Below are positions 1-64,000 of a DNA stretch of 64,000 bases, one piece after another. The DNA is taken from positions 17,934-81,933 of the forward strand of contig CADBCV010000006.1 in NCBI GenBank assembly GCA_902793285.1. The letters are read 5' to 3'. The notes below the pieces were generated by a model. That model was not told where the DNA came from. It was given only the letters and a program-made list of their open reading frames with translations, and ran no database searches. This DNA is from Oscillospiraceae bacterium. GTDB lineage: Bacteria > Bacillota > Clostridia > Oscillospirales > Oscillospiraceae. Both the position numbers and the translations under genes were made by a program. Numbering within the stretch: position 1 is the stretch's first letter; every line of letters begins with the position of its first letter.

Positions 1-2567
1 TGCTTGATCTCGCTCATGAGGGGGTAGCGGGGATTGGCGCCGGTGCACTGGTCGTCAAAAGCCTGCTCCACCATGTCGTCCAGTCTCGCAAGGAAGTCGG
101 CCTCGTCCTCCACGTAGTCACGGATCGTGGGCTTGATGCCGATGGTTTCCTTGAGCTCGTCGATCTTTTGGATCAGCGCCTCGAGCTTCTCCGCGTCCGT
201 ATCGCCGCCGAAGCCGAGAGCGTCCGCCACCATGGCGTAGCGCGCAAGCGTGTGCGGGTGATCATACTGGGGGAAGGTGCCCATCTTCGTGGGGGCCTCG
301 CAGGCATTGAAGCGCAGCACCTCGTCCATCATGAGGGCGTTGGCAAGGCCGTGGGCGATGTGGTGGAAGGCGCCCAACTTGTGGGCCATGGAGTGCATCA
401 CGCCGAGGAAGGCGTTGGCGAAGGCCATGCCGGCCATGGTGGCGGCGTTCGCGACCTTCTCGCGGGCTTCCACATCGCTGCCGTCGTTGTAGGCGCGGGG
501 GAGATAGGCAAAGAGGTTCTTGAGCGCCTGGAGGGCAAGACCGTCGGTGTAGTCCGTCGCCATGACGGAGGCGATGGCCTCAAGCGCGTGGGACACGGCG
601 TCGATGCCGGAGGAGGCGGTGAGCCCCTTGGGGGCCGTCATGTGGTAGTCCACATCGACGATCGCCATGTTGGGCATGAGTTCGTAATCCGCGAGGGGGT
701 ACTTGATGTGCGTGGCCTCATCGGTGATGACGGCGAAGGGCGTGACCTCGCTGCCGGTGCCGGCGGAGGTGGGGATGCAGATGAAATAGGCCTTTTCGCC
801 CATCTTCGGGAACTTGTAAATGCGCTTGCGGATGTCGGAAAAGCGCATGGCCATGTCGGCAAAGTCGGCCTCGGGGTGCTCGTAGAGGACCCACATGATC
901 TTCGCCGCGTCCATGGGGGAGCCGCCGCCGAGGGCGATGATCACGTCGGGCTTAAAGGCGGCCATCTGCTTTGCGCCCTCTCGCGCGCAGGCGAGGGTGG
1001 GGTCGTTCGGCACGTCGAAGAAGCAGGCCGTCTGGATGCCGAGCGCTGTGAGCTTGTCCAGGATCGGTTGCGCCGCGCCGGTCTTGTAGAGGTGGGGGCC
1101 GGTGACGAGGAAGGCGCGCTTTTTGCCCATCTCGCCGAGCTCATTGAGCGCCACGGGCAGGCAGCCCTTCTTGAGATATACCTTCTCCGGCGCACGGAAC
1201 CAGAGCATATTTTCCCTTCTTTCCACGACGGTTTTGATGTTCAGAAGATGCTTGACGCCCACGTTCTCCGACACGGAGTTCCCGCCCCAGGAGCCGCAGC
1301 CCAGCGTCAGGGACGGGGTCAGGGCGAAGTTGTAGAGGTCGCCGATGCCGCCGTGGGAGGAGGGGGTGTTGACCACGATGCGGCAGGTCTTCATGCGCGC
1401 CTGGAAGGCGGCGAGCTTTTCCTGCCCCGTCGCGGTGTTGAGATAAATGGACGAGGTGTGCCCCAGACCGCCGCCGTAGATGAGGGCGTCCGCCTTGTCC
1501 ACAGCGTCGGCAAAGTCCTTCGCCCGGTACATGGCGAGCACGGGGGAGAGCTTCTCGTGGGCAAACTCCTCAGACTTGTCGGTGGACTCCACCTCGCCGA
1601 TGAGGATCTTGGTCCCCTCGGGCACCTCCACGCCCGCGAGGGCGGCGATCTTCGCGGCGGGCTGGCCGACGATGCTCGCGTTCAGGGAGCCGTTGATGAT
1701 GATGGTCTTGCGGACCTTGTCAAGCTCCTCACCCCGGAGGAAATAGCAGCCGCGCTTTGCAAACTCCGCGCGCACCTGCTCATATACCCCGTCGAGCACG
1801 ATGACCGACTGCTCGGAGGCGCAGATCATGCCGTTGTCAAAAGTCTTGGAGTGGATCACGGAGTTCACGGCGAGGAGAATGTCCGCCGTGTCGTCGATGA
1901 TGGCGGGGGTGTTGCCCGCGCCCACACCGAGCGCCGGGGTGCCGGAGGAGTAGGCCGCGGTGACCATGCTGGGGCCGCCGGTGGCGAGGATGATGTCGGC
2001 CTCCTTCATGAGGAGCCTTGTCATCTCGCGGGAGGGGGCGCTGATCCAGCCGATGATGTCCTCGGGCGCACCGGCGGCGACAGCGGCCTCGAGAACGACC
2101 TTCGCGGCCTCCACGGTGCTGCTCTTCGCGCGGTGGTGGGGGGAGATGATGATGCCGTTGCGGGTCTTGAGGGCCAGCAGCGTCTTGAAGATGGCGGTGG
2201 AGGTGGGGTTCGTCGTCGGGATGATGGCGCACACGAGACCGAGAGGCTCCGCGATCTTCTTCACGCCGTAAGCCTTGTCCTCCTCAATGACGCCGCAGGT
2301 TTTGGTGTCCCGGTAGGCGTTGTAGATATATTCGCTCGCAAAGTGGTTTTTGATGACCTTGTCCTCCACAATGCCCATGCCGGTCTCCTCGTGGGCGGCG
2401 CGGGCGAGGGGGATGCGGGCCTTGTTTGCCGCGGTGGCCGCCGCGAGGAAGATGCGGTCCACCTGCTCCTGGGTGTAGGTGGCGTAGACGGCCTGCGCCT
2501 TTTTGACGCGGGCGATCTCCTCCTCGAGGCTCTCCAGACTGTCTATGACAGGGTATTCTTTACTCAA
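1..2567 (-). CDS. adhE: Bifunctional aldehyde-alcohol dehydrogenase AdhE (3' end cut off)
   Basis: AdhE reduces acetyl-CoA to acetaldehyde and then to ethanol, recycling NADH in fermentation; the family forms spirosomes in the cytoplasm. An N-terminal CoA-acylating aldehyde dehydrogenase domain carries the catalytic Cys at residue 249 in NGMICASEQ. The C-terminal iron-dependent alcohol dehydrogenase shows GGGSPMDAAK, SGIDAVSHALEA and the iron-binding run MAHKLGAFHHIAHG near residue 726. 855 codons are in the window; the frame runs off the left edge after PRYPLMSEIK, so roughly a dozen residues are missing. The start is a TTG preceded by AAGGAG; no ATG fits. It is monocistronic as far as can be seen. 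Assignment is near certain. Confidence 0.97.
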   Translation of the reverse strand, partial: MSKEYPVIDSLESLEEEIARVKKAQAVYATYTQEQVDRIFLAAATAANKARIPLARAAHEETGMGIVEDKVIKNHFASEYIYNAYRDTKTCGVIEEDKAYGVKKIAEPLGLVCAIIPTTNPTSTAIFKTLLALKTRNGIIISPHHRAKSSTVEAAKVVLEAAVAAGAPEDIIGWISAPSREMTRLLMKEADIILATGGPSMVTAAYSSGTPALGVGAGNTPAIIDDTADILLAVNSVIHSKTFDNGMICASEQSVIVLDGVYEQVRAEFAKRGCYFLRGEELDKVRKTIIINGSLNASIVGQPAAKIAALAGVEVPEGTKILIGEVESTDKSEEFAHEKLSPVLAMYRAKDFADAVDKADALIYGGGLGHTSSIYLNTATGQEKLAAFQARMKTCRIVVNTPSSHGGIGDLYNFALTPSLTLGCGSWGGNSVSENVGVKHLLNIKTVVERRENMLWFRAPEKVYLKKGCLPVALNELGEMGKKRAFLVTGPHLYKTGAAQPILDKLTALGIQTACFFDVPNDPTLACAREGAKQMAAFKPDVIIALGGGSPMDAAKIMWVLYEHPEADFADMAMRFSDIRKRIYKFPKMGEKAYFICIPTSAGTGSEVTPFAVITDEATHIKYPLADYELMPNMAIVDVDYHMTAPKGLTASSGIDAVSHALEAIASVMATDYTDGLALQALKNLFAYLPRAYNDGSDVEAREKVANAATMAGMAFANAFLGVMHSMAHKLGAFHHIAHGLANALMMDEVLRFNACEAPTKMGTFPQYDHPHTLARYAMVADALGFGGDTDAEKLEALIQKIDELKETIGIKPTIRDYVEDEADFLARLDDMVEQAFDDQCTGANPRYPLMSEIK

Positions 2568-2724
2568 ATCGGTCAACTCCTTTTTCTTCTCGGATCGTCA
2601 AAATATTAACACCAAAATACACAGGATTCAATTGGCATTGTAGCCGAATTTTGTTAAAACCATAATAGAACCGCGCGCAAAAAACCGTCATTTTCACAAG
2701 GGCCCGTCGGATGGGCCTGCCAAG

Positions 2725-3228
2725 CTAAAACAGCGGCTTTCCGAGCGTGTCTTCCGCGCGCACAACGCCGAAATCGCGGGAGTCGACCGCGGCCTCTCGC
2801 GCGTCGCCGAGGACGAAGTATTCCCCGGCGCGCAGAATAATGGGGAAGGGGACGCCCTCCGGCCTCGCGTCGGTGCGGGTGAAGCTGTAGTTTCCGCGCT
2901 CGGCGAGGCCGTTGATGTAGGCGATGCCGTCCCGGATATCCACGCTGTCGCCGGCGGTGGCCACCACGCGGCGCACGGCGGCGTTCCCGTCGGGCAGGCG
3001 GAGGAGCAGCGTGTCCCCCCGCCGGAAGCTCCGGCCGACGCGCAGGTAGACCACAAGCTGACCGCCCTTAAAGTCGGGGCGCATCCCGTCGTCGCGCAAA
3101 ACCGCAAAGCCCAGCAGCAGGCCGAACATCACGAGCAGCAGGATGAGAAGCCCCACCGCGATCCGCACCCGGCGCATCACGCCCAGATGCTCCCGGTCAT
3201 AGCCGGACCTCTGCTTTTCGTCTGCCAT
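2725..3228 (-). CDS. Signal peptidase I-like (S26) membrane protein lacking the catalytic dyad
   Basis: A 167-residue protein with one membrane segment (about residues 23-45) followed by an external domain with the boxes of type I signal peptidases, including LGDAREAAVDSRDFG, which matches the conserved GDN-x-DSR-x-FG box. The catalytic Ser of the usual SM-x-PT box is replaced: here it reads DGMRPD, with Gly48 where Ser is expected. The usual Lys of KRVIG-x-PGD is Arg86 in VRRVVATAGD. Both members of the Ser/Lys dyad therefore look lost, so a peptidase function is doubtful; a scaffold or substrate-binding role is possible. It stands alone between adhE and the branching enzyme, transcribed away from the latter. 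Confidence 0.8.
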   Translation of the reverse strand: MADEKQRSGYDREHLGVMRRVRIAVGLLILLLVMFGLLLGFAVLRDDGMRPDFKGGQLVVYLRVGRSFRRGDTLLLRLPDGNAAVRRVVATAGDSVDIRDGIAYINGLAERGNYSFTRTDARPEGVPFPIILRAGEYFVLGDAREAAVDSRDFGVVRAEDTLGKPLF

Positions 3229-3418
3229 ACGTACACGCCCCCTTTACGCTCTTGTCCCTATTGTAGCATGGCGGGGCGCAAAAGAAAACCGCGCGCCGAA
3301 CTTTTTTTCGGCAGGGCCCGCCCTCATACAAAAGCGACAAAATGTCTGTTTACAAGCCCCGGCGTTTTTGATAAACTGATGAAAAGAATCCAGAAAAACC
3401 ATGATAGGAGGGTATCTC

Positions 3419-5392
3419 GTGTATCCGATCATCGAGAGGGACAGCGCGCTGCGCCCGTTTGAAAAGGATATCAAGCTGCGCATGGACAACTACTGGCGCA
3501 CCCGCAGGGCGCTCGTGGGGGAGGGGCGGCTCAGCGATTTCGCCAACGCCCATGAGTACTATGGCTTTCACCACACGGACAGCGGCTGGGTCTACCGCGA
3601 GTGGGCCCCGGGCGCGGACGCGGTGTATCTGAGCGGGGAGTTCAACAACTGGGAGGCCACCGCCGCCCCCCTGAACCCCATCGGCGGCGGGAACTGGGAA
3701 GTGCGCCTGCCGGAGGGGGCACTGCACGACGGGATGCGTGTCAAGACCGTGGTGCGAAACGGGGGCGCGCTCTCCTGGCATATTCCCCTTTACGCAAAGC
3801 GCGTCATCCAGGACCCCGAGAGCTTCGAGTGGATCTGCGAGGTCTGGGACCCCACCGCACCCTACGCCTGGACGGACGCTGGCTTTGCGCCGGACAGTCA
3901 CCTCTATATCTATGAGAGCCATATCGGCATGGCGACGGAGGAGTACCGCGTCGGCACCTACCGGGAATTTGCGGACAATGTCCTGCCGCGCGTGCAGGAT
4001 CTGGGCTACAACACCGTCCAGCTCATGGCCGTGATGGAGCACCCCTATTACGGCTCCTTCGGCTACCAGGTGTCGAACTTCTTCGCCGCCTCCAGCCGCT
4101 TCGGCTATCCCGAGGAGCTCAAGTACCTTGTGAACAAGGCCCATGCCATGGGCATCGCGGTGCTGCTCGACGTTGTCCACTCCCATGCGGTCAAAAACAC
4201 CGTGGAGGGCATCAACCGCTTCGACGGCACGGACACCCAGTTCTTCCGCGCGGGCAAGGCGGGCGACCACCCCGCCTGGGACACCAAATGCTTCAACTAC
4301 GGCAAATATGAGGTCATCCACTTCCTGCTCTCAAATCTCAAGTTCTGGATGACGGAGTACCACTTTGACGGCTTCCGCTTCGACGGCGTGACCAGTATGC
4401 TCTACCACGACCACGGTCTCGGCGCCGCGTTCACGAATCTCCGCATGTATTTCTCCCTGAACACCGACACGGAGGCCATCACCTATCTCCAGCTCGCAAA
4501 CGATCTCATCCGGGAGGTAAACCCCCGCGGCATCAGCATTGCGGAAGACATGTCCGGTATGCCGGGCATGACCGTGAAGGTGGCTGACGGCGGCCTCGGC
4601 TTTGACTACCGCCTCGCGATGGGGCTGCCGGACATGTGGATACGCCTTATCAAGGAACGCCGGGACGAGGACTGGAATCTCGATTATATCTGGCACGAGC
4701 TCACCGCGCGCATGGCGGCCACCATCGCCTATGTGGAGAGCCACGACCAGGCCCTCGTCGGGGATCAGACCGTCATGTTCCGCCTGGCAGGGGCCCACAT
4801 GTATACCGACATGGACAAAACCTGCCATAACGAGGTCATCGACCGCGCCATGGCCCTGCACAAGATGCTGCGCCTTCTGACCTGCGCCGCCGGCGGCAAC
4901 GGCTATCTCAACTTCATGGGCAACGAGTTCGGCCACCCCGAGTGGATCGACTTTCCCCGCGAGGGCAACGGCTGGGACTACAAGTACTGCCGCCGCCAGT
5001 GGAGCCTGCCGGAAAACGGCTATCTCAAGTACGGCGAGCTTAATCTCTTCGATCATGACATGATCCACGCCTGCCGGAAGTATGAAGTCCTCGCCGACGG
5101 GACGGCCCATCTGCTCACGCTGAACCAGGGGGACCACATGCTCGCCTTCGAGAGGAACGGCCTTGTCTTTGTCTTCAACTTTGACCCCGTGCGCGTACAC
5201 GAAAACTATGTCATCCCCGTGCGCCGCGGCTGCGATCATGAGGTCCTCTTCACCACGGACGATGCGTGTTACGGCGGCTTTGGCAACATCGACCATGCGC
5301 GCCGCTCGGCCCTGACCCCGGGGCAAAGCGGCCCCGCGCTCAGTCTCCTCCTCCCGCCCCGCACCGCCATGGTCCTGCGGCCGGTGGAATAA
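3419..5392 (+). CDS. glgB: 1,4-alpha-glucan branching enzyme (GH13_8-like)
   Basis: Introduces alpha-1,6 branches into glycogen-like storage glucan in the cytoplasm. The order is an N-terminal CBM48 domain (YREWAPGADAVYLSGEFNNW), then the GH13 barrel with nucleophile Asp322 in DGFRFDGVTS, acid/base Glu376 in SIAEDMSG, and VESHDQ, then a beta domain. The architecture resembles the eukaryote-type branching enzymes also found in some Clostridia. An upstream in-frame ATG at 3401 exists, but the SD AGGAGG lies at 3406-3411, inside that extension, so the GTG at 3419 is preferred (657 residues). No other glycogen genes are nearby. An intrinsic terminator follows. Confidence 0.93.
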   Translation: MYPIIERDSALRPFEKDIKLRMDNYWRTRRALVGEGRLSDFANAHEYYGFHHTDSGWVYREWAPGADAVYLSGEFNNWEATAAPLNPIGGGNWEVRLPEGALHDGMRVKTVVRNGGALSWHIPLYAKRVIQDPESFEWICEVWDPTAPYAWTDAGFAPDSHLYIYESHIGMATEEYRVGTYREFADNVLPRVQDLGYNTVQLMAVMEHPYYGSFGYQVSNFFAASSRFGYPEELKYLVNKAHAMGIAVLLDVVHSHAVKNTVEGINRFDGTDTQFFRAGKAGDHPAWDTKCFNYGKYEVIHFLLSNLKFWMTEYHFDGFRFDGVTSMLYHDHGLGAAFTNLRMYFSLNTDTEAITYLQLANDLIREVNPRGISIAEDMSGMPGMTVKVADGGLGFDYRLAMGLPDMWIRLIKERRDEDWNLDYIWHELTARMAATIAYVESHDQALVGDQTVMFRLAGAHMYTDMDKTCHNEVIDRAMALHKMLRLLTCAAGGNGYLNFMGNEFGHPEWIDFPREGNGWDYKYCRRQWSLPENGYLKYGELNLFDHDMIHACRKYEVLADGTAHLLTLNQGDHMLAFERNGLVFVFNFDPVRVHENYVIPVRRGCDHEVLFTTDDACYGGFGNIDHARRSALTPGQSGPALSLLLPPRTAMVLRPVE

Positions 5393-5436
5393 ATTGAAAA
5401 GTGTCTGTGAGAAAAGTCGGTTGAACCCGTAGGGGA

Positions 5437-5463
5437 GGGGCTTTTTCACAGCCCCGTTTTTTA
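5437..5463 (+). terminator. Intrinsic terminator after the branching enzyme gene
   Basis: GGGGCT (5437-5442) pairs with AGCCCC (5450-5455), followed by a run of T. It touches the stop codon of the convergent MerR gene. Confidence 0.75.
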
Positions 5464-6279
5464 TGTCAAAAGCTCTGTTTTGATCGGGATGGCATAGTAG
5501 CCGTACTGGAGCTCGATGGACTGCTGCCAGTCCGCCGGCATGAGGGTGGTGCGGAAATAGAAGTCCCCGCCCGTGAGATGGAGCGCCCGCAGAAGGCGGA
5601 AGACCGGGTGCGCCGGGGAATCAAAACACTCGAGCTCTGTCCGGAGAAGCGGCGCGCGGAATTTACAGTAAAGGATCTTCTGCGACGGGACGGTCTCCAC
5701 CACGTCGTTCACGGGCAGGTCGAGCTCCCGCAGGTCCCGCTCCGACACCACAAAGCCCCAGGCGACGCGCCCGTCCTTTTCGATGCGCATGGTGGATTTT
5801 ACAATCGGGATATAGCTCATCCACTCGCGCAGGATCTCATAGATCCTCGGGTCGGGGAGAAAATCGTACTTGTTCGTGTGAGGGAGAAAGAGCATGGGCG
5901 CCGAGGTTCGCACGTCCCAGTCCCAGTCCCGCCCCTCCAGCGGGGCGCGCCAGGCGGCAAATTCGGCATAGTCGCGGATGAGCGCCTCATCCAGGCTGAT
6001 TTCCTGCTCCAGGTGGCGGATGTTCTCCGCGATGCGGTGCCGCACCTGCCCGTCGTCCTCCCGCCGGTCGGTGAGGATCTCGCGGATCTCACGCAGGGTC
6101 ATGCCGTAGTTGCGCAGGCGGATGCTCTCGATGAGCTTCATCGTGGTCTGGAAGGAGTAATAGCGGTAGCCGCTCTCGCTCCGGCTGGGGCTGATGATCC
6201 CCTGCTGCTCATAGTGCTTGAGAAAGTCGGGGCTTACCCCCAGATATTTTGCGTAATCACCGATGCGATACTGCTTCAA
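5461..6279 (-). CDS. MerR-family transcriptional regulator
   Basis: A 272-residue regulator. The N-terminal MerR winged helix starts YRIGDYAKYLGVSPDFLKHYEQQG and continues with GYRYYS, then a coiled-coil dimerisation helix around residues 75-110, then a GyrI-like effector domain with no recognisable ligand signature. The start is a TTG preceded by GGGGAGG; the longer frame to 6348 has no SD and adds a non-homologous tail. The gene is divergent from the secreted flavin reductase at 6449, which is the likely target, since MerR proteins usually act on a divergent neighbour. The ligand cannot be told from sequence. Confidence 0.88.
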   Translation of the reverse strand: MKQYRIGDYAKYLGVSPDFLKHYEQQGIISPSRSESGYRYYSFQTTMKLIESIRLRNYGMTLREIREILTDRREDDGQVRHRIAENIRHLEQEISLDEALIRDYAEFAAWRAPLEGRDWDWDVRTSAPMLFLPHTNKYDFLPDPRIYEILREWMSYIPIVKSTMRIEKDGRVAWGFVVSERDLRELDLPVNDVVETVPSQKILYCKFRAPLLRTELECFDSPAHPVFRLLRALHLTGGDFYFRTTLMPADWQQSIELQYGYYAIPIKTELLT

Positions 6280-6448
6280 GCGCCGCCCGCCTCCCCTGAA
6301 ATAATATGTCCTTTCCCGTATTATACCCGCAAGCGGCCAAGGATGCAAGCTGCACCCGGTATTGAAATTTCACTTGACCTGGGGGCTGGTCCCACCTTTA
6401 GAATAAGCACAGAATTCCCCGGCAAAATTTTGACAAAGGAGAGATTCG

Positions 6449-8446
6449 ATGAAAAACATTTCCCGCCGCGACTTCCTGAAGGGCGCGCTCGCCGGCTCTG
6501 CCGCCGTGGCCCTCTCGTCCGTCACGGGCATCTCCGCCTTCGCGGAGGAGACCAAGGCCCTCTACACCCCCGGCACCTATTCCGCCACCGCCAAGGGCAT
6601 CGCAAGCGATGTCAAGGTCACCATGACCTTCTCCGAGACCGCCATCACCGATGTCGTCATCGACGCCGCCGGCGAGACCCCCGATCTCGGCGGCGCTGCC
6701 GCACCCAAGCTCGCGCAGGCCATCCTCGATGCGCAGGGCGTGGAGGTCGACGCTGTCTCCGGCGCGACCGTCACCTCCGACGCGGTCAAGAAGGCGGTTG
6801 CCGACTGCATCTCCCAGGCCAGCGGCAAGGCTGTTGTCGTACAGGAGGCCGCCCCCGCCGCGAAGGCGGACTGGCTGGGCGAGGCCCCGGAGATCGCGGA
6901 GGCCGACATCAAGGAAGAGCTCGAGACCGAGGTCCTGGTGGTCGGCTGCGGCACCGGCGGCTGGATCGCCACCATGACCGCCGCGGAGGAGGGCGCAAAG
7001 GTCCTCGTCCTCGAAAAGCGCGAGGCCCCCACCGGCATCCGCGAGGATATCGGCGCCATCAATTCGAAGCTCCAGCTCGCCTCCTTCGCCCAGTACCCCG
7101 AGTTCAAGATCGACAAGATCGAGGCCCTGCAGGAGATCGTCCGCTATGCCGGCGGCTATGTGGATTCCGACCTCATCAAGGTCTGGATCGACAACTCCGG
7201 CGAGCTCGTCGACTGGCTCACGAACCTCATGGAGTCCACCGGCGACTGGTATATGAGCCTTGAGGGCGGCGTCGGCGATCTCGATCACCCCGAGCGCGAC
7301 AAGGCCTTCGCCTCCGGCCACAGCCCCCACAAGACCAAGCAGGGCCAGGAGAAGAACGTGTCCACCAGCTCCACCTTCATGGATTTCTGCGACGCTACCG
7401 GCAATGTGGACTGGCGCTTCCAGACCGCGCTCGTAAAGCTCGAGCAGGATGAGAACGGCAAGGTCACCGGCGTCATCGCAAAGGACGAGGCCAACGACTG
7501 CTATGTCCGCGTCAAGGTCTCCAAGGGCGTCATCATGGCCACTGGCGGATACGCCACCAATACCGACATGATGCTGGCTCTCCAGCCCCAGACCATGAAG
7601 ATGAAGGCCAACGTCCCCATCGGCTCCACGGCCGACGGCTCCGGCATCAAGGCCATGCTCTGGGCGGGCGCGGAGCTCGACCCGACCCACGCTTCCATGA
7701 TGTTCAACCGCTGCTCCGTCCTTCCCGACGAGACCGCCGGCTACAAGACCAACGGCAAGTGGTACTGGTTCGGCGAACAGCCCTTCCTCAAGGTCAATCT
7801 CAACGGCCAGCGCTTCTGCAACGAGTCCGGCCCCTATGAGTTCATGCTCCACTCCATGTACATGCAGCCGAACCACACCTATGTGGACATCTTCGACGCG
7901 AACAACAAGCAGTACTGCGAGCAGTTTGACGAAGTGGGCTGTTGCCGTCTCTTCAAGTTCCCCAACGGCGCCGAGAGCAACATGCCCTATGACTACGTCT
8001 GGGGCCAGATGACCGAGGGCGACAATTCTCACCTCGCGCTGGGCTACCTCCAGAAGGCCGACACCATCGAGGAGCTGGCCGAGAAGCTCAATATCCCCGC
8101 GGACGAGCTCGCGAAGACCGTCGCCCGCTACAACGTCCTCTGCGCCAAGGGCGTGGACGAGGATTACGGCAAGTCCGCCCACCGCATGACGCCGGTGGAC
8201 ACCGCCCCCTTCTACGGCATCCGCACCTGCGCCTGGCACCTGACCACGCTCAACGGCTGCCGCATCAACACCGACATGCAGGTCATCCGTGAGGACGGCA
8301 CCCCCATCGAGGGCCTCTACGCCACGGGCGACTGCTCCGGCGGCTTCTTCTCCCAGACCTATCCCAACCTCTTCACCGGCCTCGCCTGCGGCCGCACCAT
8401 GACCTTCGGCCGCCGCGCCGCCAAGATCGTGGCAAAGAAAAAGTAA
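6449..8446 (+). CDS. Tat-exported FMN/FAD fumarate-reductase-like oxidoreductase
   Basis: A 665-residue extracytoplasmic flavoprotein reductase. The first 32 residues form a Tat-type signal (SRRDFLKGALAG). Residues 40-115 are an FMN-binding domain with SGAT; Thr107 is the expected ApbE-dependent FMN attachment site. The FAD domain starts EVLVVGCGTGGW near residue 160 and ends with LYATGDCSGG. Family members use small organic molecules as respiratory electron acceptors outside the membrane. The segment that binds the acceptor reads HLTTLNGCRIN instead of the more usual HHTMGG run, so the substrate is probably not fumarate. SD AAGGAG is well placed. No membrane electron donor or ApbE gene is nearby; a MerR gene is divergent. 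Confidence 0.88.
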   Translation: MKNISRRDFLKGALAGSAAVALSSVTGISAFAEETKALYTPGTYSATAKGIASDVKVTMTFSETAITDVVIDAAGETPDLGGAAAPKLAQAILDAQGVEVDAVSGATVTSDAVKKAVADCISQASGKAVVVQEAAPAAKADWLGEAPEIAEADIKEELETEVLVVGCGTGGWIATMTAAEEGAKVLVLEKREAPTGIREDIGAINSKLQLASFAQYPEFKIDKIEALQEIVRYAGGYVDSDLIKVWIDNSGELVDWLTNLMESTGDWYMSLEGGVGDLDHPERDKAFASGHSPHKTKQGQEKNVSTSSTFMDFCDATGNVDWRFQTALVKLEQDENGKVTGVIAKDEANDCYVRVKVSKGVIMATGGYATNTDMMLALQPQTMKMKANVPIGSTADGSGIKAMLWAGAELDPTHASMMFNRCSVLPDETAGYKTNGKWYWFGEQPFLKVNLNGQRFCNESGPYEFMLHSMYMQPNHTYVDIFDANNKQYCEQFDEVGCCRLFKFPNGAESNMPYDYVWGQMTEGDNSHLALGYLQKADTIEELAEKLNIPADELAKTVARYNVLCAKGVDEDYGKSAHRMTPVDTAPFYGIRTCAWHLTTLNGCRINTDMQVIREDGTPIEGLYATGDCSGGFFSQTYPNLFTGLACGRTMTFGRRAAKIVAKKK

Positions 8447-8457
8447 ACATATCCCAT

Positions 8458-8493
8458 AAAAATGGGCGAATCCTTACGGATTCGCCCATTTTT
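8458..8493. terminator. Strong bidirectional terminator
   Basis: A 16-bp perfect stem, AAAAATGGGCGAATCC against its complement, with loop TTAC and A/T runs on both sides. It serves both the flavin reductase and the convergent TetR gene. Confidence 0.9.
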
Positions 8494-8496
8494 GCG

Positions 8497-9045
8497 TCAA
8501 AACAGCTCCCCGGAGAGGAGGGTCATCAGCATCTCCTGGAGGGTGTCCGACGTTGTGATGCAGCCCTCCTGCGCGTAGCGGCGGGCGACCGAGGCGATGC
8601 CCCCCGCGTAAAAGCTCGCGGCGTAATCGCGCAGGCAGGGCTCCACCCCGGCGAGAAAGCAGTCGCAGCCGTTCAGGACATCAAAGAAGCTGTCATAGAG
8701 CAGATAGTCGATGCGGTTGTCTACCAGGAGCTTGATGAGCTCGCGGTTATGGAGCATATACTCGCTGTAGCCCCGGCACAGCCAGCGCAGGGCGCTTGTC
8801 CGGTCCGGGCTCCGCTCGGGCGGGGCGATGTCCGGCGTGTCGCAGGCGCCGGCCTGGAGCGTGAAGACCACCACGTTCTCCCGGCTTGTGAAGAGGCTGT
8901 AAAAGGTCTGGCGCGAAATGCCCGCCGTCTTGCACAGCTCGCTCACCGTGATCTGCGCGTAGGGTTTTTCCCGGATCAGCGCCATCATCGCCCCCGCGAT
9001 CTGCCGCTGGGACTGGAGCGCTGTTTTGTTGCTGCCGCAATACAT
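8497..9045 (-). CDS. TetR-family regulator, divergent from lon
   Basis: A 182-residue protein with an N-terminal TetR helix-turn-helix (ITVSELCKTAGISRQTFYSLF, about residues 30-50) and an all-helical C-terminal domain. The ATG at 9045 has GGAG eight nt upstream and is preferred over the more distal ATG of the longer frame. Its promoter (TTGACA 9106-9101, 18 nt, TATAAT 9082-9077, minus strand) lies inside the control region shared with lon, where two TTGACA-N2-TGTCAA inverted repeats are obvious operators. It therefore probably represses itself and lon. Its inducer is unknown. Confidence 0.9.
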   Translation of the reverse strand: MYCGSNKTALQSQRQIAGAMMALIREKPYAQITVSELCKTAGISRQTFYSLFTSRENVVVFTLQAGACDTPDIAPPERSPDRTSALRWLCRGYSEYMLHNRELIKLLVDNRIDYLLYDSFFDVLNGCDCFLAGVEPCLRDYAASFYAGGIASVARRYAQEGCITTSDTLQEMLMTLLSGELF

Positions 9046-9076
9046 GTTCCTGTCTCCCATAATTTTTATTGCATAC

Positions 9077-9144
9077 ATTATACCAAACAGGCTTGACAAA
9101 TGTCAAGGTTTGCTGTAGAATTCAGAAAACTTGACATTTGTCAA
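9077..9144. promoter_or_regulatory. Overlapping divergent promoters with two operators (TetR / lon)
   Basis: Rightward promoter: TTGACA 9093-9098, 17 nt, TAGAAT 9116-9121. Leftward promoter: TTGACA 9106-9101, 18 nt, TATAAT 9082-9077. Operator 1, TTGACAAATGTCAA (9093-9106), contains both -35 boxes. Operator 2, TTGACATTTGTCAA (9131-9144), lies at the lon transcription start; the centres are 38 bp apart. A repressor bound here would block both directions. Confidence 0.85.
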
Positions 9145-9169
9145 ACTACGCAGCAAGGAGGCAGAACCC

Positions 9170-11470
<2,301 letters not shown>

Positions 11471-11560
11471 TTTTCCCGCAAGGGGACAGAATTCGCCCGG
11501 ATTAACCGCGGCCTCCTGCTATACTCTTCCCATCCTGTGAAGATTGAGGAGGTATTACCC

Positions 11561-12211
11561 ATGAAAAAAACCCTGTCCGGGGCGTTTGCGCTGACGCTCG
11601 CCCTGGCGCTGCTGACAGGCTGCTCCGTGCCCGGCCTGGGCGGGGACGTGAAGACGCCCGCCCTGCCGACGCCCACCCCCACGCCCACACCGGGCATCGA
11701 GACGATCAAAACCGTCGGCGACGCGCTGGCCCTGAACTCCCCGGAGACTCAGTCCGCCGCCTATGAGACCGCCTTTGTGTACGTGTTTCTGATGAACGGC
11801 GCCTATTACCGCGCGATCGCCCCCATGACGGAGGAGACCGCCGCGGCCATCTGGGCCCTGAGCTATGATGAGAATTACGAGGCCAACTGGTCGGCGCTGG
11901 TGTCCCCGCTGCGCATCGAGAAGGTGGAAAACCTGAGCGCGCAGATCCCCACCCAGGAGGAGCTCAACACCCTCGTCGGCAAAACGGGGGCGGAGCTTCT
12001 GGAGGAGGGCTGGCAGAGCTTCGGGTATAATCTTGACACCATGGAATTTTTCCTCGCAAACGACCCCTTCAAGTATAAGGTCACCTTCGACGGGGAGATC
12101 GAGGTCGGCGAAGACTTTGACGAGCTGGACGCCATCTCCTCCCTCACGGTGAAATCCGTCGCCTTTGACGGTCTCGGCGACGCCGCGAACATCGACGGCG
12201 AGGTCGGCTGA
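11561..12211 (+). CDS. Putative lipoprotein, unknown function
   Basis: A 216-residue exported protein. It has a lipoprotein signal with lipobox LLTGC near residue 21, then a short proline-threonine linker (TPTPTPTPG), then a compact acidic domain with no motif I recognise. SD GAGGAGG precedes the ATG at 11561. It follows lon by 90 bp with its own possible -10 (TATACT 11520-11525). The Pro/Thr linker style recurs in the lipoprotein at 48820, but the folded parts do not look alike. Function unknown. Confidence 0.8.
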   Translation: MKKTLSGAFALTLALALLTGCSVPGLGGDVKTPALPTPTPTPTPGIETIKTVGDALALNSPETQSAAYETAFVYVFLMNGAYYRAIAPMTEETAAAIWALSYDENYEANWSALVSPLRIEKVENLSAQIPTQEELNTLVGKTGAELLEEGWQSFGYNLDTMEFFLANDPFKYKVTFDGEIEVGEDFDELDAISSLTVKSVAFDGLGDAANIDGEVG

Positions 12212-12247
12212 GACGCCGGGGACTTGTGGAAAAAGTACCGCACAGCC

Positions 12248-12390
12248 GCAGGGGAGGGGCTTGCCCCTCCCGTGCGCAGAAAGGTTAACATAGCAAAAAT
12301 GTACGGCGATTTCGTAGCAAGTTACGATTTCGCCGTACATTGCTTTATGATTACCCTATGCCGCCGGGAGGGGCAAGCCCCTCCCCTACG
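12248..12390. repeat. Nested inverted-repeat element, copy A
   Basis: Outer arms of 25 bp (12248-12272 and 12365-12389; GGGGAGGGGCTTGCCCCTCC type, each itself palindromic) enclose an inner hairpin of 18-nt arms (12299-12316 / 12323-12340) beginning ATGTACGGCGA. A near-identical element is at 48600 and a related one at 43736. No reading frame is inside. Confidence 0.85.
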
Positions 12391-12452
12391 CTATCATACC
12401 GACTTTTTCACAGCCGCTTTTCTTATGATTTCATAAATTTCCCGTGCGGTGC

Positions 12453-12482
12453 TTGCCCGGGGGCGCGGCTTTGTGCTATAGT
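12453..12482 (+). promoter_or_regulatory. Candidate promoter of the regulator / leader-LysM operon
   Basis: TTGCCC (12453-12458), 18 nt, TATAGT (12477-12482), 38 bp before the first gene. It lacks the TGTGACA direct repeats found upstream of the proposed target genes. Confidence 0.5.
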
Positions 12483-12519
12483 GAATGGAAAATGAAATAT
12501 GTGGAAGGAGTCTGAAAAG

Positions 12520-13029
12520 ATGGCACACCCCCTTATTAACCGGGATTTTTATGAGGCCGTGCTCCGCTTTGAAGAGAGTGAGGAGGCCCAGGATACCTAT
12601 TACCGCATCATGGATACCGAGGTCGAGCGCGGCGGCAGGCGCTACAGCGTGCGCGAGCAGATCCTGCGCGCCTACTCCATGCTCTTCTGCGACGATCTCG
12701 GCGCCTCGGCCGGGCAGATCGCCTCGCCCGAGGATGTGGAGGCCACCGCCGACCGCCTCTATGTGGGCGAGCTGCGCTTTGATCCCCAGCACTGGTACCG
12801 GATGCAGCACCACTTCCCCGTGATCGACGAGGATAACTACGATCGCTTTGCCGCCCTGGTCATCGCTGACCTCTCGGCAGGCCCCCTGCATGAGACGGCG
12901 GCGGACGGGGAGGGTATGCTCCTTGTGGGCGCGCTCAACCCCCTCGGCATGAGCCGCGACGAGCGGCAGCACCAGAAGGTGCGCGCCGTCACGCCGGCGG
13001 ACCTCCCGGGGAAGGAGGACGTGCCATGA
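12520..13029 (+). CDS. Uncharacterised cytoplasmic protein, coupled to response regulator
   Basis: A 169-residue soluble protein with no signal peptide, no membrane segment and no motif I can name. It is rich in acidic and aromatic residues (FDPQHWYRMQHHFP in the middle). SD AAGGAG sits nine nt before the ATG at 12520; the seven-residue upstream extension is rejected. Its stop overlaps the next start (ATGA at 13026), so it is translationally coupled to the receiver-winged-helix regulator. That suggests a role in the same signalling step, for example as a partner or modulator. This is inference from position only. Confidence 0.75.
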   Translation: MAHPLINRDFYEAVLRFEESEEAQDTYYRIMDTEVERGGRRYSVREQILRAYSMLFCDDLGASAGQIASPEDVEATADRLYVGELRFDPQHWYRMQHHFPVIDEDNYDRFAALVIADLSAGPLHETAADGEGMLLVGALNPLGMSRDERQHQKVRAVTPADLPGKEDVP

Positions 13030-13832
13030 CGATCCTGAACGTCCTGAAAAACGGGGAGACCCGCAGCGCCGTCGGACAGACGCTGGAGGCGATCTCGCCT
13101 GATGCCGAGCTCATGAGCTTTGAGGACGGCCTTGCCGCGCTCAAGGCCGCCCGCGAGAAGGAGATCGACGTCGCCTTCCTCGATGTGGACCTGCCGGAGC
13201 TCAGCGGTCTCGATCTCGGCCAGTATCTCCAGGAGCTCTACCCCCTGGTGAATCTCATCTATCTCGCGGACAACGGCGATAAGGGCTATGAGGCCATGGC
13301 CCAGCACGCGAGCGGCTATCTTCTGAAGCCCGCGAGCGCCGCCGCCCTGCAGCGGGAGCTGGACGATCTGCGCCACAGCGCCGTGCAGAAAAAGCACAAG
13401 CGCGTCTTCGCCCAGACCTTCGGGAACTTTGAGCTTTTTGTGGACGGGCAGCCCGTGGCGTTCAAATATTCCAAGACCAAGGAGATCGTGGCCCTTCTCA
13501 TCAATAACCGCGGGGCCCAGACCACAAACGGCGAAATCATCGCCACCCTCTGGGAGGACGAGGGGGACCCGGAGAAGAAGGGCTCCTACCTCTCAAATCT
13601 CCGCCAGGACCTGCAGAACACCTTCTCGCGCCTCAAGCTCACAGGCATCCTCATCAAGCAGCGCGGCAGTCTTGCCATCGCGGCCGACCGCATCGAGTGC
13701 GATCTGTACGACTGGCTCGAGAAGCGGCAGGAGTCCCGCTATCACTACCTCGGCGACTACATGAACCAGTACAGCTGGCCGGAGGTCATGCACGCGGAGC
13801 TGGACGAGATCAGTTGGTCCTTCGATGCGTGA
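13026..13832 (+). CDS. Orphan response regulator: receiver plus SARP/OmpR-type winged helix
   Basis: A 268-residue regulator. Residues 1-115 form a receiver domain with the phospho-acceptor Asp in FLDVDLPELSG and the Lys of YLLKPAS. Residues 130-225 form a winged helix of the trans_reg_C/SARP type (FGNFELFVDGQPVAFKYSK, then TNGEIIATLWED). The C-terminal tail is short, with no full BTAD domain. No histidine kinase is nearby. Such winged helices bind direct repeats with 10-11 bp period next to the -35 region, which is exactly the motif found upstream of the secreted protein at 15670 and two leader-LysM genes. It is 24 nt upstream of leader-LysM 1. Control of that set is inferred. Confidence 0.88.
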   Translation: MTILNVLKNGETRSAVGQTLEAISPDAELMSFEDGLAALKAAREKEIDVAFLDVDLPELSGLDLGQYLQELYPLVNLIYLADNGDKGYEAMAQHASGYLLKPASAAALQRELDDLRHSAVQKKHKRVFAQTFGNFELFVDGQPVAFKYSKTKEIVALLINNRGAQTTNGEIIATLWEDEGDPEKKGSYLSNLRQDLQNTFSRLKLTGILIKQRGSLAIAADRIECDLYDWLEKRQESRYHYLGDYMNQYSWPEVMHAELDEISWSFDA

Positions 13833-13856
13833 TACATAGAGACAGGAGACACAGAA

Positions 13857-14075
13857 ATGGAAAAACGATTCATGAAGCTGAGCGATGAGGATCTCGCGGG
13901 GGCGTCCGGCGGCTACGCGGGGCCGACCTTCGTCTACACCTTCCAGCAGGGGGACGATCTCTACCAGCTTGCCACGCGCTACGGCGCCACCGTCCGCGTC
14001 CTGCTGGAGCTCAACAACATCCAGAGCGCAAGCCAGATCAAGCCCGGCACGCGCCTTCTGATCCCCCAGCGCTGA
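13857..14075 (+). CDS. Leader-LysM mini-protein 1 (double-glycine leader + LysM)
   Basis: A 72-residue protein. Residues 1-19 form a bacteriocin-type leader, KLSDEDLAGASGG, with Gly-Gly at 18-19; in known systems a C39-peptidase ABC exporter cuts after this. The mature part is one LysM domain (FVYTFQQGDDLYQLATRYG ... LLELNNIQ ... IKPGTRLLIP), a fold that binds N-acetylglucosamine-containing peptidoglycan. SD CAGGAGA fixes the start. It lies between the orphan regulator and a YdcF-type membrane protein in an apparent operon. Two further genes with the same plan are at 17696 and 23980. Export to the cell wall is inferred; no exporter is in the window. Confidence 0.88.
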   Translation: MEKRFMKLSDEDLAGASGGYAGPTFVYTFQQGDDLYQLATRYGATVRVLLELNNIQSASQIKPGTRLLIPQR

Positions 14076-14076
14076 G

Positions 14077-15510
14077 ATGCGAAAAACGCTTCTTGCGCTG
14101 CTTTTGGCCCTCGCTGCCTGGACCGGGATCTTTGCCCTCTGCCTGCTTTTCGGCGGGGGCGGGCTGACGCTGTATTTCGAGATCCCGCCCGAGGCGGAGG
14201 GGGTGCGCTTTGAGACAGAGCCCGCGGGGATCGTGGCGCTCGCAGACACAAGCTATTCCGCGGACGGGGCAGAGCTCTTACTGCACCTGCGCGCCGAGAG
14301 CCGCGGCGTGACCCAGGGCATCCTGCGCTGGGACGGCGTGGGGGAGGAGAGCTTTTACGCGCCCGAGATCCGCATGACGCTGCGCGCGCTGCCCTTCGGC
14401 ATTTTAAGCGACAGCCTCACGGGAAACTTTACCGGCTGGGGCTATCTCGCCGTCTGCCTCTCCCTCTTTCTTCTGACGGCGGCGCTGATCCTCTTTCTCG
14501 CCTCTCAGAGAGAGCGGCGGCACGCCTTTTACTCCTACCGCGCGACGGGGGAGCTGGGCCTTGCGCTGTTTCTGCTGCTGGCGGGCTTTTTCCGCGCGGA
14601 CACGGTTCTGCCCTTCCTGCGCGGGGAGAACGCCGGCACTGTCTGGGCCCTGCTCATCGGGGCCATCGTCTCCGCCCAGACCTTCATGCGCTGGACGGCG
14701 GTGGCGCTCGGGGCCTTTTCCCTGCTGCTTGCGGTGAGCAATCTCGTGCTCGTCCGGCACGAGGGGGCGCGCCCCGCCAACATGCTCGGCATCGCGGTGG
14801 GCCTTGTGATCGTCGGGGGCGCGGCCTTCGGCATCTGGATGTCCCGTTCCATGCTGACCTTCCCGCTGAGAAACGTGCTCTTAAACACCTATGCCGGCGT
14901 CTTCGTCTATCTGGAGTGCCTGCTCGCCGCGACGGTGGTCCACGCTGTCCGGGCCGGACGGCACGAGCCGGACTATGACAAGGACTATATCCTCGTGCTG
15001 GGCTGCCGCATCCGGCCGGACGGGACGCTCTACCCCCTGATCCGCGGGCGCGTGGACCGGGCCATCGCCTTCTGGCGGGCGCAGCTCGCCGCGACGGGAA
15101 AGCGCGCGATCCTGGTCCCGAGCGGCGGTCGGGGCGGGGATGAGCCGATGTCCGAGGGTGAGGCCATGGCGCGCTACATGCTCGAGCAGGGCATCCCGGC
15201 GGACGCCGTTCTGCCGGAGTGCGAGTCCGCGACCACGCGGGAAAACCTGCTCTTCTCCCGCAGGCTCACAGGGGAGGGGAGCCGGGTCGCCTTCGCCACC
15301 TCGAGCTACCATGTGTACCGGGGCGGCATCCTCGCGGCCGATCTCGGCTGGAACATCGACGGTATGGGCAGCCGGACCCGCTGGTACTTCTGGCCGAACG
15401 CCTTCCTGCGGGAGTTTATCGGGCTGCTCACCTCCACCCGCCTGCAGCAGGTCACGGCCCTCGCCCTCATCGTGATCCTCAGCGTGGGGCTCACCCTGCT
15501 CGTGATGTGA
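14077..15510 (+). CDS. YdcF/DUF218-type polytopic membrane protein
   Basis: A 477-residue membrane protein. It has an N-terminal signal anchor, a short external domain, then about six to seven membrane segments, then a DUF218 domain (YILVLGCRIRPDGTLYPLIRGRVDRA, later SGGRGGDEPMSEGEAM) and a last helix at the C terminus. DUF218 proteins such as ElyC and SanA act in envelope or peptidoglycan-precursor homeostasis in other bacteria; the precise reaction is unknown. The ATG is one nt after the stop of leader-LysM 1 with no clear SD, so it is translationally coupled. The stop codon lies inside the first TGTGACA box of the next promoter. Confidence 0.85.
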   Translation: MRKTLLALLLALAAWTGIFALCLLFGGGGLTLYFEIPPEAEGVRFETEPAGIVALADTSYSADGAELLLHLRAESRGVTQGILRWDGVGEESFYAPEIRMTLRALPFGILSDSLTGNFTGWGYLAVCLSLFLLTAALILFLASQRERRHAFYSYRATGELGLALFLLLAGFFRADTVLPFLRGENAGTVWALLIGAIVSAQTFMRWTAVALGAFSLLLAVSNLVLVRHEGARPANMLGIAVGLVIVGGAAFGIWMSRSMLTFPLRNVLLNTYAGVFVYLECLLAATVVHAVRAGRHEPDYDKDYILVLGCRIRPDGTLYPLIRGRVDRAIAFWRAQLAATGKRAILVPSGGRGGDEPMSEGEAMARYMLEQGIPADAVLPECESATTRENLLFSRRLTGEGSRVAFATSSYHVYRGGILAADLGWNIDGMGSRTRWYFWPNAFLREFIGLLTSTRLQQVTALALIVILSVGLTLLVM

Positions 15511-15539
15511 CACTTTTGTGACAATATCCGGGTTATGAT
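15506..15539 (+). promoter_or_regulatory. TGTGACA direct-repeat promoter, copy 1 (secreted repeat protein)
   Basis: TGTGACA (15506-15512), CTTT, TGTGACA (15517-15523), 10 nt, then -10 TATGAT (15534-15539). The heptamers have an 11-bp period, and no consensus -35 is present, as expected for an activator-dependent promoter. The 120-nt leader contains a hairpin around CCTGCGTT/AACGCAGG (15621-15642). Confidence 0.8.
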
Positions 15540-15669
15540 CTATAAAAATCCTGCCCTGCGAAGCGGTGGAAAACACTGGACAAGCGGGGAAGATTATGTT
15601 AACATATATCTGTAAACCCGCCTGCGTTTTACGAGAACGCAGGCCAGAAAGAACGAGAGGAGACCATCT

Positions 15670-17619
15670 ATGAAAAAACGCATACTCAGCTTCCTGCTCG
15701 CGGCGCTGATGCTGTTTTCGCTGGCACTCTGCGGAAGCGGCGCGGCCCTCGCCGATGAGGGCACGGATATCGACGCCCAGCTCAACCTGATCTTTTCCCA
15801 GATCGGAAACCTGCTGCAGCAAAACGGCGAGCTGACCTGGTACTACACTGTTACGGACCTCGACCACAACGGCCGTCTGGAGTTCATCGCGGCGGCCCAG
15901 CATCCAGAGGACCGCTCCACGAACCTCCACATCTGGGAGGTCACCACGGACAAGACCGCCCTCACCGAGGACAGCGTCAGCAAGCAGGCGGAGGAGTCCT
16001 TCCCCGACATCCTCACCGACAGCGCGGACACCTATCATGATCTTGCCACTGACTCCTGGTTTTACATGTTCTATGACAACGTGATCCTCTCCGCGAACGA
16101 GGTCTTCACCAGCAAGAGCGCCTACCGGCTCAAGGACGGCGTCATCGGCTACCTCGCCTACGCCGTTGAACACACCGTGGTCGAAAACGGCTACCGCAAC
16201 GTCACCCACATGGACCAGAACGGCAACAGCATCTCGGCCGAGCAGTTTAACGCCGCCGGTGAGGGGGCCTTCTCCGGCTGCGAGAGAAGCAGCACGAACT
16301 TTGACTGGATCACGGCCGCGGACGCAAATTCCCTCGCCCGCCTCGCCGACTGCTACGCGGTCTTCACGGGAAGGAAGAACGCGCCCCAGTCCTTCCCCGT
16401 GCCGAAGCCTGCGGCGCTCGAAAAGCCGGTCGCTACCGCCGCGCCCTCGCCCTCGCCCGCGCAGAATAACGACGCCGTGGTCTACCTCTCCGTGACCAAG
16501 AACCCCACCAACGAAAACCGCAAGGTCGGCGACACCGCCTACTTTGTCTCCTGTGCCAACGCCTTTGACTCCCTCACCTGGACCATGGTCGCCCCCGGCG
16601 GCGGCGAGTACTCCATCCAGAACTTCCAGAACCTGTACCCCGCGTGCCCTGTCTCCGGCCAGTACAGCACGACCCTCTCAATCGGCAAGCTGACCGCCGA
16701 TCTTAATAGCTGGGGTGCCTATTGCACCTTCAACTACAAGGGTCAGACTGCCCGCACTTCGACGGCGTACATTTATGTCACCCAGCAGCAGGAAAAGAAA
16801 AATCCGAGCGGCACCTACTCCGGAAGCGTTGTCGACTGGACCTTCAGCACGGTGACCGTGAGCGTCAACGGTGTCAATGCCGTGATCCCCTGGGGCCTCT
16901 GCGATGTGGAAGGCGATCTCTACTACGGCGCGTCCGCGTCCGTTGTCTATAACGGCAAGGACATCACCTACTGCTACATCAAGGGCAGCTATACGCCTGC
17001 GCCCACCTACGGCTCCATGAGCGGCACAATATACAGCGACACGGCCTCCACCGTGTATGTGGTACTGCAAAACGGGTTGGGCCTGCATCTCAACGCCTAT
17101 CTTGTCAACTGGGTCAGCGGCAGTGTTCTCGACGGTGCGGGCTGCACCGTGTACTACACCGACTATCCGAGCGGCGACACCGTCTATCAGATCGACGTCT
17201 ACGGTTACACGCCGCAGCCGGTGTACGGTACGATGAACGGCACAGCCTATGAGGGCGGCGGCGGTTTCGCCATCTATTTGACGAACGGCAGCCAGGTCTA
17301 TGTTGACTCGTGGCTCTGCAATGTGGTCGGCACTTTCTACGACGGCGCCGGCTGCGTTGTTGAATACACCGACTACCCGAGCAGTGACAACATCTATTCG
17401 GTCACGATCTACGGCAATCAGGGCCTGGTCGTCGATCCCTATCCCGTCAACAACGACAACGACTATGACTGGCCCAGCTACGACGATTTTGACTACGAAG
17501 ACTGGACCGACTACGGCGGCTGGGCAGGCTCCAGCACCGTGACCTGCCCCAACTGCCTGAGCGAGGTCGCCTCGGCCTACGACAACTGCCCCAACTGCGG
17601 CGCCTCACTCTGGAGCTGA
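15670..17619 (+). CDS. Secreted protein with triple beta repeat and C-terminal zinc ribbon
   Basis: A 649-residue protein. A Sec signal peptide ends near residue 28 (AALA). Residues 30-250 form an uncharacterised N-terminal domain, followed by a proline-rich linker and an Ig-like segment (about 280-375). Three related units of about 70 residues begin near 381, 447 and 519 and share YGSMSGTIYS / YGTMNGTAYE starts and DGAGCTVYYTDYPSGD-like ends. After an Asp/Tyr-rich stretch, the last 24 residues are CPNC-x11-CPNCG, a zinc-ribbon pattern normally cytoplasmic and odd on an exported protein. Promoter copy 1 of the direct-repeat motif drives it, and leader-LysM 2 follows directly. Confidence 0.82.
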   Translation: MKKRILSFLLAALMLFSLALCGSGAALADEGTDIDAQLNLIFSQIGNLLQQNGELTWYYTVTDLDHNGRLEFIAAAQHPEDRSTNLHIWEVTTDKTALTEDSVSKQAEESFPDILTDSADTYHDLATDSWFYMFYDNVILSANEVFTSKSAYRLKDGVIGYLAYAVEHTVVENGYRNVTHMDQNGNSISAEQFNAAGEGAFSGCERSSTNFDWITAADANSLARLADCYAVFTGRKNAPQSFPVPKPAALEKPVATAAPSPSPAQNNDAVVYLSVTKNPTNENRKVGDTAYFVSCANAFDSLTWTMVAPGGGEYSIQNFQNLYPACPVSGQYSTTLSIGKLTADLNSWGAYCTFNYKGQTARTSTAYIYVTQQQEKKNPSGTYSGSVVDWTFSTVTVSVNGVNAVIPWGLCDVEGDLYYGASASVVYNGKDITYCYIKGSYTPAPTYGSMSGTIYSDTASTVYVVLQNGLGLHLNAYLVNWVSGSVLDGAGCTVYYTDYPSGDTVYQIDVYGYTPQPVYGTMNGTAYEGGGGFAIYLTNGSQVYVDSWLCNVVGTFYDGAGCVVEYTDYPSSDNIYSVTIYGNQGLVVDPYPVNNDNDYDWPSYDDFDYEDWTDYGGWAGSSTVTCPNCLSEVASAYDNCPNCGASLWS

Positions 17620-17624
17620 CGGCG

Positions 17625-17658
17625 TGTGACACTTGTGTGACAGAAGCCGTGCTATACT
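17625..17658 (+). promoter_or_regulatory. TGTGACA direct-repeat promoter, copy 2 (leader-LysM 2)
   Basis: TGTGACA (17625-17631), CTTG, TGTGACA (17636-17642), 10 nt, -10 TATACT (17653-17658). It begins six nt after the stop of the secreted repeat protein, so the small gene has its own promoter. Confidence 0.82.
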
Positions 17659-17695
17659 GTGCACACAAACAAAAAAGAAACGGAGGAATTTCAAT

Positions 17696-17908
17696 ATGAA
17701 TCTCAACAAAGTTGCCATGAGCGATGACCAGCTCGATCAAGTCAGCGGCGGCACCATGATCCCCCACCAGATCCAGCCCGGCGAGAGCCTGGATATGATC
17801 GTGGCGAAGTACCACAACCGCTTCACCAAGGCCCAGCTTGCCCAGTGGAACAACATGAGCGAGAATGGCACCCTGAAGGCCGGCGAGACTCTCAAGATCT
17901 ACTTCTGA
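17696..17908 (+). CDS. Leader-LysM mini-protein 2
   Basis: A 70-residue protein built like the one at 13857. The leader AMSDDQLDQVSGG has Gly-Gly at residues 18-19, and a single LysM domain follows (HQIQPGESLDMIVAKYH ... LAQWNNMSE ... LKAGETLKIYF). The ATG at 17696 has GGAGG nine nt upstream; the longer frame from 17633 has no SD and overlaps the promoter. An intrinsic terminator closes the transcript, so it is monocistronic. Export by a C39-peptidase ABC transporter and binding to peptidoglycan are inferred from the two domains. Confidence 0.88.
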   Translation: MNLNKVAMSDDQLDQVSGGTMIPHQIQPGESLDMIVAKYHNRFTKAQLAQWNNMSENGTLKAGETLKIYF

Positions 17909-17916
17909 ACCAAAGC

Positions 17917-17952
17917 AAAAACCCGACACGCCATGCGGCGTGCCGGGTTTTC
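17917..17952 (+). terminator. Intrinsic terminator after leader-LysM 2
   Basis: AAAACCCG and CACGCC pair across loop ATGC with GGCGTG and CGGGTTTT. Confidence 0.88.
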
Positions 17953-17978
17953 CAATCTCACTTTTGCGAGGTGCGCGG

Positions 17979-18635
17979 ATGCGAACAGATTATACCGACG
18001 AGACCATGAACCCCGCGGGCTTTGTCCTGCTGGCCGATTACGTCCCCCATATCGTCCAGGAGATCCGCTATTACTCCACCTATAACTTCATCGGCGAGCG
18101 CATCGACGGCTACGAGGAGCCCTGCGCCATCCTGAGCATCGAGGCCGCCCGGGCGCTCAAGGCCGCCAGCAGCGAGCTCATGGTCCAGGGCTACCGGCTC
18201 AAGGTCTTCGACGCCTACCGCCCCGCCTGCGCCGTCAAGCACTTCGTCCTCTGGGGGATCGAGGATCAGGACGTGCGCATGAAGCCCTATTTCTACCCGA
18301 CGCTCGAAAAGCAGGAGCTCTTCGCGCGGGGCTATATCGCCAAGCAGTCCAGCCACAGCCGGGGCAGCGCCGTGGATCTCACCCTCCTCGACATGAAGAC
18401 GGGCAAAGAACTCGACATGGGCAGCCCCTTCGATCTCTTTTCCGAGGCGTCCCACCCGGACTTCCGGGGCATCACCCAGGAGCAGTATGAAAACCGTATG
18501 CTCCTGCGCGGCGTCATGATCCGAAACGGCTTTCAGCCCATCGACTGCGAGTGGTGGCACTTCTCCTTAAAGCATGAGCCCTACCCCGACACCTATTTTA
18601 ATTTCCCCGTCTCCTCGGCCTACCTGAGACGGTGA
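17979..18635 (+). CDS. VanX/DdpX-type D-Ala-D-Ala dipeptidase (M15D)
   Basis: A 218-residue zinc dipeptidase. Zinc ligands and catalytic residues are visible in SSHSRGSAVDLTL (His, Asp) and CEWWHF (Glu base, His), with FDAYRP, the Arg-containing substrate loop. The family cleaves D-Ala-D-Ala, either for vancomycin resistance or for recycling cell-wall dipeptide. No vanH/vanA ligase, vanR/vanS pair or signal peptide is present, so cytoplasmic recycling is the simpler reading. The ATG at 17979 follows GAGGTG. It lies next to the LysM and YdcF genes, which fits a cell-wall neighbourhood. Confidence 0.92.
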   Translation: MRTDYTDETMNPAGFVLLADYVPHIVQEIRYYSTYNFIGERIDGYEEPCAILSIEAARALKAASSELMVQGYRLKVFDAYRPACAVKHFVLWGIEDQDVRMKPYFYPTLEKQELFARGYIAKQSSHSRGSAVDLTLLDMKTGKELDMGSPFDLFSEASHPDFRGITQEQYENRMLLRGVMIRNGFQPIDCEWWHFSLKHEPYPDTYFNFPVSSAYLRR

Positions 18636-19340
18636 TCGATCCCCTCAGCGCCGCAGTACGTTGTAACAATATCTGTCATCTCCTAATAATAGATCGCGGT
18701 AAAACGTTCGTCCACTCCGTAGGGGCGCCCGCAAGCCCGCGATCCGGTACAGGCGTACCACGATGCGCGAATGCTGCCGCATCACCGTAGGGGAGGGGCT
18801 TGCCCCTCCCGCGCACGGAAAGCGACGTTTTTCCCCCGCGCCCGGGCGAACAGGTAAAACCGACATGGTGCCCCCGGGCCGCCGAGGGCGTCGGCCCCTA
18901 CGGAGCGGACGGACATTTTTGCCGTTTTATCGCACATATCTAATGCGGTGAGGTTTCGGGCGGGGCGAGCCGCCGCCCCTACGGCGTGGTCGGACATTTT
19001 GCTTCTCTACGCACATTCTCGATGTGATTGGGTTTTGGACGCTCCCGCAAGGCCCCCTTGCCTAAAGGGGGCTGGCACCAGTGCGCACACTGGTGACTGG
19101 GGGATACCATTCTTGCAAGCCGCTCAAAAGGACGCACATTCTGTATCCCTCCGTCAGCTCGCAGGCTCGCTGCCACCCCGCAGCGCCTGTCGTAGGGGCC
19201 GACGCCCTCGGCGGCCCGCGCGGGGAAACCGACGGTTATGCTCCGCGCCCGGGCGAATGCGTAAAACCAACATGGTACCGCCGGGCGAATGATATCCGCC
19301 CCTACGGTAACTTTTTTATTCGGAATTAGTATGAATTACT
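18636..19340. repeat. Gene-free mosaic of CCGTAGGGG-type palindromic repeats
   Basis: This 700-bp stretch has no supported gene. From 18717 to 19316 it holds repeat arms bounded by CCGTAGGGG or CCCCTACGG: the GGGGAGGGGCTTGCCCCTCC type at 18788, GCCGACGCCCTCGGCGGC type near 18880 and 19197, and a GGCGAATGATATCCGCC type near 19290. A shared middle segment (CGCCCGGGCGAA ... TAAAACC) occurs near 18840 and 19247. A CCCCCTT...AAGGGGG hairpin lies near 19050. Confidence 0.8.
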
Positions 19341-20009
19341 TCACGCCCAGGTGAAATTGTCCCGCCCGGCGCCGAGCTCGAAATGGCACTTCACGATACC
19401 GAGATCGATTTTGAGGCAGGAGCCGATGAGCCCCGCCTTTGCGGACACGCGATTGCCGTCGAGAAGCTCAAAGCGGAACTTCTGCTGGTTCACGGCGGTC
19501 GGGGCCAGCAGCGCCGCCTCCACGCCGTTATGGAACCAGGCGGGGGCGCTCTCGCCGGCGTTGCTGACAGCTTGCGCGCTCTTGCCCCGGTGGGGGACGC
19601 CCTGCGTCTTGCCGTAGCCCAGGGCGATGAGGATGACCTCCCTCTCGTCCGGCCCGAGGTTTGCCGCGCTCTTGCCGTGGGTCAGCGCGGCCCAGCAGGT
19701 GTTGAGCCCCAGCTCCTGCGCCTTCAAAACCAGCTTCTCCCCGTAGTAGCCGCAGCGCTCCTCCAGATCGTCCGCCCTCTTGCCGATCAGGGCGATGTAG
19801 TTTTCGCAGTTTTCAAAGCGGCCGTAGTGGGCCATGCGGGAATTGAAGCACACGGGCTCGTCATAGAAAATCTGGATGTGCAGCCCGCCCTCGCGGTTGA
19901 GCGCCTCGGCGCAGGCGTCAAGCTCCCGGCGCAGCTCCCCCGGGATCGCCTTGCTCAAATACTGTCTTACGCTGTGGCGCGCGCGGATAAGCTCCATCAT
20001 GTCGCTCAT
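19341..20009 (-). CDS. Nitroreductase-family protein
   Basis: A 222-residue FMN-dependent nitroreductase-like protein of the larger putative TM-nitroreductase type. It starts MELIRARHSVRQYLSK (the Arg-Ser FMN phosphate contact), has LNTCWAALTHGK in the middle, and has a C-terminal half SAPAWFHNGVEAALLAPTAVNQQ that repeats the fold, so one chain may supply both halves of the active site. NAD(P)H-dependent reduction of an unknown substrate is likely. SD AAGGAGG fixes the ATG at 20009. It is monocistronic. Confidence 0.88.
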   Translation of the reverse strand: MSDMMELIRARHSVRQYLSKAIPGELRRELDACAEALNREGGLHIQIFYDEPVCFNSRMAHYGRFENCENYIALIGKRADDLEERCGYYGEKLVLKAQELGLNTCWAALTHGKSAANLGPDEREVILIALGYGKTQGVPHRGKSAQAVSNAGESAPAWFHNGVEAALLAPTAVNQQKFRFELLDGNRVSAKAGLIGSCLKIDLGIVKCHFELGAGRDNFTWA

Positions 20010-20083
20010 GTTTACCCCTCCTTGCGGTATGTTTTATTACAGGCTACCGCAGATCCCGGCGCTTGTCAATAAGAGATTCCTTC

Positions 20084-21007
20084 TCAGCGCGCGGGATCGT
20101 CAAAAAAGCGCATCCCCCGGGGGACGATCAGGCGCAGCGCGCCGGGGACCAGCTTCATATCGACACTCTTTGCGTACTGGGCCTCGCCGTCGATGTTCAC
20201 AACGCTCTCCCGCTCAAATTCAATGTGTACGCTCTCCCCGTGCAGGTGGGTGATGATCTCCGGGTGGCGGTCCGCCCTTCCTGCGGCGTAGTCCCCGATC
20301 GCCCGGGCGAGCGTGAAAAGGCTCACGCCCTTCGCGGCATAGATGTCCAGCACGCCGTCGTCCGGTCGGGCGCTCAGGCTGGGGTTGAAGCCGCCCCCGT
20401 AATAGCGCCCGTTGCAGACGCAAAGGAGCGCGTGCTCCCCCTCGGCACGGTAGTCCCCGATCTGCACCGCCATGCGCTGGTTGACGCCCTTTAAAATGTT
20501 GACCACCGCGGAGGTGATGTAAGCCCGCTTCCCGCCAAGGAGGGGGAGGGCGCTGTAGGCGTGGACGCCGACGCCGATGCGCGCATCGATGCCGACCGAG
20601 CAGATGTTCGCGCTCCAGCGGCCGTTGCAGTTGATAAGGTCGATGGGGTGCTCCGTGCCGGCGAGCAGGGCGTCGAGATCCCGGTACAGGCCCTGCTCCT
20701 CCCCGAACATGCGGCAGAAGTCGTTGCCGGTCCCGGTGGGGAAGGGGCACACGGCTGTGTTCTCAAGCAGGGCCGCGCCGCACACGCACTCGTTGAAGGT
20801 CCCGTCGCCCCCGCAGGCATAGACGCGCAGCCGATCGCACACCGCGGCGTCCTCCCGGACCTTGTCCGCCGCGTCCATCGGGGCGCGGGTCACATAGACC
20901 TCGTATGCATCAGCCCGGTTTGCAAACGCCGCCCGCACAGCCCGGGTCACGTCGGCGCTCTTGTCCGCGCCGCCGGCCACGGGATTCACGATAAAAAGAT
21001 GCTTCAT
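20084..21007 (-). CDS. Diacylglycerol/lipid kinase (DagK/YegS family)
   Basis: A 307-residue lipid kinase. The N-terminal catalytic domain shows NPVAGG, GGDGTFNEC (nucleotide loop) and PTGTGNDFCRMFG; the C-terminal domain binds lipid. The family phosphorylates diacylglycerol, returning it to phospholipid synthesis. The ATG at 21007 starts MKHLFIVNP, the normal family N terminus, so the 24-residue upstream extension is rejected although the SD is weak. It lies 22 nt downstream of the MFS symporter on the same strand and is probably co-transcribed, with no obvious functional link. Confidence 0.92.
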   Translation of the reverse strand: MKHLFIVNPVAGGADKSADVTRAVRAAFANRADAYEVYVTRAPMDAADKVREDAAVCDRLRVYACGGDGTFNECVCGAALLENTAVCPFPTGTGNDFCRMFGEEQGLYRDLDALLAGTEHPIDLINCNGRWSANICSVGIDARIGVGVHAYSALPLLGGKRAYITSAVVNILKGVNQRMAVQIGDYRAEGEHALLCVCNGRYYGGGFNPSLSARPDDGVLDIYAAKGVSLFTLARAIGDYAAGRADRHPEIITHLHGESVHIEFERESVVNIDGEAQYAKSVDMKLVPGALRLIVPRGMRFFDDPAR

Positions 21008-21029
21008 TCTCTCTTTCACTCTCTTTTGC

Positions 21030-22517
21030 TTAGCGCCTGAGCCCCGCGTTCTGCGGGTTCCAGAGCGCGTCGTAGGCAAAGCCCGTCACCTTCTCCAGAG
21101 CTGCCTTCTCCGCATCCGCGGCAACCGTCTTCTCGTCCCCGCGCCGGCGGGCGATATCTCTCTGGACCATGTCAAACTCCTGGCCGGTGATGGGGAAGAA
21201 GAGGTTTACGACGATCAACAGCGCGGTCAAAATCGCCGGGGCGAGTACGAAGATGAGCGCGATGCCCCGCTGCGTGAAGGCACTCTGTCTCACGCCGGCG
21301 CTCGCCAGCACCTCGTCATACCCGACGGCGGCGAGCAGAAAGCCGATCAGCGCCGCCGAGAGACCCGAGGAGACCTTGCGGATAAAAGTCGCCATGCTGG
21401 AGACGACGCCGGGTCTGCGCACGGAGGTGATGAGCTCGTCCACGTCCGTCATGTCCGCCATCACCGCAAAGATCCCCGTGAGGCAGCCGGCGTTGCCGAA
21501 GCCCACCAGGGCCGTGAGAGCGAGGATCGGGACAAGGCTTGCCCCCTCATGGGAGAAGAAATAGAGCCCCGCAATGCCGAGCAGACGCGCCGGCGCGCCG
21601 ATCATGATGGCCTGCTTTTTGGATGTGCGGCTCATGATCGGGCCGAACACCGCCATGCCGAGAAGCTGCGAGAGCATGAGCGCCGCCATCACATAGGTGA
21701 AGTAGCCGTTCTGATAGGCGTTCAGCACATCGTCCACGTAGTACACCGCCATGCCGGAGATGAAGTCCATCCCGCACTGACCGAAGAGATAGAGCCCCAG
21801 AAACAGGCGGAAGGAGCGGTTTTTGAACACGCTGACGGCCTGGGGAACGCTCTCCCTCATGCCGGATCTGACGGGCAGCTTCTGCTTTTCCCAGGTGCCG
21901 AAGAAGACCGCGATGGACGTGAGGAAGAACAGCACCCCGAACAGAAGCGCGCAGCGGAAGTAGGCGGCGGGGTCGAGGTTATCTTTGATCATGAGCGTCG
22001 GCACGATGCCGCAGACCATGGCCCCGAGCGTGGACCACACCATGCGCATGTTGGAAAAGCGCGAGCGCATCGCGTAGTCGTCCATCATGTCGGGCAGAAG
22101 CCCGTTATAGGGGACGGAGAAGACCGTGAAACCCGTGCTGAAAAGGCAGTACATCACAATATAGAAGAGATACATCACCGTGACGGACGGCGTGGAAACC
22201 CGCAGCCACATCATGACAAAGGTTACCGCGGAGGCGATGCTGCCGATGAGGATATAGAGCCTTTTCGCCCCAAACCGGGACACGGTGCGGTCTGTGATGT
22301 TGCCCATGATGGGGTCCGTGATCGCGTCCCAGATCTTGCCCACCAGGGGGATCGTCCCCGCGAGGGCCGTGGGCATCCCGAGCGCTTTCGTGAGGAACAC
22401 TGCAAAGAAGGAATTGATGATGACAAAGCATCCGCCGCCGAAAAATTCACCGATGCCGTACAGGACTCTGCTGAAGAAGCCGTAGCTTGGATTTCTGCCG
22501 CTGATTTTCTCGTTCAT
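21030..22517 (-). CDS. GPH-family (MelB-like) sugar:cation symporter
   Basis: A 495-residue, 12-helix transporter of the glycoside-pentoside-hexuronide family. GKIWDAITDPIMGNITDRT is the hallmark helix 2 to loop 2-3 run, and VPYNGLLPDMMDD follows. It imports a sugar or glycoside with Na+ or H+. The C-terminal cytoplasmic tail is longer than usual. The ATG at 22517 follows GGGAGG; the 76-residue upstream extension is rejected. It is followed by the lipid kinase gene; no glycosidase is adjacent, so the substrate is unknown. Confidence 0.88.
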   Translation of the reverse strand: MNEKISGRNPSYGFFSRVLYGIGEFFGGGCFVIINSFFAVFLTKALGMPTALAGTIPLVGKIWDAITDPIMGNITDRTVSRFGAKRLYILIGSIASAVTFVMMWLRVSTPSVTVMYLFYIVMYCLFSTGFTVFSVPYNGLLPDMMDDYAMRSRFSNMRMVWSTLGAMVCGIVPTLMIKDNLDPAAYFRCALLFGVLFFLTSIAVFFGTWEKQKLPVRSGMRESVPQAVSVFKNRSFRLFLGLYLFGQCGMDFISGMAVYYVDDVLNAYQNGYFTYVMAALMLSQLLGMAVFGPIMSRTSKKQAIMIGAPARLLGIAGLYFFSHEGASLVPILALTALVGFGNAGCLTGIFAVMADMTDVDELITSVRRPGVVSSMATFIRKVSSGLSAALIGFLLAAVGYDEVLASAGVRQSAFTQRGIALIFVLAPAILTALLIVVNLFFPITGQEFDMVQRDIARRRGDEKTVAADAEKAALEKVTGFAYDALWNPQNAGLRR

Positions 22518-22877
22518 ACTTTCCTCCCGTTTTTGGTCACCTCTAAATCCTCCTGCCCGGTGCTGCGCCGGATCTTTTGCCCCGGCTTTTCGTGCAAAAA
22601 ACTTGAAAGCCACAAAGGATTCCTGCGTTTTTTGCCCTTCAATCTGAGACAAAATCTCTCGACGCATCACCAGACCCGCGTTTTTAGAGGCGCCCTTTTG
22701 AAGAAATTCGCCATAACATGGTAATTCTATCAGAGATCGTCCCATTCATCAACCGTAAATTCTCCGAAAAAAAGCCGGCTTTTCCCTTGAATTTTTTGTA
22801 GGAATATGGTCGCATTTGGGCGCGAGGGAATGTATAATGCTTGCATCGGAATCCAATTGCGCTTGGGAGTGTGACCG
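22518..22877. promoter_or_regulatory. Divergent intergenic region (GPH symporter / XRE regulator)
   Basis: No gene is seen. A -10 TATAAT (22833-22838) with a poor -35 can serve the XRE gene. No palindromic operator stands out. The leftward leader of the symporter is AT-richer than its neighbours, but no terminator or riboswitch is recognised in it. Confidence 0.4.
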
Positions 22878-23381
22878 ATGCCGAAAGTATCCTCCAGACC
22901 GGATAAGACCATGTATATGCTTGTCCGGGAAGAGCTTGGGCTCACCCGGGAAAAGGCGAGTGAGCTGATCACGGGCCAGATCATCTCCGCCGACCGCCTC
23001 GAAAAGATCGAAAACCGCCGCCTCACGGCCCGGCCGGATGAGATCCTCGCCCTCGCGGAGGCGTATAAGGCCCCCGCTATCATCAATTACTACTGCACGC
23101 ACGACTGTGAGATCGGCGGCGCCTATATCCAGGAGATCAAGCCGAAGCAGCTTTCCCAGATCGCCATTGAGACGCTCAATTCCCTCAACAAGCTCTCCCA
23201 GGTCAAGGAGCGGCTTCTTGAAATCGTGGAGGACGGCGTCATCTCCGAGGATGAGTATGAGGATTTCTGTGAAATCAAGGACAATCTGGACAAGATGGCC
23301 CGCGCGGTGGAAAGTTTGCAGCTCTGGGTGAATGAGAGCGCTGCGAAGGGAAATCTCGATATTACGGCGGTATCTCGCTGA
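22878..23381 (+). CDS. XRE-type helix-turn-helix regulator
   Basis: A 167-residue protein. Residues 10-65 form a Cro/CI-like helix-turn-helix (LVREELGLTREKASELI ... LEKIENRRLTARPDEILALAEAY). A helical C-terminal region with likely coiled coil (ETLNSLNKLSQVKERLLEIV) may mediate dimerisation. A CTHDCEIG motif after the HTH is notable. It is free-standing with an SD GGGAG upstream of the ATG, and not next to phage genes. Target unknown. Confidence 0.82.
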   Translation: MPKVSSRPDKTMYMLVREELGLTREKASELITGQIISADRLEKIENRRLTARPDEILALAEAYKAPAIINYYCTHDCEIGGAYIQEIKPKQLSQIAIETLNSLNKLSQVKERLLEIVEDGVISEDEYEDFCEIKDNLDKMARAVESLQLWVNESAAKGNLDITAVSR

Positions 23382-23443
23382 AAACGGAGAAATAAGCTGT
23401 TTATCCCGCGGATTTAACAGTTTATGATAGTCGTGCCATCCTG

Positions 23444-23690
23444 TATAATGGGATCACGACGAATACGGAACCAAGGCGCCGGCTTCGTCGGAAAGACCGG
23501 GCGAATAAGACGCCTTCCACATCTGGCCGAACGGCCGCGCGCAACCCCTTCCCCCGCATAAGATACAGCAACCATACCCGCCTCAAGCGGATTCTTACGC
23601 GCTGCCAAGGAGAGCTACGCTGGCTCATTTGGCAGGAATCCGAAATGGGGCAAAAAAATCAGGAGATGTCAAATCTCCTGATTTTTATTT
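23444..23690 (+). ncRNA. Unidentified structured RNA gene candidate
   Basis: A -10 TATAAT at 23444-23449 is followed by about 200 nt without a credible reading frame and then an intrinsic terminator (AAAAATCAGGAGAT / ATCTCCTGATTTTT, 23654-23686). Local stems include AAGGCG/CGCCTT, GGCCG-aa-CGGCC, CCGC/GCGG and CTGCCAA/TTGGCAG. The 5' and 3' ends do not pair as in 6S RNA, and I see no SRP, RNase P or tmRNA signature. Family unknown. Confidence 0.5.
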
Positions 23691-23710
23691 TCCGCATCGC
23701 GGAGATAAAA

Positions 23711-23736
23711 AACCGCCGGGGCTTGCCCCGGCGGTT
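23711..23736 (-). terminator. Intrinsic terminator after leader-LysM 3
   Basis: AACCGCCGGGG pairs with CCCCGGCGGTT across loop CTTG, followed on the minus strand by a T run (23711 downward). Confidence 0.88.
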
Positions 23737-23743
23737 CACGCTT

Positions 23744-23980
23744 TCAGCGGACGCGGATAACCTGGCCGACGGAAATGACGTCGGGATTCTTGATGCTGGG
23801 GTTGAGAGACAGGATCTGGCTCAGGGGAACCTGGGCGCGCCAGGCGATCTCAGACAGGGTGTCCTTGGAGACAACGCGGTAGTAGATCGCAGAGCCTTCC
23901 TGCCAGAAGGTGCCGCCGGCGCCGCCGCCGGTCACGTTTTCGACTTCCTGCTCGTTGAGGACTTTCTTTTCTTCAGACAT
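23744..23980 (-). CDS. Leader-LysM mini-protein 3
   Basis: A 78-residue protein with the same plan as those at 13857 and 17696. Leader VLNEQEVENVTGG has Gly-Gly at residues 18-19. A LysM domain follows after a 14-residue spacer (YYRVVSKDTLSEIAWRA ... ILSLNPSIKNPDVISVGQVIRVR). The ATG at 23980 has AAGGAG nine nt upstream; two more upstream ATGs are rejected, and this choice also makes all three leaders exactly 19 residues long. Its promoter is copy 3 of the TGTGACA direct-repeat motif although it lies 6 kb from the regulator. Confidence 0.88.
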   Translation of the reverse strand: MSEEKKVLNEQEVENVTGGGAGGTFWQEGSAIYYRVVSKDTLSEIAWRAQVPLSQILSLNPSIKNPDVISVGQVIRVR

Positions 23981-24034
23981 GATTTCATTCTCCTTTTTCA
24001 TTTTATTTGTGCCTGCTTTGCTGCTTGCAGGCAT

Positions 24035-24068
24035 ATCATACCAGGGCTTCCGTCACAGAAGTGTCACA
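24035..24068 (-). promoter_or_regulatory. TGTGACA direct-repeat promoter, copy 3 (leader-LysM 3)
   Basis: On the minus strand: TGTGACA (24068-24062), CTTC, TGTGACG (24057-24051), 10 nt, -10 TATGAT (24040-24035). Spacing is identical to copies 1 and 2. Confidence 0.82.
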
Positions 24069-24239
24069 CACCCTGACGTTTACATAAAACAGTATACCAT
24101 ATATTTCTTGGGAAAGCAAACAAAAACTGACGGCCTCCGCCCTCGCATCTTTTGCTTTACACAGCGGCAAAAAGGCGGTAAGATACGGCACGGCGGTTTT
24201 CGCCGGATTTTATCATGATTGTTATAAAGAGGTATTTCC

Positions 24240-24890
24240 ATGCAAAACTATGCAAAGCGCATTGTCATGAGCGTGCTCGGCGTCGTCATCAGCGGGCTGA
24301 GCGTCGGGCTTTTCAAACACGCGGCCTTCGGCGTCGATCCCTTTCAGACGCTCATGAGCGGGCTTGACGCGGTGATCCCGATCCGCTTCGGGACGCTGTA
24401 TGTGATCGTGAATCTCCTGCTGCTGGTCTTCTCGCTCGTGATGGACCGGCGCAAGATCGGGCTTGCCACCTTTGTCAATCTCTTCCTCCTCGGCTATGTG
24501 GTGGAGTTTTCCAAGGCCCAGTGCGAAAGGCTCCTCCCGTCCCCGGCGATGGGGGTCCGGGTCCTGCTCTTCCTCGTGGGGCTTGCCATCCTGTCCCTTG
24601 CCTCCGCGCTCTACTTCACGGCGGATCTCGGCGTCTCTACCTATGACGCGGTGGCCCTCGTCTGGTCCGAGCGCCAGAAGAAGATCCCCTTCCAGTTCTG
24701 CCGCATCGTGACGGACAGCGTCTGCGTCATCGCGGGAATCGTCCTGTGCAGACTCTCCGGCATGGGCCTGCGGGAGATCCTCGGCTCGGTCGGCGTCGGC
24801 ACGGTCGTCACCGCCTTTTTCATGGGCCCGCTCATCGCCTTCTTCAACAAAACCGTCGCCCGTCCCCTGCTCGGGAAACAGGAGGCGTAA
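24240..24890 (+). CDS. YczE/YitT-like integral membrane protein
   Basis: A 216-residue protein with five or six membrane segments. It starts AKRIVMSVLGVVISGLSVGL and has GVDPFQTLMSGL and LGVSTYDAVAL, two related glycine-rich entries that suggest an internal duplication typical of the YczE family. The role is unknown; family members are often linked to regulators. SD AGAGG is upstream. It stands alone, followed by a repeat cluster. Confidence 0.82.
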   Translation: MQNYAKRIVMSVLGVVISGLSVGLFKHAAFGVDPFQTLMSGLDAVIPIRFGTLYVIVNLLLLVFSLVMDRRKIGLATFVNLFLLGYVVEFSKAQCERLLPSPAMGVRVLLFLVGLAILSLASALYFTADLGVSTYDAVALVWSERQKKIPFQFCRIVTDSVCVIAGIVLCRLSGMGLREILGSVGVGTVVTAFFMGPLIAFFNKTVARPLLGKQEA

Positions 24891-25284
24891 ACGTCCGATG
24901 CCCTGTCGACCCGAATGACCCCGCAACAAAAACGTATGTATCGCAGGGAAATGTCCGACAATTCCGCAGGGGCGGAAATCATCCGCCCGCAGCCTCGCGG
25001 CATCGGAAGCGTGGGTATAAACAGGAAACATCCGTTCATCCCGTAGGGGCCGACGCCCTCGGCGGCCCGCAACGTCACCTTATTTGAGATGTACGTATAA
25101 AGGTACAAGCCCCGACCACACCGTAGGGGCGGCGGCTTGCCCCGCCCGGGCGGCTGATAGCCGCCCCTACGGCAGACGGGGATCATTGTGCATCCCGGTA
25201 TGCCTGTACCAGATCGTGGTCCACGGGCCGATGAGGGCATCGGCCCCTACGACAGGCGGCAGCATTTTTTCAACAGCTTCCCCC
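24891..25284. repeat. Gene-free stretch with CCGTAGGGG-type repeats
   Basis: No gene is seen. From 24964 to 25252 several palindromic arms occur: GGCGGAAATCATCCGCC near 24971, CCGTAGGGGCCGACGCCC at 25041, a GGCGGCGGCTTGCCCCGCC arm at about 25122 facing GGCGGCTGATAGCCGCC at about 25150, and a CCCCTACG end at 25252. Confidence 0.75.
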
Positions 25285-25342
25285 TTGACAGCGAGGGGGA
25301 AGTATGTTATACCATAACTGTACTAACCGGGTTAATACAGTT
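25285..25342 (+). promoter_or_regulatory. Promoter and operator of the GntR-ABC operon
   Basis: TTGACA (25285-25290), 17 nt, TATACC (25308-25313). The inverted repeat AACTGTACTAACC / GGTTAATACAGTT (25316-25328 and 25330-25342; 12 of 13 paired) overlaps the expected transcript start, so the GntR protein probably represses its own operon. Confidence 0.82.
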
Positions 25343-25364
25343 GACACGCAAAGGAGGGGAAATC

Positions 25365-25727
25365 TTGATCCAAATCAACTACAACGATTCCCGCCCGATC
25401 TATGAGAAGGTGAAGGACTCCCTGCGGCAGCTCATCCTGAGCGGGGCCCTCGCGGAGGAGAACAAACTCCCCTCGGTGCGGGAGCTCGCCGTGAGTCTCA
25501 CCATCAACCCCAACACTATCCAGCGCGCCTACCGCGAGCTGGAGCAGGAGGGCTACATCGTCTCGGTGCCGGGCAAGGGCAGCTTTGTGGCCCGCGGCGG
25601 CGGGGCGAAGGCCGCGCGGCGAAAGGAGCTCACGGAGAAGCTGCTTGCCGCGGCGGCGGAGCTGGAAGCCCTCGGCCTTTCGCGCGCGGAGATCGCGCAG
25701 CTTGTGAAGGAGGAACAGCATGATTGA
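25365..25727 (+). CDS. GntR-family (YtrA-type) repressor
   Basis: A 120-residue regulator with a GntR winged helix (PIYEKVKDSLRQLILSGAL, then LPSVRELAVSLTINPNTIQRAY) and a short YtrA-type dimerisation tail. The start is TTG at 25365 with AAGGAGG seven nt upstream; no ATG fits. It overlaps the ABC ATPase start by eight nt. YtrA regulators usually respond to cell-wall-active antibiotics and repress an adjacent ABC transporter; the operator described upstream fits autoregulation. Confidence 0.93.
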   Translation: MIQINYNDSRPIYEKVKDSLRQLILSGALAEENKLPSVRELAVSLTINPNTIQRAYRELEQEGYIVSVPGKGSFVARGGGAKAARRKELTEKLLAAAAELEALGLSRAEIAQLVKEEQHD

Positions 25728-26613
25728 AGTACGCAGGCTCCAAAAGAGCTTTGACGGATTTGAGGCCCTGCGCGGGCTTGATATCACCGTGCCGCGGGGC
25801 GCGGTCTACGGCCTTGTGGGGCCGAACGGCGCGGGCAAGTCCACCGTGATCCGCCACCTCGCGGGCATCTATCGCGGGGACAGCGGCGAGGTGCTGGTGG
25901 ACGGGGAGCCGGTGTATGAAAACCCCAAGGTCAAGGCGCGCATCGCCCACATCCCGGACGACATCTTTTATTTTAATTCCGCCACGGTGCGCGACATGAA
26001 AAATTTCTATCGCTCCATGATCCCCGCGTTCTCGGACGAGCGCTTTGAAAAGCTGCGCCCGGCGTTTCCGATTGAGGAGAAGCAGACTGTGCGCAGGCTC
26101 TCGCGCGGGATGCAGAAGCAGGCGGCCTTCTGGATCGCCCTGAGCTGCTGCCCGGAGGTACTGCTCCTGGACGAGCCGGTGGACGGCCTTGACCCCGTGA
26201 TGCGCCGCCAGGTGTGGAGCCTTCTTTTGCAGGACGTGGCGGAGCGGGGGACGACGGTTCTGGTCTCGTCCCACAACCTGCGGGAACTGGAGGATGTGTG
26301 CGACCATGTGGGCATTATGGACCGGGGCCGGATGCTCCTGGAGCGGCCCCTTGCCGACATGCAGGAGAACATGGTGAAGATCCAGCTCGCCCTGCCGGAG
26401 GGACAGACCCTGCCGCAGGATCTCGACATCCTGCACGAGACGAAAACCGGGCGGCTCATTCAGCTCATCCTGCGCGGGCGGGCGGAGGAGCTCACGGCAA
26501 AGCTCTCACGCTGCGGCCCCTTCTTCCTGGACGTGCTGCCGCTGAGCCTGGAGGAAATTTTTATTTATGAGCTGGGAGGGGAAGATCATGAGATCCGGAA
26601 CATCCTTCTTTAA
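25720..26613 (+). CDS. ABC transporter ATP-binding protein (YtrB-like)
   Basis: A 297-residue ATPase. Walker A GPNGAGKST near residue 37, signature LSRGMQKQ (variant of LSGGQ, typical for this group), Walker B VLLLDEPVDGLD and the switch His in LVSSHN. It overlaps both neighbours, so it is coupled in the GntR-ATPase-permease operon. It probably powers the ABC-2 permease encoded next, possibly for envelope stress or peptide export as in Bacillus Ytr systems (inference). Confidence 0.93.
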   Translation: MIEVRRLQKSFDGFEALRGLDITVPRGAVYGLVGPNGAGKSTVIRHLAGIYRGDSGEVLVDGEPVYENPKVKARIAHIPDDIFYFNSATVRDMKNFYRSMIPAFSDERFEKLRPAFPIEEKQTVRRLSRGMQKQAAFWIALSCCPEVLLLDEPVDGLDPVMRRQVWSLLLQDVAERGTTVLVSSHNLRELEDVCDHVGIMDRGRMLLERPLADMQENMVKIQLALPEGQTLPQDLDILHETKTGRLIQLILRGRAEELTAKLSRCGPFFLDVLPLSLEEIFIYELGGEDHEIRNILL

Positions 26614-28438
26614 TAAAGCGTTCTCAAAAAGCCTGCTGCGGCGCTTCTGGCCGCTCTGGGCGCTGTGGCTGGTTTTGCTGCTCACGATCGGCGTGGGGGA
26701 CCCCCTGGGCTATGCGCCGGAATCCTATCCGAGCCGGGCGCTCTATGCCGGAGAGCTCAATCATGTGATCCTGGAGGTCGGCGTCGCCCTCGTGTACTGC
26801 TCCATGGCGGCGGGTCCCCTCGTTGCGATGGCGATGCTGGGCTATCTCTACAGCCCCCGCGCCTGCGGCATGGTGAACGCCCTCCCCATGCGGCGGGAAG
26901 AGACCTATTTCACCGCAGTGCTGACGGGCATTGTCCCCATGCTCGCGGCGGACGTGCTGGCATATCTTGTGCTCCTCGCCCTCTTCGGGAGAGTCGAGGG
27001 GATCAATCCCGCCAATATCCACCTCTGGCTCGGGCTTGTGGTCCTGGGGAATGTGGCCTTCTACGGCTTTGCCTGCTTCTGCGGGGTGCTCACGGGCAAT
27101 ACCGTGGTGCTGCCGCTCGTGTATGTCGCCCTCGGCTTTGCCGCCTGGGTGGTGGAGAACACCGTGCGGGAGCTTCTGAGCGTCCTGGTCTACGGCTATA
27201 CCTGGCAGGGCGTGGCCTTCGGCTGGCTCTCGCCCATCCCCTGCACCTTCAACACGGTCCAGGTCTTCCGCTGGGCCGCCGCGAACGGCGCTCCGGATGA
27301 GGAGCTCACCTGGTATGTGGGCGGCGTGCCCTATCTCGCGTGCCTCTGCGCCGCCGGGATCGCACTCGCGGTCCTCGCGGTGCTGATCATCAAAAAGCGC
27401 CACATGGAGACGGCGGGGGACATTGTCGCCGTCCCGGTCCTGCGGCCCATCTTCCGCGTGTGCATGGCGGTGGGCACAGGCCTCGTGCTCGCAACCTTCG
27501 GCTCCGACGCCTTCTTCGGAAACCGCCCGACAGCCCTCGCCGTGATCCTGATGCTGGTCCTCGGCGCGGCGCTGGGGTATTTCATGGCGGAGGCGCTCAT
27601 CAAAAAGACGCTCCGCGTCTTCAAACACGGCTGGGGGCAGCTTGGCCTGATCTGCCTCTGCCTCGCCCTGCCGTTTATCCTCGCAAAGCTCGATGTGACG
27701 GGCTACGAGACGCGTATCCCCGACCCGGCGCAGGTGGCGCAGGTCTCCCTGGGCTACAGCACGGCAAACAAGCTCACGGAGCGGGACTCGATCCTGGCCG
27801 CTGAGGAATTTCACCGCCGCCTCATCGAACACAAGGCGGAGAACGAAAAGGCGCGCCGCCGGGTGTATACCATGATCCCGCTGGCCTATACCCTGCGGGA
27901 CGGCACAACGGTCGAGCGCCTCTACCGCATCCCGAACGACGCACGGGCCTGGGAAGATCCCGACTCCGACATCGCGGCCTATGAGCAGGTTTTGAACCTG
28001 CCGGAGCTGATCCTGCGCCGCACCGGGGCAAAGCGCGGCTTTACAGCCGAGGATGTGGACCGCGCAGTTCTCGAACTGAGAACGTCCCGGGGAAACGGCG
28101 TCGTGAGCAGCACGCTCTCCCTCACACCCGAGCAGGCCCTGAGCCTTTTTGAGGAGGGCGTCTGGCTTGATGCGAAAGAGGGGACCATCGCCCGCTGGTT
28201 CATGTTTGCAAGGGACGAGTCCCGGGCAGAGGTGTCCAATGTGGATCTCACGCTGGAGCTTCGCGGCGCGGAGGACCTCCCTTTCCGGGTCACCGCGCAG
28301 AGCGGCGCTGTGCACATGTATAAGGATGACGAGTATTATAACTTCAACGTCTCCCTCACGGCTGAGCACACCCTCCGCTGGCTGGAGGAGAATCTTGGGA
28401 TCACGCCCGTCCCGGAGACGGAGGTCGGCGTCGGCTGA
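26588..28438 (+). CDS. ABC-2-type permease with large C-terminal domain
   Basis: A 616-residue membrane protein with about eight membrane segments in the first 370 residues (RFWPLWALWLVLLLTIG onward) and a roughly 240-residue soluble C-terminal domain of unknown fold, probably extracytoplasmic. The ATG at 26588 has GGGAGGGG upstream and overlaps the ATPase gene by 26 nt. It partners the ATPase. The large C-terminal domain is a feature of some Clostridial YtrC/D-like permeases and may bind the substrate or inducer. Confidence 0.85.
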   Translation: MRSGTSFFNKAFSKSLLRRFWPLWALWLVLLLTIGVGDPLGYAPESYPSRALYAGELNHVILEVGVALVYCSMAAGPLVAMAMLGYLYSPRACGMVNALPMRREETYFTAVLTGIVPMLAADVLAYLVLLALFGRVEGINPANIHLWLGLVVLGNVAFYGFACFCGVLTGNTVVLPLVYVALGFAAWVVENTVRELLSVLVYGYTWQGVAFGWLSPIPCTFNTVQVFRWAAANGAPDEELTWYVGGVPYLACLCAAGIALAVLAVLIIKKRHMETAGDIVAVPVLRPIFRVCMAVGTGLVLATFGSDAFFGNRPTALAVILMLVLGAALGYFMAEALIKKTLRVFKHGWGQLGLICLCLALPFILAKLDVTGYETRIPDPAQVAQVSLGYSTANKLTERDSILAAEEFHRRLIEHKAENEKARRRVYTMIPLAYTLRDGTTVERLYRIPNDARAWEDPDSDIAAYEQVLNLPELILRRTGAKRGFTAEDVDRAVLELRTSRGNGVVSSTLSLTPEQALSLFEEGVWLDAKEGTIARWFMFARDESRAEVSNVDLTLELRGAEDLPFRVTAQSGAVHMYKDDEYYNFNVSLTAEHTLRWLEENLGITPVPETEVGVG

Positions 28439-28483
28439 GCCGTTCACAAACTCTTCGGCGATCGTTTAAAAAACCTTGTTCCT

Positions 28484-28518
28484 TTGTTCATGACTGTGTC
28501 ATAATTCTTTCGTATAGT
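28484..28518 (+). promoter_or_regulatory. Candidate activator-dependent promoter of htrA
   Basis: TCAT is repeated with an 11-bp period (28488-28491 and 28499-28502), then 10 nt, then -10 TATAGT (28513-28518). The geometry matches the TGTGACA promoters but the sequence differs and looks more Pho-box-like (GTGTCAT). Confidence 0.45.
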
Positions 28519-28579
28519 ATGCGCGTAAACAAAAGCAGGCCTGCTTTGCTACGATTCCAAAAATAAGAAGGTTTGTAAA

Positions 28580-29953
28580 ATGTTTGATCCGGAAGAAGAA
28601 TTCATGCCGGGCAGCGAGAAGACGCAGAGTGAACAAACCGACAGAATAAACGGCGAGTACCACTATAAAAACGGCTATTCCCAGCGCATCTACTCCGATG
28701 CTCACTATGTCCGCGCGGATGAGAGCACCACGCCCCCGCGCTACTATACCCCGCCCCAGAAGCCCGAAAAGGAGGAGCGGCCCGCCAAGACCCGCCGGGG
28801 TGCAAGTCTCGGCGCGGTGATCGCAAGCTGTCTCGTGTGCGCCATACTCGGCAGCGTGGGCGGCGGCGCCCTGGTGGGCTCCGTCCTCACCAAGCGCGTC
28901 GACACGCTGGAGGAGAACGTCACCACCCTGAGCGAGCGGCAGCCCATCCTCCAGCAGACCACCGTCACGGCCCCCGCCGCGACGACCACCGCCTACACGG
29001 GCGAGCTGACCGCCGGCGATATCTATGACATGGCCTGCCAGCAGGTCGTCGGCGTGAGCACCTCCGTCACCTATACAAACTTCTTCGGGATGCCCGTCTC
29101 CGCCGCGGTCAGCGGCTCCGGCTTCATCATCACCTCGGACGGCTACATCATGACCAACTGCCATGTCGTGGAGGATGCCTACAAGCGGGATCTGGATGTG
29201 GATGTCATCCTGCACGACGGGACGCGCTACAGCGCCCAGATCGTGGGCCTTGAGCCGGACAATGACATCGCCATCCTGAAGATCGACGCCACCGGCCTGA
29301 ACGCCGCGACCCTCGGCAACAGCGACACCATGCGCGTGGGCGACAGCGTCTACGCCGTAGGCAACCCCCTCGGTGAGCTGGACTTCTCTATGACCTCCGG
29401 CCATGTCAGCGCCAAGGACCGCCGCATCGTTACCGACGCCCATAACGAAGCCATCGCCATGTTCCAGTTCGACGCGGCCATCAACTCCGGCAACTCCGGC
29501 GGCCCGGTCTACAACGCCCGCGGCGAAGTCGTCGGCGTCGCCACGGCAAAGCCCGCCGCCTCCAGCGTGGAGGGCATCAGCTTCGCTATCCCCATCAATG
29601 ACGCCGCCGTCATCGCCAAGGACATCATGACCACCGGCTATGTTACCGGCAAGGCCTGGCTCGGCGTCACCGTCAACAGCAAGTATAACGAGATGTACGC
29701 CCAGTACTACGGCTGGCCCGTCGGAGCCTATATCGACGATGTCACTGAGGGAAGCTGTGCCGAGGCTGCCGGTATCGAGTCCGGCGATATCATCACCAAA
29801 GTCGACGGCGAAGAGATCACAAGCTATGACGATCTGCGCGCCGCCATCAAGCACCACTCCGCCGGCCAGACCGTCGAGGTCGAGCTCTACCGCGCCGACG
29901 AGAGCCGCACCGTCAGCGTCACCTTTGACGAGGAGCGGCCCGCTGCCAATTGA
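28580..29953 (+). CDS. htrA: HtrA/DegP-type membrane-anchored serine protease
   Basis: A 457-residue S1C protease for extracytoplasmic quality control. A 76-residue cytoplasmic N terminus precedes one membrane helix (77-102). The trypsin domain has His195 (TNCHVVEDA), Asp229 (PDNDIAILKI) and Ser306 (NSGNSGGPVYN), and a PDZ domain (about 350-450) ends the chain. The SD is AGAAGG. It is monocistronic with an intrinsic terminator. HtrA is usually induced by envelope stress through a two-component system, which fits the direct repeats in its promoter. Confidence 0.95.
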   Translation: MFDPEEEFMPGSEKTQSEQTDRINGEYHYKNGYSQRIYSDAHYVRADESTTPPRYYTPPQKPEKEERPAKTRRGASLGAVIASCLVCAILGSVGGGALVGSVLTKRVDTLEENVTTLSERQPILQQTTVTAPAATTTAYTGELTAGDIYDMACQQVVGVSTSVTYTNFFGMPVSAAVSGSGFIITSDGYIMTNCHVVEDAYKRDLDVDVILHDGTRYSAQIVGLEPDNDIAILKIDATGLNAATLGNSDTMRVGDSVYAVGNPLGELDFSMTSGHVSAKDRRIVTDAHNEAIAMFQFDAAINSGNSGGPVYNARGEVVGVATAKPAASSVEGISFAIPINDAAVIAKDIMTTGYVTGKAWLGVTVNSKYNEMYAQYYGWPVGAYIDDVTEGSCAEAAGIESGDIITKVDGEEITSYDDLRAAIKHHSAGQTVEVELYRADESRTVSVTFDEERPAAN

Positions 29954-29997
29954 TACTTTTCTTTCTCCTATATCCTCTCTTTTCTCCCAAACGAAGG

Positions 29998-30029
29998 GCC
30001 GCAGGTCTATACCTGCGGTTCTTTGTTTT
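29998..30029 (+). terminator. Intrinsic terminator after htrA
   Basis: CCGCAGGT pairs with ACCTGCGG across a four-nt loop, followed by TTCTTTGTTTT. Confidence 0.82.
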
Positions 30030-30543
30030 ACCCCCAGAGGAGCCGGCAGATCCAGGCCGCGGAGAGAAAGCACACCAGATCCGCGAACAGCGCCGCGGGG
30101 AGGGCGCGCCCGCCGTGCTTGACCCCGGCGGCGGAGAAATAGACCGCGATGACATAAAAGCTCGTCTCGCTCGAGCCCAGCATCACCGCCGCCGTCCTGC
30201 CGATGAGCGAGTCCGGCCCGTGCCGCTGCATGAGCTCCGTCGCCGCGGCGAGCGCGCCGCTGCCCGAGAGTGGCCGCAGCAGCATGAGGATGCCGGTCTC
30301 CTCCGGCACGCCGAGAAGAGTGAAGAGCGGTCGCAGCACCTGCCCCAGAAGCTCAGGGAGACCCGCGGCCCGCAGAAGCCGCAGGGCCGGGAAGATGACG
30401 AGCAGGGACGGCAGGATGCTCCACGTGAGTTGAAGTCCCTTCTTCGCGCCCTCGGTCATCGCCTCATACACATCCGCACCGCGCAGGGCTGCGAGCAGCA
30501 TCGCCCCCAGCACCAGCAGCGGCACCGCGAGCGGGGCGATCAA
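30028..30543 (-). CDS. spmB: Spore maturation protein SpmB
   Basis: A 171-residue membrane protein of the nucleoside-recognition (Gate) family. GAKKGLQLTWSILPSLLVIFPAL and MLGSSETSFYVIAVYF are typical SpmB runs. With SpmA it is needed for spore-core dehydration and heat resistance. The start is TTG, overlapping the spmA stop (TTGA at 30543-30540), a coupled arrangement. Spore function marks the organism as an endospore former. Confidence 0.93.
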   Translation of the reverse strand: MIAPLAVPLLVLGAMLLAALRGADVYEAMTEGAKKGLQLTWSILPSLLVIFPALRLLRAAGLPELLGQVLRPLFTLLGVPEETGILMLLRPLSGSGALAAATELMQRHGPDSLIGRTAAVMLGSSETSFYVIAVYFSAAGVKHGGRALPAALFADLVCFLSAAWICRLLWG

Positions 30544-31100
30544 GACCGGCCCCCGTTCAGAACCCGCACCGCCGAAAGCCCCGCCGCGAGGGCGAGGGCG
30601 CTCACGATCCAGACGGCGGGCGTGATGTCAAAGGGGGCCGCGCTCCCGAGCGATGCGCGGATGGAGGCCACCGTCGTCGGCAGGAGCTGGACGGAGGCAG
30701 TGTTCAGCACCACGAGGGTGTTGAGCTCCCAGCGCGCGCCGAGACGCCGGAGCCCCCGCGCGGCCCGGACGCCGGCGGGCGTCGCGGCGTTTCCGAGCCC
30801 CAGCATGTTCGCGCCGAGATTTTCCGACAGCGCGGCGAGCACTTCCGCATCCTGCGCGCCCATTGGAAAAAGCCGCCGCAGGAAGGGCCTGAGAAGGCGG
30901 GACAGGGTAGCCGCGGCGCCCCCGCGCTCCAAGAGCTCCCCCACGGCGGACCAGAGACAGAGTGCCGAGGCAAGGTCTATCGCAAAGCGCAGCGCATCCC
31001 GCGTCCCTTCCAGCACGGCAGCCCCGGTTTCCGCTGTTGAGTCCTGGAAAAAAGCTGCAAAAACTGATACGAAAAAAATGGAAATTAGCGCAAAAGACAA
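30540..31100 (-). CDS. spmA: Spore maturation protein SpmA
   Basis: A 186-residue membrane protein, partner of SpmB. It shows AVLEGTRDALRFAIDLASALCLWSA, ENLGANMLGLGNAATP and LNTASVQLLPTTVASIRA, the last two being the Gate-domain signatures. The start is a TTG at 31100 with GAGGTG five nt upstream; the frame closes just above, so no longer form is possible. The N terminus is slightly shorter than in Bacillus SpmA. Confidence 0.93.
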   Translation of the reverse strand: MSFALISIFFVSVFAAFFQDSTAETGAAVLEGTRDALRFAIDLASALCLWSAVGELLERGGAAATLSRLLRPFLRRLFPMGAQDAEVLAALSENLGANMLGLGNAATPAGVRAARGLRRLGARWELNTLVVLNTASVQLLPTTVASIRASLGSAAPFDITPAVWIVSALALAAGLSAVRVLNGGRS

Positions 31101-31314
31101 AAAAACACCTCATTTTTGGTGCAGGTTTTACAGAAAAGATAAGAACTTTTTATGAACAATTGCAAAACTTCTGCTTTAGGGCTTGTAATTTTCGCGGAAA
31201 AATGATATAAGATGCTATAAATATTTACGAAATTGTAATTTTTTACCAATCTTTGTAAGTATTTCTGTGCGAATGAGGTAAAGAAATTCACAAGAAAGCA
31301 GAGGGGATGCTTAC

Positions 31315-31560
31315 GTGAAGTCCACTGGTATCGTACGAAGAGTCGACGAACTTGGACGTATCGTATTGCCGATTGAAATGCGTCGCACCCTTAACATCGG
31401 GGAGAAGGACTCCCTTGAAATCTATGTTGACGGCGACAGCATTATTCTTCGCAAATATCAGGCGGCTTGTGTATTCTGCGGCAGTTCCAAGAAGATCGTG
31501 AATTACCGCGGGAAAAACGTCTGCCCTGACTGCATTGCGAAGCTCAAAGAGCTGTACTGA
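31315..31560 (+). CDS. AbrB/SpoVT-type transition-state regulator
   Basis: An 81-residue DNA-binding protein. The swapped-hairpin AbrB domain occupies residues 1-50 (STGIVRRVDELGRIVLPIE). A C-terminal zinc finger, CVFCGSS ... CPDC, is found in Clostridial AbrB proteins rather than in Bacillus AbrB. It controls the shift from growth to stationary phase or sporulation in relatives. The start is GTG at 31315 with AGAGGGG upstream. It is monocistronic with a very strong terminator. Confidence 0.93.
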   Translation: MKSTGIVRRVDELGRIVLPIEMRRTLNIGEKDSLEIYVDGDSIILRKYQAACVFCGSSKKIVNYRGKNVCPDCIAKLKELY

Positions 31561-31598
31561 TACCGGCCGCAGATTTTTCTCACACGTGCGGTGTCGCG

Positions 31599-31648
31599 CA
31601 GACAAGCGAAAACCCCCGGACATTTGTCCGGGGGTTTTCGCTTGTCTG
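31599..31648 (+). terminator. 24-bp perfect hairpin after the AbrB gene
   Basis: CAGACAAGCGAAAACCCCCG and the following GACA pair perfectly with the downstream arm across a TT loop. TTTT lies in the arm rather than after it, so it may act as terminator in both directions. Confidence 0.8.
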
Positions 31649-31654
31649 CATTCT

Positions 31655-31752
31655 TTGTCATCCTGAGCGGAGCGAAGCGGAGTCGAAGGATCTCGCGGCT
31701 GCCTGCAAAAGGTACGGGATTCTTCGTCGCTGCGCTCCTCAGAATGACATGA
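31655..31752. repeat. TGTCATCCTGAGC...GAATGACA repeat element
   Basis: About 98 bp with ends TTTGTCATCCTGAGCGGAGC and CTCCTCAGAATGACA forming an imperfect inverted pair around ATTCTTCGTCGCTGCG. Related pieces are at 52934-53010 and 62860-62890. Non-coding. Confidence 0.75.
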
Positions 31753-31790
31753 TCGTTGATCTGTCCGGGGGTTTTGCGTTTTCACCTTAC

Positions 31791-33332
31791 TTATTTGGCG
31801 TAGTCGATGGCCTTGGTCTCGCGCAGGAGGTGGACCTTGATCTGACCGGGGTAGGTCAGCTCCTCCTCGATCTTCTTGGCGATATCCCGGGCGAGCAGGA
31901 CCATCTGATCCTCGCTCACATCCTCGGGCTTGACCATGATGCGGATCTCGCGGCCCGCCTGGATGGCGTAGGAGCTCGCGATGCCGGGGAAGCTCTTGGA
32001 GACCTCCTCGAGCTTTTCGAGGCGCTTGACGTAGTTTTCGATGTTCTCGCGCCGTGCGCCGGGGCGGGCGGCCGAGATGGCGTCCGCCGCCTGGACAAGG
32101 CACGCCTCGATGCTGTGGGGCTCCACGTCGCCGTGGTGGGCCTCGATGCAGTGGATGACGGCCTCAGACTCCTTGTACTTGCGCGCGATGTCGACGCCGA
32201 TGGTGACATGGCTGCCCTCGACCTCGTGGTCGATGGACTTGCCGAGGTCGTGCAGCAGACCCGCGCGCTTTGCGACGTTCACATCCGCGCCGAGCTCCGC
32301 CGCCATAAGGCCCGCCAAATGGGACACCTCGATGGAGTGGTTCAGCACGTTCTGGCCGTAGCTCGTGCGGTACTTCATGCGGCCGAGCAGCTTGATGATC
32401 TCGGGGTGCAGGCCGTGGATATTGGTCTCGAACACGGCGCGCTCGCCCTCGGCCTTGATGGTGGCGTTGACCTCCTTCTGGGCTTTGGCGACCATCTCCT
32501 CGATGCGGGCGGGGTGGATGCGGCCGTCCTGGATGAGCTTCTCCAAGGCGAGGCGCGCGACCTCACGCCGGACGGGGTCGAAGCTGGAGACCGTGATGGC
32601 CTCGGGGGTGTCGTCGATAATGAGGTCGCAGCCCGTGAGCGTTTCGATGCTGCGGATGTTGCGGCCCTCGCGGCCGATGATGCGGCCCTTCATCTCGTCG
32701 TTGGGGAGGGGGACGACGGAGACGGTGATTTCGCTTGCGTGGTCGGCGGCGCAGCGCTGGATGGCGGTGGCGACGATTTCTCTCGCTCTCTCGTCCGCCT
32801 CATCCTTGAACTGTGCCTCGACCTCCTTGACCTTCATGGCCATCTCGTGGGTGACCTCGTCGCGGATGTTGGCGATGAGGTAGGCCTTCGCCTCTTCCAC
32901 GGTGAAGCCGGAGATCTTTTCCAGCATTTCAAGCTGGCTCTTCTTCACAAGGCCGATCTCCTGCTGCTGCGCTTCGGCGGCGGCGATTTTGTTCTGCAGG
33001 GTCTCGTTTTTCTTCTCGGCCGCGTCGATCTTCTTGTCCAGGTTCTCCTCCTTCTGCTGAAGGCGGCGCTCCTGCTTGGACAGCTCTGCTCTGCGTTCCT
33101 TGACTTCCCGCTCGTACTCGGAGCGGCTTTTGTGTATCTCTTCCTTTGCCTCAACAAGCGCCTCTCTCTTCTTGCTCTCGGCGCTCTTGATCGCTTCATT
33201 TACAATCCGTCTGGCCTCCTCCTCGGCGCTCGTGATCTCGCGCTCGGCGACCTTCTTGCGGTAGGCAATGCCTGCCCCAAAGCCCGCGGCGGCCAGGACG
33301 ATCATCAAAATGATGGCTAATACCAATGGCAT
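31791..33332 (-). CDS. rny: Ribonuclease Y
   Basis: A 513-residue membrane-anchored endoribonuclease that starts mRNA decay. An N-terminal helix (residues 1-22) is followed by a long coiled coil (about 30-190), a KH domain with [13 protein letters not shown], and an HD domain with [10 protein letters not shown]. Length and order match the family. The ATG starts [10 protein letters not shown]; the SD GGAGGT is somewhat far upstream (13 nt). The gene has its own promoter and is monocistronic. Confidence 0.97.
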
Positions 33333-33657
33333 GGTAAGGGGTTACACCTCCAATCTTTCAGAATTTCACGCAGGGTGATTCGATAGCTGCGTTGGCTCTA
33401 TCGTAAGGAACGGGTCACACAGACCCGTCAAAGTTGAGAAGTAATATCAATCGGGAGCTCCCCATGCTCCGCCATAATATTAACTAAGTTATTTTACCGT
33501 CTTCTCAAAATTATGTCAAGTGAAAGACGAGCGATAATTTGAGAAAAATTCCCACAATTCTCCGGACGCTGTGTGGAAAAATGGTTTTTACCCCTGTACG
33601 GCGGCGGAAAGATAGACTATAATAGGGTAAAATTTATAGGAAAGAGAGATTTTCAAT
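33333..33657 (-). promoter_or_regulatory. rny promoter and leader
   Basis: On the minus strand: TTGACA (33519-33514), 17 nt, TAAAAT (33496-33491), giving a leader of about 150 nt that contains a small CGGGTC/GACCCG hairpin. On the plus strand a -10 TATAAT at 33618-33623 can serve the inositol monophosphatase gene. No gene is present. Confidence 0.75.
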
Positions 33658-34440
33658 ATGAACGATCAAGAGCTCCTGCGTCTCATCTGCGAGGCCGAGC
33701 GCGAGGCGGCGGCTCTCATCCTCCAAGCCCATGACATCCTGGCCGAGCGGAAGACCGACCGGCGCGACGTGGTCACCGCCTACGACAAGCGCGTCCAGGC
33801 CCTGCTCATCGAGCGCCTCACCGCGGCCCTGCCCGGCGCGCGCTTTTTCTGCGAGGAGAACGACCGGCACGACGACCTCCATGCCGAGCATGTCTTCATC
33901 ATCGACCCCATCGACGGCACCATGAACTTTGTCCACGGCTGCCACCACAGCTGCATCTCGGTCGCCTATAAGCGCGGGGGAGAGCTTCGCGCGGCGGCGA
34001 TCCTGAACCCCTATGTCTCGGAACACTTCACCGCCGTGAAGGGGGAGGGGGCCTTTCTCAACGGCAGACCCATCCGCGCCTCGGACGAGCCTCTTTCGGA
34101 GACGCTTGTCTGCTGCGGCACCGCCCCCTATGACACAGCCCTTGCCGACCGGACCTTCGCGCTCATGAAAAAGGCGTACCTCGCGGGCCTCGACATCCGC
34201 CGGGAGGGGGCTGCGGCCCTCGATCTCTGCACCGTCGCTGCGGGCAGGGCCGGCGTGTTCTTTGAGCTCGGCCTCTCCCTCTGGGATTACGCCGCAGGCA
34301 GGCTCATCGTGGAGGAGGCGGGCGGCGTCTGCTGCACCATCGACGGCGGACCTCTGCCCATGGACCCCACGCGCCCCTCGGTCGTCGCGGGCGGCAAACA
34401 GGCCGTGGAGGACTTCCTGAAGCTCGCGCGCGAGGCGTAA
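33658..34440 (+). CDS. suhB: Inositol-monophosphatase-family phosphatase
   Basis: A 260-residue Mg2+-dependent phosphatase. Metal-binding motifs are FIIDPIDGTMNFVHG (motif A) and LSLWDYAAGRLIVEEAGG (motif B), with CEEND supplying a further carboxylate. The family hydrolyses inositol phosphate or related sugar phosphates; the true substrate in Clostridia is unsettled. SD AAAGAGAG lies upstream. It is monocistronic, followed by a long repeat-rich gap. Confidence 0.92.
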   Translation: MNDQELLRLICEAEREAAALILQAHDILAERKTDRRDVVTAYDKRVQALLIERLTAALPGARFFCEENDRHDDLHAEHVFIIDPIDGTMNFVHGCHHSCISVAYKRGGELRAAAILNPYVSEHFTAVKGEGAFLNGRPIRASDEPLSETLVCCGTAPYDTALADRTFALMKKAYLAGLDIRREGAAALDLCTVAAGRAGVFFELGLSLWDYAAGRLIVEEAGGVCCTIDGGPLPMDPTRPSVVAGGKQAVEDFLKLAREA

Positions 34441-35029
34441 GAAATAGTATGTGTTTAATGTTATCCTCCTAAAGCGCTCAGAGGCGATACGCTGCTCAGG
34501 TCAAGAACCGTTTCTTTCCCGTTGGGGAAAGAAACGGTTCTTGGATTCCAAAGAAAGGCAACCAGAGGAAGTGTCCTCTGGACTCCACGCAGAGGCGGGG
34601 AGTCTAAGGTGTCGCTGCGCCGTACTTCTGACGAAAGCTGTACCACGCACGGAGCCGCGGCTCGCCGATACTTGACCCAGGCAGCGGCGTGAGCGTAAGC
34701 GAAGCCTTCCGCGGAGATAGTGCGGGAATGTATCGTTTTTGTGAGTGGAGAGCAGACAGGTCAAATATCCGCGGGAGAAATATTCAGACCACAGAAACAG
34801 TACCCGCGTCTCAGCGCCCTTTTCTTTCTTACACCGGGCGCGGCTTTCTTACACCGGGCGCGGCGCTATCTTTCTTTTCGGGCAAGACCGAAAAGAAAGA
34901 TAGGGGGGCGCATCCCCCAATTTCGTATGTTCTGGAACAAAACACATAGTATTACGCTTTTGTGCCGCGGGGTTTTGTGCCGCGGCCTGTTCCGTTTCAC
35001 CTCTCCCCGACCCCGGTCATAGAATGGCT
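34441..35029. repeat. Gene-free stretch with two long perfect hairpins and tandem repeats
   Basis: No supported gene. A 19-bp perfect hairpin is at 34502-34543 (CAAGAACCGTTTCTTTCCC arm) and a 16-bp one at 34866-34903 (CTATCTTTCTTTTCGG arm). The 20-bp unit TTTCTTACACCGGGCGCGGC is duplicated in tandem at 34825-34864, and TTTTGTGCCGCGG is duplicated near 34960-34985. The SD of dpaA begins just after. Confidence 0.8.
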
Positions 35030-35042
35030 CGGAGGTGGTGGC

Positions 35043-35912
35043 ATGAAATTCGCGGTGATCGGCGGGGATGCGCGGGCCGGATGGCTGGCGGCGCTCCTCG
35101 CCGGGGACGGACATACGGTGCGCACCTACGCGCTGGAGAAGGCTGCGCTGCCGCAGCGGATCGTGGCCTGCACATCGCTCGACGCCTGCGTCTACGGGGC
35201 GGACTGGGTGCTGCTCGGCATCCCGGCGGAGAAGGACGGGGAAGTGCTCTGCCCGCTCTCGGTGCAGCATGTGAAAACGGAGGAGCTCCTTACGGCGCTC
35301 TGGCCGGGCCAGACCCTATGCGGCGGGCGGCTCGGCCAGGATACGGCCCTCGGCGCGGTGCGGGCGGGCCTCTCGGTCTGCGATCTCATGACGCGGCGGG
35401 ACTTCACCGTGGGAAACGCCGCCCTCACGGCCGAGGGGGCGGTGGGCGTCCTCATCCGGGAGAGCCCGCGCAGTCTCTGGCGGGGCTGCGCCCTCATCAC
35501 GGGGTGGGGGCGTGTCGCCTCCCAGCTCGCGCCGCGGCTGCGCGCTCTCGGCTGCGAGACCTGGATCGCGGCCCGAAAGCGGGGCGACCGGGCCGCGGCG
35601 GAGGGCCTCGGCCTGCACGCCTGTGAGCTGCGGGAGATCCCGAAGCTCGCGGCGGAGCTGGACTTTCTTGTGAACACCGTGCCCGCGCCGGTCATCGAAA
35701 AGGAGACGCTGGAGCGCCTGCGGCCGGACAGCCTGCTTTTGGAGCTCGCCTCCACGCCGGGCTTTGACCGGGAGCTTGCCGCGGAGCTGGGGCTTCACGC
35801 CGCGGCCGCGCCCGGCCTTCCCGGGAAGAGCGCCCCCTGCGCCGCGGCGGTACTCATGCGGGACACGGTCTATGCCGTAATTCGGGAGAGGGAGGAAAAC
35901 CATGGACAGTAA
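35043..35912 (+). CDS. dpaA: Dipicolinate synthase subunit A
   Basis: A 289-residue NAD(P)-binding subunit that, with DpaB, makes dipicolinic acid for the spore core. An N-terminal DpaA domain (MKFAVIGGDARAGWLAALL) is followed by a dehydrogenase-like Rossmann fold with ITGWGRVASQLAPRL near residue 155. The ATG at 35043 has GGAGGTGG upstream, so the 27-residue extension of the longer frame is rejected. It overlaps dpaB by 11 nt. Not linked here to asd or dapG as in Bacillus. Confidence 0.93.
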   Translation: MKFAVIGGDARAGWLAALLAGDGHTVRTYALEKAALPQRIVACTSLDACVYGADWVLLGIPAEKDGEVLCPLSVQHVKTEELLTALWPGQTLCGGRLGQDTALGAVRAGLSVCDLMTRRDFTVGNAALTAEGAVGVLIRESPRSLWRGCALITGWGRVASQLAPRLRALGCETWIAARKRGDRAAAEGLGLHACELREIPKLAAELDFLVNTVPAPVIEKETLERLRPDSLLLELASTPGFDRELAAELGLHAAAAPGLPGKSAPCAAAVLMRDTVYAVIREREENHGQ

Positions 35913-36474
35913 AATCCGGGTGGGATTCGCGCTCTGCGGGTCCTACTGCACCTACGCGCAGGTCTTTCCCGTCGCGGAAGGACTCGCGGCGGACTATGAT
36001 CTCGTCCCCATCGTGAGCGAGACCGCCGCCAAAACCGACACCCGCTTCGGCACGGCGGCAGAGCACCTGCGCCGCCTGAGGGCCATCACGGGGAGGGAGC
36101 CGGTCACGACGATCGCCCAGGCGGAACCCCTGGGGCCGACGGCGCCGATGCAGGCGCTCGTCATCGCGCCCTGCACGGGCAATACGCTTGCAAAGCTCGC
36201 CCACGGGATCACGGACAGCGCCGTCACCATGGCGGCCAAGGCGCACCTCAGAAACGGGCGGCCGCTTCTGATCGCCTTCTCCACAAACGACGGGCTCTCC
36301 GGTTCGGCGGAGAACATCGCGCGTTTATTAACCCGCAAACACGTCTACTTTGTCCCCTTCCGGCAGGACGATCCGAGCAAGAAGCCAAACTCCCTCCAGG
36401 CGGATTTCACCCTCCTGCCGGACGCGCTCGCGGCGGCGCTCAGGGGGCAGCAGCTCCAGCCCCTGCTCCGGTGA
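35902..36474 (+). CDS. dpaB: Dipicolinate synthase subunit B (flavoprotein)
   Basis: A 190-residue flavoprotein-family subunit of dipicolinate synthase. It starts VGFALCGSYCTYAQVFP, has APCTGNTLAKLAHGITDSAVTMA (the flavoprotein PxxxN-like region) and DDPSKKPNSLQAD near the end, all typical of DpaB/SpoVFB. Its start lies inside the dpaA gene with GGGAGAGGGAGG upstream, so the two are co-translated. Needed for DPA in spores. Confidence 0.93.
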   Translation: MDSKIRVGFALCGSYCTYAQVFPVAEGLAADYDLVPIVSETAAKTDTRFGTAAEHLRRLRAITGREPVTTIAQAEPLGPTAPMQALVIAPCTGNTLAKLAHGITDSAVTMAAKAHLRNGRPLLIAFSTNDGLSGSAENIARLLTRKHVYFVPFRQDDPSKKPNSLQADFTLLPDALAAALRGQQLQPLLR

Positions 36475-36512
36475 GCGAAAAGATTTCAAATTATTGACAG
36501 ACCCCTCTCAAT

Positions 36513-36547
36513 GTGATAGTCTGAACACAGGCTATCACTTTTTCTTT
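36513..36547 (+). terminator. Hairpin with T run after dpaB (terminator or operator)
   Basis: GTGATAG (36513-36519) and CTG pair with CAG and CTATCAC (36532-36538), followed by TTTTTCTTT. A TTGACA (36494-36499) just upstream would place the stem over a -10 region, so it could also be an operator of the next gene. Confidence 0.6.
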
Positions 36548-36569
36548 ATAATAAACGGAGGAAAGGTTT

Positions 36570-38009
36570 ATGGATCGCGCAAGAGTCATATTCGGCAACC
36601 AGGTCGCGGACAGGGACTACCGCAGGGCCTGCCGCCAGAAGGAGAAGTTTCTGAAAAAATACGGGGACGACAGCGCCCGCAGCTATTACTTCAAGGCGGA
36701 GGAAAACCCCGTCCTCGCGCCCATCGGGGTGAAGACCCTGCGTCTCACGGACAAGCCGGGACTCAAGCTCCCGGAGAACGCCGTCATCGTCGGCAACATC
36801 CGCATGGGTTACGGGCACTACCGCATCTCCATGGCCATCGCCTCGGCCGCCCACGCCCTCGGGTATGAACCCTACTGGCTGGATCTCAACGCCTTCCCGG
36901 AGTCCGTCTGCACCAAGATCATCTCCGGGCAGAACGATCTCTACTCCCTCGGCTCCCGCCTGAGCCAGCAGTTTTGGCTCTTCAACAAGCTCTTCTGGGA
37001 GCCCATGAATTCCGAGGGCTTCCGCAAGCTCAGCTACAACGCCGGGGACCAGAAATCGGCGGAGCTCATGGCAAACCTGTTAAAGGAGCTGCCGAAGGAC
37101 GTGCCCTATCTCGCGACCCACGTCTGGCCCGCCCAGGCGGCGATCCACGCGGGCTTCACCCGGGTCGTGAACGTCATCCCGGACAACTGGCCCATGGCCC
37201 TGCACCTCAGTGAGGGGAGCATCCACACCGTGCAGACGCCCTCGGCCTTCCTGGGCTACAAGATGCTGCGCGGCATGGACAAGAAGCGCATCCTGAAACC
37301 TATGCCCAAGGGGGCGCTCTTCGACGTGGGCCACTACATCGACCATGAGCTCGTGGAGAATATCGAGGCGGACTGTGCTGCCCGCCTTGCCCGCATGGAG
37401 CAGGGCGCGCCCCGGCGCTACCTCCTCTCCATCGGCGGCGCCGGCGCCCAGCAGAAGCTCTTTGAGGACATCATCCGCCACCTCCTGCCCCAGATCCGGG
37501 CGGGCAAGGCGATGCTGCTCATCAACACCGGCGACCATTTCGAGGTCTGGGACTCCATCGTCTCCCACATCCCGGAGCTCAAAACCCTCGCCGAGACACA
37601 CTTTGACGATTACGGCGCGACGAGGGCTTTTCTGGAAAACGACGAAAACATCCGCGGCGTGCAGGTCTTCTGCCACAAGGATATCTTCGCCGCCGTGTAT
37701 GTGACGAATCTCCTGATGCGCGTGTGCGACGTGCTGCTCACGAAGCCGAGCGAGCTGAGCTTTTACCCCGTGCCGAAAATCATGATCCATCGCGTGGGCG
37801 GGCATGAAGCCTGGGGCGCCATCCGCGCGGCCGAGGTGGGCGACGGCACCTATGAGTGCGAGAAGACGGCGGAGGTCCTCGCCATGCTCGACGAGATCAC
37901 GGAGGGGGACGAGATCCTGCCTGCCCTCTGCCGCGGCATCCTGCGCGCAAAGGCCGCCGGCATCTATAACGGCGCGTATGAGGCCGTAAAGCTCGCGGTT
38001 AAGAAATAA
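36570..38009 (+). CDS. GT-B glycosyltransferase-like protein
   Basis: A 479-residue soluble protein. VGNIRMGYGHYRISMAIASAA near residue 75 looks like the glycine/His loop of MGDG-synthase/MurG-type GT28 enzymes. LLTKPSELSFYPVPKIMIHR followed by GGHEAWGAIRAAE near the C terminus resembles their nucleotide-sugar loop. A transfer to lipid or glycan is possible but the acceptor is not visible. SD GGAGG precedes the ATG. It is followed at 160 bp by a sugar symporter and an alpha-galactosidase, so a galactose-containing glycan is a reasonable guess. The family is not known to me by name. Confidence 0.7.
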   Translation: MDRARVIFGNQVADRDYRRACRQKEKFLKKYGDDSARSYYFKAEENPVLAPIGVKTLRLTDKPGLKLPENAVIVGNIRMGYGHYRISMAIASAAHALGYEPYWLDLNAFPESVCTKIISGQNDLYSLGSRLSQQFWLFNKLFWEPMNSEGFRKLSYNAGDQKSAELMANLLKELPKDVPYLATHVWPAQAAIHAGFTRVVNVIPDNWPMALHLSEGSIHTVQTPSAFLGYKMLRGMDKKRILKPMPKGALFDVGHYIDHELVENIEADCAARLARMEQGAPRRYLLSIGGAGAQQKLFEDIIRHLLPQIRAGKAMLLINTGDHFEVWDSIVSHIPELKTLAETHFDDYGATRAFLENDENIRGVQVFCHKDIFAAVYVTNLLMRVCDVLLTKPSELSFYPVPKIMIHRVGGHEAWGAIRAAEVGDGTYECEKTAEVLAMLDEITEGDEILPALCRGILRAKAAGIYNGAYEAVKLAVKK

Positions 38010-38155
38010 GGCTCCCTCTCTGAGGGAGCTGTCACGGCGCGTGTACGGCCGCGGCGTGACGGAGGGAGTCGGCGGCAAACGCTTACAGACTCCTTCCGTC
38101 ACGGCCTCGCGTGAGATCAGCCGCGCCACCTCCCTCAAGGAGGGAGGCAATAAAG
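38010..38155. repeat. CTCCCTC...GAGGGAG / GTCACGGC palindromic repeat
   Basis: Contains GGCTCCCTCTCTGAGGGAGC, paired GTCACGGCG / CGGCGTGAC arms, a second CCGTCACGGCC arm and CCTCCCTCAAGGAGGGAGG. A related unit lies at 62947-63002. Non-coding; it separates the glycosyltransferase-like gene from the symporter. Confidence 0.75.
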
Positions 38156-38172
38156 AAAAGGAGATTTGAATC

Positions 38173-39534
38173 ATGCAAAAGAAACCGATCACGAACAAGC
38201 TGCTCTGGATCTTTGCCGTCGGGCAGTTCGGCTGGAGCCTGCTCTCCGGCATCGTCACAAACTGGATGGTCTACTACTACACCGGCAGCCCCGATGCCCA
38301 GAACCCCAACACCGGCATCTTCGCCTCCGGCATCACGCAGAACCCCATCCTCTTCAAGCTCACGCTCTTCGGCCTCGTGCTCGCTGTGGGCCGCATTTTC
38401 GACGCGGTCACCGACCCCCTGATTGCCGGCTGGTCCGACCGCTCCAATTACAAGGGCGGGCGCCGCATCCCCTTCATGAAGACCATCGCCGTCCCCTTCG
38501 CACTCGTGACAGTCGGCCTCTTCACCCTGCCGCAGACAGGCTCCGTCGCCCTGAACGACACCGTCCTCTTCTGCCTTTTGATGGTCTTCTACCTCTTCAT
38601 GACCATCTTCTGCACGCCCTATAACGCCCTCATCGCGGAGCTCGGCGACACGCAGGAGCACCGCATCAATGTCTCTACCTACATCTCCTTCACCTTTATC
38701 GCGGGCCAGTCCATCTCCTTCATGCTGCCGAATGTCGCGGGGATGCTCCAGGGCGCCTTCGGACAGGCGGGCTCCGTGCGCATGGCGGTCGCCATCATGG
38801 CGGCCCTCGCCTGCATTGCGATGCTGGTGCCCTCCCTCTACATCAAGGAGCGGGAGTATATCGACTCCAAGCCCAGCAAGACGGCGGCCTTCTCCTCCCT
38901 GCTGAAAACCTTCCAGAACGGTCAGTTCCGCCGCTTTGTCTACTCCGACGTCATCTATTTCTTCGCCCTCACCCTCTTCCAGACGGGCCTTGCCTTCTAT
39001 GAGACCAAGCTCATGGAGATCGAGGACACCTGGACCTTTGTCCTCACCGCGACCATGACCTTCATCTCCGTCTGCCTCTACCCGGTGGTGAATAAGCTCG
39101 CCCCGAAGCTCGGCAAGAAAAAGCTCATCGTCACGGGCTTCTTTGCCTATGCCGTGGTCTTCCTCATCACGTCCCTCTGCGGCAAGGGCCTCTACTGGGG
39201 CTTCATTGTCGCCGTCTGCGCGGCGGTGCCCATGGCCATCCTCGGCATCCTGCCCCAGGCCTGCGTTGCCGACGTGGCGGAGCTCTCGAGACTTGAGACC
39301 GGGGAGGACCGCAGCGGCATGTTCTTCGCCGCCCGCACCTTCGCCTTCAAGATGGGACAGGCCCTCGCCATGGTGGTCTTCACCTCCATGACTGTCGCCG
39401 GCACCAAGGGCAGCTACCGCGCCACCGCGGTCGTGGCCTTCGTCACCTGCGTGATCGGGGCCTGCCTCTTCCTCCTGTACAATGAGAAGATGATCCTCGC
39501 GAAGATCGAGGAGCTCAAGGGGAAGAAGGCATGA
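38173..39534 (+). CDS. GPH-family sugar:cation symporter, linked to alpha-galactosidase
   Basis: A 453-residue, 12-helix MelB-like transporter. VGRIFDAVTDPLIAGWSDRS is the family helix 2 and loop signature, and TPYNALIAELGD follows. It probably imports alpha-galactosides with Na+ or H+, since its stop overlaps the start of a GH36 alpha-galactosidase (ATGA at 39531). SD AAGGAG is upstream. It differs clearly from the GPH protein at 21030. Confidence 0.92.
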   Translation: MQKKPITNKLLWIFAVGQFGWSLLSGIVTNWMVYYYTGSPDAQNPNTGIFASGITQNPILFKLTLFGLVLAVGRIFDAVTDPLIAGWSDRSNYKGGRRIPFMKTIAVPFALVTVGLFTLPQTGSVALNDTVLFCLLMVFYLFMTIFCTPYNALIAELGDTQEHRINVSTYISFTFIAGQSISFMLPNVAGMLQGAFGQAGSVRMAVAIMAALACIAMLVPSLYIKEREYIDSKPSKTAAFSSLLKTFQNGQFRRFVYSDVIYFFALTLFQTGLAFYETKLMEIEDTWTFVLTATMTFISVCLYPVVNKLAPKLGKKKLIVTGFFAYAVVFLITSLCGKGLYWGFIVAVCAAVPMAILGILPQACVADVAELSRLETGEDRSGMFFAARTFAFKMGQALAMVVFTSMTVAGTKGSYRATAVVAFVTCVIGACLFLLYNEKMILAKIEELKGKKA

Positions 39535-41147
39535 GCACGCTCCAGATCAAAACCCGGGACTTTGCCTGCGAGACCTCCGCAAGCGGCGAGACTGCCGCCC
39601 TCCGCTGGGATCTCCGGGAGAGCGGGGAGCGCATCACCCTCCGCCTTGAGAGCGCGGGGGAGACGGAGCTCAAAGAGATCCGCCTCCGCTTTACCTTCCC
39701 CTTTGAAAAGCGCGACATGCTCTACTTAAACGGCTATCAGTCCTGGACCGACAGCCGGGAGCGCGGCGTCAGAGGGCGGATGCGCAGCCTCGACCGGGTG
39801 CCGGGGGCGCTCGTCAAAAGGTTCAGCTTTGACCGCTACGGCGATTACCGCTTCGTCGCCTACGGACGTCGGCACGGGCAGCAGCACGGCTTTACTTACG
39901 GCTATGTGCGCCGGGGGGAGGCGTTCACGCTCTTCGGCTCCCTCGCGGAGGAGAGCGGCTTTACGGTCCTGCGCTTTGACACGAACGACAATAGCGTCAC
40001 GCTCGAAAAGGACTGCCGCGGCCACCGCTTCACCGGGGATTATACGGTCTTCGATCTCGTGATCCTGCGCGGCACGGAGGACGCGGTCTTCGATGAATAC
40101 TTCCGCCTCCTGAACATTCCCCCGGCAAAGGGCCGCCGCCTCACGGGCTATACGAGCTGGTACAATCTCTATGAGAACATCAGCGAAGCCTCCATCGAAA
40201 ACGACCTCCGGGGCTTCGAGGGCTCCAAAAAGCTGCCCGATGTGTTCCAGATCGACGACGGGTATGAGAACGCGGTGGGCGACTGGCTTGTGCAGAACGA
40301 GCGCTTTCCCCACGGCATGAAGCGCGCGGCGGATGCGATCCGCGCGGCGGGGATGCTGCCGGGCATCTGGCTTGCCCCCTTCGCGGCGGAGAAAAAGTCC
40401 ATCCTCGTCAAAGAGCATCCGGACTGGCTTCTGCGCGATGAAAACGGCGAGCCCCAGCCGGGCGGCTGCAACTGGTCCGGCTTCTACGGGCTCGATATCT
40501 ACAACCCCGGGGTGCGAGCCTATCTCAAGGAGGTCTTTGACACCGTGGTGCGCGACTGGGGCTACGGGCTTCTGAAGCTCGATTTCCTCTATGCCTGCTG
40601 CCTTATCCCAAGGCGGGACAAGACGCGCGCCCAGGTTATGTACGACGGGATGCGTCTTCTGCGGGAGCTTGCGGGTGACGCGCTGATCCTCGGCTGCGGG
40701 GTGCCGCTGGCCCCGGCCTTTGGCATGGTGGACTACTGCCGCATCGGCTGCGACATGTCCCTCAACTGGCTGGGGGATCTGCAGCTTCGCCCCTTCCACC
40801 GGGAGGTGCCCTCCACCCGCAACACCATCCTCAACACCGTCTTCCGCCGGCATCTTGACGGCAGGGCCTTTCGCAATGACCCGGACGTCTTTCTCCTGCG
40901 GGATGACAACATCAGCCTCAGCCCGAGTGAGCGGGAGCTCCTCGCCACGGTGAACGCCCTCTTCGGCGGGGTGCTCTTCACCTCTGACAACGTGGGGGCC
41001 TATGATGAGGAAAAGCGCGAAGCCTACGAGCGCATCGAGACCCTGGACAGAAGCTGCGTCACGCTCATCAAATCCACCCCGCGAAAGCTCGCCGTCAGCT
41101 ACCGCGCCGGCGGAAAGAAGCGCAGGCTCAATATCCCGCTGCGATAA
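39531..41147 (+). CDS. Alpha-galactosidase, GH36
   Basis: A 538-residue cytoplasmic glycosidase that releases galactose from raffinose-type sugars. The beta-sandwich N-terminal domain includes LNGYQSWTDSRERG. The barrel has VFQIDDGYENAVGDW, GIWLAPFAA, nucleophile Asp in LKLDFLYA and acid/base Asp in CRIGCDMSLNW. It is shorter than the 700-residue GH36 group and resembles the compact Clostridial type. Coupled to the symporter upstream, forming an uptake-hydrolysis pair. A hairpin terminator follows. Confidence 0.93.
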   Translation: MSTLQIKTRDFACETSASGETAALRWDLRESGERITLRLESAGETELKEIRLRFTFPFEKRDMLYLNGYQSWTDSRERGVRGRMRSLDRVPGALVKRFSFDRYGDYRFVAYGRRHGQQHGFTYGYVRRGEAFTLFGSLAEESGFTVLRFDTNDNSVTLEKDCRGHRFTGDYTVFDLVILRGTEDAVFDEYFRLLNIPPAKGRRLTGYTSWYNLYENISEASIENDLRGFEGSKKLPDVFQIDDGYENAVGDWLVQNERFPHGMKRAADAIRAAGMLPGIWLAPFAAEKKSILVKEHPDWLLRDENGEPQPGGCNWSGFYGLDIYNPGVRAYLKEVFDTVVRDWGYGLLKLDFLYACCLIPRRDKTRAQVMYDGMRLLRELAGDALILGCGVPLAPAFGMVDYCRIGCDMSLNWLGDLQLRPFHREVPSTRNTILNTVFRRHLDGRAFRNDPDVFLLRDDNISLSPSERELLATVNALFGGVLFTSDNVGAYDEEKREAYERIETLDRSCVTLIKSTPRKLAVSYRAGGKKRRLNIPLR

Positions 41148-41154
41148 AAACAGT

Positions 41155-41186
41155 GCGCCGCCCGGAAACCCGGGCGGCGCAGCATT
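41155..41186 (+). terminator. Hairpin after the alpha-galactosidase gene
   Basis: GCGCCGCCCG pairs with CGGGCGGCGC across GGAAAC; the T run after it is short (ATTTT). Confidence 0.7.
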
Positions 41187-41299
41187 TTGAAAAAACGACT
41201 GTAAAAAACTTGCCGTTCCCTCTTTCCTTTCATGGCCCTTCTGTGGTATGATTTGAAAGTATCATCCGTATAGGCAGCTTAAAACTGGAGGGGTACAAG

Positions 41300-41488
41300 A
41301 TGAAATCACTCAGGGAAATGAACAACCGGGAGCTCTTCTGCGTCCTGACCGGGGACGGAGAGATCGTCCAGCAGACGATGCTGAAAAACATCATCCTCGC
41401 CTATAAGGCCAGGCATCCGGAAATGGTCGGCCGCTTCGGGGAGCTGGACCTGAGCGCAATCGTGGCCGAGATGGCCGACGAAATATAG
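41300..41488 (+). CDS. Small conserved-looking protein, unknown
   Basis: A 62-residue soluble protein, MKSLREMNNRELF... with no recognisable motif and no signal peptide. GGAGGGG lies upstream of the ATG. It is 18 nt ahead of a membrane protein and begins a four-gene run that ends with a DUF6765-like protein and an HdeD-like protein. Its codon usage resembles its neighbours, so it is probably a real gene. Function unknown. Confidence 0.7.
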   Translation: MKSLREMNNRELFCVLTGDGEIVQQTMLKNIILAYKARHPEMVGRFGELDLSAIVAEMADEI

Positions 41489-41506
41489 AGAAGGATAATA
41501 CATAAA

Positions 41507-42007
41507 ATGGCTGATCCTGAATTGGAAAAAGAACTGCGCCGGCAGCAGAGCACCCTGCGCAGTCTCGGCAGCGGTGTGATCGCCTTCGGCCTCTGGGAGG
41601 CCATCAAGCCGCTTCTGATCATGATCCTCGCGCCGGACGAAGAGATCAGGGCCTCGATGGCGAACCTCACCGTGCCCCAAATGCTTTTTGTTGTGCTCAT
41701 CGTCGCGGTGATTCTGCTGCTCGCGATGAGCTTTCGCTTCTGGATGGGACTCTCCGCGCGGGCGGAGGGCCTCGGAAAACGCAAGGGGCCCCTATATATG
41801 GTCGTCGCGTTTATCGCCTTCGGGGTTCAGACAATTTCGTTTGTGATGGCGCTTTGGGTTCTGCCCACGCGGAATTTTACGGAGGAGCCGCTTCTCAGCG
41901 CCCTCGCCTCTCTCGTCGTGGAGGGTACCTCCATCTGCATCACGGGGGAGCTGGCCTTCGCCGCGCGGAAGGTCAAACGGCTTATAAAACAGCTCGGGGA
42001 GGCGTGA
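41507..42007 (+). CDS. Four-helix membrane protein, unknown
   Basis: A 166-residue protein with an N-terminal amphipathic start and four predicted membrane segments (VIAFGLWEAIKPLLIMIL; MLFVVLIVAVILLLAMSF; LYMVVAFIAFGVQTISFVM; and one near residue 140). No family is recognised. It is three nt upstream of the DUF6765-like gene, so the two are probably translated together. Confidence 0.75.
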   Translation: MADPELEKELRRQQSTLRSLGSGVIAFGLWEAIKPLLIMILAPDEEIRASMANLTVPQMLFVVLIVAVILLLAMSFRFWMGLSARAEGLGKRKGPLYMVVAFIAFGVQTISFVMALWVLPTRNFTEEPLLSALASLVVEGTSICITGELAFAARKVKRLIKQLGEA

Positions 42008-42010
42008 GAG

Positions 42011-43171
42011 ATGCAGAAGGATTTTCACTATTACGCCACCTACTGCGCCGCCCGTATTGCCGGCTATTCCCACGCGGAGGGCATGGAGATCTGCTACAGC
42101 GCCCAGCTTGTGGACTGGTGCTCCAGAACCTTCCTCGCCCGTGTCAAGGGGCCGAAGGCCGCCGCCACTACCCAGCTCCAGCTTGAGTTGATGGAGGCGC
42201 GCACCGACCTTGTCGGCCTGCAGGACATCACCCGCATCTGGGCCTCCTTCCACTTCCTCCCCTATGACCTCCATGCGGAGCTCAAAAAAGCCTCCCGCCG
42301 CTACCGCAACAAGTACCGCCTCATCTGCAAGCCGAACGGCGCGCTCGTGAAGGACACCGTGGAGCTCGCAAAGGGCCGCGGCGCCCAGGCCGCGGGCATC
42401 GCCATGCATGTCCTCGCGGACACCTGGGCCCACAGCGGCTTTGCGGGCACGCCCTCGCTCGTCATCAACAACACCGGCCCCTATTTCTTCGAGCTCCTGC
42501 CCAATCCCGAGCGGGAGCGCCCCGTGCGCTTTCGCCACAGCCCCGGCGCGCCGGACGATCTGGAAAAGGGCATCTACTCCAACAGCGTCTACCAGCCGAG
42601 CGAGAACACCATCATGAATCTCGGCCACGGCCGCGCGGGCCACCTGCCGGACTACAGCTTCGCCCGCTATAAGTACCTGCCCGCCTGGGGAGGGTATGAG
42701 GTGATCGTCAAGGATAACCCCCGGGAATACTACCTCGCCTTCTGCCAGATGGTCTATGCCATGGCGTATCTGCGGGGCGGGGCGGGGGACTTCGCCCTCT
42801 CGACCTACGCGACAGAAACGGTTCAGCCCTGGGAAAAGGAGATCCGCGAGATTCTGGAGAAGCGCCAGCTTGACGCCTGCGCCGACTGGAAGGCCCTGGG
42901 CGAGCGGATCGCGGACACGCCGCTCGAGGACTTCGCGCTCGAGAAGTATGAGCGGGAGTATCTTGAGACCCCGCCCGAGGAGAAGGACAGCACCTTCCTC
43001 GGCCGTTTCTTCCTTGCCGCCATGGCGCAGAAGAGCATGGTCACAAACCGCATCTTCCGCTCCGGCAGCCTCCTCGCGGGCTTCTCCGTGGACTTCGGGG
43101 AGAAGGGCTTTCGCGGCATCCGGGATTACCGGAAGCTGCTGGAGTTTATCAGAGAGGAGAGAGACAGATGA
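42011..43171 (+). CDS. DUF6765-like protein (possible phospholipase-C-fold hydrolase)
   Basis: A 386-residue soluble protein. The start, MQKDFHYYATYCAARIAGYS, and the runs YSAQLVDW, WASFHFLPYD and GIAMHVLADTWAHSGFAG place conserved His and Asp residues in the order seen in DUF6765 proteins. The spacing H-x3-AD-x2-AH recalls the zinc sites of the phospholipase C / S1-P1 nuclease fold. That link is my inference; no enzyme activity is known. It is coupled to the membrane gene downstream by an ATGA overlap. Confidence 0.75.
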   Translation: MQKDFHYYATYCAARIAGYSHAEGMEICYSAQLVDWCSRTFLARVKGPKAAATTQLQLELMEARTDLVGLQDITRIWASFHFLPYDLHAELKKASRRYRNKYRLICKPNGALVKDTVELAKGRGAQAAGIAMHVLADTWAHSGFAGTPSLVINNTGPYFFELLPNPERERPVRFRHSPGAPDDLEKGIYSNSVYQPSENTIMNLGHGRAGHLPDYSFARYKYLPAWGGYEVIVKDNPREYYLAFCQMVYAMAYLRGGAGDFALSTYATETVQPWEKEIREILEKRQLDACADWKALGERIADTPLEDFALEKYEREYLETPPEEKDSTFLGRFFLAAMAQKSMVTNRIFRSGSLLAGFSVDFGEKGFRGIRDYRKLLEFIREERDR

Positions 43172-43710
43172 GTGCTGCGCAGCGTGTACAGAAGGTCCTC
43201 GCCGCGCTCGGCTACATCGGGGCGGCGGTGCTCATGCTCTGGCTCGGCGAAGACGGGTATGAGCTGGTCCTGCTGATGCTGGGGCTGTCGCTCACGGCGC
43301 AGGGCATCCGGTCCATCGTGTTTTATTTCAACATGGCCCGTCATATGGTGGACGGGCGCAGCATCCTCTACAAGGGCGTGATTTTGCTGGACTTCGGCAT
43401 CTTCACCCTCTCCATCACCCAGCGGGCCGGCGTTCTCATCGCCCTCTACCTCCTGGGGATCAACGCCTTTACCGGCGTCGTGGACATCATGCGCGCGCTC
43501 GAGGCCAGGCGCTTCCAGGCGGGGTCCTGGCGGCTCAATCTCGCGGAGGGAATTTTGAACATCGGCTTTGCGGTCCTCGCGGTCGCCTTCGGCCTCATCC
43601 GCCGCGACATGCAGCACCTCACCTGGGTCTATGCCTCGGGCCTTATCTACACCGGCATCCTGGGCCTCATCTCCGCCTTCCGCAAGACCGCCATCGTGTA
43701 TATCCAGTGA
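43168..43710 (+). CDS. HdeD/DUF308-like membrane protein
   Basis: A 180-residue protein with six predicted membrane helices in three pairs (ALGYIGAAVLMLWLG; LVLLMLGLSLTAQGI; and so on), the arrangement of the HdeD/DUF308 family. Function in Firmicutes is unknown. Its start overlaps the stop of the DUF6765-like gene, and it closes the cluster. A nested repeat element lies directly downstream. Confidence 0.78.
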   Translation: MSAAQRVQKVLAALGYIGAAVLMLWLGEDGYELVLLMLGLSLTAQGIRSIVFYFNMARHMVDGRSILYKGVILLDFGIFTLSITQRAGVLIALYLLGINAFTGVVDIMRALEARRFQAGSWRLNLAEGILNIGFAVLAVAFGLIRRDMQHLTWVYASGLIYTGILGLISAFRKTAIVYIQ

Positions 43711-43735
43711 CGGAATATAAAACCTATATTTTACA

Positions 43736-43886
43736 GCAGGGGCCGACGCCCTCGGCGGCCCGCGCGGTACAGCCATTATAATGCAAAGAGCCCCCGGCGA
43801 AAACGTACTTTGTTACGAATTCGCCGGGGGCCATTCATATTTCAGACTTCTCCCTGCCGGGCCGCCGAGGGCGCCGGCCCCTACGG
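43736..43886. repeat. Nested inverted-repeat element, copy C (variant outer arms)
   Basis: Outer arms of the GGCCGACGCCCTCGGCGGCC type (43736-43762 and 43858-43886) enclose an inner hairpin (43790-43807 / 43814-43831). Its core GGCGAAAACGTA ... TACGAATTCGCC matches the inner core of copies A and B although the outer arms differ. Confidence 0.8.
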
Positions 43887-43901
43887 ATTTTTATGATTTT
43901 T

Positions 43902-44834
43902 TTACTCCGCGAAGAGCGGGGTGGAGAGATAGCGGTCGCCGGTGTCGGGCAGGAGGGCGACGATGGTCTTGCCCTTGCTCTCCGGGCGCTTGGCGAGCTG
44001 GATCGCGGCCCAGACCGCGGCGCCGGAGGAGATGCCTACCAGCACGCCCTCGGATTTCCCGATGAGCTTTCCGGCGGCAAAGGCGTCCTCATTCTCCACG
44101 GTGATGATCTCGTCATACACCCCGGTGTTCAGCACGTCCGGCACGAAGCCCGCGCCGATGCCCTGGATCTTGTGCGCGCCCGGCGTCCCCTTGGAGAGGA
44201 CCGGGGACCCCGCGGGCTCCACCGCGACGACCTTCACCGCGGCGCTCTGCGACTTGAGATATTCGCCCACGCCCGTGATGGTGCCGCCGGTGCCGACGCC
44301 CGCGACGAAAATATCCACCTTCCCGTCGGTGTCCGCCCAGATCTCGGGCCCCGTGGTGGCCCTGTGGACGGCGGGGTTCGCGGGATTCACAAACTGGCCG
44401 GGGATGAAGGCGTTGGAGATCGAGGCCGCAAGCTCCTCCGCCTTCGCAATGGCGCCCTTCATGCCCTTGGCCCCCTCGGTGAGCACGAGCTCCGCCCCGT
44501 AGGCTTTCATGAGCTGGCGGCGCTCCACACTCATGGTCTCGGGCATGACGATGATGATGCGGTAGCCCCTGGCCGCCGCGACGGAGGCAAGGCCGATGCC
44601 CGTGTTGCCGGAGGTGGGCTCGATGATGACGGAGCCCTCCTTCAAAAGGCCCTTCGCCTCGGCATCGTCGATCATGGCCTTGGCGATGCGGTCCTTGACG
44701 GAGCCGGCGGGGTTGAAGTATTCGAGCTTGACAAGGACGGTGGCCTCAAGCGCTTCCTTTTTTTCAATATGCGTCAGCTCCAGCAGGGGGGTCTTCCCGA
44801 TGAGCTGGTCTGCGGATGTATAGATGTTCGACAT
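43902..44834 (-). CDS. cysK: Cysteine synthase A (O-acetylserine sulfhydrylase)
   Basis: A 310-residue PLP enzyme making cysteine from O-acetylserine and sulfide. The PLP Lys is in [14 protein letters not shown] (near residue 46), the phosphate loop is [12 protein letters not shown], and [11 protein letters not shown] binds substrate. Length matches CysK. SD GGAGG precedes the ATG. No cysE is nearby. A leader of about 130 nt separates it from a strong promoter. Confidence 0.96.
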
Positions 44835-45060
44835 GATGTTACCTCCTGAAATAATAGTTGTGTTGAAATCGGAAAAAATACGATCACCGGAGGCGACATC
44901 GCCGGGTGTGCTTGAACATAGGACCCATCTCCCGTTCTTTTAGAAGAACTTCCCTATCGGGTTGATATGTTTATACCACAGGTACCCGCGTTCTGTCAAG
45001 CGTTTTTGCAAAATCTTTTCGCCGCGCGGGGGAAAATTTTTTTATGGCAATTCCGGCTGT
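44835..45060 (-). promoter_or_regulatory. cysK promoter with long structured leader
   Basis: On the minus strand: TTGACA (44999-44994), 18 nt, TATAAA (44975-44970). The leader includes GTTCTT/AAGAAC and GGCGATGTCGCC hairpins. I see no T-box or SAM-riboswitch signature, so leader control is only a possibility. Confidence 0.65.
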
Positions 45061-45126
45061 GATATGCTAAACTGTAAAATACAGCAAGAGAAGAGTTTTT
45101 TTGCAATCGACCAAGGAGGAATTTGA

Positions 45127-46170
45127 ATGAGCACAACAAAACCCATCCCCGGCAAGGACGGCAACAAGTATGTCCCCTATGACGCGCGCACGGGCGAGAG
45201 CTCTGTCGTCTTCTTCACCCGCGACCTGTCCGAGGCCGGGATGCAGAAGATCTATGACCGCGTGGCGTCTGTCCTGTCCGGCAGGGTGGCCATCAAGCTG
45301 CACACCGGCGAGGCGGAGGGGCCGAATATCATCCCCCGCCCCTGGGTCAAAAACCTGATCGAGACCCGCCTGCCCGAGGCCACCATCATCGAGACCAACA
45401 CCTACTATGAGGGCAGCCGCTACACCACCGAGGACCACCGCAGGACGCTGGAGATCAACGGCTGGACCTTCTGCCCCGTGGACATCACCGACGCGGACGG
45501 CGTCGCCACTCTCCCCGTGAAGGGCGGCAAGTGGTTTACGGAGATGCACGTCGGCAAGACGATGCTGAACTATGACTCCCTGCTTGTGCTGACGCACTTC
45601 AAGGGCCATGTCATGGGCGGCTTCGGCGGCTCGAACAAGAACATCGGCATCGGCTGCGCGGACGGGCGCATCGGCAAGAAGGAGATCCATACCGCGGCAG
45701 GCTCCGGCGACATGTGGAGCATCGCGGAGGAGGAGCTCATGGAGCGCATCTCCGAGAGCACCAAGGCCACCGTGGACCACTTCGCCCCCCACGTCTGCTT
45801 CATCAACACCATGCGCAACATGTCCGTGGACTGCGACTGCGCAGGCCCCGAGGCGACGCCCGTCGTCACGCCGGATGTGGGCATCCTTGCCTCGCTTGAC
45901 ATCCTCGCGGTGGACAACGCCTGTATGGACCTCATCTACAATCTCCCCGGCGGGGGCGGAAAGGCCCTTGTCGAGCGCGTGGAGAGCCGCCACGGGCTCA
46001 GACAGCTCAGCTACATGAAGGAGCTCGGCATGGGCAACGACCGCTACACCCTCATCGACATCGACCATGACGACGCTGTGATCACCGCGGCGGAGGCCGT
46101 GAAGGACATCGCGCCGGAGTGGAAGCCCGACCGCTACAACACCTTCTGGGGCCGCAACAAGCACAGATAA
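45127..46170 (+). CDS. DUF362-family protein
   Basis: A 347-residue cytoplasmic protein with the DUF362 core: VAIKLHTGEAEGPN, the run LTHFKGHVMGGFGGSNKNIGIGCADGR (positions 45592-45672), and ILAVDNACMDLI. Many DUF362 proteins carry a ferredoxin domain; this one does not. The role is unknown, with an iron-sulfur or redox link often suggested for the family. SD AAGGAGG fixes the start. A metallophosphatase lipoprotein gene begins two nt after its stop. Confidence 0.85.
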   Translation: MSTTKPIPGKDGNKYVPYDARTGESSVVFFTRDLSEAGMQKIYDRVASVLSGRVAIKLHTGEAEGPNIIPRPWVKNLIETRLPEATIIETNTYYEGSRYTTEDHRRTLEINGWTFCPVDITDADGVATLPVKGGKWFTEMHVGKTMLNYDSLLVLTHFKGHVMGGFGGSNKNIGIGCADGRIGKKEIHTAAGSGDMWSIAEEELMERISESTKATVDHFAPHVCFINTMRNMSVDCDCAGPEATPVVTPDVGILASLDILAVDNACMDLIYNLPGGGGKALVERVESRHGLRQLSYMKELGMGNDRYTLIDIDHDDAVITAAEAVKDIAPEWKPDRYNTFWGRNKHR

Positions 46171-46172
46171 AC

Positions 46173-47459
46173 ATGGCTTTTTCCAAAACCATCAGGAGCG
46201 CGGCGACTGCCGCGCTCCTCTGTTTCACAATGCTGCTCTCCGGCTGCGGGGCGCGCGCGTCTGCGGAGGTGACGGTCCCCGCGCTCCCGCCGCTGCCCGG
46301 GAAAGGGGATGTGCGCATCGCGGTGGCGTCGGACCTGCACTTTGACCCAGACAACCGCCCGCACGGGGAGGACCCGGCCCAGGCTGCCTACAACATGGAG
46401 CTTGCCGACGCCCTCCTCCGGGACGCGAGAGAGCAGGGGGCGGACTTCCTGCTGCTCACCGGCGACCTCTGCAACGGCGGGCGGGATTATCGACACGCGG
46501 CCCTCTGTGAAAAGCTCCGGCGCGCGGAGGCGGCTGGGCTTCCGGTCTACGTCCTGCCGGGAAACCACGATCTCGCGCCCGTCACGCAGACGGCCTTTGC
46601 CGCGCTCTACGCGGACTTCGGCTATGACGAGGCTTTCAGCCGGGACCCCAGCTCGCTCAGCTACTGCGTGGTGCGGGGCGGTCTCATGCTCCTCATGATG
46701 GACACCGCGGGCTACGAGACCGGGTGCATCGATCTCCCGGCGGCAGAGGCCCCTGATACGGGCCGCATCTTCTTCTCGGAAAACACCCTCCTCTGGGCGG
46801 AAAATATGCTGCGCACGGCGCGGGAGCAGGGGCTTCACATCCTCGCCGCGGGGCACTATAACCTTCTGCCGGAGGCGAGCCGCGATCCCGCGAGCGAGAG
46901 CTACTATCTCCAAAACGGGGAGCGCTTTGCCGCCCTCCTCAGGGAGTACGGCGCGCCGCTCTATCTCAGCGGCCACATGCACGTGCGCGCCGTATATCAG
47001 GAGGCGGGCCTCACCGAGCTTCTCACGGAGTACCTTCTCGGCTATCCCACGGCCTACAGCGTCCTGGATCTGAGCGACGCGGGCATCGTCTACACCCCCC
47101 GCCGCGTCGACGTGGACGCCTGGGCCGCGGAGAGCGGGCAGGAGGATTCGCACCTTCTGCACTTTGCCGAATGGCAGCAGGAGGAGCTCTGGCGCTACTC
47201 GGAGCAAAATGTGGAATATATGTCCGCGCGCAATCCCATCAGCCGCCGGGAGAAGGCGGACGCGGCGGCCTTTTTCTACCGCGTGATGGACGACTACTGG
47301 CGCGGCACCCTCGCGGACGAGCGGGACGCGGTGAAGGTCATGCCGGGGGCGGGACCCTTCTTCCGCTGCGCGGAGGGCTATGCCTACGGCTGGTGGCTGC
47401 GGGACCTGATCGACACGGCCTCCCCGCTCCTCAAGGGCTTTACGATCCCGTGGAAATAA
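46173..47459 (+). CDS. Calcineurin-like metallophosphatase lipoprotein
   Basis: A 428-residue extracytoplasmic phosphoesterase. It has a lipoprotein signal with LLSGC near residue 26. The metal motifs are ASDLHFD, LTGDLCNGG, LPGNHDL, GHYN and SGHMHV, in the order of the calcineurin-like family. The substrate is unknown. The ATG at 46173 lies two nt after the DUF362 stop with no strong SD, so translation is probably coupled; the upstream in-frame extension overlaps DUF362 and is rejected. Confidence 0.88.
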   Translation: MAFSKTIRSAATAALLCFTMLLSGCGARASAEVTVPALPPLPGKGDVRIAVASDLHFDPDNRPHGEDPAQAAYNMELADALLRDAREQGADFLLLTGDLCNGGRDYRHAALCEKLRRAEAAGLPVYVLPGNHDLAPVTQTAFAALYADFGYDEAFSRDPSSLSYCVVRGGLMLLMMDTAGYETGCIDLPAAEAPDTGRIFFSENTLLWAENMLRTAREQGLHILAAGHYNLLPEASRDPASESYYLQNGERFAALLREYGAPLYLSGHMHVRAVYQEAGLTELLTEYLLGYPTAYSVLDLSDAGIVYTPRRVDVDAWAAESGQEDSHLLHFAEWQQEELWRYSEQNVEYMSARNPISRREKADAAAFFYRVMDDYWRGTLADERDAVKVMPGAGPFFRCAEGYAYGWWLRDLIDTASPLLKGFTIPWK

Positions 47460-47486
47460 AATGGGGGGAAATGCAGCATTTCCCCC

Positions 47487-47536
47487 TTGACAAGGTCGAT
47501 TATATTTGATACAATCTAATTGATAAAAATAGAAAC
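47487..47536 (+). promoter_or_regulatory. Promoter of the peroxidase-ohrR operon
   Basis: TTGACA (47487-47492), 17 nt, TACAAT (47510-47515). The sequence TACAATCTAATTGA over the -10 resembles an OhrR half-palindrome, which would allow repression by the OhrR-like product of the second gene. Confidence 0.65.
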
Positions 47537-47550
47537 AGGAGGTACGGATC

Positions 47551-48093
47551 ATGTCTTTTTACGATTACACAGTCAAGGACGGCAATGGGGAGGATCTTTC
47601 GCTGGAGGCTTTCCGCGGCAAGGTGGTCCTCGTGGTGAACACCGCCACGGGCTGCGGCTTCACCCCGCACTACAAGCCCATGGAGGAGATGTACGAGAAA
47701 TACCACGACCGGGGCTTTGAGATCCTGGACATCCCCTGCAACCAGTTCGCGGGCCAGACCCCCGGCACGGATGAGGAGATCCACGAGTTCTGCACCCTGC
47801 ACTACAACACGCAGTTTCCCCAGATGAAGAAGTCCGACGTCAACGGCGAGAATGAGCTGCCCCTCTACACCTTCCTCAAGGGGGAGAAGGGCTTCGAGGG
47901 CTTCGGCCACGGCCCCGTCGCCCTTGCCATGGGCGCGATGCTCAAAAAGCTCGACAAGGATTATAAGAACAACCCCGCCATCAAGTGGAACTTCACCAAG
48001 TTCCTTGTGGACCGGGAGGGGAACGTGGTCGCCCGCTTTGAGCTGACCGCCGATATGAAACAGGTCGACGCCGCTGTCGCCGCGCTCCTGTAA
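47551..48093 (+). CDS. Glutathione-peroxidase-family thiol peroxidase
   Basis: A 180-residue thioredoxin-fold peroxidase. The peroxidatic Cys lies in NTATGCGFTPHYKPM (near residue 35), followed by PCNQFAGQTPG and KWNFTKFLVD, the three family motifs. The bacterial enzyme uses Cys instead of selenocysteine and probably thioredoxin instead of glutathione. SD AGGAGG precedes the ATG. It is 17 nt upstream of the OhrR-type regulator, which suggests response to organic peroxides. Confidence 0.94.
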   Translation: MSFYDYTVKDGNGEDLSLEAFRGKVVLVVNTATGCGFTPHYKPMEEMYEKYHDRGFEILDIPCNQFAGQTPGTDEEIHEFCTLHYNTQFPQMKKSDVNGENELPLYTFLKGEKGFEGFGHGPVALAMGAMLKKLDKDYKNNPAIKWNFTKFLVDREGNVVARFELTADMKQVDAAVAALL

Positions 48094-48110
48094 AGAGAGA
48101 GGGAAACAAG

Positions 48111-48548
48111 ATGAACCAGGATTATGACGCGCTGCGGCTGGATCGGCAGCTCTGCTTCCCGCTCTATGCCGCCTCGCGCGCTGTGATCCGCCTGTACCAC
48201 CCGGCGCTGAGCTCGCTGGATCTGACCTACACCCAGTATATCACCATGATGGCCCTCTGGGAGGACGCGCCGATGAGCGTCAAGGAGCTGGGGGAGCGGC
48301 TGTATCTCGACACCGGCACGCTCACGCCGCTTCTCAAGGCCATGGAGAAAAAGGGTCTCGTCTCCCGCGCGCGCAGCAGAGAGGACGAGCGCTGCGTACT
48401 CATCACCCTGACGGCGGCGGGGGAGAGCCTGCGCGATCAGGCCCTCCGGGTCCCCGCCGAGATCGGCCCCTGCGTCAAGCTCGAGCCGGAGCGCGCCCGC
48501 GAGCTCTATACGCTGCTCTATGAGCTCTTGGAGAACATCGCGGAGTAA
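48111..48548 (+). CDS. ohrR: OhrR-type MarR-family peroxide regulator
   Basis: A 145-residue winged-helix repressor. LDRQLCFPLYAASRAV places the reactive Cys at residue 15, the OhrR sensing position, and the wing reads DERCVLITLT. SD AGAGGG precedes the ATG. In OhrR proteins, oxidation of this Cys by organic hydroperoxides releases DNA. It probably represses its own operon with the thiol peroxidase. No ohr gene is present, so the peroxidase seems to take that place. Confidence 0.9.
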   Translation: MNQDYDALRLDRQLCFPLYAASRAVIRLYHPALSSLDLTYTQYITMMALWEDAPMSVKELGERLYLDTGTLTPLLKAMEKKGLVSRARSREDERCVLITLTAAGESLRDQALRVPAEIGPCVKLEPERARELYTLLYELLENIAE

Positions 48549-48599
48549 GCAAAGGGGCCGTTGCGAAACGCACTTTTCGCAGAATCCGGCCATAAACAG

Positions 48600-48745
48600 C
48601 GTAGGGGAGGGGCTTGCCCCTCCCGCGCGGCAAAACGTTCCGATATGGTAAAATGTACGGCAATTTCGTAAAATACTACGATTTCGCCGTACATTTCTTT
48701 TTTGGTTATCTTGTACTGCCGGGAGGGGCAAGCCCCTCCCCTGCG
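48600..48745. repeat. Nested inverted-repeat element, copy B
   Basis: Outer 26-nt arms (48600-48625 and 48720-48745) are nearly the same as those of copy A at 12248. The inner hairpin (48651-48670 / 48677-48696) again carries ATGTACGGC and CGATTTCGCCGTACAT. Non-coding. Confidence 0.85.
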
Positions 48746-48819
48746 GATAAACGCCTGCGTTTTTGCGGAAAACAGTTTCACAGCCCTTTTGTGCGCTTTC
48801 TCTGCGCTATGCTGCCCGC

Positions 48820-49797
48820 TCAGGCGAGGTAGGCCCGGATGTTCACGGTCTCGCCTGTGGGCTGCTCCTCGGGTGTGATGCCGGGGACAAACTCCGTGAC
48901 ATGGGCATCGCCCGTTTGCCGGTCGATGTAATACCGGAGCTGGGCCCCTGTATAGGAGCGATACAGCACCACGACGCTCTCCGCGTCGCCGGCGGTGATC
49001 TCCCAGTACACCGGGTATTCGCCGCTGTTCACGATGCCCTCCAGCTCCGGGTTCTCCGCCATGCAGAGAAGCCGGACGGCGGCGAGCGCCTGCTCGTCCG
49101 TGAGCGCCTGGCTCTCGTCCCGCGCAAGGAGGGAGAGGGTGTTGAGCATATAGTCAAAGCGCCGCCAGAAGCCCTCGCTCGCCTCGATCGCGGCGTGCGT
49201 CGTGGCGAGGAGACAGCCGTCGCCACTCGGGATGATATACACCGCCTGGAGCTGCGGCGCCATCCTGTTTGTGCCCTTGATGACGGACGCCTCGATCCGG
49301 ACGCACTCGCCCGCGTGCGCAAGCGTGCGTGTCACGTTGGTGAGATCAAATTCTCTTGAGAGCGTCTCGCTCACAAAGGCGGCGACAGCGTCGGCGTTCT
49401 GGGGGAGGGCTGTGATCTCAAGGAAGTTTTCGGGATCGTCGGGCTTATCATAGACCGAGATGAAGGTTTCGCGGTCCGCTTCCCGCTGCCGCACGAAAGA
49501 CTCGTAGTCATAGTCCATCTCAAAGCCGAGGGCCGTGTTGACGATATGTTCGTAGTGTACCGTCTCCTCCATGCCCTCCAGCATGATGACGGCGTCAAAG
49601 CGCTCGCCGTCCTGCCGGACGGGGTCGGGCGTCGGCGTCGGCACGATAGGCTCGGGCGTGGGCTGCGCGGTCTCCGGGGCAGGGGTCAGCACCGCCGCTG
49701 TCTCCCGGGGCGCGGCTTCGGGCGTTTTGTTCAGCATCCCGCAGCCCGCAAGCAGCAGCGCCGTGATCGATATACAAAGCAATAAAACTCTTTTCAT
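48820..49797 (-). CDS. Putative lipoprotein, unknown function
   Basis: A 325-residue exported protein with lipobox LLAGC near residue 19, a Pro/Thr/Glu-rich linker (TPAPETAQPTPEPIVPTPTP) and a globular domain from about residue 65. The domain is acidic with no motif I recognise. SD GGAGGA precedes the ATG. It lies 74 nt downstream of the Suv3-like helicase gene on the same strand and could be co-transcribed, though the functions look unrelated. Confidence 0.8.
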   Translation of the reverse strand: MKRVLLLCISITALLLAGCGMLNKTPEAAPRETAAVLTPAPETAQPTPEPIVPTPTPDPVRQDGERFDAVIMLEGMEETVHYEHIVNTALGFEMDYDYESFVRQREADRETFISVYDKPDDPENFLEITALPQNADAVAAFVSETLSREFDLTNVTRTLAHAGECVRIEASVIKGTNRMAPQLQAVYIIPSGDGCLLATTHAAIEASEGFWRRFDYMLNTLSLLARDESQALTDEQALAAVRLLCMAENPELEGIVNSGEYPVYWEITAGDAESVVVLYRSYTGAQLRYYIDRQTGDAHVTEFVPGITPEEQPTGETVNIRAYLA

Positions 49798-49870
49798 GAT
49801 GTCCTCCTGAAGCTTGATGCGCCGGTGATTATAGCCCCATACCGGAGAAAAGCAAGCGGCTTAAGGGAAT

Positions 49871-51619
49871 TTAAGGCAAGTGTCCGCCCTCCCGCAGGGC
49901 CCAGCAGCGCGCGCAGACGTTGAAGAGCGACCCGATCGGCAGCTCCTTCCCGCAGACACGGCAGCGGCGGATATACTGGCCCTTGTCCTCCCGCATGAGC
50001 TCCGCGATCCTGCGGCAAATGGCCTGCCGCTCCTCTGAGCAGTCGTCCTCGATGCCGACGCGCCGCAGAAGCTGGTGGCGGATATCGTAGGCCTTGTACT
50101 GCAGCTCGCAGCTCTGCAGGGTCTCGTCCCCGAACGCGGGCGCGGGCACACGCTTGTTTTTCACGATGGCCCCCGCGCAGCGCGCCCAGTAGATGACCAG
50201 CTCCTCAGAGCGGGTGTCCACCGGGCAGGTGATGAGATCATACACAAGCTCCCGATCCTCCGGCTTGATCGTCTTGCGAAAATGCCGCAGCAGGATCAGC
50301 GCGTCCTGCATACTCTCCCGCACAAACTCCCGCGCGCGCGGCATCCGCTCCCAGGCGAGCAGCAGCACGTCCAGGGGATAGTCCGCGGCCAGCACCTCCC
50401 GCGGGAAGCCGATGCAGGCCTGCCTGATCGCCTGCACGTTCCGGCCGAGCTTTTCTTCGATCAGCGGCGTGTCGCCGAGCGCCAGCACCTCGCCGTATTC
50501 ATGGAGGCCGAAGCGCCCGGCCCTGCCGCCGATCTGCTTGACCTCCGCCGTGGTGAGGGGGCGGAACTCCTTGCCGTCAAACTTCTCCGTCTCCGCGAAG
50601 ATCACGCGCTTGATGGGCAGCGAGATGCCGAGGCCGATCGCGTCCGTCGCGACGACGATGTCGTTCTCCCCGTCAAGATACTTGCGCACCTCATTGCGCC
50701 GGGCCTCCGGGGGCAGGGCGCCGTAGATGACGCTCGCGTGAAAGCCGTGCTTTTCAAGGATCGCGGCGGTGGACAGGACGCTCTTGCGGGAAAAGCAGAT
50801 GATCGCGTCGTCCGGCCGAAAGTCCCCGTAGCCCTTGCAGCTTCCCGCGTAGCGCAGAGGGGAGAGCCGCTTGTGATGCACAATGTTGTAGGGGTCGCCG
50901 AAGCTCTGGATGAGCCCTTCAATATAGGGCAGCGCCTCCGGGGCCATGCAGATGTGCACCATCTCCGCGTCCACAAGGCAGATGGCCTTGAGCCAGGCGG
51001 AGCCGCGCCCCTTGTCGGCGATGAGCTGGGCCTCGTCAATGACCGCTGTCCGGTAGCGGGTGTTGAAATTGCAGAGCTCAATCGTGGAGGCGACCACCTG
51101 CGCCCCCTCCACCGGGATCGACTCCTCCCCGGTCAGCATACTGCAGGGGATGCCGGCGTCGTTGAGCTTGTCGAACATCTCGAGCGCCAAAAGGCGCAGC
51201 GGCCCCAGATAGGCCCCCGGCGTGTGCGTTTTCAGATCCTCAATGGCGTCATAGGTCTTGCCGCTGTTCGTCGGGCCGACGTGCAGCACGAACATCCGGT
51301 GCAGGGTGCGCGCCCGCTCCAGATAGGATTCCGGCGAAAAGCTCTCAAAGAGCGCCATGCACTCGTTCATCTGCCGCTCGCGCAGGGCCTGCTCCTCCCG
51401 GGCCTTGAGGAGCTTCTGGATCTCCGGGTGCAGGATCGCCTGCTCCACGGCCTCCTCGGTCCAGCCCTCCGTCGTCCACCAGGACCCGCCGCGCCCGCGT
51501 GCGTGGATGACCGCCGGCTTGGGGAAATAAGCCTGGATCTGCTTTTTCGTGATGTTGTATTTTTTGATGATCTGCTGCCGGGTGAGAAGCCCCGGCTTCT
51601 TCTTTTTGCTTTTTGCCAT
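49871..51619 (-). CDS. Suv3-like DExH-box RNA helicase with zinc finger
   Basis: A 582-residue helicase. The N-terminal 130 residues are basic and helical. Motif I is HVGPTNSGKTYDAIEDL, motif II VIDEAQLIAD, motif VI QIGGRAGRFG, the pattern of mitochondrial Suv3, the RNA helicase that works with polynucleotide phosphorylase or an exonuclease. A C-terminal zinc finger, CRVCGKELPIGSLFNVCARC, is added. The ATG at 51619 starts MAKSKKKKPG with a weak SD. A role in RNA decay is inferred; rny is 18 kb away. Confidence 0.87.
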   Translation of the reverse strand: MAKSKKKKPGLLTRQQIIKKYNITKKQIQAYFPKPAVIHARGRGGSWWTTEGWTEEAVEQAILHPEIQKLLKAREEQALRERQMNECMALFESFSPESYLERARTLHRMFVLHVGPTNSGKTYDAIEDLKTHTPGAYLGPLRLLALEMFDKLNDAGIPCSMLTGEESIPVEGAQVVASTIELCNFNTRYRTAVIDEAQLIADKGRGSAWLKAICLVDAEMVHICMAPEALPYIEGLIQSFGDPYNIVHHKRLSPLRYAGSCKGYGDFRPDDAIICFSRKSVLSTAAILEKHGFHASVIYGALPPEARRNEVRKYLDGENDIVVATDAIGLGISLPIKRVIFAETEKFDGKEFRPLTTAEVKQIGGRAGRFGLHEYGEVLALGDTPLIEEKLGRNVQAIRQACIGFPREVLAADYPLDVLLLAWERMPRAREFVRESMQDALILLRHFRKTIKPEDRELVYDLITCPVDTRSEELVIYWARCAGAIVKNKRVPAPAFGDETLQSCELQYKAYDIRHQLLRRVGIEDDCSEERQAICRRIAELMREDKGQYIRRCRVCGKELPIGSLFNVCARCWALREGGHLP

Positions 51620-51728
51620 ACACCGTGTCCCTTGCGCTTTTTTCTTTAGCATACCACGAATGGCCCGCAATTACAAGGAAACAGCGAGTGGCTGCATCAA
51701 ATGCGAGCATGAAGAAAATGAAAGAAAG

Positions 51729-51771
51729 ATACCCGAAACAGCCTGTACACATGCTGTCTCGGGTATTCTTT
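51729..51771 (-). terminator. Intrinsic terminator after the MBL hydrolase gene
   Basis: ATACCCGA and ACAGC arms pair with GCTGT and TCGGGTAT, followed on the minus strand by TTTCTTTC. Confidence 0.78.
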
Positions 51772-51773
51772 TG

Positions 51774-52889
51774 CTATTCGATTGACTCCCACCAGTGCTC
51801 CGCGCAGGCGGAGAGCTCCGTGCCCTGTACGGTCTGCCCGATGCGCGGCGTCGCGAGGGGGAGGCCGGCTTCCGCGGCAGCGGCGGTGACGCGGCGGATG
51901 GAATCGTCCCAGGCGTGATTGCAAATGCAGAAGCTGCCCCAGTGTACCGGGATGAGCCGCGCGGCCCCGGCGTCAAGCCCGGCCTGCACGGTCTGCTCGG
52001 GAAACAGGTGGATATTGGCCCAGGCGGGGTCATACTGCCCGCATTCGGCGATCATGAGCTCCGGCGCGCCGAGGCGCTCGCGGATCTCGCCGAACACCTC
52101 CCAGTACCCGCCGTCGCCGGTGTAGTAGACGCGGTGGGACCCATTCTCCAGGTAGAGCCCGCCCCAGAGCGTGCTGTTGCCCCGGAGGGGATTGCGCCCC
52201 GTGAAGTGCTGCGACGGTGTCAGCGTAAAGCGGACCCCGCCGAGCTCTGCCGTCTCCCACCAGGCGAGGGAGCGGATCTTCTCCGCCTCCACGCCCCAGC
52301 CGCGGAGAATCGCGTCGATCCCGAGCGGCACGACGAACGCGCCCACACGGTCCCGGATCGCCCGGATCGTCCCATAGTCCAGATGGTCGTAGTGGTCGTG
52401 GGAGATGAACACCGCGTCGATCTCCGGCAGCTCCTCCGCCGTCATCGGGAGCTCCGAAAAGCGCTTCGGCCCTACAAACTGCACGGGCGAGCTGCGCTCA
52501 CTCAATACCGGGTCAACCAGAATGTTGGCCTGTCCGAGCTGGAGCAGGAAGCTGGAATGCCCAAACCAGGTGAAGCTCAGGTCCCCGTCTCCCGGCGTCT
52601 GGAGCAGCGCGGGCGTCTCCGCCGGGATCACGGTCTTGGGCCGTCTCCTGGGACTTTGCGGGTAGCCCGTGCCGGTCATGGTGCTGATCTCGTGCGCGTT
52701 GTGAAAGCGCCCGTCTGAAAAGAGCGGGGTCCTTGCGGCATAGTCCGCCTGCTCCGCCGCTCCCGGAAGTCTCCCGACAGAGGGCCAGAAGCGCAGAAAG
52801 AGCAGCGCCGCCGCGATGATGAGCAGCAGGGCGGCGAGAATTGCGAGAAGTATTTTTGCAATCATAGGGATCATTCTTGAATGATTCAT
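51774..52889 (-). CDS. Membrane-anchored MBL-fold hydrolase (UlaG/NAPE-PLD-like)
   Basis: A protein of about 370 residues. An N-terminal membrane anchor (IAKILLAILAALLLIIAAAL) precedes a metallo-beta-lactamase fold with WFGHSSFLLQ, HDHYDHLDYG (the HxHxDH motif), TLTPSQHFTGR, YYTGDGGY and PVHWGSF. This matches the NAPE-PLD / RomA group, which hydrolyses phosphodiester lipids or related esters. The start is uncertain: ATG at 52889, 52874 or 52865. The longer frame up to 53009 is translated repeat sequence and is rejected. Confidence 0.85.
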   Translation of the reverse strand: MNHSRMIPMIAKILLAILAALLLIIAAALLFLRFWPSVGRLPGAAEQADYAARTPLFSDGRFHNAHEISTMTGTGYPQSPRRRPKTVIPAETPALLQTPGDGDLSFTWFGHSSFLLQLGQANILVDPVLSERSSPVQFVGPKRFSELPMTAEELPEIDAVFISHDHYDHLDYGTIRAIRDRVGAFVVPLGIDAILRGWGVEAEKIRSLAWWETAELGGVRFTLTPSQHFTGRNPLRGNSTLWGGLYLENGSHRVYYTGDGGYWEVFGEIRERLGAPELMIAECGQYDPAWANIHLFPEQTVQAGLDAGAARLIPVHWGSFCICNHAWDDSIRRVTAAAAEAGLPLATPRIGQTVQGTELSACAEHWWESIE

Positions 52890-52933
52890 AGAAAATATGG
52901 TTGGAACCTGCGCGTTCAATGTCATGAAGTCAG

Positions 52934-53010
52934 TGTCATTCTGAGGAGCGCAGCGACGAAGAATCCCGTCGATTTTTGCGCTTTTCTGACGTTCGGGATG
53001 ACATGACACG
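52934..53010. repeat. TGTCATTCTGAG...GGGATGACA repeat element
   Basis: Inverted ends TGTCATTCTGAGGAGCGC and GTTCGGGATGACATGACA with GACGAAGAATCCCG inside; related to the elements at 31655 and 62860. It lies directly upstream of the MBL gene. Confidence 0.72.
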
Positions 53011-53091
53011 ACTGAGCAGTATTAAACCTTGATCTTTTCACATTTTGAGCTGCCATGCGCCCAAAGAGCGCCATGCTGAAAGGGGATACGA

Positions 53092-53628
53092 TTATACTTC
53101 TTTTCCCATTTTGTACGCCTGCTCCAGCGCGGGGTGCTTGGGGTTCTCCCCGGCTTCGGTGACGCCGCCCATGAAAACCGTCCCGGCGAGCTTTGCGCGC
53201 TCGAAGCATTCGATCCAGCCCTCCACGCCGCTCACCGCCCGCTGGGGAACGAAGTCCTCTTCCTCGGCGGCGGCCGTCAGCAGATAGACATCGCGGAAGG
53301 CGTAGTCGCTGGGGAAGAGCGGGTTGAGGCGGTCAAGCAGAGTCTTGAGCTGGCCGGACATCTCATAGTAATAGATCGGCGTTGAGAAGACCAGCACGTC
53401 GGCCTCCAGCGCCTTTTGGCAGATCATGTCCGCGTCGTCGCGGATCACGCAGCGCTGCTTCTCCTGGCATACAAAGCAGCCGCGGCAGAAATTTACGGTC
53501 TTGCCGCGCAGGGAGATCAGCTCCGCTTCGTGCCCCGCCTCCTGCGCGCCCTTGGCGAAGGCTTTGGCCAGCGCTTCCGAATTGCTGTTTACGCGGGGGC
53601 TTGCCGATACGATCAGTACTTTTTTCAT
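53092..53628 (-). CDS. Flavodoxin-like NAD(P)H-dependent FMN oxidoreductase
   Basis: A 178-residue protein of the NADPH-dependent FMN reductase / iron-sulfur flavoprotein superfamily. It starts KKVLIVSASPRVNSNSEALAKAF (FMN phosphate loop), has NFCRGCFVCQEKQRCVIRDD (Cys cluster seen in this group) and TPIYYYEMSGQLKTLLDR. Cytoplasmic redox function, substrate unknown. SD GGAGGAA fixes the ATG. It is 12 nt downstream of a cyclophilin-like lipoprotein gene, a pairing also seen elsewhere in Clostridia. Confidence 0.9.
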   Translation of the reverse strand: MKKVLIVSASPRVNSNSEALAKAFAKGAQEAGHEAELISLRGKTVNFCRGCFVCQEKQRCVIRDDADMICQKALEADVLVFSTPIYYYEMSGQLKTLLDRLNPLFPSDYAFRDVYLLTAAAEEEDFVPQRAVSGVEGWIECFERAKLAGTVFMGGVTEAGENPKHPALEQAYKMGKEV

Positions 53629-53640
53629 GGGTTCCTCCTG

Positions 53641-54165
53641 TTATGTCAAGGTTAATGTGATAGTAATGTCGCCGCTGCCCAGAAGCTCGCCAAGCTCCTG
53701 CGCGGACTTGTCCGTGATATGCCCGAGCCGGGTGTAGGCCCAGGAATTTGAGCCATAGAAAACGACGAGCTGGTTTCCGGCATAGAGCACGATGTCCCCG
53801 GCCTGCGTTGTCGTCTGCTTGTCCGCACGGGGCAGGCTCTCCCCGATGGGGCCCACCTGCTCAAACCCGCCGTACATGTTCATCCCGATGCTGAGACCGT
53901 CCCGCGCAAGCTCCCTGAGCGCCGCAACGGATTCGTTGTCTTCCCACGCAACCTCAAGCTCGGTCTCGCCGATCTTCATGTGCATCGTTTCCGCGCCCTC
54001 GCTTTCTGTGCTGCCTGCCTGTGCCGCCTCTTCGCCTTCGTTTGGTGCCGCCTCTGAAATCCGCTCCGGCTCCGGTGCGGCTGTTGCGAGACTTTGGGCA
54101 CTGCCGCAGCCGATGCAGAGCGCCGCCATGATGATTATGAGAATAAGAGAGAGTAATGACTTCAT
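53641..54165 (-). CDS. Cyclophilin-like-fold lipoprotein
   Basis: A 174-residue exported protein with lipobox LCIGC near residue 20 and an acidic linker. The C-terminal 115 residues have the cyclophilin-like pattern MKIGETELEVAWEDNESVAAL ... GDIVLYAGNQLVVFYGSNSWAYTRLG (PF18050-like). Proline isomerase activity is not established for this group. A minus-strand promoter (TTGCTC, 17 nt, TATAAT near 54225) and SD AAGGAGA precede it. It is co-transcribed with the flavodoxin-like gene. Confidence 0.85.
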   Translation of the reverse strand: MKSLLSLILIIIMAALCIGCGSAQSLATAAPEPERISEAAPNEGEEAAQAGSTESEGAETMHMKIGETELEVAWEDNESVAALRELARDGLSIGMNMYGGFEQVGPIGESLPRADKQTTTQAGDIVLYAGNQLVVFYGSNSWAYTRLGHITDKSAQELGELLGSGDITITLTLT

Positions 54166-54271
54166 ATCCCGTCTCCTTCCATTTTCTGCTTGAGAAGCCC
54201 ATGCCTTGTAGATATTTTATTATATCACGAGCGGGGCAGCGGAGCAAGCCAGCATAAAAACAAAACAGCGC

Positions 54272-54319
54272 TTGACAAGTGACCTTTCGTTCACTATAAT
54301 GAGTGAACGAAAGGTCACT
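54272..54319 (+). promoter_or_regulatory. Consensus promoter with perfect TetR palindrome
   Basis: TTGACA (54272-54277), 17 nt, TATAAT (54295-54300). Perfect 18-bp inverted arms AGTGACCTTTCGTTCACT (54278-54295) and complement (54302-54319) flank a 6-nt centre and cover the spacer and start site. Autorepression by the TetR product is expected. Confidence 0.88.
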
Positions 54320-54340
54320 AAACTGTTATGGGAGGTTCTT

Positions 54341-54937
54341 ATGTCGAGCGACACGAAAGAGCGGATCCTTGCCGCGACGCTGGAGATGTTTTCGCAATAC
54401 GGCTATGCAGGCACCAATATCCGGGAACTGAGCGCCTCACTCGGGCTTGTGAAGTCCGGGGTCTATAAGCACTATGAGAGCAAGGAGGCGATCTGGAACG
54501 CCCTGCTGGATCAGATGATCGCCTATTACGGGGAGCACTTCGGCTCGGCGGAGCACCTGCCGCCTGTGCCGGATTCCCTGGAGGGGCTGGTGCATATGAC
54601 GATGCAGATGGTGAATATCACCGTTCATGATGAGAAGATCATCATGACGCGCAAGGTCCTGACACTGGAGCAGTACCGGGATGAACGTGCGCGGGAACTT
54701 GCAACGAAACACTTCCTCACCGGCCTCACCGACATGTTCACTCATGTATTCACCGGCATGATGGACAAAGGCATGCTCCGGAAGGATGATCCAAGGATGC
54801 TGGCCTTTGCCTATACCGCGCCGATCGCGGCCCTCATCCATTTGTGTGACCGTGAGCCGGAGAAAACGGAGGAAGCGATCCGGCAGGTCGAGGCCTTCAG
54901 CCGCCACTTCATCAAAACATACGGAGCAACAGATTAA
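54341..54937 (+). CDS. TetR-family regulator, autoregulated
   Basis: A 198-residue repressor. The helix-turn-helix reads TLEMFSQYGYAGTNIRELSASLG with VYKHYESKEAIWNALL, a TetR/AcrR start. The rest is a helical ligand domain with MTMQMVNITVHDEK in its centre. The ATG at 54341 follows GGGAGG; the longer frame overlaps the operator and is rejected. It is followed by DUF3795 and a GNAT-hydrolase fusion on the same strand, possibly one transcript. Confidence 0.92.
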   Translation: MSSDTKERILAATLEMFSQYGYAGTNIRELSASLGLVKSGVYKHYESKEAIWNALLDQMIAYYGEHFGSAEHLPPVPDSLEGLVHMTMQMVNITVHDEKIIMTRKVLTLEQYRDERARELATKHFLTGLTDMFTHVFTGMMDKGMLRKDDPRMLAFAYTAPIAALIHLCDREPEKTEEAIRQVEAFSRHFIKTYGATD

Positions 54938-54953
54938 GGCAGGGGGATCAAAA

Positions 54954-55286
54954 ATGAAAAACTATATCGCCTATTGCGGACTGGACTGCGAGACCTGTGA
55001 AGCCCGGATGGCAACGATCCACGACGACAACGCGCTGCGGGAAAAGGTCGCGAGGCTCTGGTCGGACCTAAACGGCGTGGAGATCACGCCGGAGATGATC
55101 AACTGCGTCGGCTGCCGGATCGACGGGGATAAAACGCCCTACTGCGAATTGCTCTGTCCGATCCGCCAGTGCGCCCTGGGGAGAGGCGTGGAGACCTGCG
55201 GGGACTGCGCGGAGATGGAGAACTGCAAAAAGCTGGGCGCGATCACCGAACATAATGCCGACGCCCTGAAAAACCTGAAATCCTGA
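54954..55286 (+). CDS. DUF3795 cysteine-rich protein
   Basis: A 110-residue cytoplasmic protein with the DUF3795 pattern: YCGLDCETCEARMAT near the N terminus, CVGCRIDG in the middle, and CPIRQCALGRGVETCGDCAEMENCKK towards the end (positions 55156-55232). The ten or so Cys residues suggest metal or iron-sulfur binding; no activity is known. It lies 16 nt after the TetR gene and 20 nt before the GNAT fusion, so the three may form an operon. Confidence 0.9.
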   Translation: MKNYIAYCGLDCETCEARMATIHDDNALREKVARLWSDLNGVEITPEMINCVGCRIDGDKTPYCELLCPIRQCALGRGVETCGDCAEMENCKKLGAITEHNADALKNLKS

Positions 55287-55306
55287 CAGAGAAGCGGATG
55301 TAAAAC

Positions 55307-56380
55307 ATGATAGAAACAAAACGCCTGAGAATCTACCCCGCATCCTGGAAGCAGATGGAGACCATGATTGCTTCCGAGCAGGACGAAGAACTCAGAAAGG
55401 CTTACGCGCAGATGCTGGACGGCTGCCTGCGGCATCCCGCGCAATGGGAATGGTATGCCATGTGGATGATTGAACTGCGGGATGAAACCCATATCGGGGA
55501 CCTGTGCTTCAAGGGCCTTTGCGCAGACGGAATGACGGAGATCGGCTATGGGATCCTGGAAGACTATCAAGGCCGGGGCTACGCGGCCGAGGCGGTCGAC
55601 GCGGCCGTGGCCTGGGCGCTGCGGCAGCCCGCCGTGACGCGCGTGGAGGCGGAGACGGAGCCTGATAACCGCGCCTCCCAACGTGTCCTTGAAAAATGCG
55701 GCTTTCTTCCCACCGGCACTTCCGGAGAAGAGGGGCCGCGCTTTTGCAGGCGTCGTTTTGACGGTATGAAGGACGCGGTATTCTACATCCACGGCAAAGG
55801 CGGCAGCGCGGCGGAATGCGCGCATTACAGGCCGCTCTTTCCCGCGCGCGAGGTATTGGGGCTGGACTATCAGACCTTTACCCCCTGGGAAACCGGGGCG
55901 GAAATTCACGCGGCGGTGGAAGGGCTGAAAGCGGAGTACAGGAGCGTTACCCTGATTGCCAACAGCATCGGCGCATTCTTCAGCATGAACGCCGGGATCG
56001 ACGGCCTGATCGGCAAGGCTTATTTCATCTCTCCCGTTGTCGATATGGAGAGGCTGATCTGTGGCATGATGGCATGGGCCAATGTCACAGAGGCGGAGCT
56101 TCAATCGAGGGGCATCGTCCAAACGGCCTTTGGGGAGGAACTGTCCTGGGACTGGCTCCGCTATGTGCGGGCGCACCCCATCGGCTGGACGGCGCCGACG
56201 AGTATCCTCTATGGAAGCCGTGACAATCTGACGTCGCTTGAAACCATCCGCGCCTTTGCGGAGAAGCACAATGCTTCACTCACCGTCATGGAAGGCGGCG
56301 AGCACTGGTTCCACACAGAGGAACAGATGCGCTTTCTGGACGAATGGATACGGAGAGAAGCAGCAGACGGTCGAGAATGA
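55307..56380 (+). CDS. GNAT acetyltransferase fused to alpha/beta hydrolase
   Basis: A 357-residue two-domain protein. Residues 1-152 form a RimJ/RimL-type GNAT domain with IGYGILEDYQGRGYAAEAVDA (acetyl-CoA loop). Residues 154-350 form an alpha/beta hydrolase starting MKDAVFYIHGKGGSAAE, with nucleophile Ser in LIANSIGAFFS, Asp in GSRDNLT and His in GGEHWFH. The second domain begins with its own Met, and stand-alone versions of it exist, so this may be a recent fusion by stop-codon loss. The reading frame is intact. Substrates unknown. Confidence 0.85.
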   Translation: MIETKRLRIYPASWKQMETMIASEQDEELRKAYAQMLDGCLRHPAQWEWYAMWMIELRDETHIGDLCFKGLCADGMTEIGYGILEDYQGRGYAAEAVDAAVAWALRQPAVTRVEAETEPDNRASQRVLEKCGFLPTGTSGEEGPRFCRRRFDGMKDAVFYIHGKGGSAAECAHYRPLFPAREVLGLDYQTFTPWETGAEIHAAVEGLKAEYRSVTLIANSIGAFFSMNAGIDGLIGKAYFISPVVDMERLICGMMAWANVTEAELQSRGIVQTAFGEELSWDWLRYVRAHPIGWTAPTSILYGSRDNLTSLETIRAFAEKHNASLTVMEGGEHWFHTEEQMRFLDEWIRREAADGRE

Positions 56381-56408
56381 AGGAAAGCGTGACGGCGCGC
56401 CCCTTTGC

Positions 56409-56698
56409 TCAGAGCCTTGTTCCCGCATGGCGCAGCAGCACCTCCTTTTTGCGGATATGGGCATAGAACACAAAGCAGGCGATGATCTGGGCAACCGTAG
56501 CGCAGGGGACGCCGAGGCCGATATAAAACAGCCGCCCCGTCGCCCGGCTCATCCACCAGGCCACCGGAATGCGGATCAGGAAGGCCGCCGCGATGCCCTG
56601 CACCATGACGAAGCCCGTCTCGCCGAGACCGTTGAAAACGCCAGCAGCGGCCCCAGGATCGGGCCTTTTGTAAAATCCTTGATCTGTTCCTGTTCCAC
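56409..56698 (-). pseudogene. MATE efflux pump remnant with large internal deletion
   Basis: A GTG with SD GGAGG opens EQEQIKDFTKGPILGPLLA, the normal MATE N terminus. The sequence then jumps, in another frame, to VFNGLGETGFVMVQGI ... VAWWMSRATGRLFYIGLGVPC, the last quarter of a MATE protein, ending at 56409. A full MATE gene is about 1.35 kb; roughly 1 kb is missing and the junction shifts the frame. No function is expected. Confidence 0.82.
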
Positions 56699-56706
56699 GA
56701 TTTCCT

Positions 56707-56760
56707 CCAAAAAAGCCGGATAAGCAAGCAGACGTCTCAGCCCGCTCTCTTATCCGGCTT
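56707..56760 (-). terminator. Terminator/attenuator hairpin ahead of the MATE remnant
   Basis: AAGCCGGATAAG (56760-56749, minus strand) pairs with CTTATCCGGCTT (56724-56713) and is followed by TTTTTT directly before the SD. A tiny frame starting MRSRIRERAE overlaps the first arm, so a leader-peptide attenuator is possible. Confidence 0.6.
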
Positions 56761-56894
56761 CTCATTTCTCACGAATGATTTGCCCTCCGAGGCGTCCGCA
56801 GTTTATCAGATTTTGCGGGAATTGTCAAGAAACGGAAGCCTGATGGATACAGAAAAAAGGTGGATAATAACGCTCTTCTAAAAAAGCAGCGTTT

Positions 56895-56928
56895 TGTGAT
56901 GCTTCTGTGACTGTTGAAATGCTATACT
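56895..56928 (+). promoter_or_regulatory. TGTGACA-type direct-repeat promoter, copy 4 (orphan)
   Basis: TGTGATG (56895-56901), CTTC, TGTGACT (56906-56912), 10 nt, -10 TATACT (56923-56928). The spacing is identical to copies 1-3. Downstream there is an SD (AAAGGAG 57002-57008) but no start codon or frame before the terminator at 57021. Confidence 0.7.
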
Positions 56929-57020
56929 GAGCCCGTACTTGAGAGAGAAAAACTCCGGTACCGAAACAGAACAATCACCGACATAAAATACAAAGAACAG
57001 TAAAGGAGAAAATAAAAACG

Positions 57021-57064
57021 AACAGGCATGTCGCCCGAAGAATACGGATGACATGCCTGTTTTT
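57021..57064. terminator. Bidirectional terminator
   Basis: AACAGGCATGTC pairs with GACATGCCTGTT; TTTT follows on the plus strand and CGTTTTTATTTT on the minus strand. It ends both the orphan transcript and the small minus-strand gene. Confidence 0.88.
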
Positions 57065-57228
57065 CAAGAATCAGGATTCTCTCCAAATCCTATATACTGT
57101 TCTTCTTCCCATTGCAGGGCAGCAATCAGAATACGCCGAGCTGTCTGATATTCGCCCTTTGCTGTGGCTTCGAGCGCATCCGTGATAGCGTTGAACAGAT
57201 GAAAGTACATTTCCTTATACGGCGGCAT
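57064..57228 (-). CDS. Small conserved-looking helical protein (54 aa)
   Basis: Encodes 54 residues: MPPYKEMYFHLFNAITDALE, then ATAKGEYQTARRILIAALQW and EEEQYIGFGENPDS. The SD AGGAGGG lies seven nt before the ATG, and the stop abuts a terminator. It is predicted to be two helices with a tetratricopeptide-like feel. Similar short proteins occur singly in many Clostridia, often near mobile elements. Function unknown. Codon use is AT-richer than the flanking genes, as is the neighbouring HTH gene. Confidence 0.8.
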   Translation of the reverse strand: MPPYKEMYFHLFNAITDALEATAKGEYQTARRILIAALQWEEEQYIGFGENPDS

Positions 57229-57331
57229 AGGCGTCCCTCCTGATTACAGAATGATCCTCAGCGATTATAGTCTCTTTAACGATCATAGTCAAGTTCGCAC
57301 CTGCATATTACTATCTGTGCAGGTGATCGAA

Positions 57332-57550
57332 GTGATATCTTATGAACCGTTTTGGAGCAGACTGAAGGCTTCTGAAGAATCGACATATACACTGATTCAT
57401 AAACATCATATTTCCAGCTCAACGATTGATAAATTGAGAAAAAACAAGCCGCTGAATACGACAACAATCAACGATCTTTGCAGGATTCTGAACTGCCCGG
57501 TTGAGTGCATCATGCGGTACAGCCCTTCCGACGAAGATCAGATTCTTTAA
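57332..57550 (+). CDS. Small Cro/C1-type HTH regulator
   Basis: About 72 residues: ISYEPFWSRLKASEESTYTL, then a helix-turn-helix (ISSSTIDKLRKNKPLNTTTINDLCRILNC) of the HTH_26 type common on integrative elements. The start is taken as GTG at 57332 with AGGTGA at 57321-57326; an ATG at 57251 gives a longer form without SD. The inverted repeat CACCTGCA / TGCAGGTG (57298-57325) covers the SD and may be an operator or an mRNA hairpin. It sits beside an integrase remnant. Confidence 0.75.
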   Translation: MISYEPFWSRLKASEESTYTLIHKHHISSSTIDKLRKNKPLNTTTINDLCRILNCPVECIMRYSPSDEDQIL

Positions 57551-57794
57551 ACAACCGGCGGAACAAGTATTTAAAGAAGTTTCTGACTATGCAGGGCATA
57601 ACAACATCTCCATGACGGCGGACACATACGGGAATCTCCCTTCGATGAATTCAAAGCGCCTGGCGGCAACAATGGGAAGCATTTTTAGTTTCTCATCGAT
57701 AACTGACAGCAATTTGTCAGCAGTCAATATGACAGGCTTTTCCAATCCCACTCAAAAGTGTACAATTCAAAAGAAAAAGCCCCGAAACCGTTAA
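57551..57794 (+). pseudogene. C-terminal fragment of a tyrosine recombinase (integrase)
   Basis: The plus-strand frame reads FKEVSDYAGHNNISMTADTY followed by GNLPS, the box II GHxxxxxT...Y of phage/ICE integrases with the Tyr nucleophile. The rest of the enzyme is absent. The fragment ends 18 nt from the 3' end of a tRNA-Gln gene, the usual target of such integrases, and is a scar of a lost integrative element. Confidence 0.78.
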
Positions 57795-57811
57795 GCTTCG
57801 AGGCTCATAAG

Positions 57812-57885
57812 TGGCAGCGGGAGAAGGATTCGAACCCTCACATACGGAGTCAGAGTCCGCTGTGCTACCTTTACACAATCCCGCT
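57812..57885 (-). tRNA. tRNA-Gln (anticodon CTG)
   Basis: A complete cloverleaf: acceptor AGCGGGA / TCCCGCT, D arm GTGT...GCAC, anticodon stem GCGGA / TCCGT with loop CTCTGAC, T arm GAGGG-TTCGAAT-CCTTC, discriminator G and encoded CCA. The 3' end faces the integrase remnant. Confidence 0.95.
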
Positions 57886-57922
57886 AAACGCAAAGCTATT
57901 ATACATGCTTTTTCCGCTCCGT

Positions 57923-59056
57923 TCAGACAGCGTGGGCGCGGGCGTCTGCGCCGTAGTACGCCACCAGAAGATCCACGCAGGCCCCGTAGCTTCTCATGCC
58001 GAGCGTCTGCTCATAGCTCTGCAGAAAGCCCTCATACACCGTGTCGGCCACGGTCTGGACGGGTGTCTCAAAGCGGGCCCAGTAGTCATGGCTTGCCCGC
58101 AGGTCGGCCTTGGCCTCGTCAGCAAGCCCCTCATAAATCATCTGCTGCGCCGCGGGATCGGTCTCGCCCAGAGCATTGGAGAGGTGAACATAGGCCAGCA
58201 GCGCCGCGGAGTAGCAGAAATCCGCATCCCCGTTCTCGAGGGAAGCCAGCACTGCGACGAAGTTTGCCTCCTGCTCCTTGGCGACGCCCCGCTGGTGGGA
58301 CAGCTCATGCGCCACCGTGGCGGCGAAGAGCGCCTCGGGAAAATCCAGGTTGACGTTTGCCTCGCCAGTGAAGGGGCAGAAAAAGCCCGTGAAGTCGATG
58401 GCGCTCATGAAGCGGGAAAAAAACATGCCCTTCACCGGCACCTCCGGCCCGGCAAGACAGGGGAAGCGCCGCTCGACATTCCGAAACAGTGCCTGCGAGC
58501 GGGAGAGCACCGCCTGCCTGTCTGTGCGGCAGAGCCCCGAGGCATCCCGGGGCACCAGGCCGCTCCAGGCGTTGACCCGGTCGGCAAAGTAGAGCGTCAC
58601 AAGCTCCAGCTCCTCCGCCGAGACCGCGCCCACGGAGAGCCCGCTGCGCGCAAGAAAATCGTCCCCATAGTAATACACGCCCCACAGAAGACAGAAGAGC
58701 GCGTACACATCCAGCGCCAGCGCGACAAGCCGCACCGCGAGCCGCCCGAGCCGTGTACCCCGCCCGGGCAGACTGAGCCTTGAGAGCTCGAAGATTATGT
58801 AAACCAATACCGCGCCGATCACGAATGCGTACAGCCATTCGGCCAGAGAGAAGGGGAGCGCCGCCGTGAGCTGGGCGAGACGGTGGTGCAGGGGCCGGAC
58901 AATGCGCAGAGAGAGACGCTGCATCAGCCCCGGCCGGTGCCGCAGGGCGAGGAAGAGCGCGATAAATCCCGCCCCCAGAAGCGCAAGCACGTGGGCGAGA
59001 GGGCAGAGCGCAAAGATGGCGGCAGGGCCGCGTTTTTTGACGGCGCGTGTTTCCAT
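57923..59056 (-). CDS. DUF3810 membrane protein with HEXXH metalloprotease motif
   Basis: A 377-residue protein with three N-terminal membrane helices (about 10-35, 65-90, 105-130) and a soluble C-terminal domain bearing VAHELSHQRG near residue 247 and, further on, KEQEANF with the probable third zinc ligand Glu. This is the DUF3810 family, a putative zinc protease. The ATG at 59056 starts METRAVKKRG. There is no SD; the -10 TACAAT (59068-59063) lies only six nt before the ATG, so the message may be leaderless. Confidence 0.87.
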   Translation of the reverse strand: METRAVKKRGPAAIFALCPLAHVLALLGAGFIALFLALRHRPGLMQRLSLRIVRPLHHRLAQLTAALPFSLAEWLYAFVIGAVLVYIIFELSRLSLPGRGTRLGRLAVRLVALALDVYALFCLLWGVYYYGDDFLARSGLSVGAVSAEELELVTLYFADRVNAWSGLVPRDASGLCRTDRQAVLSRSQALFRNVERRFPCLAGPEVPVKGMFFSRFMSAIDFTGFFCPFTGEANVNLDFPEALFAATVAHELSHQRGVAKEQEANFVAVLASLENGDADFCYSAALLAYVHLSNALGETDPAAQQMIYEGLADEAKADLRASHDYWARFETPVQTVADTVYEGFLQSYEQTLGMRSYGACVDLLVAYYGADARAHAV

Positions 59057-59062
59057 GGACCC

Positions 59063-59091
59063 ATTGTAGCAAAGCCGCGCGAAACTTGCAA
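59063..59091 (-). promoter_or_regulatory. Promoter placing transcript start at the DUF3810 ATG
   Basis: On the minus strand: TTGCAA (59091-59086), 17 nt, TACAAT (59068-59063). Transcription should begin about 7 nt after the -10, at or next to the ATG at 59056. Confidence 0.6.
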
Positions 59092-59240
59092 TGGATATAC
59101 AAGGAAGGCCGTGCGCCGCGGAGACAGGATTTGGATACTTTCGACAGGAAACGGGGCTGCGCCTCCCGCCATTTTTTAGTGGCCTTTTGCCCCGGAACAT
59201 GCTATACTGAGGAAAACCGAACGACAAGGAGCTGAGGACA

Positions 59241-60479
59241 ATGGCTGTATTTCAGGCGGCGGAGCTGCTGATCCCCCGGGAGGAGCTTTTGGAGGACTGG
59301 GCGGTGATCGCCTGTGATCAGTTCACCTCCCAGCCCGAATATTGGCAGGCGGTGCGTGCCCGGGTTGGGGAGAAGCCATCCGCTTACCATCTCGTCTTTC
59401 CCGAGGCGGAGCTTGGAAAAGACGAGGGCGCGCGCATCGCCTCCATCAACGCCCACATGCGGGAATATCTTGCGGGGGACGTGTTCCGCGCTTACCCGGA
59501 CGCCTATGTCTACGTAGAGCGGGCGCTGCTGGACGGCTCCGTGCGCCGGGGTGTGGTCGGCGTCATCGACCTGGAGTGCTATGACTATCACAGCCAGAGC
59601 GAGACCCCGGTGCGCGCCACCGAGCAGACAGTCACAAGCCGCATCCCCCCGCGCGTGAAGATCCGCAGCGGCGCGCCCCTGGAGGCGAGCCATGCGCTGC
59701 TTCTGATGGACGACAAGACCGGAAACGTGCTCGACACGCTTGAGACCCGGCGGGAGGAGCTGCCCCTGCTCTACGCCTTTGATCTCATGCAGGGCGGCGG
59801 GCATATCGAGGGCCGCCTTGTCATGGGCGCTGCCGCCGCGGCGCTGGAGGATGCGCTGCGGGGCTATGAGGCGGAAACCGCGGCGCGCTTTGCAAACACC
59901 GGGAAGGCCCCGCTCCTCTACGCCGTGGGCGACGGGAACCACTCTCTCGCCACGGCGAAGACCTGTTGGGAGACCCTTAAGGAACAGGACCCCGCGCTCA
60001 CGGGGACAGAGCACCCCGCGCGCTACGCCATGGTGGAGCTGCAGAATATCCGGGATGAGGCCCAGCGCTTTGAGCCGATCCACCGCCTGCTGACCGGCGT
60101 GGAGGTGGCGGATCTCCTGCGGGAGGCGGAGGCGGTCTCCGCCCCCGGCGGCCACGCCATCGACTGGGCGGCGGAGGAGCGGCAGGGGACCGTTTTTCTG
60201 GACCCGGAGCTCGGGGCGCTCCCCGTGGCGGCCCTGCAGCGCTTTCTCGACCGCTATCTGAGATCGCACAGCGCGCACATCGACTATATCCACGGCGCGG
60301 AGACGGCGATGCAGCTTGCCAAAGGCTTTGAGGCCATGTGTTTCCTGCTGCCGGACTTTCCGAAGGAGTCGCTCTTCCACGGGATCGTGCTGGACGGCGT
60401 GCTCCCGCGCAAGACCTTCTCCATGGGCCACGCGCAGGAGAAGCGCTATTATCTCGAGTGCCGCCGCATCACGGAATAA
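59241..60479 (+). CDS. DUF1015-family protein
   Basis: A 412-residue soluble protein matching the DUF1015 family: ACDQFTSQPEYW near the N terminus, ATEQTVTSRIPPRVKIRSGAP in the middle, AVGDGNHSLATAKTCWE near residue 232, and a conserved C-terminal FLLPDFPKESLFHGIV. GDGNHS is the family hallmark and its His may be catalytic, but no activity is established. SD AAGGAG fixes the ATG. It is monocistronic with a strong terminator. Confidence 0.9.
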   Translation: MAVFQAAELLIPREELLEDWAVIACDQFTSQPEYWQAVRARVGEKPSAYHLVFPEAELGKDEGARIASINAHMREYLAGDVFRAYPDAYVYVERALLDGSVRRGVVGVIDLECYDYHSQSETPVRATEQTVTSRIPPRVKIRSGAPLEASHALLLMDDKTGNVLDTLETRREELPLLYAFDLMQGGGHIEGRLVMGAAAAALEDALRGYEAETAARFANTGKAPLLYAVGDGNHSLATAKTCWETLKEQDPALTGTEHPARYAMVELQNIRDEAQRFEPIHRLLTGVEVADLLREAEAVSAPGGHAIDWAAEERQGTVFLDPELGALPVAALQRFLDRYLRSHSAHIDYIHGAETAMQLAKGFEAMCFLLPDFPKESLFHGIVLDGVLPRKTFSMGHAQEKRYYLECRRITE

Positions 60480-60483
60480 TATG

Positions 60484-60512
60484 AAACCCGGACGACGAGG
60501 TCGTCCGGGTTT
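60484..60512 (+). terminator. Intrinsic terminator after the DUF1015 gene
   Basis: AAACCCGGACGAC pairs perfectly with GTCGTCCGGGTTT across a 3-nt loop. Confidence 0.85.
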
Positions 60513-60528
60513 CGCTGTATAGGGCCTG

Positions 60529-61386
60529 TCAGCCCTCGCGCACCACGTATTCGTTCACGTAGTTGACGCCCGCGATGGTCTTGCCGTATAGGGCCAGAAA
60601 CTCCTCCAGGCAGAGGTCGTTTTCCATGATGTAGGCGGCGGCCTCCTTGCCGACGTAGCGGTAATGCCCGGGGTAGCAGGCCATGCCGTAGACCTCGCTC
60701 TTGTTCTCGGGATAGCGCACGATGAAGCCGTATTCGGCACAGTGCTCGTCCATCCACTGGCAGACCGGCGTGCCGGCCACCGTCTCATCGTGGATGTTGG
60801 AGTAGTTCACATCCGCCCAGTAGTACGACTCGTCCGTGATGTCAAAGGCGAGCCCGGTGGAGTGCTCGCTGCAGCCGGCGGCGAAGACATGCTTGGCCGC
60901 CTCATAGGACGCGCCGGGGAGAAAGTGGCAGTACTCTGTGTCGTACTCGCCGTACTGGTGCATGGCGTTTTCATACCAGAAGACGGTATATTCCCAGTTG
61001 CGGTAGGCCGAGCAGAGATAGACCTCAAAGCCCTGGTCGCGCGCCGCCTGGAGAAATTCGGCGGTGGCGGGGGTGCAGCGCTCATCCATATACTGCCCGT
61101 CCACTGTCCCCACATGGGGGTGGTAGCGGCCGACGCCGAGATGGGGCCCGGCATAGAGAAATTCCCAACTGTTGATGTCAATGTCCGGCAGGGGCGGCAG
61201 CTCGATGGGGGCGGGCTTTTCAGACTCCGGCGCCGCGGTCTCCTCCGCGATGGCCGCCTCTTCCGCAGGGGAAGCCTCCGCGCTGCCCGCCACGGGCAGG
61301 GCCGCGATGGGAAGCCGCGCGCAGCCGGGAAGGGATATGAGCAACAGAAGCGCCGCCAGGACCGAAAGAATCCGTTTACTCTTCAT
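60529..61386 (-). CDS. VanY-like M15B lipoprotein with altered active site
   Basis: A 285-residue lipoprotein (lipobox LPGC near residue 22). The M15B fold is present with CSAYRNWEYTVFWY, SEHSTGLAFDIT (His and Asp zinc ligands) and CYPGHYRYVG. In active VanY/LdcB enzymes the last motif is EPWHF; here Glu is Tyr and Trp is Gly, so the zinc ligand His stays but the catalytic Glu base is gone. It is seven nt downstream of an intact paralogue with which it shares the C-terminal run LCLEEFLALYGK. Probably inactive on D-Ala-D-Ala, perhaps a binding protein or a changed specificity. Confidence 0.88.
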   Translation of the reverse strand: MKSKRILSVLAALLLLISLPGCARLPIAALPVAGSAEASPAEEAAIAEETAAPESEKPAPIELPPLPDIDINSWEFLYAGPHLGVGRYHPHVGTVDGQYMDERCTPATAEFLQAARDQGFEVYLCSAYRNWEYTVFWYENAMHQYGEYDTEYCHFLPGASYEAAKHVFAAGCSEHSTGLAFDITDESYYWADVNYSNIHDETVAGTPVCQWMDEHCAEYGFIVRYPENKSEVYGMACYPGHYRYVGKEAAAYIMENDLCLEEFLALYGKTIAGVNYVNEYVVREG

Positions 61387-61393
61387 GGCCGCT

Positions 61394-62335
61394 TTACTCG
61401 ACGCCGTAGAGGGCGAGAAACTCCTCCAGGCAGAGATTGTTGTCCGTCATGTAATGGGCCGCCTCGACGCCGACATAGCGGAAGTGCCAGGGCTCATAGA
61501 TGATGCCGGTGACGCTGTCGGCGCTGCCGCTCTTGTCGGCGGGATAGCGCACAACAAAGCCGTAGTCCGCGCAGTTGTCGCGCAGCCACTGATAGGTGGG
61601 CGTCTGCTCGAGGGAGCTGTCCTTGGTCTCGCGGTAGTAGTCCGTGATGTCGCAGGCGAGGCCCGTCTGGTGCTCACTGGTGCCGGGGCGGGCCACGATG
61701 GTGGCGGCGACATCCTCGGCATAGCCCTGGCCGATCTTGCGCTGGAACAGATAGCTCTGCTCATCGTAAGAGCGGTAGCCGGAGGAGAGATAGACCGGCA
61801 GCCCCGCGTCCTTGCAGCCCTGGGCAAACGCGAAGAGCTGGTCCGCGATGCGCAGGTCCACGGCGCAGCGGTTGGGGTTGTAGTTTGTCTGGATGTCCGT
61901 CTCGCTGAGCGTCATGTTGAGATAGCCCATTTGAGGCGGCTGATAGGTCTCGATCGGGTGCCAGGGATTTGCCAGCATCATCTCCCAGCTCTCCACGTCC
62001 ACATCCGGCGGGGCGGGCAGGCCGAGGGCGGCCGCGTTATCCCGCGCAAGCTGCAGCGTGGGGCTCACTTCCGGCTCCGCGGGCACGGGCTCCTCTGTCG
62101 GCTCGACCGCGGGGAGGTCGGGCGTTTCGGTGCTGTAGCTCATCTGGACGGGCGTCTCCTGCGGGGCGGTGATGACAGTGTCCGCCTGGAAGCCCTCGGG
62201 GTGCAGGCCGGTGGCGGGGCCCCAGGACGCTACATCGTCGCTGTGCCAATGGATCTGCTCCTGCCTGTAGGTATAAAAACCCAGAAAGAGCAGGGCGAGG
62301 ATGCCGATGATGATTCTTCCGACACGGTTTTTCAT
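61394..62335 (-). CDS. VanY-like D,D-/L,D-carboxypeptidase (M15B)
   Basis: A 313-residue membrane-anchored zinc peptidase. An N-terminal helix (GRIIIGILALLFLGFYTY) is followed by a Pro/Glu-rich linker and the M15B domain with LSSGYRSYDEQ, TSEHQTGLACDIT (His, Asp) and YEPWHFRYVG (Glu base, His). Family enzymes trim the terminal D-Ala from peptidoglycan stem peptides outside the membrane. SD AGGAGG precedes the ATG. Translation-distance coupling to the paralogue downstream suggests joint function. Confidence 0.92.
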   Translation of the reverse strand: MKNRVGRIIIGILALLFLGFYTYRQEQIHWHSDDVASWGPATGLHPEGFQADTVITAPQETPVQMSYSTETPDLPAVEPTEEPVPAEPEVSPTLQLARDNAAALGLPAPPDVDVESWEMMLANPWHPIETYQPPQMGYLNMTLSETDIQTNYNPNRCAVDLRIADQLFAFAQGCKDAGLPVYLSSGYRSYDEQSYLFQRKIGQGYAEDVAATIVARPGTSEHQTGLACDITDYYRETKDSSLEQTPTYQWLRDNCADYGFVVRYPADKSGSADSVTGIIYEPWHFRYVGVEAAHYMTDNNLCLEEFLALYGVE

Positions 62336-63003
62336 ACTGTCCTCCTAAGACTGAGCCGCCTGCCAAGCCTGCGTATAAGCGGCTGCGGAGTATGGAATCA
62401 ACCGGGAAAGCACCGCTCCCGGCTGTGCGTATTCATAGGTAACATAATAGCATTTTCATCCCCTGGGGTCAACTGGTTTTTCGTGCTTTCCCAGGGCAAA
62501 CGCGTGAAAGGGTAGGTTCGTGCCTGCGGGTGCATCGGCCCCTACGATGCATAGACTAACCGCCAGCTCCGTAGGGGTCGATGGCCCAGGCCAGCTTCTC
62601 TTGCCCTTTCAGGGCAATTCACCTTCTCCCCAGATCGACCCGAAACGTCACCACTTGGAAATCATGCGTATCAAGCGGAAACCCCCGTCCCCACCGTAGG
62701 GGCGGATATCATCCGCCCGGCGGTACAATGGCAGTTTGCGTATTTGCCCGGGCGACGTGCAAAAACGCCGGTTCCCCCGCGTGGGGCGTCGAGCTTGGTG
62801 CCCAGCGGGTAGACGCCGCCCCTACGGGGTCATTGCAAAAAGCGGTCGTCCATGGGATTCTTCGTCGCTGCGCTCCTCAGAATGACACGAATTCATGGAA
62901 CATAAAAACATCCCCCCGGGTTCTCCCGGGGGGATGCTGCGTTTCTCGGCTCCCCCTTTGGGGGAGCTGTCACGGCGGCGTGCCGCCGTGACTGAGAGGG
63001 TTC
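62336..63003. repeat. Gene-free stretch with mixed palindromic repeats
   Basis: No supported gene. It holds CCGTAGGGG-type arms at about 62530-62580 and 62695-62825 (GGCGGATATCATCCGCC, CCGCCCCTACGG), a GAATGACA end at 62860-62890 related to the 31655 element, and the CTCCCCCTTTGGGGGAG / GTCACGGC element at 62947-63002. Confidence 0.75.
62910..62937 (-). terminator. Intrinsic terminator downstream of the PFOR gene
   Basis: CATCCCCCCGGG pairs with CCCGGGGGGATG, followed on the minus strand by TTTTTATG. Confidence 0.82.
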
Positions 63004-64000
63004 TTATTCGTAGAGGGCCTTGAGCTTCATGAGGTGCGCGTAGCGCTTCTTGGCCTCCTCCTCGTTCTCGGTGAAGAGCCTCTCGGCACGGTCCGGGAAC
63101 TCGCGGGTGAGCCTCGAGTAGCGCGCCTCGTTCATCAGGAACTCACGGTAGCCGCCCGCGGGCTCCTTGCTGTCGAGCGTGAAGGGCTTCTCCGCGTCGG
63201 GGTTAAAGCGGAACAGGTTCCAGTACCCGCATTTGACCGCCTTGTCCATCTCAGTCTGGCAGTTGGTCATGCCGCCCTTGATGCTGTGCATCTCGCAGGG
63301 GGCATAGGCGATGATGAGGGACGGGCCCTTGTGCGCCTCAGCCTCGGCAATAGCCTTGAGCGTCTGCACCTTGTTCGCGCCCATGGCGATCTGTGCAACA
63401 TACACATAGCCGTAGGTCATGGCGATCTCCGCGAGGCTCTTGGCCTTGATCTCCTTGCCGGCCGCGGCAAACTGCGCCACCTGGCCGATGTTGGAGGCCT
63501 TGGACGCCTGGCCGCCGGTGTTGGAATAGACCTCGGTGTTGAAGACGAAGATGTTCACATCCTCGCCGGAAGCCAGCACATGGTCCACGCCGCCGAAGCC
63601 GATGTCGAAGGCCCAGCCGTCGCCGCCGAAGATCCACACGCTCTTCTTGTTGAGGTAATCCTTCTTGGCAAGAATCTCGTTGCAGTTGTCGCAGCGGTTT
63701 TCCTTGGCCTCCAGCAGGGCGATAAGGCGCTTGCTGGGCTCCTGGTTCTTGGCACCGTCATCATAGGTGTCAAGCCAATCCTGGGCAGCCTTGCGCATCT
63801 CGTCGCTCTTGGCGTTGGCAGCCATGAACTCCACGTTCTTCTTGAGATCCTCGCGGATCTTCTTCTGGCCGAGGTACATGCCGAGACCGTGCTCGGCGTT
63901 GTCTTCAAACAGGCTGTTTGCCCAGGCGGGGCCCTTGCCGGCCTTGTTCACGGTGTAGGGGCTCGTCGCCGCCGGGCCGCCCCAGATGGACGAGCAGCCG
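63004..64000 (-). CDS. nifJ: Pyruvate:ferredoxin oxidoreductase, C-terminal part (5' end cut off)
   Basis: The last 332 codons of a homodimeric PFOR of about 1170 residues, which turns pyruvate and CoA into acetyl-CoA, CO2 and reduced ferredoxin. Visible are GCSSIWGGPAATSPYTVNKAG, GPAWANSLFEDNAEHGLGM, the cysteine CDNCNE, and the thiamine diphosphate/Mg site GGDGWAFDIGFGG with NTEVYSNTGGQASK. The frame is open to the right edge, so the N-terminal domains lie outside. It supplies acetyl-CoA that AdhE at the other end of the window could reduce. Confidence 0.97.
   Translation of the reverse strand, partial: GCSSIWGGPAATSPYTVNKAGKGPAWANSLFEDNAEHGLGMYLGQKKIREDLKKNVEFMAANAKSDEMRKAAQDWLDTYDDGAKNQEPSKRLIALLEAKENRCDNCNEILAKKDYLNKKSVWIFGGDGWAFDIGFGGVDHVLASGEDVNIFVFNTEVYSNTGGQASKASNIGQVAQFAAAGKEIKAKSLAEIAMTYGYVYVAQIAMGANKVQTLKAIAEAEAHKGPSLIIAYAPCEMHSIKGGMTNCQTEMDKAVKCGYWNLFRFNPDAEKPFTLDSKEPAGGYREFLMNEARYSRLTREFPDRAERLFTENEEEAKKRYAHLMKLKALYE

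Follow-up and report, generated by a model that had tools for sequence, protein, structure and literature searches.

What purpose could be served by joining a leader of the bacteriocin type to a single wall-binding domain? The question is raised by a 64-kb stretch of DNA from an uncultured Clostridia-type bacterium (hereafter the window), in which three ORFs each consist of a double-glycine (GG) leader and a single LysM domain. The usual interpretation of a C39 exporter is that it handles bacteriocins, RiPPs or pheromones. We propose that a bacteriocin-type exporter would carry these mini-proteins out of the cell and that they would bind the wall, a reading that we regard as very probable on the sequence evidence set out below.

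The Three Precursors and Their Leaders

The preliminary description of this DNA reported three small genes in whose products Gly-Gly at residues 18-19 is followed by a single LysM domain, and the ORF list and the Pfam model agree with it, as all three ORFs exceed the PF01476 gathering cut-off of 20.9 bits. The type A mini-protein (13857..14075, + strand; 72 aa, mature part 53 aa) has its LysM domain at residues 27-70 (13935..14066, +; 46.5 bits), type B (17696..17908, +; 70 aa, mature part 51 aa) at residues 24-68 (17765..17899, +; 28.2 bits), and the third type (23744..23980, -; 78 aa, mature part 59 aa) at residues 34-77 (23750..23881, -; 48.5 bits). Upstream starts are available at 17633 in the type B frame and at 24034 (ORF list) or 24001 (simple gene caller) in the third, but the starts at 17696 and 23980 were retained because GGAGG and AAGGAG, respectively, lie 9 nt before those ATGs. 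A hairpin of 16 pairs is located 3' of type B (17917..17952, rated terminator-like only for the - strand), and a terminator-like hairpin lies 3' of the third gene (23710..23737, -).

The leaders of type A (MEKRFMKLSDEDLAGASGG, 13857..13913, +; L-12, D-10, L-7, A-4), type B (MNLNKVAMSDDQLDQVSGG, 17696..17752, +; M-12, D-10, L-7, V-4) and the third type (MSEEKKVLNEQEVENVTGG, 23924..23980, -; L-12, E-10, V-7, V-4) all have GG at -2/-1 and hydrophobic residues at -4, -7 and -12, including the Ala at -4 of type A and the Val at -7 of the third. Positions -4, -7 and -12 are the leader contacts named in excerpts of the study of the double-glycine protease LahT (PMC6363468). The same features recur in 50 distinct leaders from three protein families (LysM, CW_7 and F15), which were built by BLAST, the pattern being used only to locate the leader and being present in every member: GG is found in 50/50, Val, Ala or Ile at -4 in 50/50, Leu, Met or Ile at -12 in 45/50 (Val or Phe in the other 5/50), Asp or Glu at -10 in 49/50 and Leu or Met at -7 in 47/50. 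A 12-column leader matrix, built without the window genes from 45 leader 12-mers found at other loci, gave 30.3 bits for 17696, 25.8 for 23980 and 21.4 for 13857; the next-best score among the 478 window ORFs with a length of 40 aa or more was 8.4 bits, and the best in a shuffled-protein null (n = 20,000) was 11.5 bits. With the general bacteriocin leader model TIGR01847, 17696 scores 12.8 bits, short of the cut-off of 15.7, and the other two ORFs are not listed. By sequence computation, a strong hydrophobic N-terminus is missing in families F0, F7 and F15 and present in F3 and F6.

A C39 Exporter and Further Leader Genes in the Same Genome

It was noted earlier that the window has no exporter gene, and this stands as far as tested, since the only C39 match of the genome is on another contig. 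The preliminary description had taken the absence of any such peptidase from the genome as an argument against its proposal; a genome-wide search found one C39 ABC exporter (PF03412, 118.8 bits). It is located on contig 49 rather than beside the window cluster, in a set in which the C39-peptidase ABC protein (TIGR03796, 932 bits, cut-off 853.3), a second ABC protein (TIGR03797, 719 bits, cut-off 709.4) and a mini-HlyD adjoin one another. The mini-HlyD, of 138 aa, is under the TIGR03794 cut-off (33.9 vs 156.2 bits) and covers model positions 1-86 of 421. The C39 domain is identical to LahT (PDB 6mpz) at 104/143 positions (73%) and keeps the catalytic residues Cys28, His102, Asp118 and Gln22. 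No leader gene was found on contig 49 or in its close relatives L106-L108 in flanks of up to 10 kb on each side of the exporter, where, as in the compared loci, genes were called by a simple in-house caller. Because the draft genome is 79.5% complete, another exporter may be missing from it.

A search for more leader genes, also proposed earlier, brought the total in this genome to six, with CW_7 and SH3-like cores in addition to LysM. The leader-only search gave six matches down to E = 2.4e-4, the next having E = 1.45, and these are three LysM genes, one CW_7, one SH3-like and one Cys-rich. Five of the 32 rows of the model came from this genome (the three window leaders, CW_7 and Cys-rich), such that the SH3-like gene is the one match on which the model had not been built. 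The SH3-like protein, on contig 39, is 66% identical to L082:92-376 and 39-45% identical to five others, one of which (L162) attains the SH3_3 cut-off; the contig-39 protein itself has no Pfam SH3 match, and its name rests on these relatives.

Co-occurrence and Linkage in Relatives

Leader-LysM genes are present in 56 of 102 genomes of the same genus, and 54 of the 56 also have C39 (Fisher 1.3e-14), a statistic in which related genomes are not independent, missing contigs can yield false absences, and the leader-LysM cut (E <=2.3e-19) was set after the gap to 1.1e-14 had been seen. The two genomes with leader-LysM and no detected C39 are G363 (93% complete) and G364 (83%), and 12 of the 102 have C39 without leader-LysM. 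A C39 gene lies within 10 kb of a leader-LysM gene, at distances of 1.3-9.7 kb, in at least 31 of the 54 genomes; this is a lower bound, as it was drawn from the matches listed, mostly with one row per contig, and the final C39 rows, for the most part weaker or incomplete, were omitted. We also considered whether leader-LysM genes are widespread in the class and rejected this, since among the matches listed for 291 genomes only the three of the own genome begin at model position 1. One divergent leader-LysM occurs outside the near group, in L134, and the scan of far loci covered 37 picked leader proteins, after exclusion of HlyD-like and ABC pieces, evident false pattern matches and one protein with unread bases.

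A Conserved Cluster and an Operator-Like Repeat

The three genes were at first described as unlinked, which fails for 13857 and 17696, as both are members of one conserved cluster in a comparison of 22 loci, chosen mostly for carrying leader-LysM matches. The cluster includes F5, a protein of 169 aa without a match in profile scans (12520..13029, +), the response regulator F2 (13026..13832, +; PF00072, 50.6 bits, cut-off 30.2), F6, with a hydrophobic N-terminus and a DUF218 domain (14077..15510, +; PF02698, 85.5 bits), and F3, a large protein with a hydrophobic N-terminus (15670..17619, +). Type A begins 24 nt after the response-regulator gene and ends 1 nt before that of F6. F10, a D-Ala-D-Ala dipeptidase family protein (17979..18635, +), occurs in 4 of these 22 loci.

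Three mismatch-free operator-like sites, heptameric direct repeats with an 11-bp period close to a promoter, occur in the window: TGTGACACTTTTGTGAC (15506..15522, +), 147 nt upstream of the F3 gene; TGTGACACTTGTGTGAC (17625..17641, +), 54 nt upstream of type B and with TATACT 11 nt downstream of the repeat; and TGTGACACTTCTGTGAC (24052..24068, -), upstream of the third gene and with TATGAT 11 nt downstream. The third-type protein resembles L084:7651-7875, the gene of which is likewise preceded by the operator. Near loci have the operator upstream of 34/54 leader genes vs 5/271 other genes, where the pattern was derived from two window genes, the window itself is among the loci counted, and the count excludes duplicates of a protein as well as genes for which the upstream sequence is shorter than 120 nt. 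Four of the five non-leader genes are F3 or F5 cluster genes, and 40 permuted-hexamer control patterns gave 0 or 1 match each. The operator is not a universal mark of leader genes, being absent at 20/54 near, 34/35 far and 3/6 own-genome genes; the near and far counts overlap, in that L115, L118, L119, L123 and L125 repeat proteins of L078, L079, L081, L095 and L082. It is thus present at only three of the six leader genes of the own genome: no operator was found upstream of type A at <=1 mismatch or in the stretch around the CW_7 gene at <=2 mismatches, and near the SH3-like gene there is only an unrelated match with three mismatches. The candidate regulator that reads the operator is probably the cluster response regulator, the C-terminal DNA-binding part of which matches PF00486 weakly (13.8 bits, cut-off 26.2).

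Export and Wall Binding as the Preferred Reading

We propose that each of the three genes specifies the precursor of a small peptidoglycan-binding protein, in which the leader of 19 residues would be recognized by the C39 domain of the contig-49 ABC exporter. The precursor would be cut after Gly19 and the mature LysM module of 51-59 residues pumped out, after which it would bind the cell wall, initially that of the producing cell. Sister precursors in which the core is CW_7, SH3-like or Cys-rich may be exported by this pump as well, and some of the precursor genes would be transcribed from a promoter of their own that carries the direct-repeat operator, to which the cluster response regulator would probably bind. 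Export of the mini-proteins appears well supported, whereas wall binding is what we infer from the domains. The preliminary description had suggested secretion by the bacteriocin route "to decorate or signal" at the wall, and the exporter and its linkage in relatives support the route, while decoration is favored over signaling. As to purpose, bare modules might fill wall sites as a coat or mask, a tentative suggestion that has somewhat less than even chances. LysM, CW_7 and SH3-like module types are also used by phage and rival lysins. A more specific version, in which the exporter ships mixed LysM, CW_7 and SH3-like modules that occupy docking sites on the wall of the producer as a decoy defense against lysins, seems to us doubtful.

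Bacteriocin function would explain several of the same features, including the GG leader, the C39 exporter and the short, basic mature parts (computed pI 8.1-9.5), if the mature LysM peptides bound and disturbed the walls of competitors and the producer protected itself by wall changes, for example through the neighboring D-Ala-D-Ala dipeptidase family protein. It also draws on weak matches to bacteriocin leader models, an F15-type sister protein in L079 that narrowly exceeds TIGR01847 (15.8 bits, cut-off 15.7), and a Bacteriocin_IIc match of the own-genome SH3-like protein that remains under the cut-off (20.7 vs 27.1 bits). However, the bacteriocin-model matches are located at the leader end, profile scans of nine window proteins, the three mini-proteins included, recognized no immunity protein, and a Pfam scan of the mature parts recognized nothing lytic or membrane-active alongside the LysM module, and we consider such a function rather improbable. 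We give similarly little credence to a developmental role, in which SafA-like LysM modules of the wall or spore would be moved by the ABC exporter. Within NCBIfam the third ORF does match the SafA LysM model best, and putative partner-switching proteins, named from their sequence, lie near some clusters, but the SafA score of 31.2 bits is far under the cut-off of 67.85 and reads as plain LysM similarity, and the sisters with CW_7 or SH3-like cores give no indication of a function in spores.

That the mini-proteins are extracellular signals sensed via the cluster response regulator is less likely still. The response-regulator gene is directly 5' of type A and many leader genes have the operator in common, yet the mature parts are domains from several unrelated families and no sensor kinase was recognized among the nine window proteins scanned. 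RiPP precursors were set aside, as no LanC-like protein was found in the genome, by a search that was positive in only 1 of 14 control genomes. It is scarcely credible that the resemblance to a leader arose by chance and the proteins remain cytoplasmic, given matrix scores far outside the shuffled null, one leader shared by unrelated cores, and the co-occurrence and linkage with C39.

Relation to Known Systems

The export and wall binding that we prefer has a close parallel in MAM of Faecalibacterium duncaniae, a gut species of the Clostridium cluster. Excerpts of PMC12184118 describe MAM as a small GG-leader protein with a C39 ABC exporter (PCAT) gene adjoining in most Faecalibacterium species, Ile/Val at -12, Met at -7 and Val at -4 of the leader, and the mature protein in the cell envelope. 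Both systems thus have small GG-leader proteins and a C39 ABC exporter. The helical core of MAM is modeled as a hexameric lattice and its leader has an MMMPAN-type start, which none of the leaders described here shows, and unlike MAM, as far as the excerpts go, the cores here are of known wall-binding module types, there are several per genome, and part of them have a shared operator.

The exporter resembles the NHLM/NHLP export system, as given in excerpts of PMC2887384, in that both ABC subunits are above the TIGR03796 and TIGR03797 cut-offs and a HlyD-like gene adjoins. It differs in the short HlyD-like protein below cut-off, in precursors for which a profile scan of the three window ORFs gave no nitrile-hydratase or Nif11 type leader match, and in that no LanC-like protein was found in the genome. 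LahT, part of a lanthipeptide operon in Lachnospiraceae and assayed on lanthipeptide and other RiPP precursors (excerpts of PMC6363468), is comparable in its C39 domain and leader contact positions, and unlike the cargoes of LahT described there, those considered here carry known folded-domain families. Naps of Neisseria are likewise peptides with a GG motif and a C39 peptidase, and reportedly they have no bacteriocin activity; unlike the mini-proteins, they are cationic, resemble class II microcins and have been linked to autolysis, and excerpts of the report mention no wall-binding module (PMC11798529). For the operator, the window repeats are like the sites of SARP-type regulation in Streptomyces, where, according to excerpts of PMC10972967, heptameric direct repeats lie near the promoter and are separated by 4-nt spacers, giving an 11-bp period; unlike a SARP, the protein proposed here as the regulator belongs to the response regulators, and its putative DNA-binding part matches Pfam weakly.

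Among the open-access matches listed, there was no prior description of GG-leader LysM, CW_7 or SH3 mini-proteins, and the excerpts of PMC3482391, PMC11322243 and PMC10100652 describe none. An uncultured genus of Clostridia appears to rely on a C39 exporter as an additional path by which small folded domains are secreted, mostly wall-binding ones in the own genome, and bacteriocin-type pumps may also serve to coat bacterial walls. If this is true, some "bacteriocin export" annotations in such bacteria would represent envelope-building systems, consistent with the report on MAM. The leader model would then provide a simple handle for finding cargo. The leader gene with the Cys-rich core, on contig 33, came to light through the operator search.

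Leader-LysM Precursors and the Leader Repertoire

The preliminary description named three small ORFs, type A (13857-14075, +), type B (17696-17908, +), and a third gene (23744-23980, -), and these are borne out by the ORF list and Pfam search as each encoding a 19-residue leader with terminal Gly-Gly followed by one LysM domain (PF01476; E = 3.5e-12, 1.8e-6, and 8.5e-13). LysM domains bind peptidoglycan glycans, and the mature parts of the precursors (51-59 residues, basic, cysteine-free) barely exceed the module itself. In a chance test using a 12-column matrix trained on 45 leader 12-mers, all from loci outside the window, the three ORFs score 30.3 (type B), 25.8 (third gene), and 21.4 bits (type A), compared to 8.4 bits for the runner-up among 478 window ORFs and 11.5 bits for the top protein of 20,000 that were shuffled. 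All 50 distinct leaders of the set have the Gly-Gly pair, and counting back from the predicted cut, the residues are V (42), A (4), or I (4) at -4; L (38), M (9), V (2), or A (1) at -7; D (41), E (8), or T (1) at -10; and L (21), M (12), I (12), V (4), or F (1) at -12.

The proposed genome search for more leader genes was run with a leader-only model of 19 positions, which matches at six places (E ≤ 2.4e-4) before a gap to E 1.45. Besides the three window genes, the leader precedes one CW_7 repeat on contig 1 (PF08230, 2.4e-17), a Cys-rich core on contig 33, and an SH3-like core on contig 39. The latter protein has no SH3 match of its own in the profile search, and it shares 66% identity with L082:92-376 and 40% with L162:1055-1354, proteins of other genomes, of which the second meets the SH3_3 cut-off (30.4 bits versus 27). 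With the SH3-like one included, five of the six cores are predicted to be wall-binding module types. CW_7 repeats reportedly bind a muropeptide (PMC5705596).

The C39 Exporter and Its Distribution

A search of the draft genome (2.36 Mb, 57 contigs, 79.5% complete) for the C39 peptidase that normally handles double-glycine leaders gave a single match; the ORF concerned lies on contig 49 and carries ABC membrane and ATPase domains as well. This protein scores 932 bits against TIGR03796 (cut-off 853.3) and the product of the adjacent gene 719 bits against TIGR03797 (cut-off 709.4), while a 138-aa protein on the opposite flank aligns only to the first part of TIGR03794, the HlyD-like model (33.9 bits, cut-off 156.2). 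Among the near and far relatives listed (L106-L185), the HlyD-like partner has ∼137-141 aa, far below the 421 positions of that model. The C39 domain matches LahT, the double-glycine protease of a Lachnospiraceae lanthipeptide operon (PDB 6mpz; E 1.6e-71, 104/143 identical), and its Cys28, His102, Asp118, and Gln22 align with LahT Cys27, His101, Asp117, and Gln21. For LahT, leader positions -4, -7, and -12 are named as the contacts (PMC6363468). No leader gene was found in the stretch covered (10 kb or less per side) around the exporter on contig 49, nor around that of L106-L108, its closest named relatives. Directly past the exporter operon of one of them, L107:14979-16727 is 86% identical to window 60534-62346.

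Among 102 genomes of the genus, a strong leader-LysM match is present in 56 and a C39 match in 66, with both in 54 and neither in 34; C39 occurs without a strong leader-LysM match in 12, and leader-LysM without a detected C39 in two (G363 and G364). The P value of this association (Fisher 1.3e-14) is a guide only, since it comes from related genomes, many of them incomplete. The leader-LysM gene and C39 share a contig, 1.3 to 9.7 kb apart, in 31 or more of the 54. CW_7 is found in 56 of the 102 genomes, chiefly in short open frames.

A Conserved Cluster

We compared 22 loci, comprising the window, contig 49, and 20 same-genus stretches chosen mostly for their leader-LysM matches. The full order (e.g., L082 and L086) is mini-HlyD, C39 ABC, second ABC, 169-aa protein, response regulator, leader-LysM type A, DUF218 protein, leader-LysM (81-87 aa), a large protein with a hydrophobic N-terminus, and type B, and it deviates in other loci such as L078. 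The response-regulator family is present in 16 loci, the ABC genes in 14, and mini-HlyD in 13; 12 loci have the 169-aa protein, 11 have the DUF218 protein, and eight have a CW_7-repeat leader protein (PF08230 E 3.6e-28 for one of these). The window retains the cluster middle, 12520 to 17908, a part from which the exporter is absent; type A and type B are therefore cluster neighbors, and the three genes cannot all be called unlinked.

The 169-aa protein (12520-13029) has no match in NCBIfam and Pfam profile searches, and is conserved at 77% mean column identity (11 sequences); in each of the 12 compared loci that have it, its gene adjoins that of the response regulator. After type B lies a gene for a D-Ala-D-Ala dipeptidase family protein (17979-18635; NF033115 201 bits, cut-off 320), with relatives in L078, L086, and L094. 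Judged by their sequences, cluster-near proteins of L077, L081, L092, and L094 are putative phosphatase, STAS-like, or cyclic-nucleotide-binding proteins of the partner-switching type. Interspersed repeats of the GGGGAGGGGCTTGCCCCTCCC type occur at 12238-12390, 18777-18822, 48591-48745, and in other pairs in the window.

An Operator-Like Repeat

A perfect TGTGAC-N5-TGTGAC direct repeat lies upstream of type B, the third gene, and the large-protein gene at 15670, with TATACT or TATGAT 11 nt beyond the repeats in the window. Allowing up to one mismatch within 220 nt upstream, the repeat precedes 34 of 54 leader genes versus five of 271 other genes in the window, contig 49, and the 20 stretches (Fisher 9e-27); four of those five are cluster genes of the large-protein or 169-aa families, and none of 40 permuted-hexamer patterns had more than one hit. 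Among the 80 named exporter loci listed, a sample that overlaps with the previous one, it precedes 18/39 leader and 4/420 other genes in near loci, and 1/35 and 0/738, respectively, in far loci.

Genome-wide there are nine sites with at most one mismatch versus three for the reversed pattern. One points to the contig 33 gene for the leader with a Cys-rich core, further sites are on contigs 5, 11, and 37, and those on contig 4 and at window 56895 have no clear leader gene beside them. The window site (56895-56911, one mismatch, then TATACT) has no clear ORF downstream and may mark a small RNA or a leader gene that has decayed. A simple regulon is disfavored because the repeat is upstream of just three of the six leader genes of the source genome; type A, which starts 24 nt after the regulator gene ends, may share a transcript with it. 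The response regulator, whose DNA-binding domain match is weak, is the obvious candidate for reading the operator. The repeat shares the layout of heptamers at an 11-bp period with SARP sites as they are described in PMC10972967.

Mechanism, Purpose, and Breadth of Cargo

Taken as one joint reading, it is very probable that the leader precursors are exported by the C39 route and that the mature modules bind the wall. C39 would recognize the leader, which would be cut off after Gly-Gly, and the exported mature module would then bind peptidoglycan. A wall module on its own should not cleave the wall; it can occupy, coat, or crowd it, which is why we tentatively favor a role as coat or mask over killing or signaling. 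The version of the mask in which the module serves as a lysin decoy is unlikely.

A recent precedent is MAM of Faecalibacterium, an envelope protein exported by such a transporter, for which the export step is likewise argued in silico (PMC12184118). Unlike MAM, the cargo here is LysM, CW_7, and SH3-like, with several proteins per genome and part of them operator-marked. We found no earlier description of such Gly-Gly-leader wall-module cargo in the open-access literature searched.

The cargo of this exporter type appears not to be limited to wall modules. An exporter-based scan of named genomes gave at least 80 loci, and those listed are mostly in records labeled Clostridia or its families, with a few otherwise, and many are of ruminant origin by record title. 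Of 37 hand-picked short leader proteins adjoining exporters of far loci, four match SH3_3 and three PepSY (E ≤ 0.05). Zinc-ribbon-type matches occur in some, and others have no match. The Gly-Gly-leader proteins with a PepSY core (L143:7616-7879, L150:13738-14004, and L156:10897-11163) are encoded close to the same exporter type.
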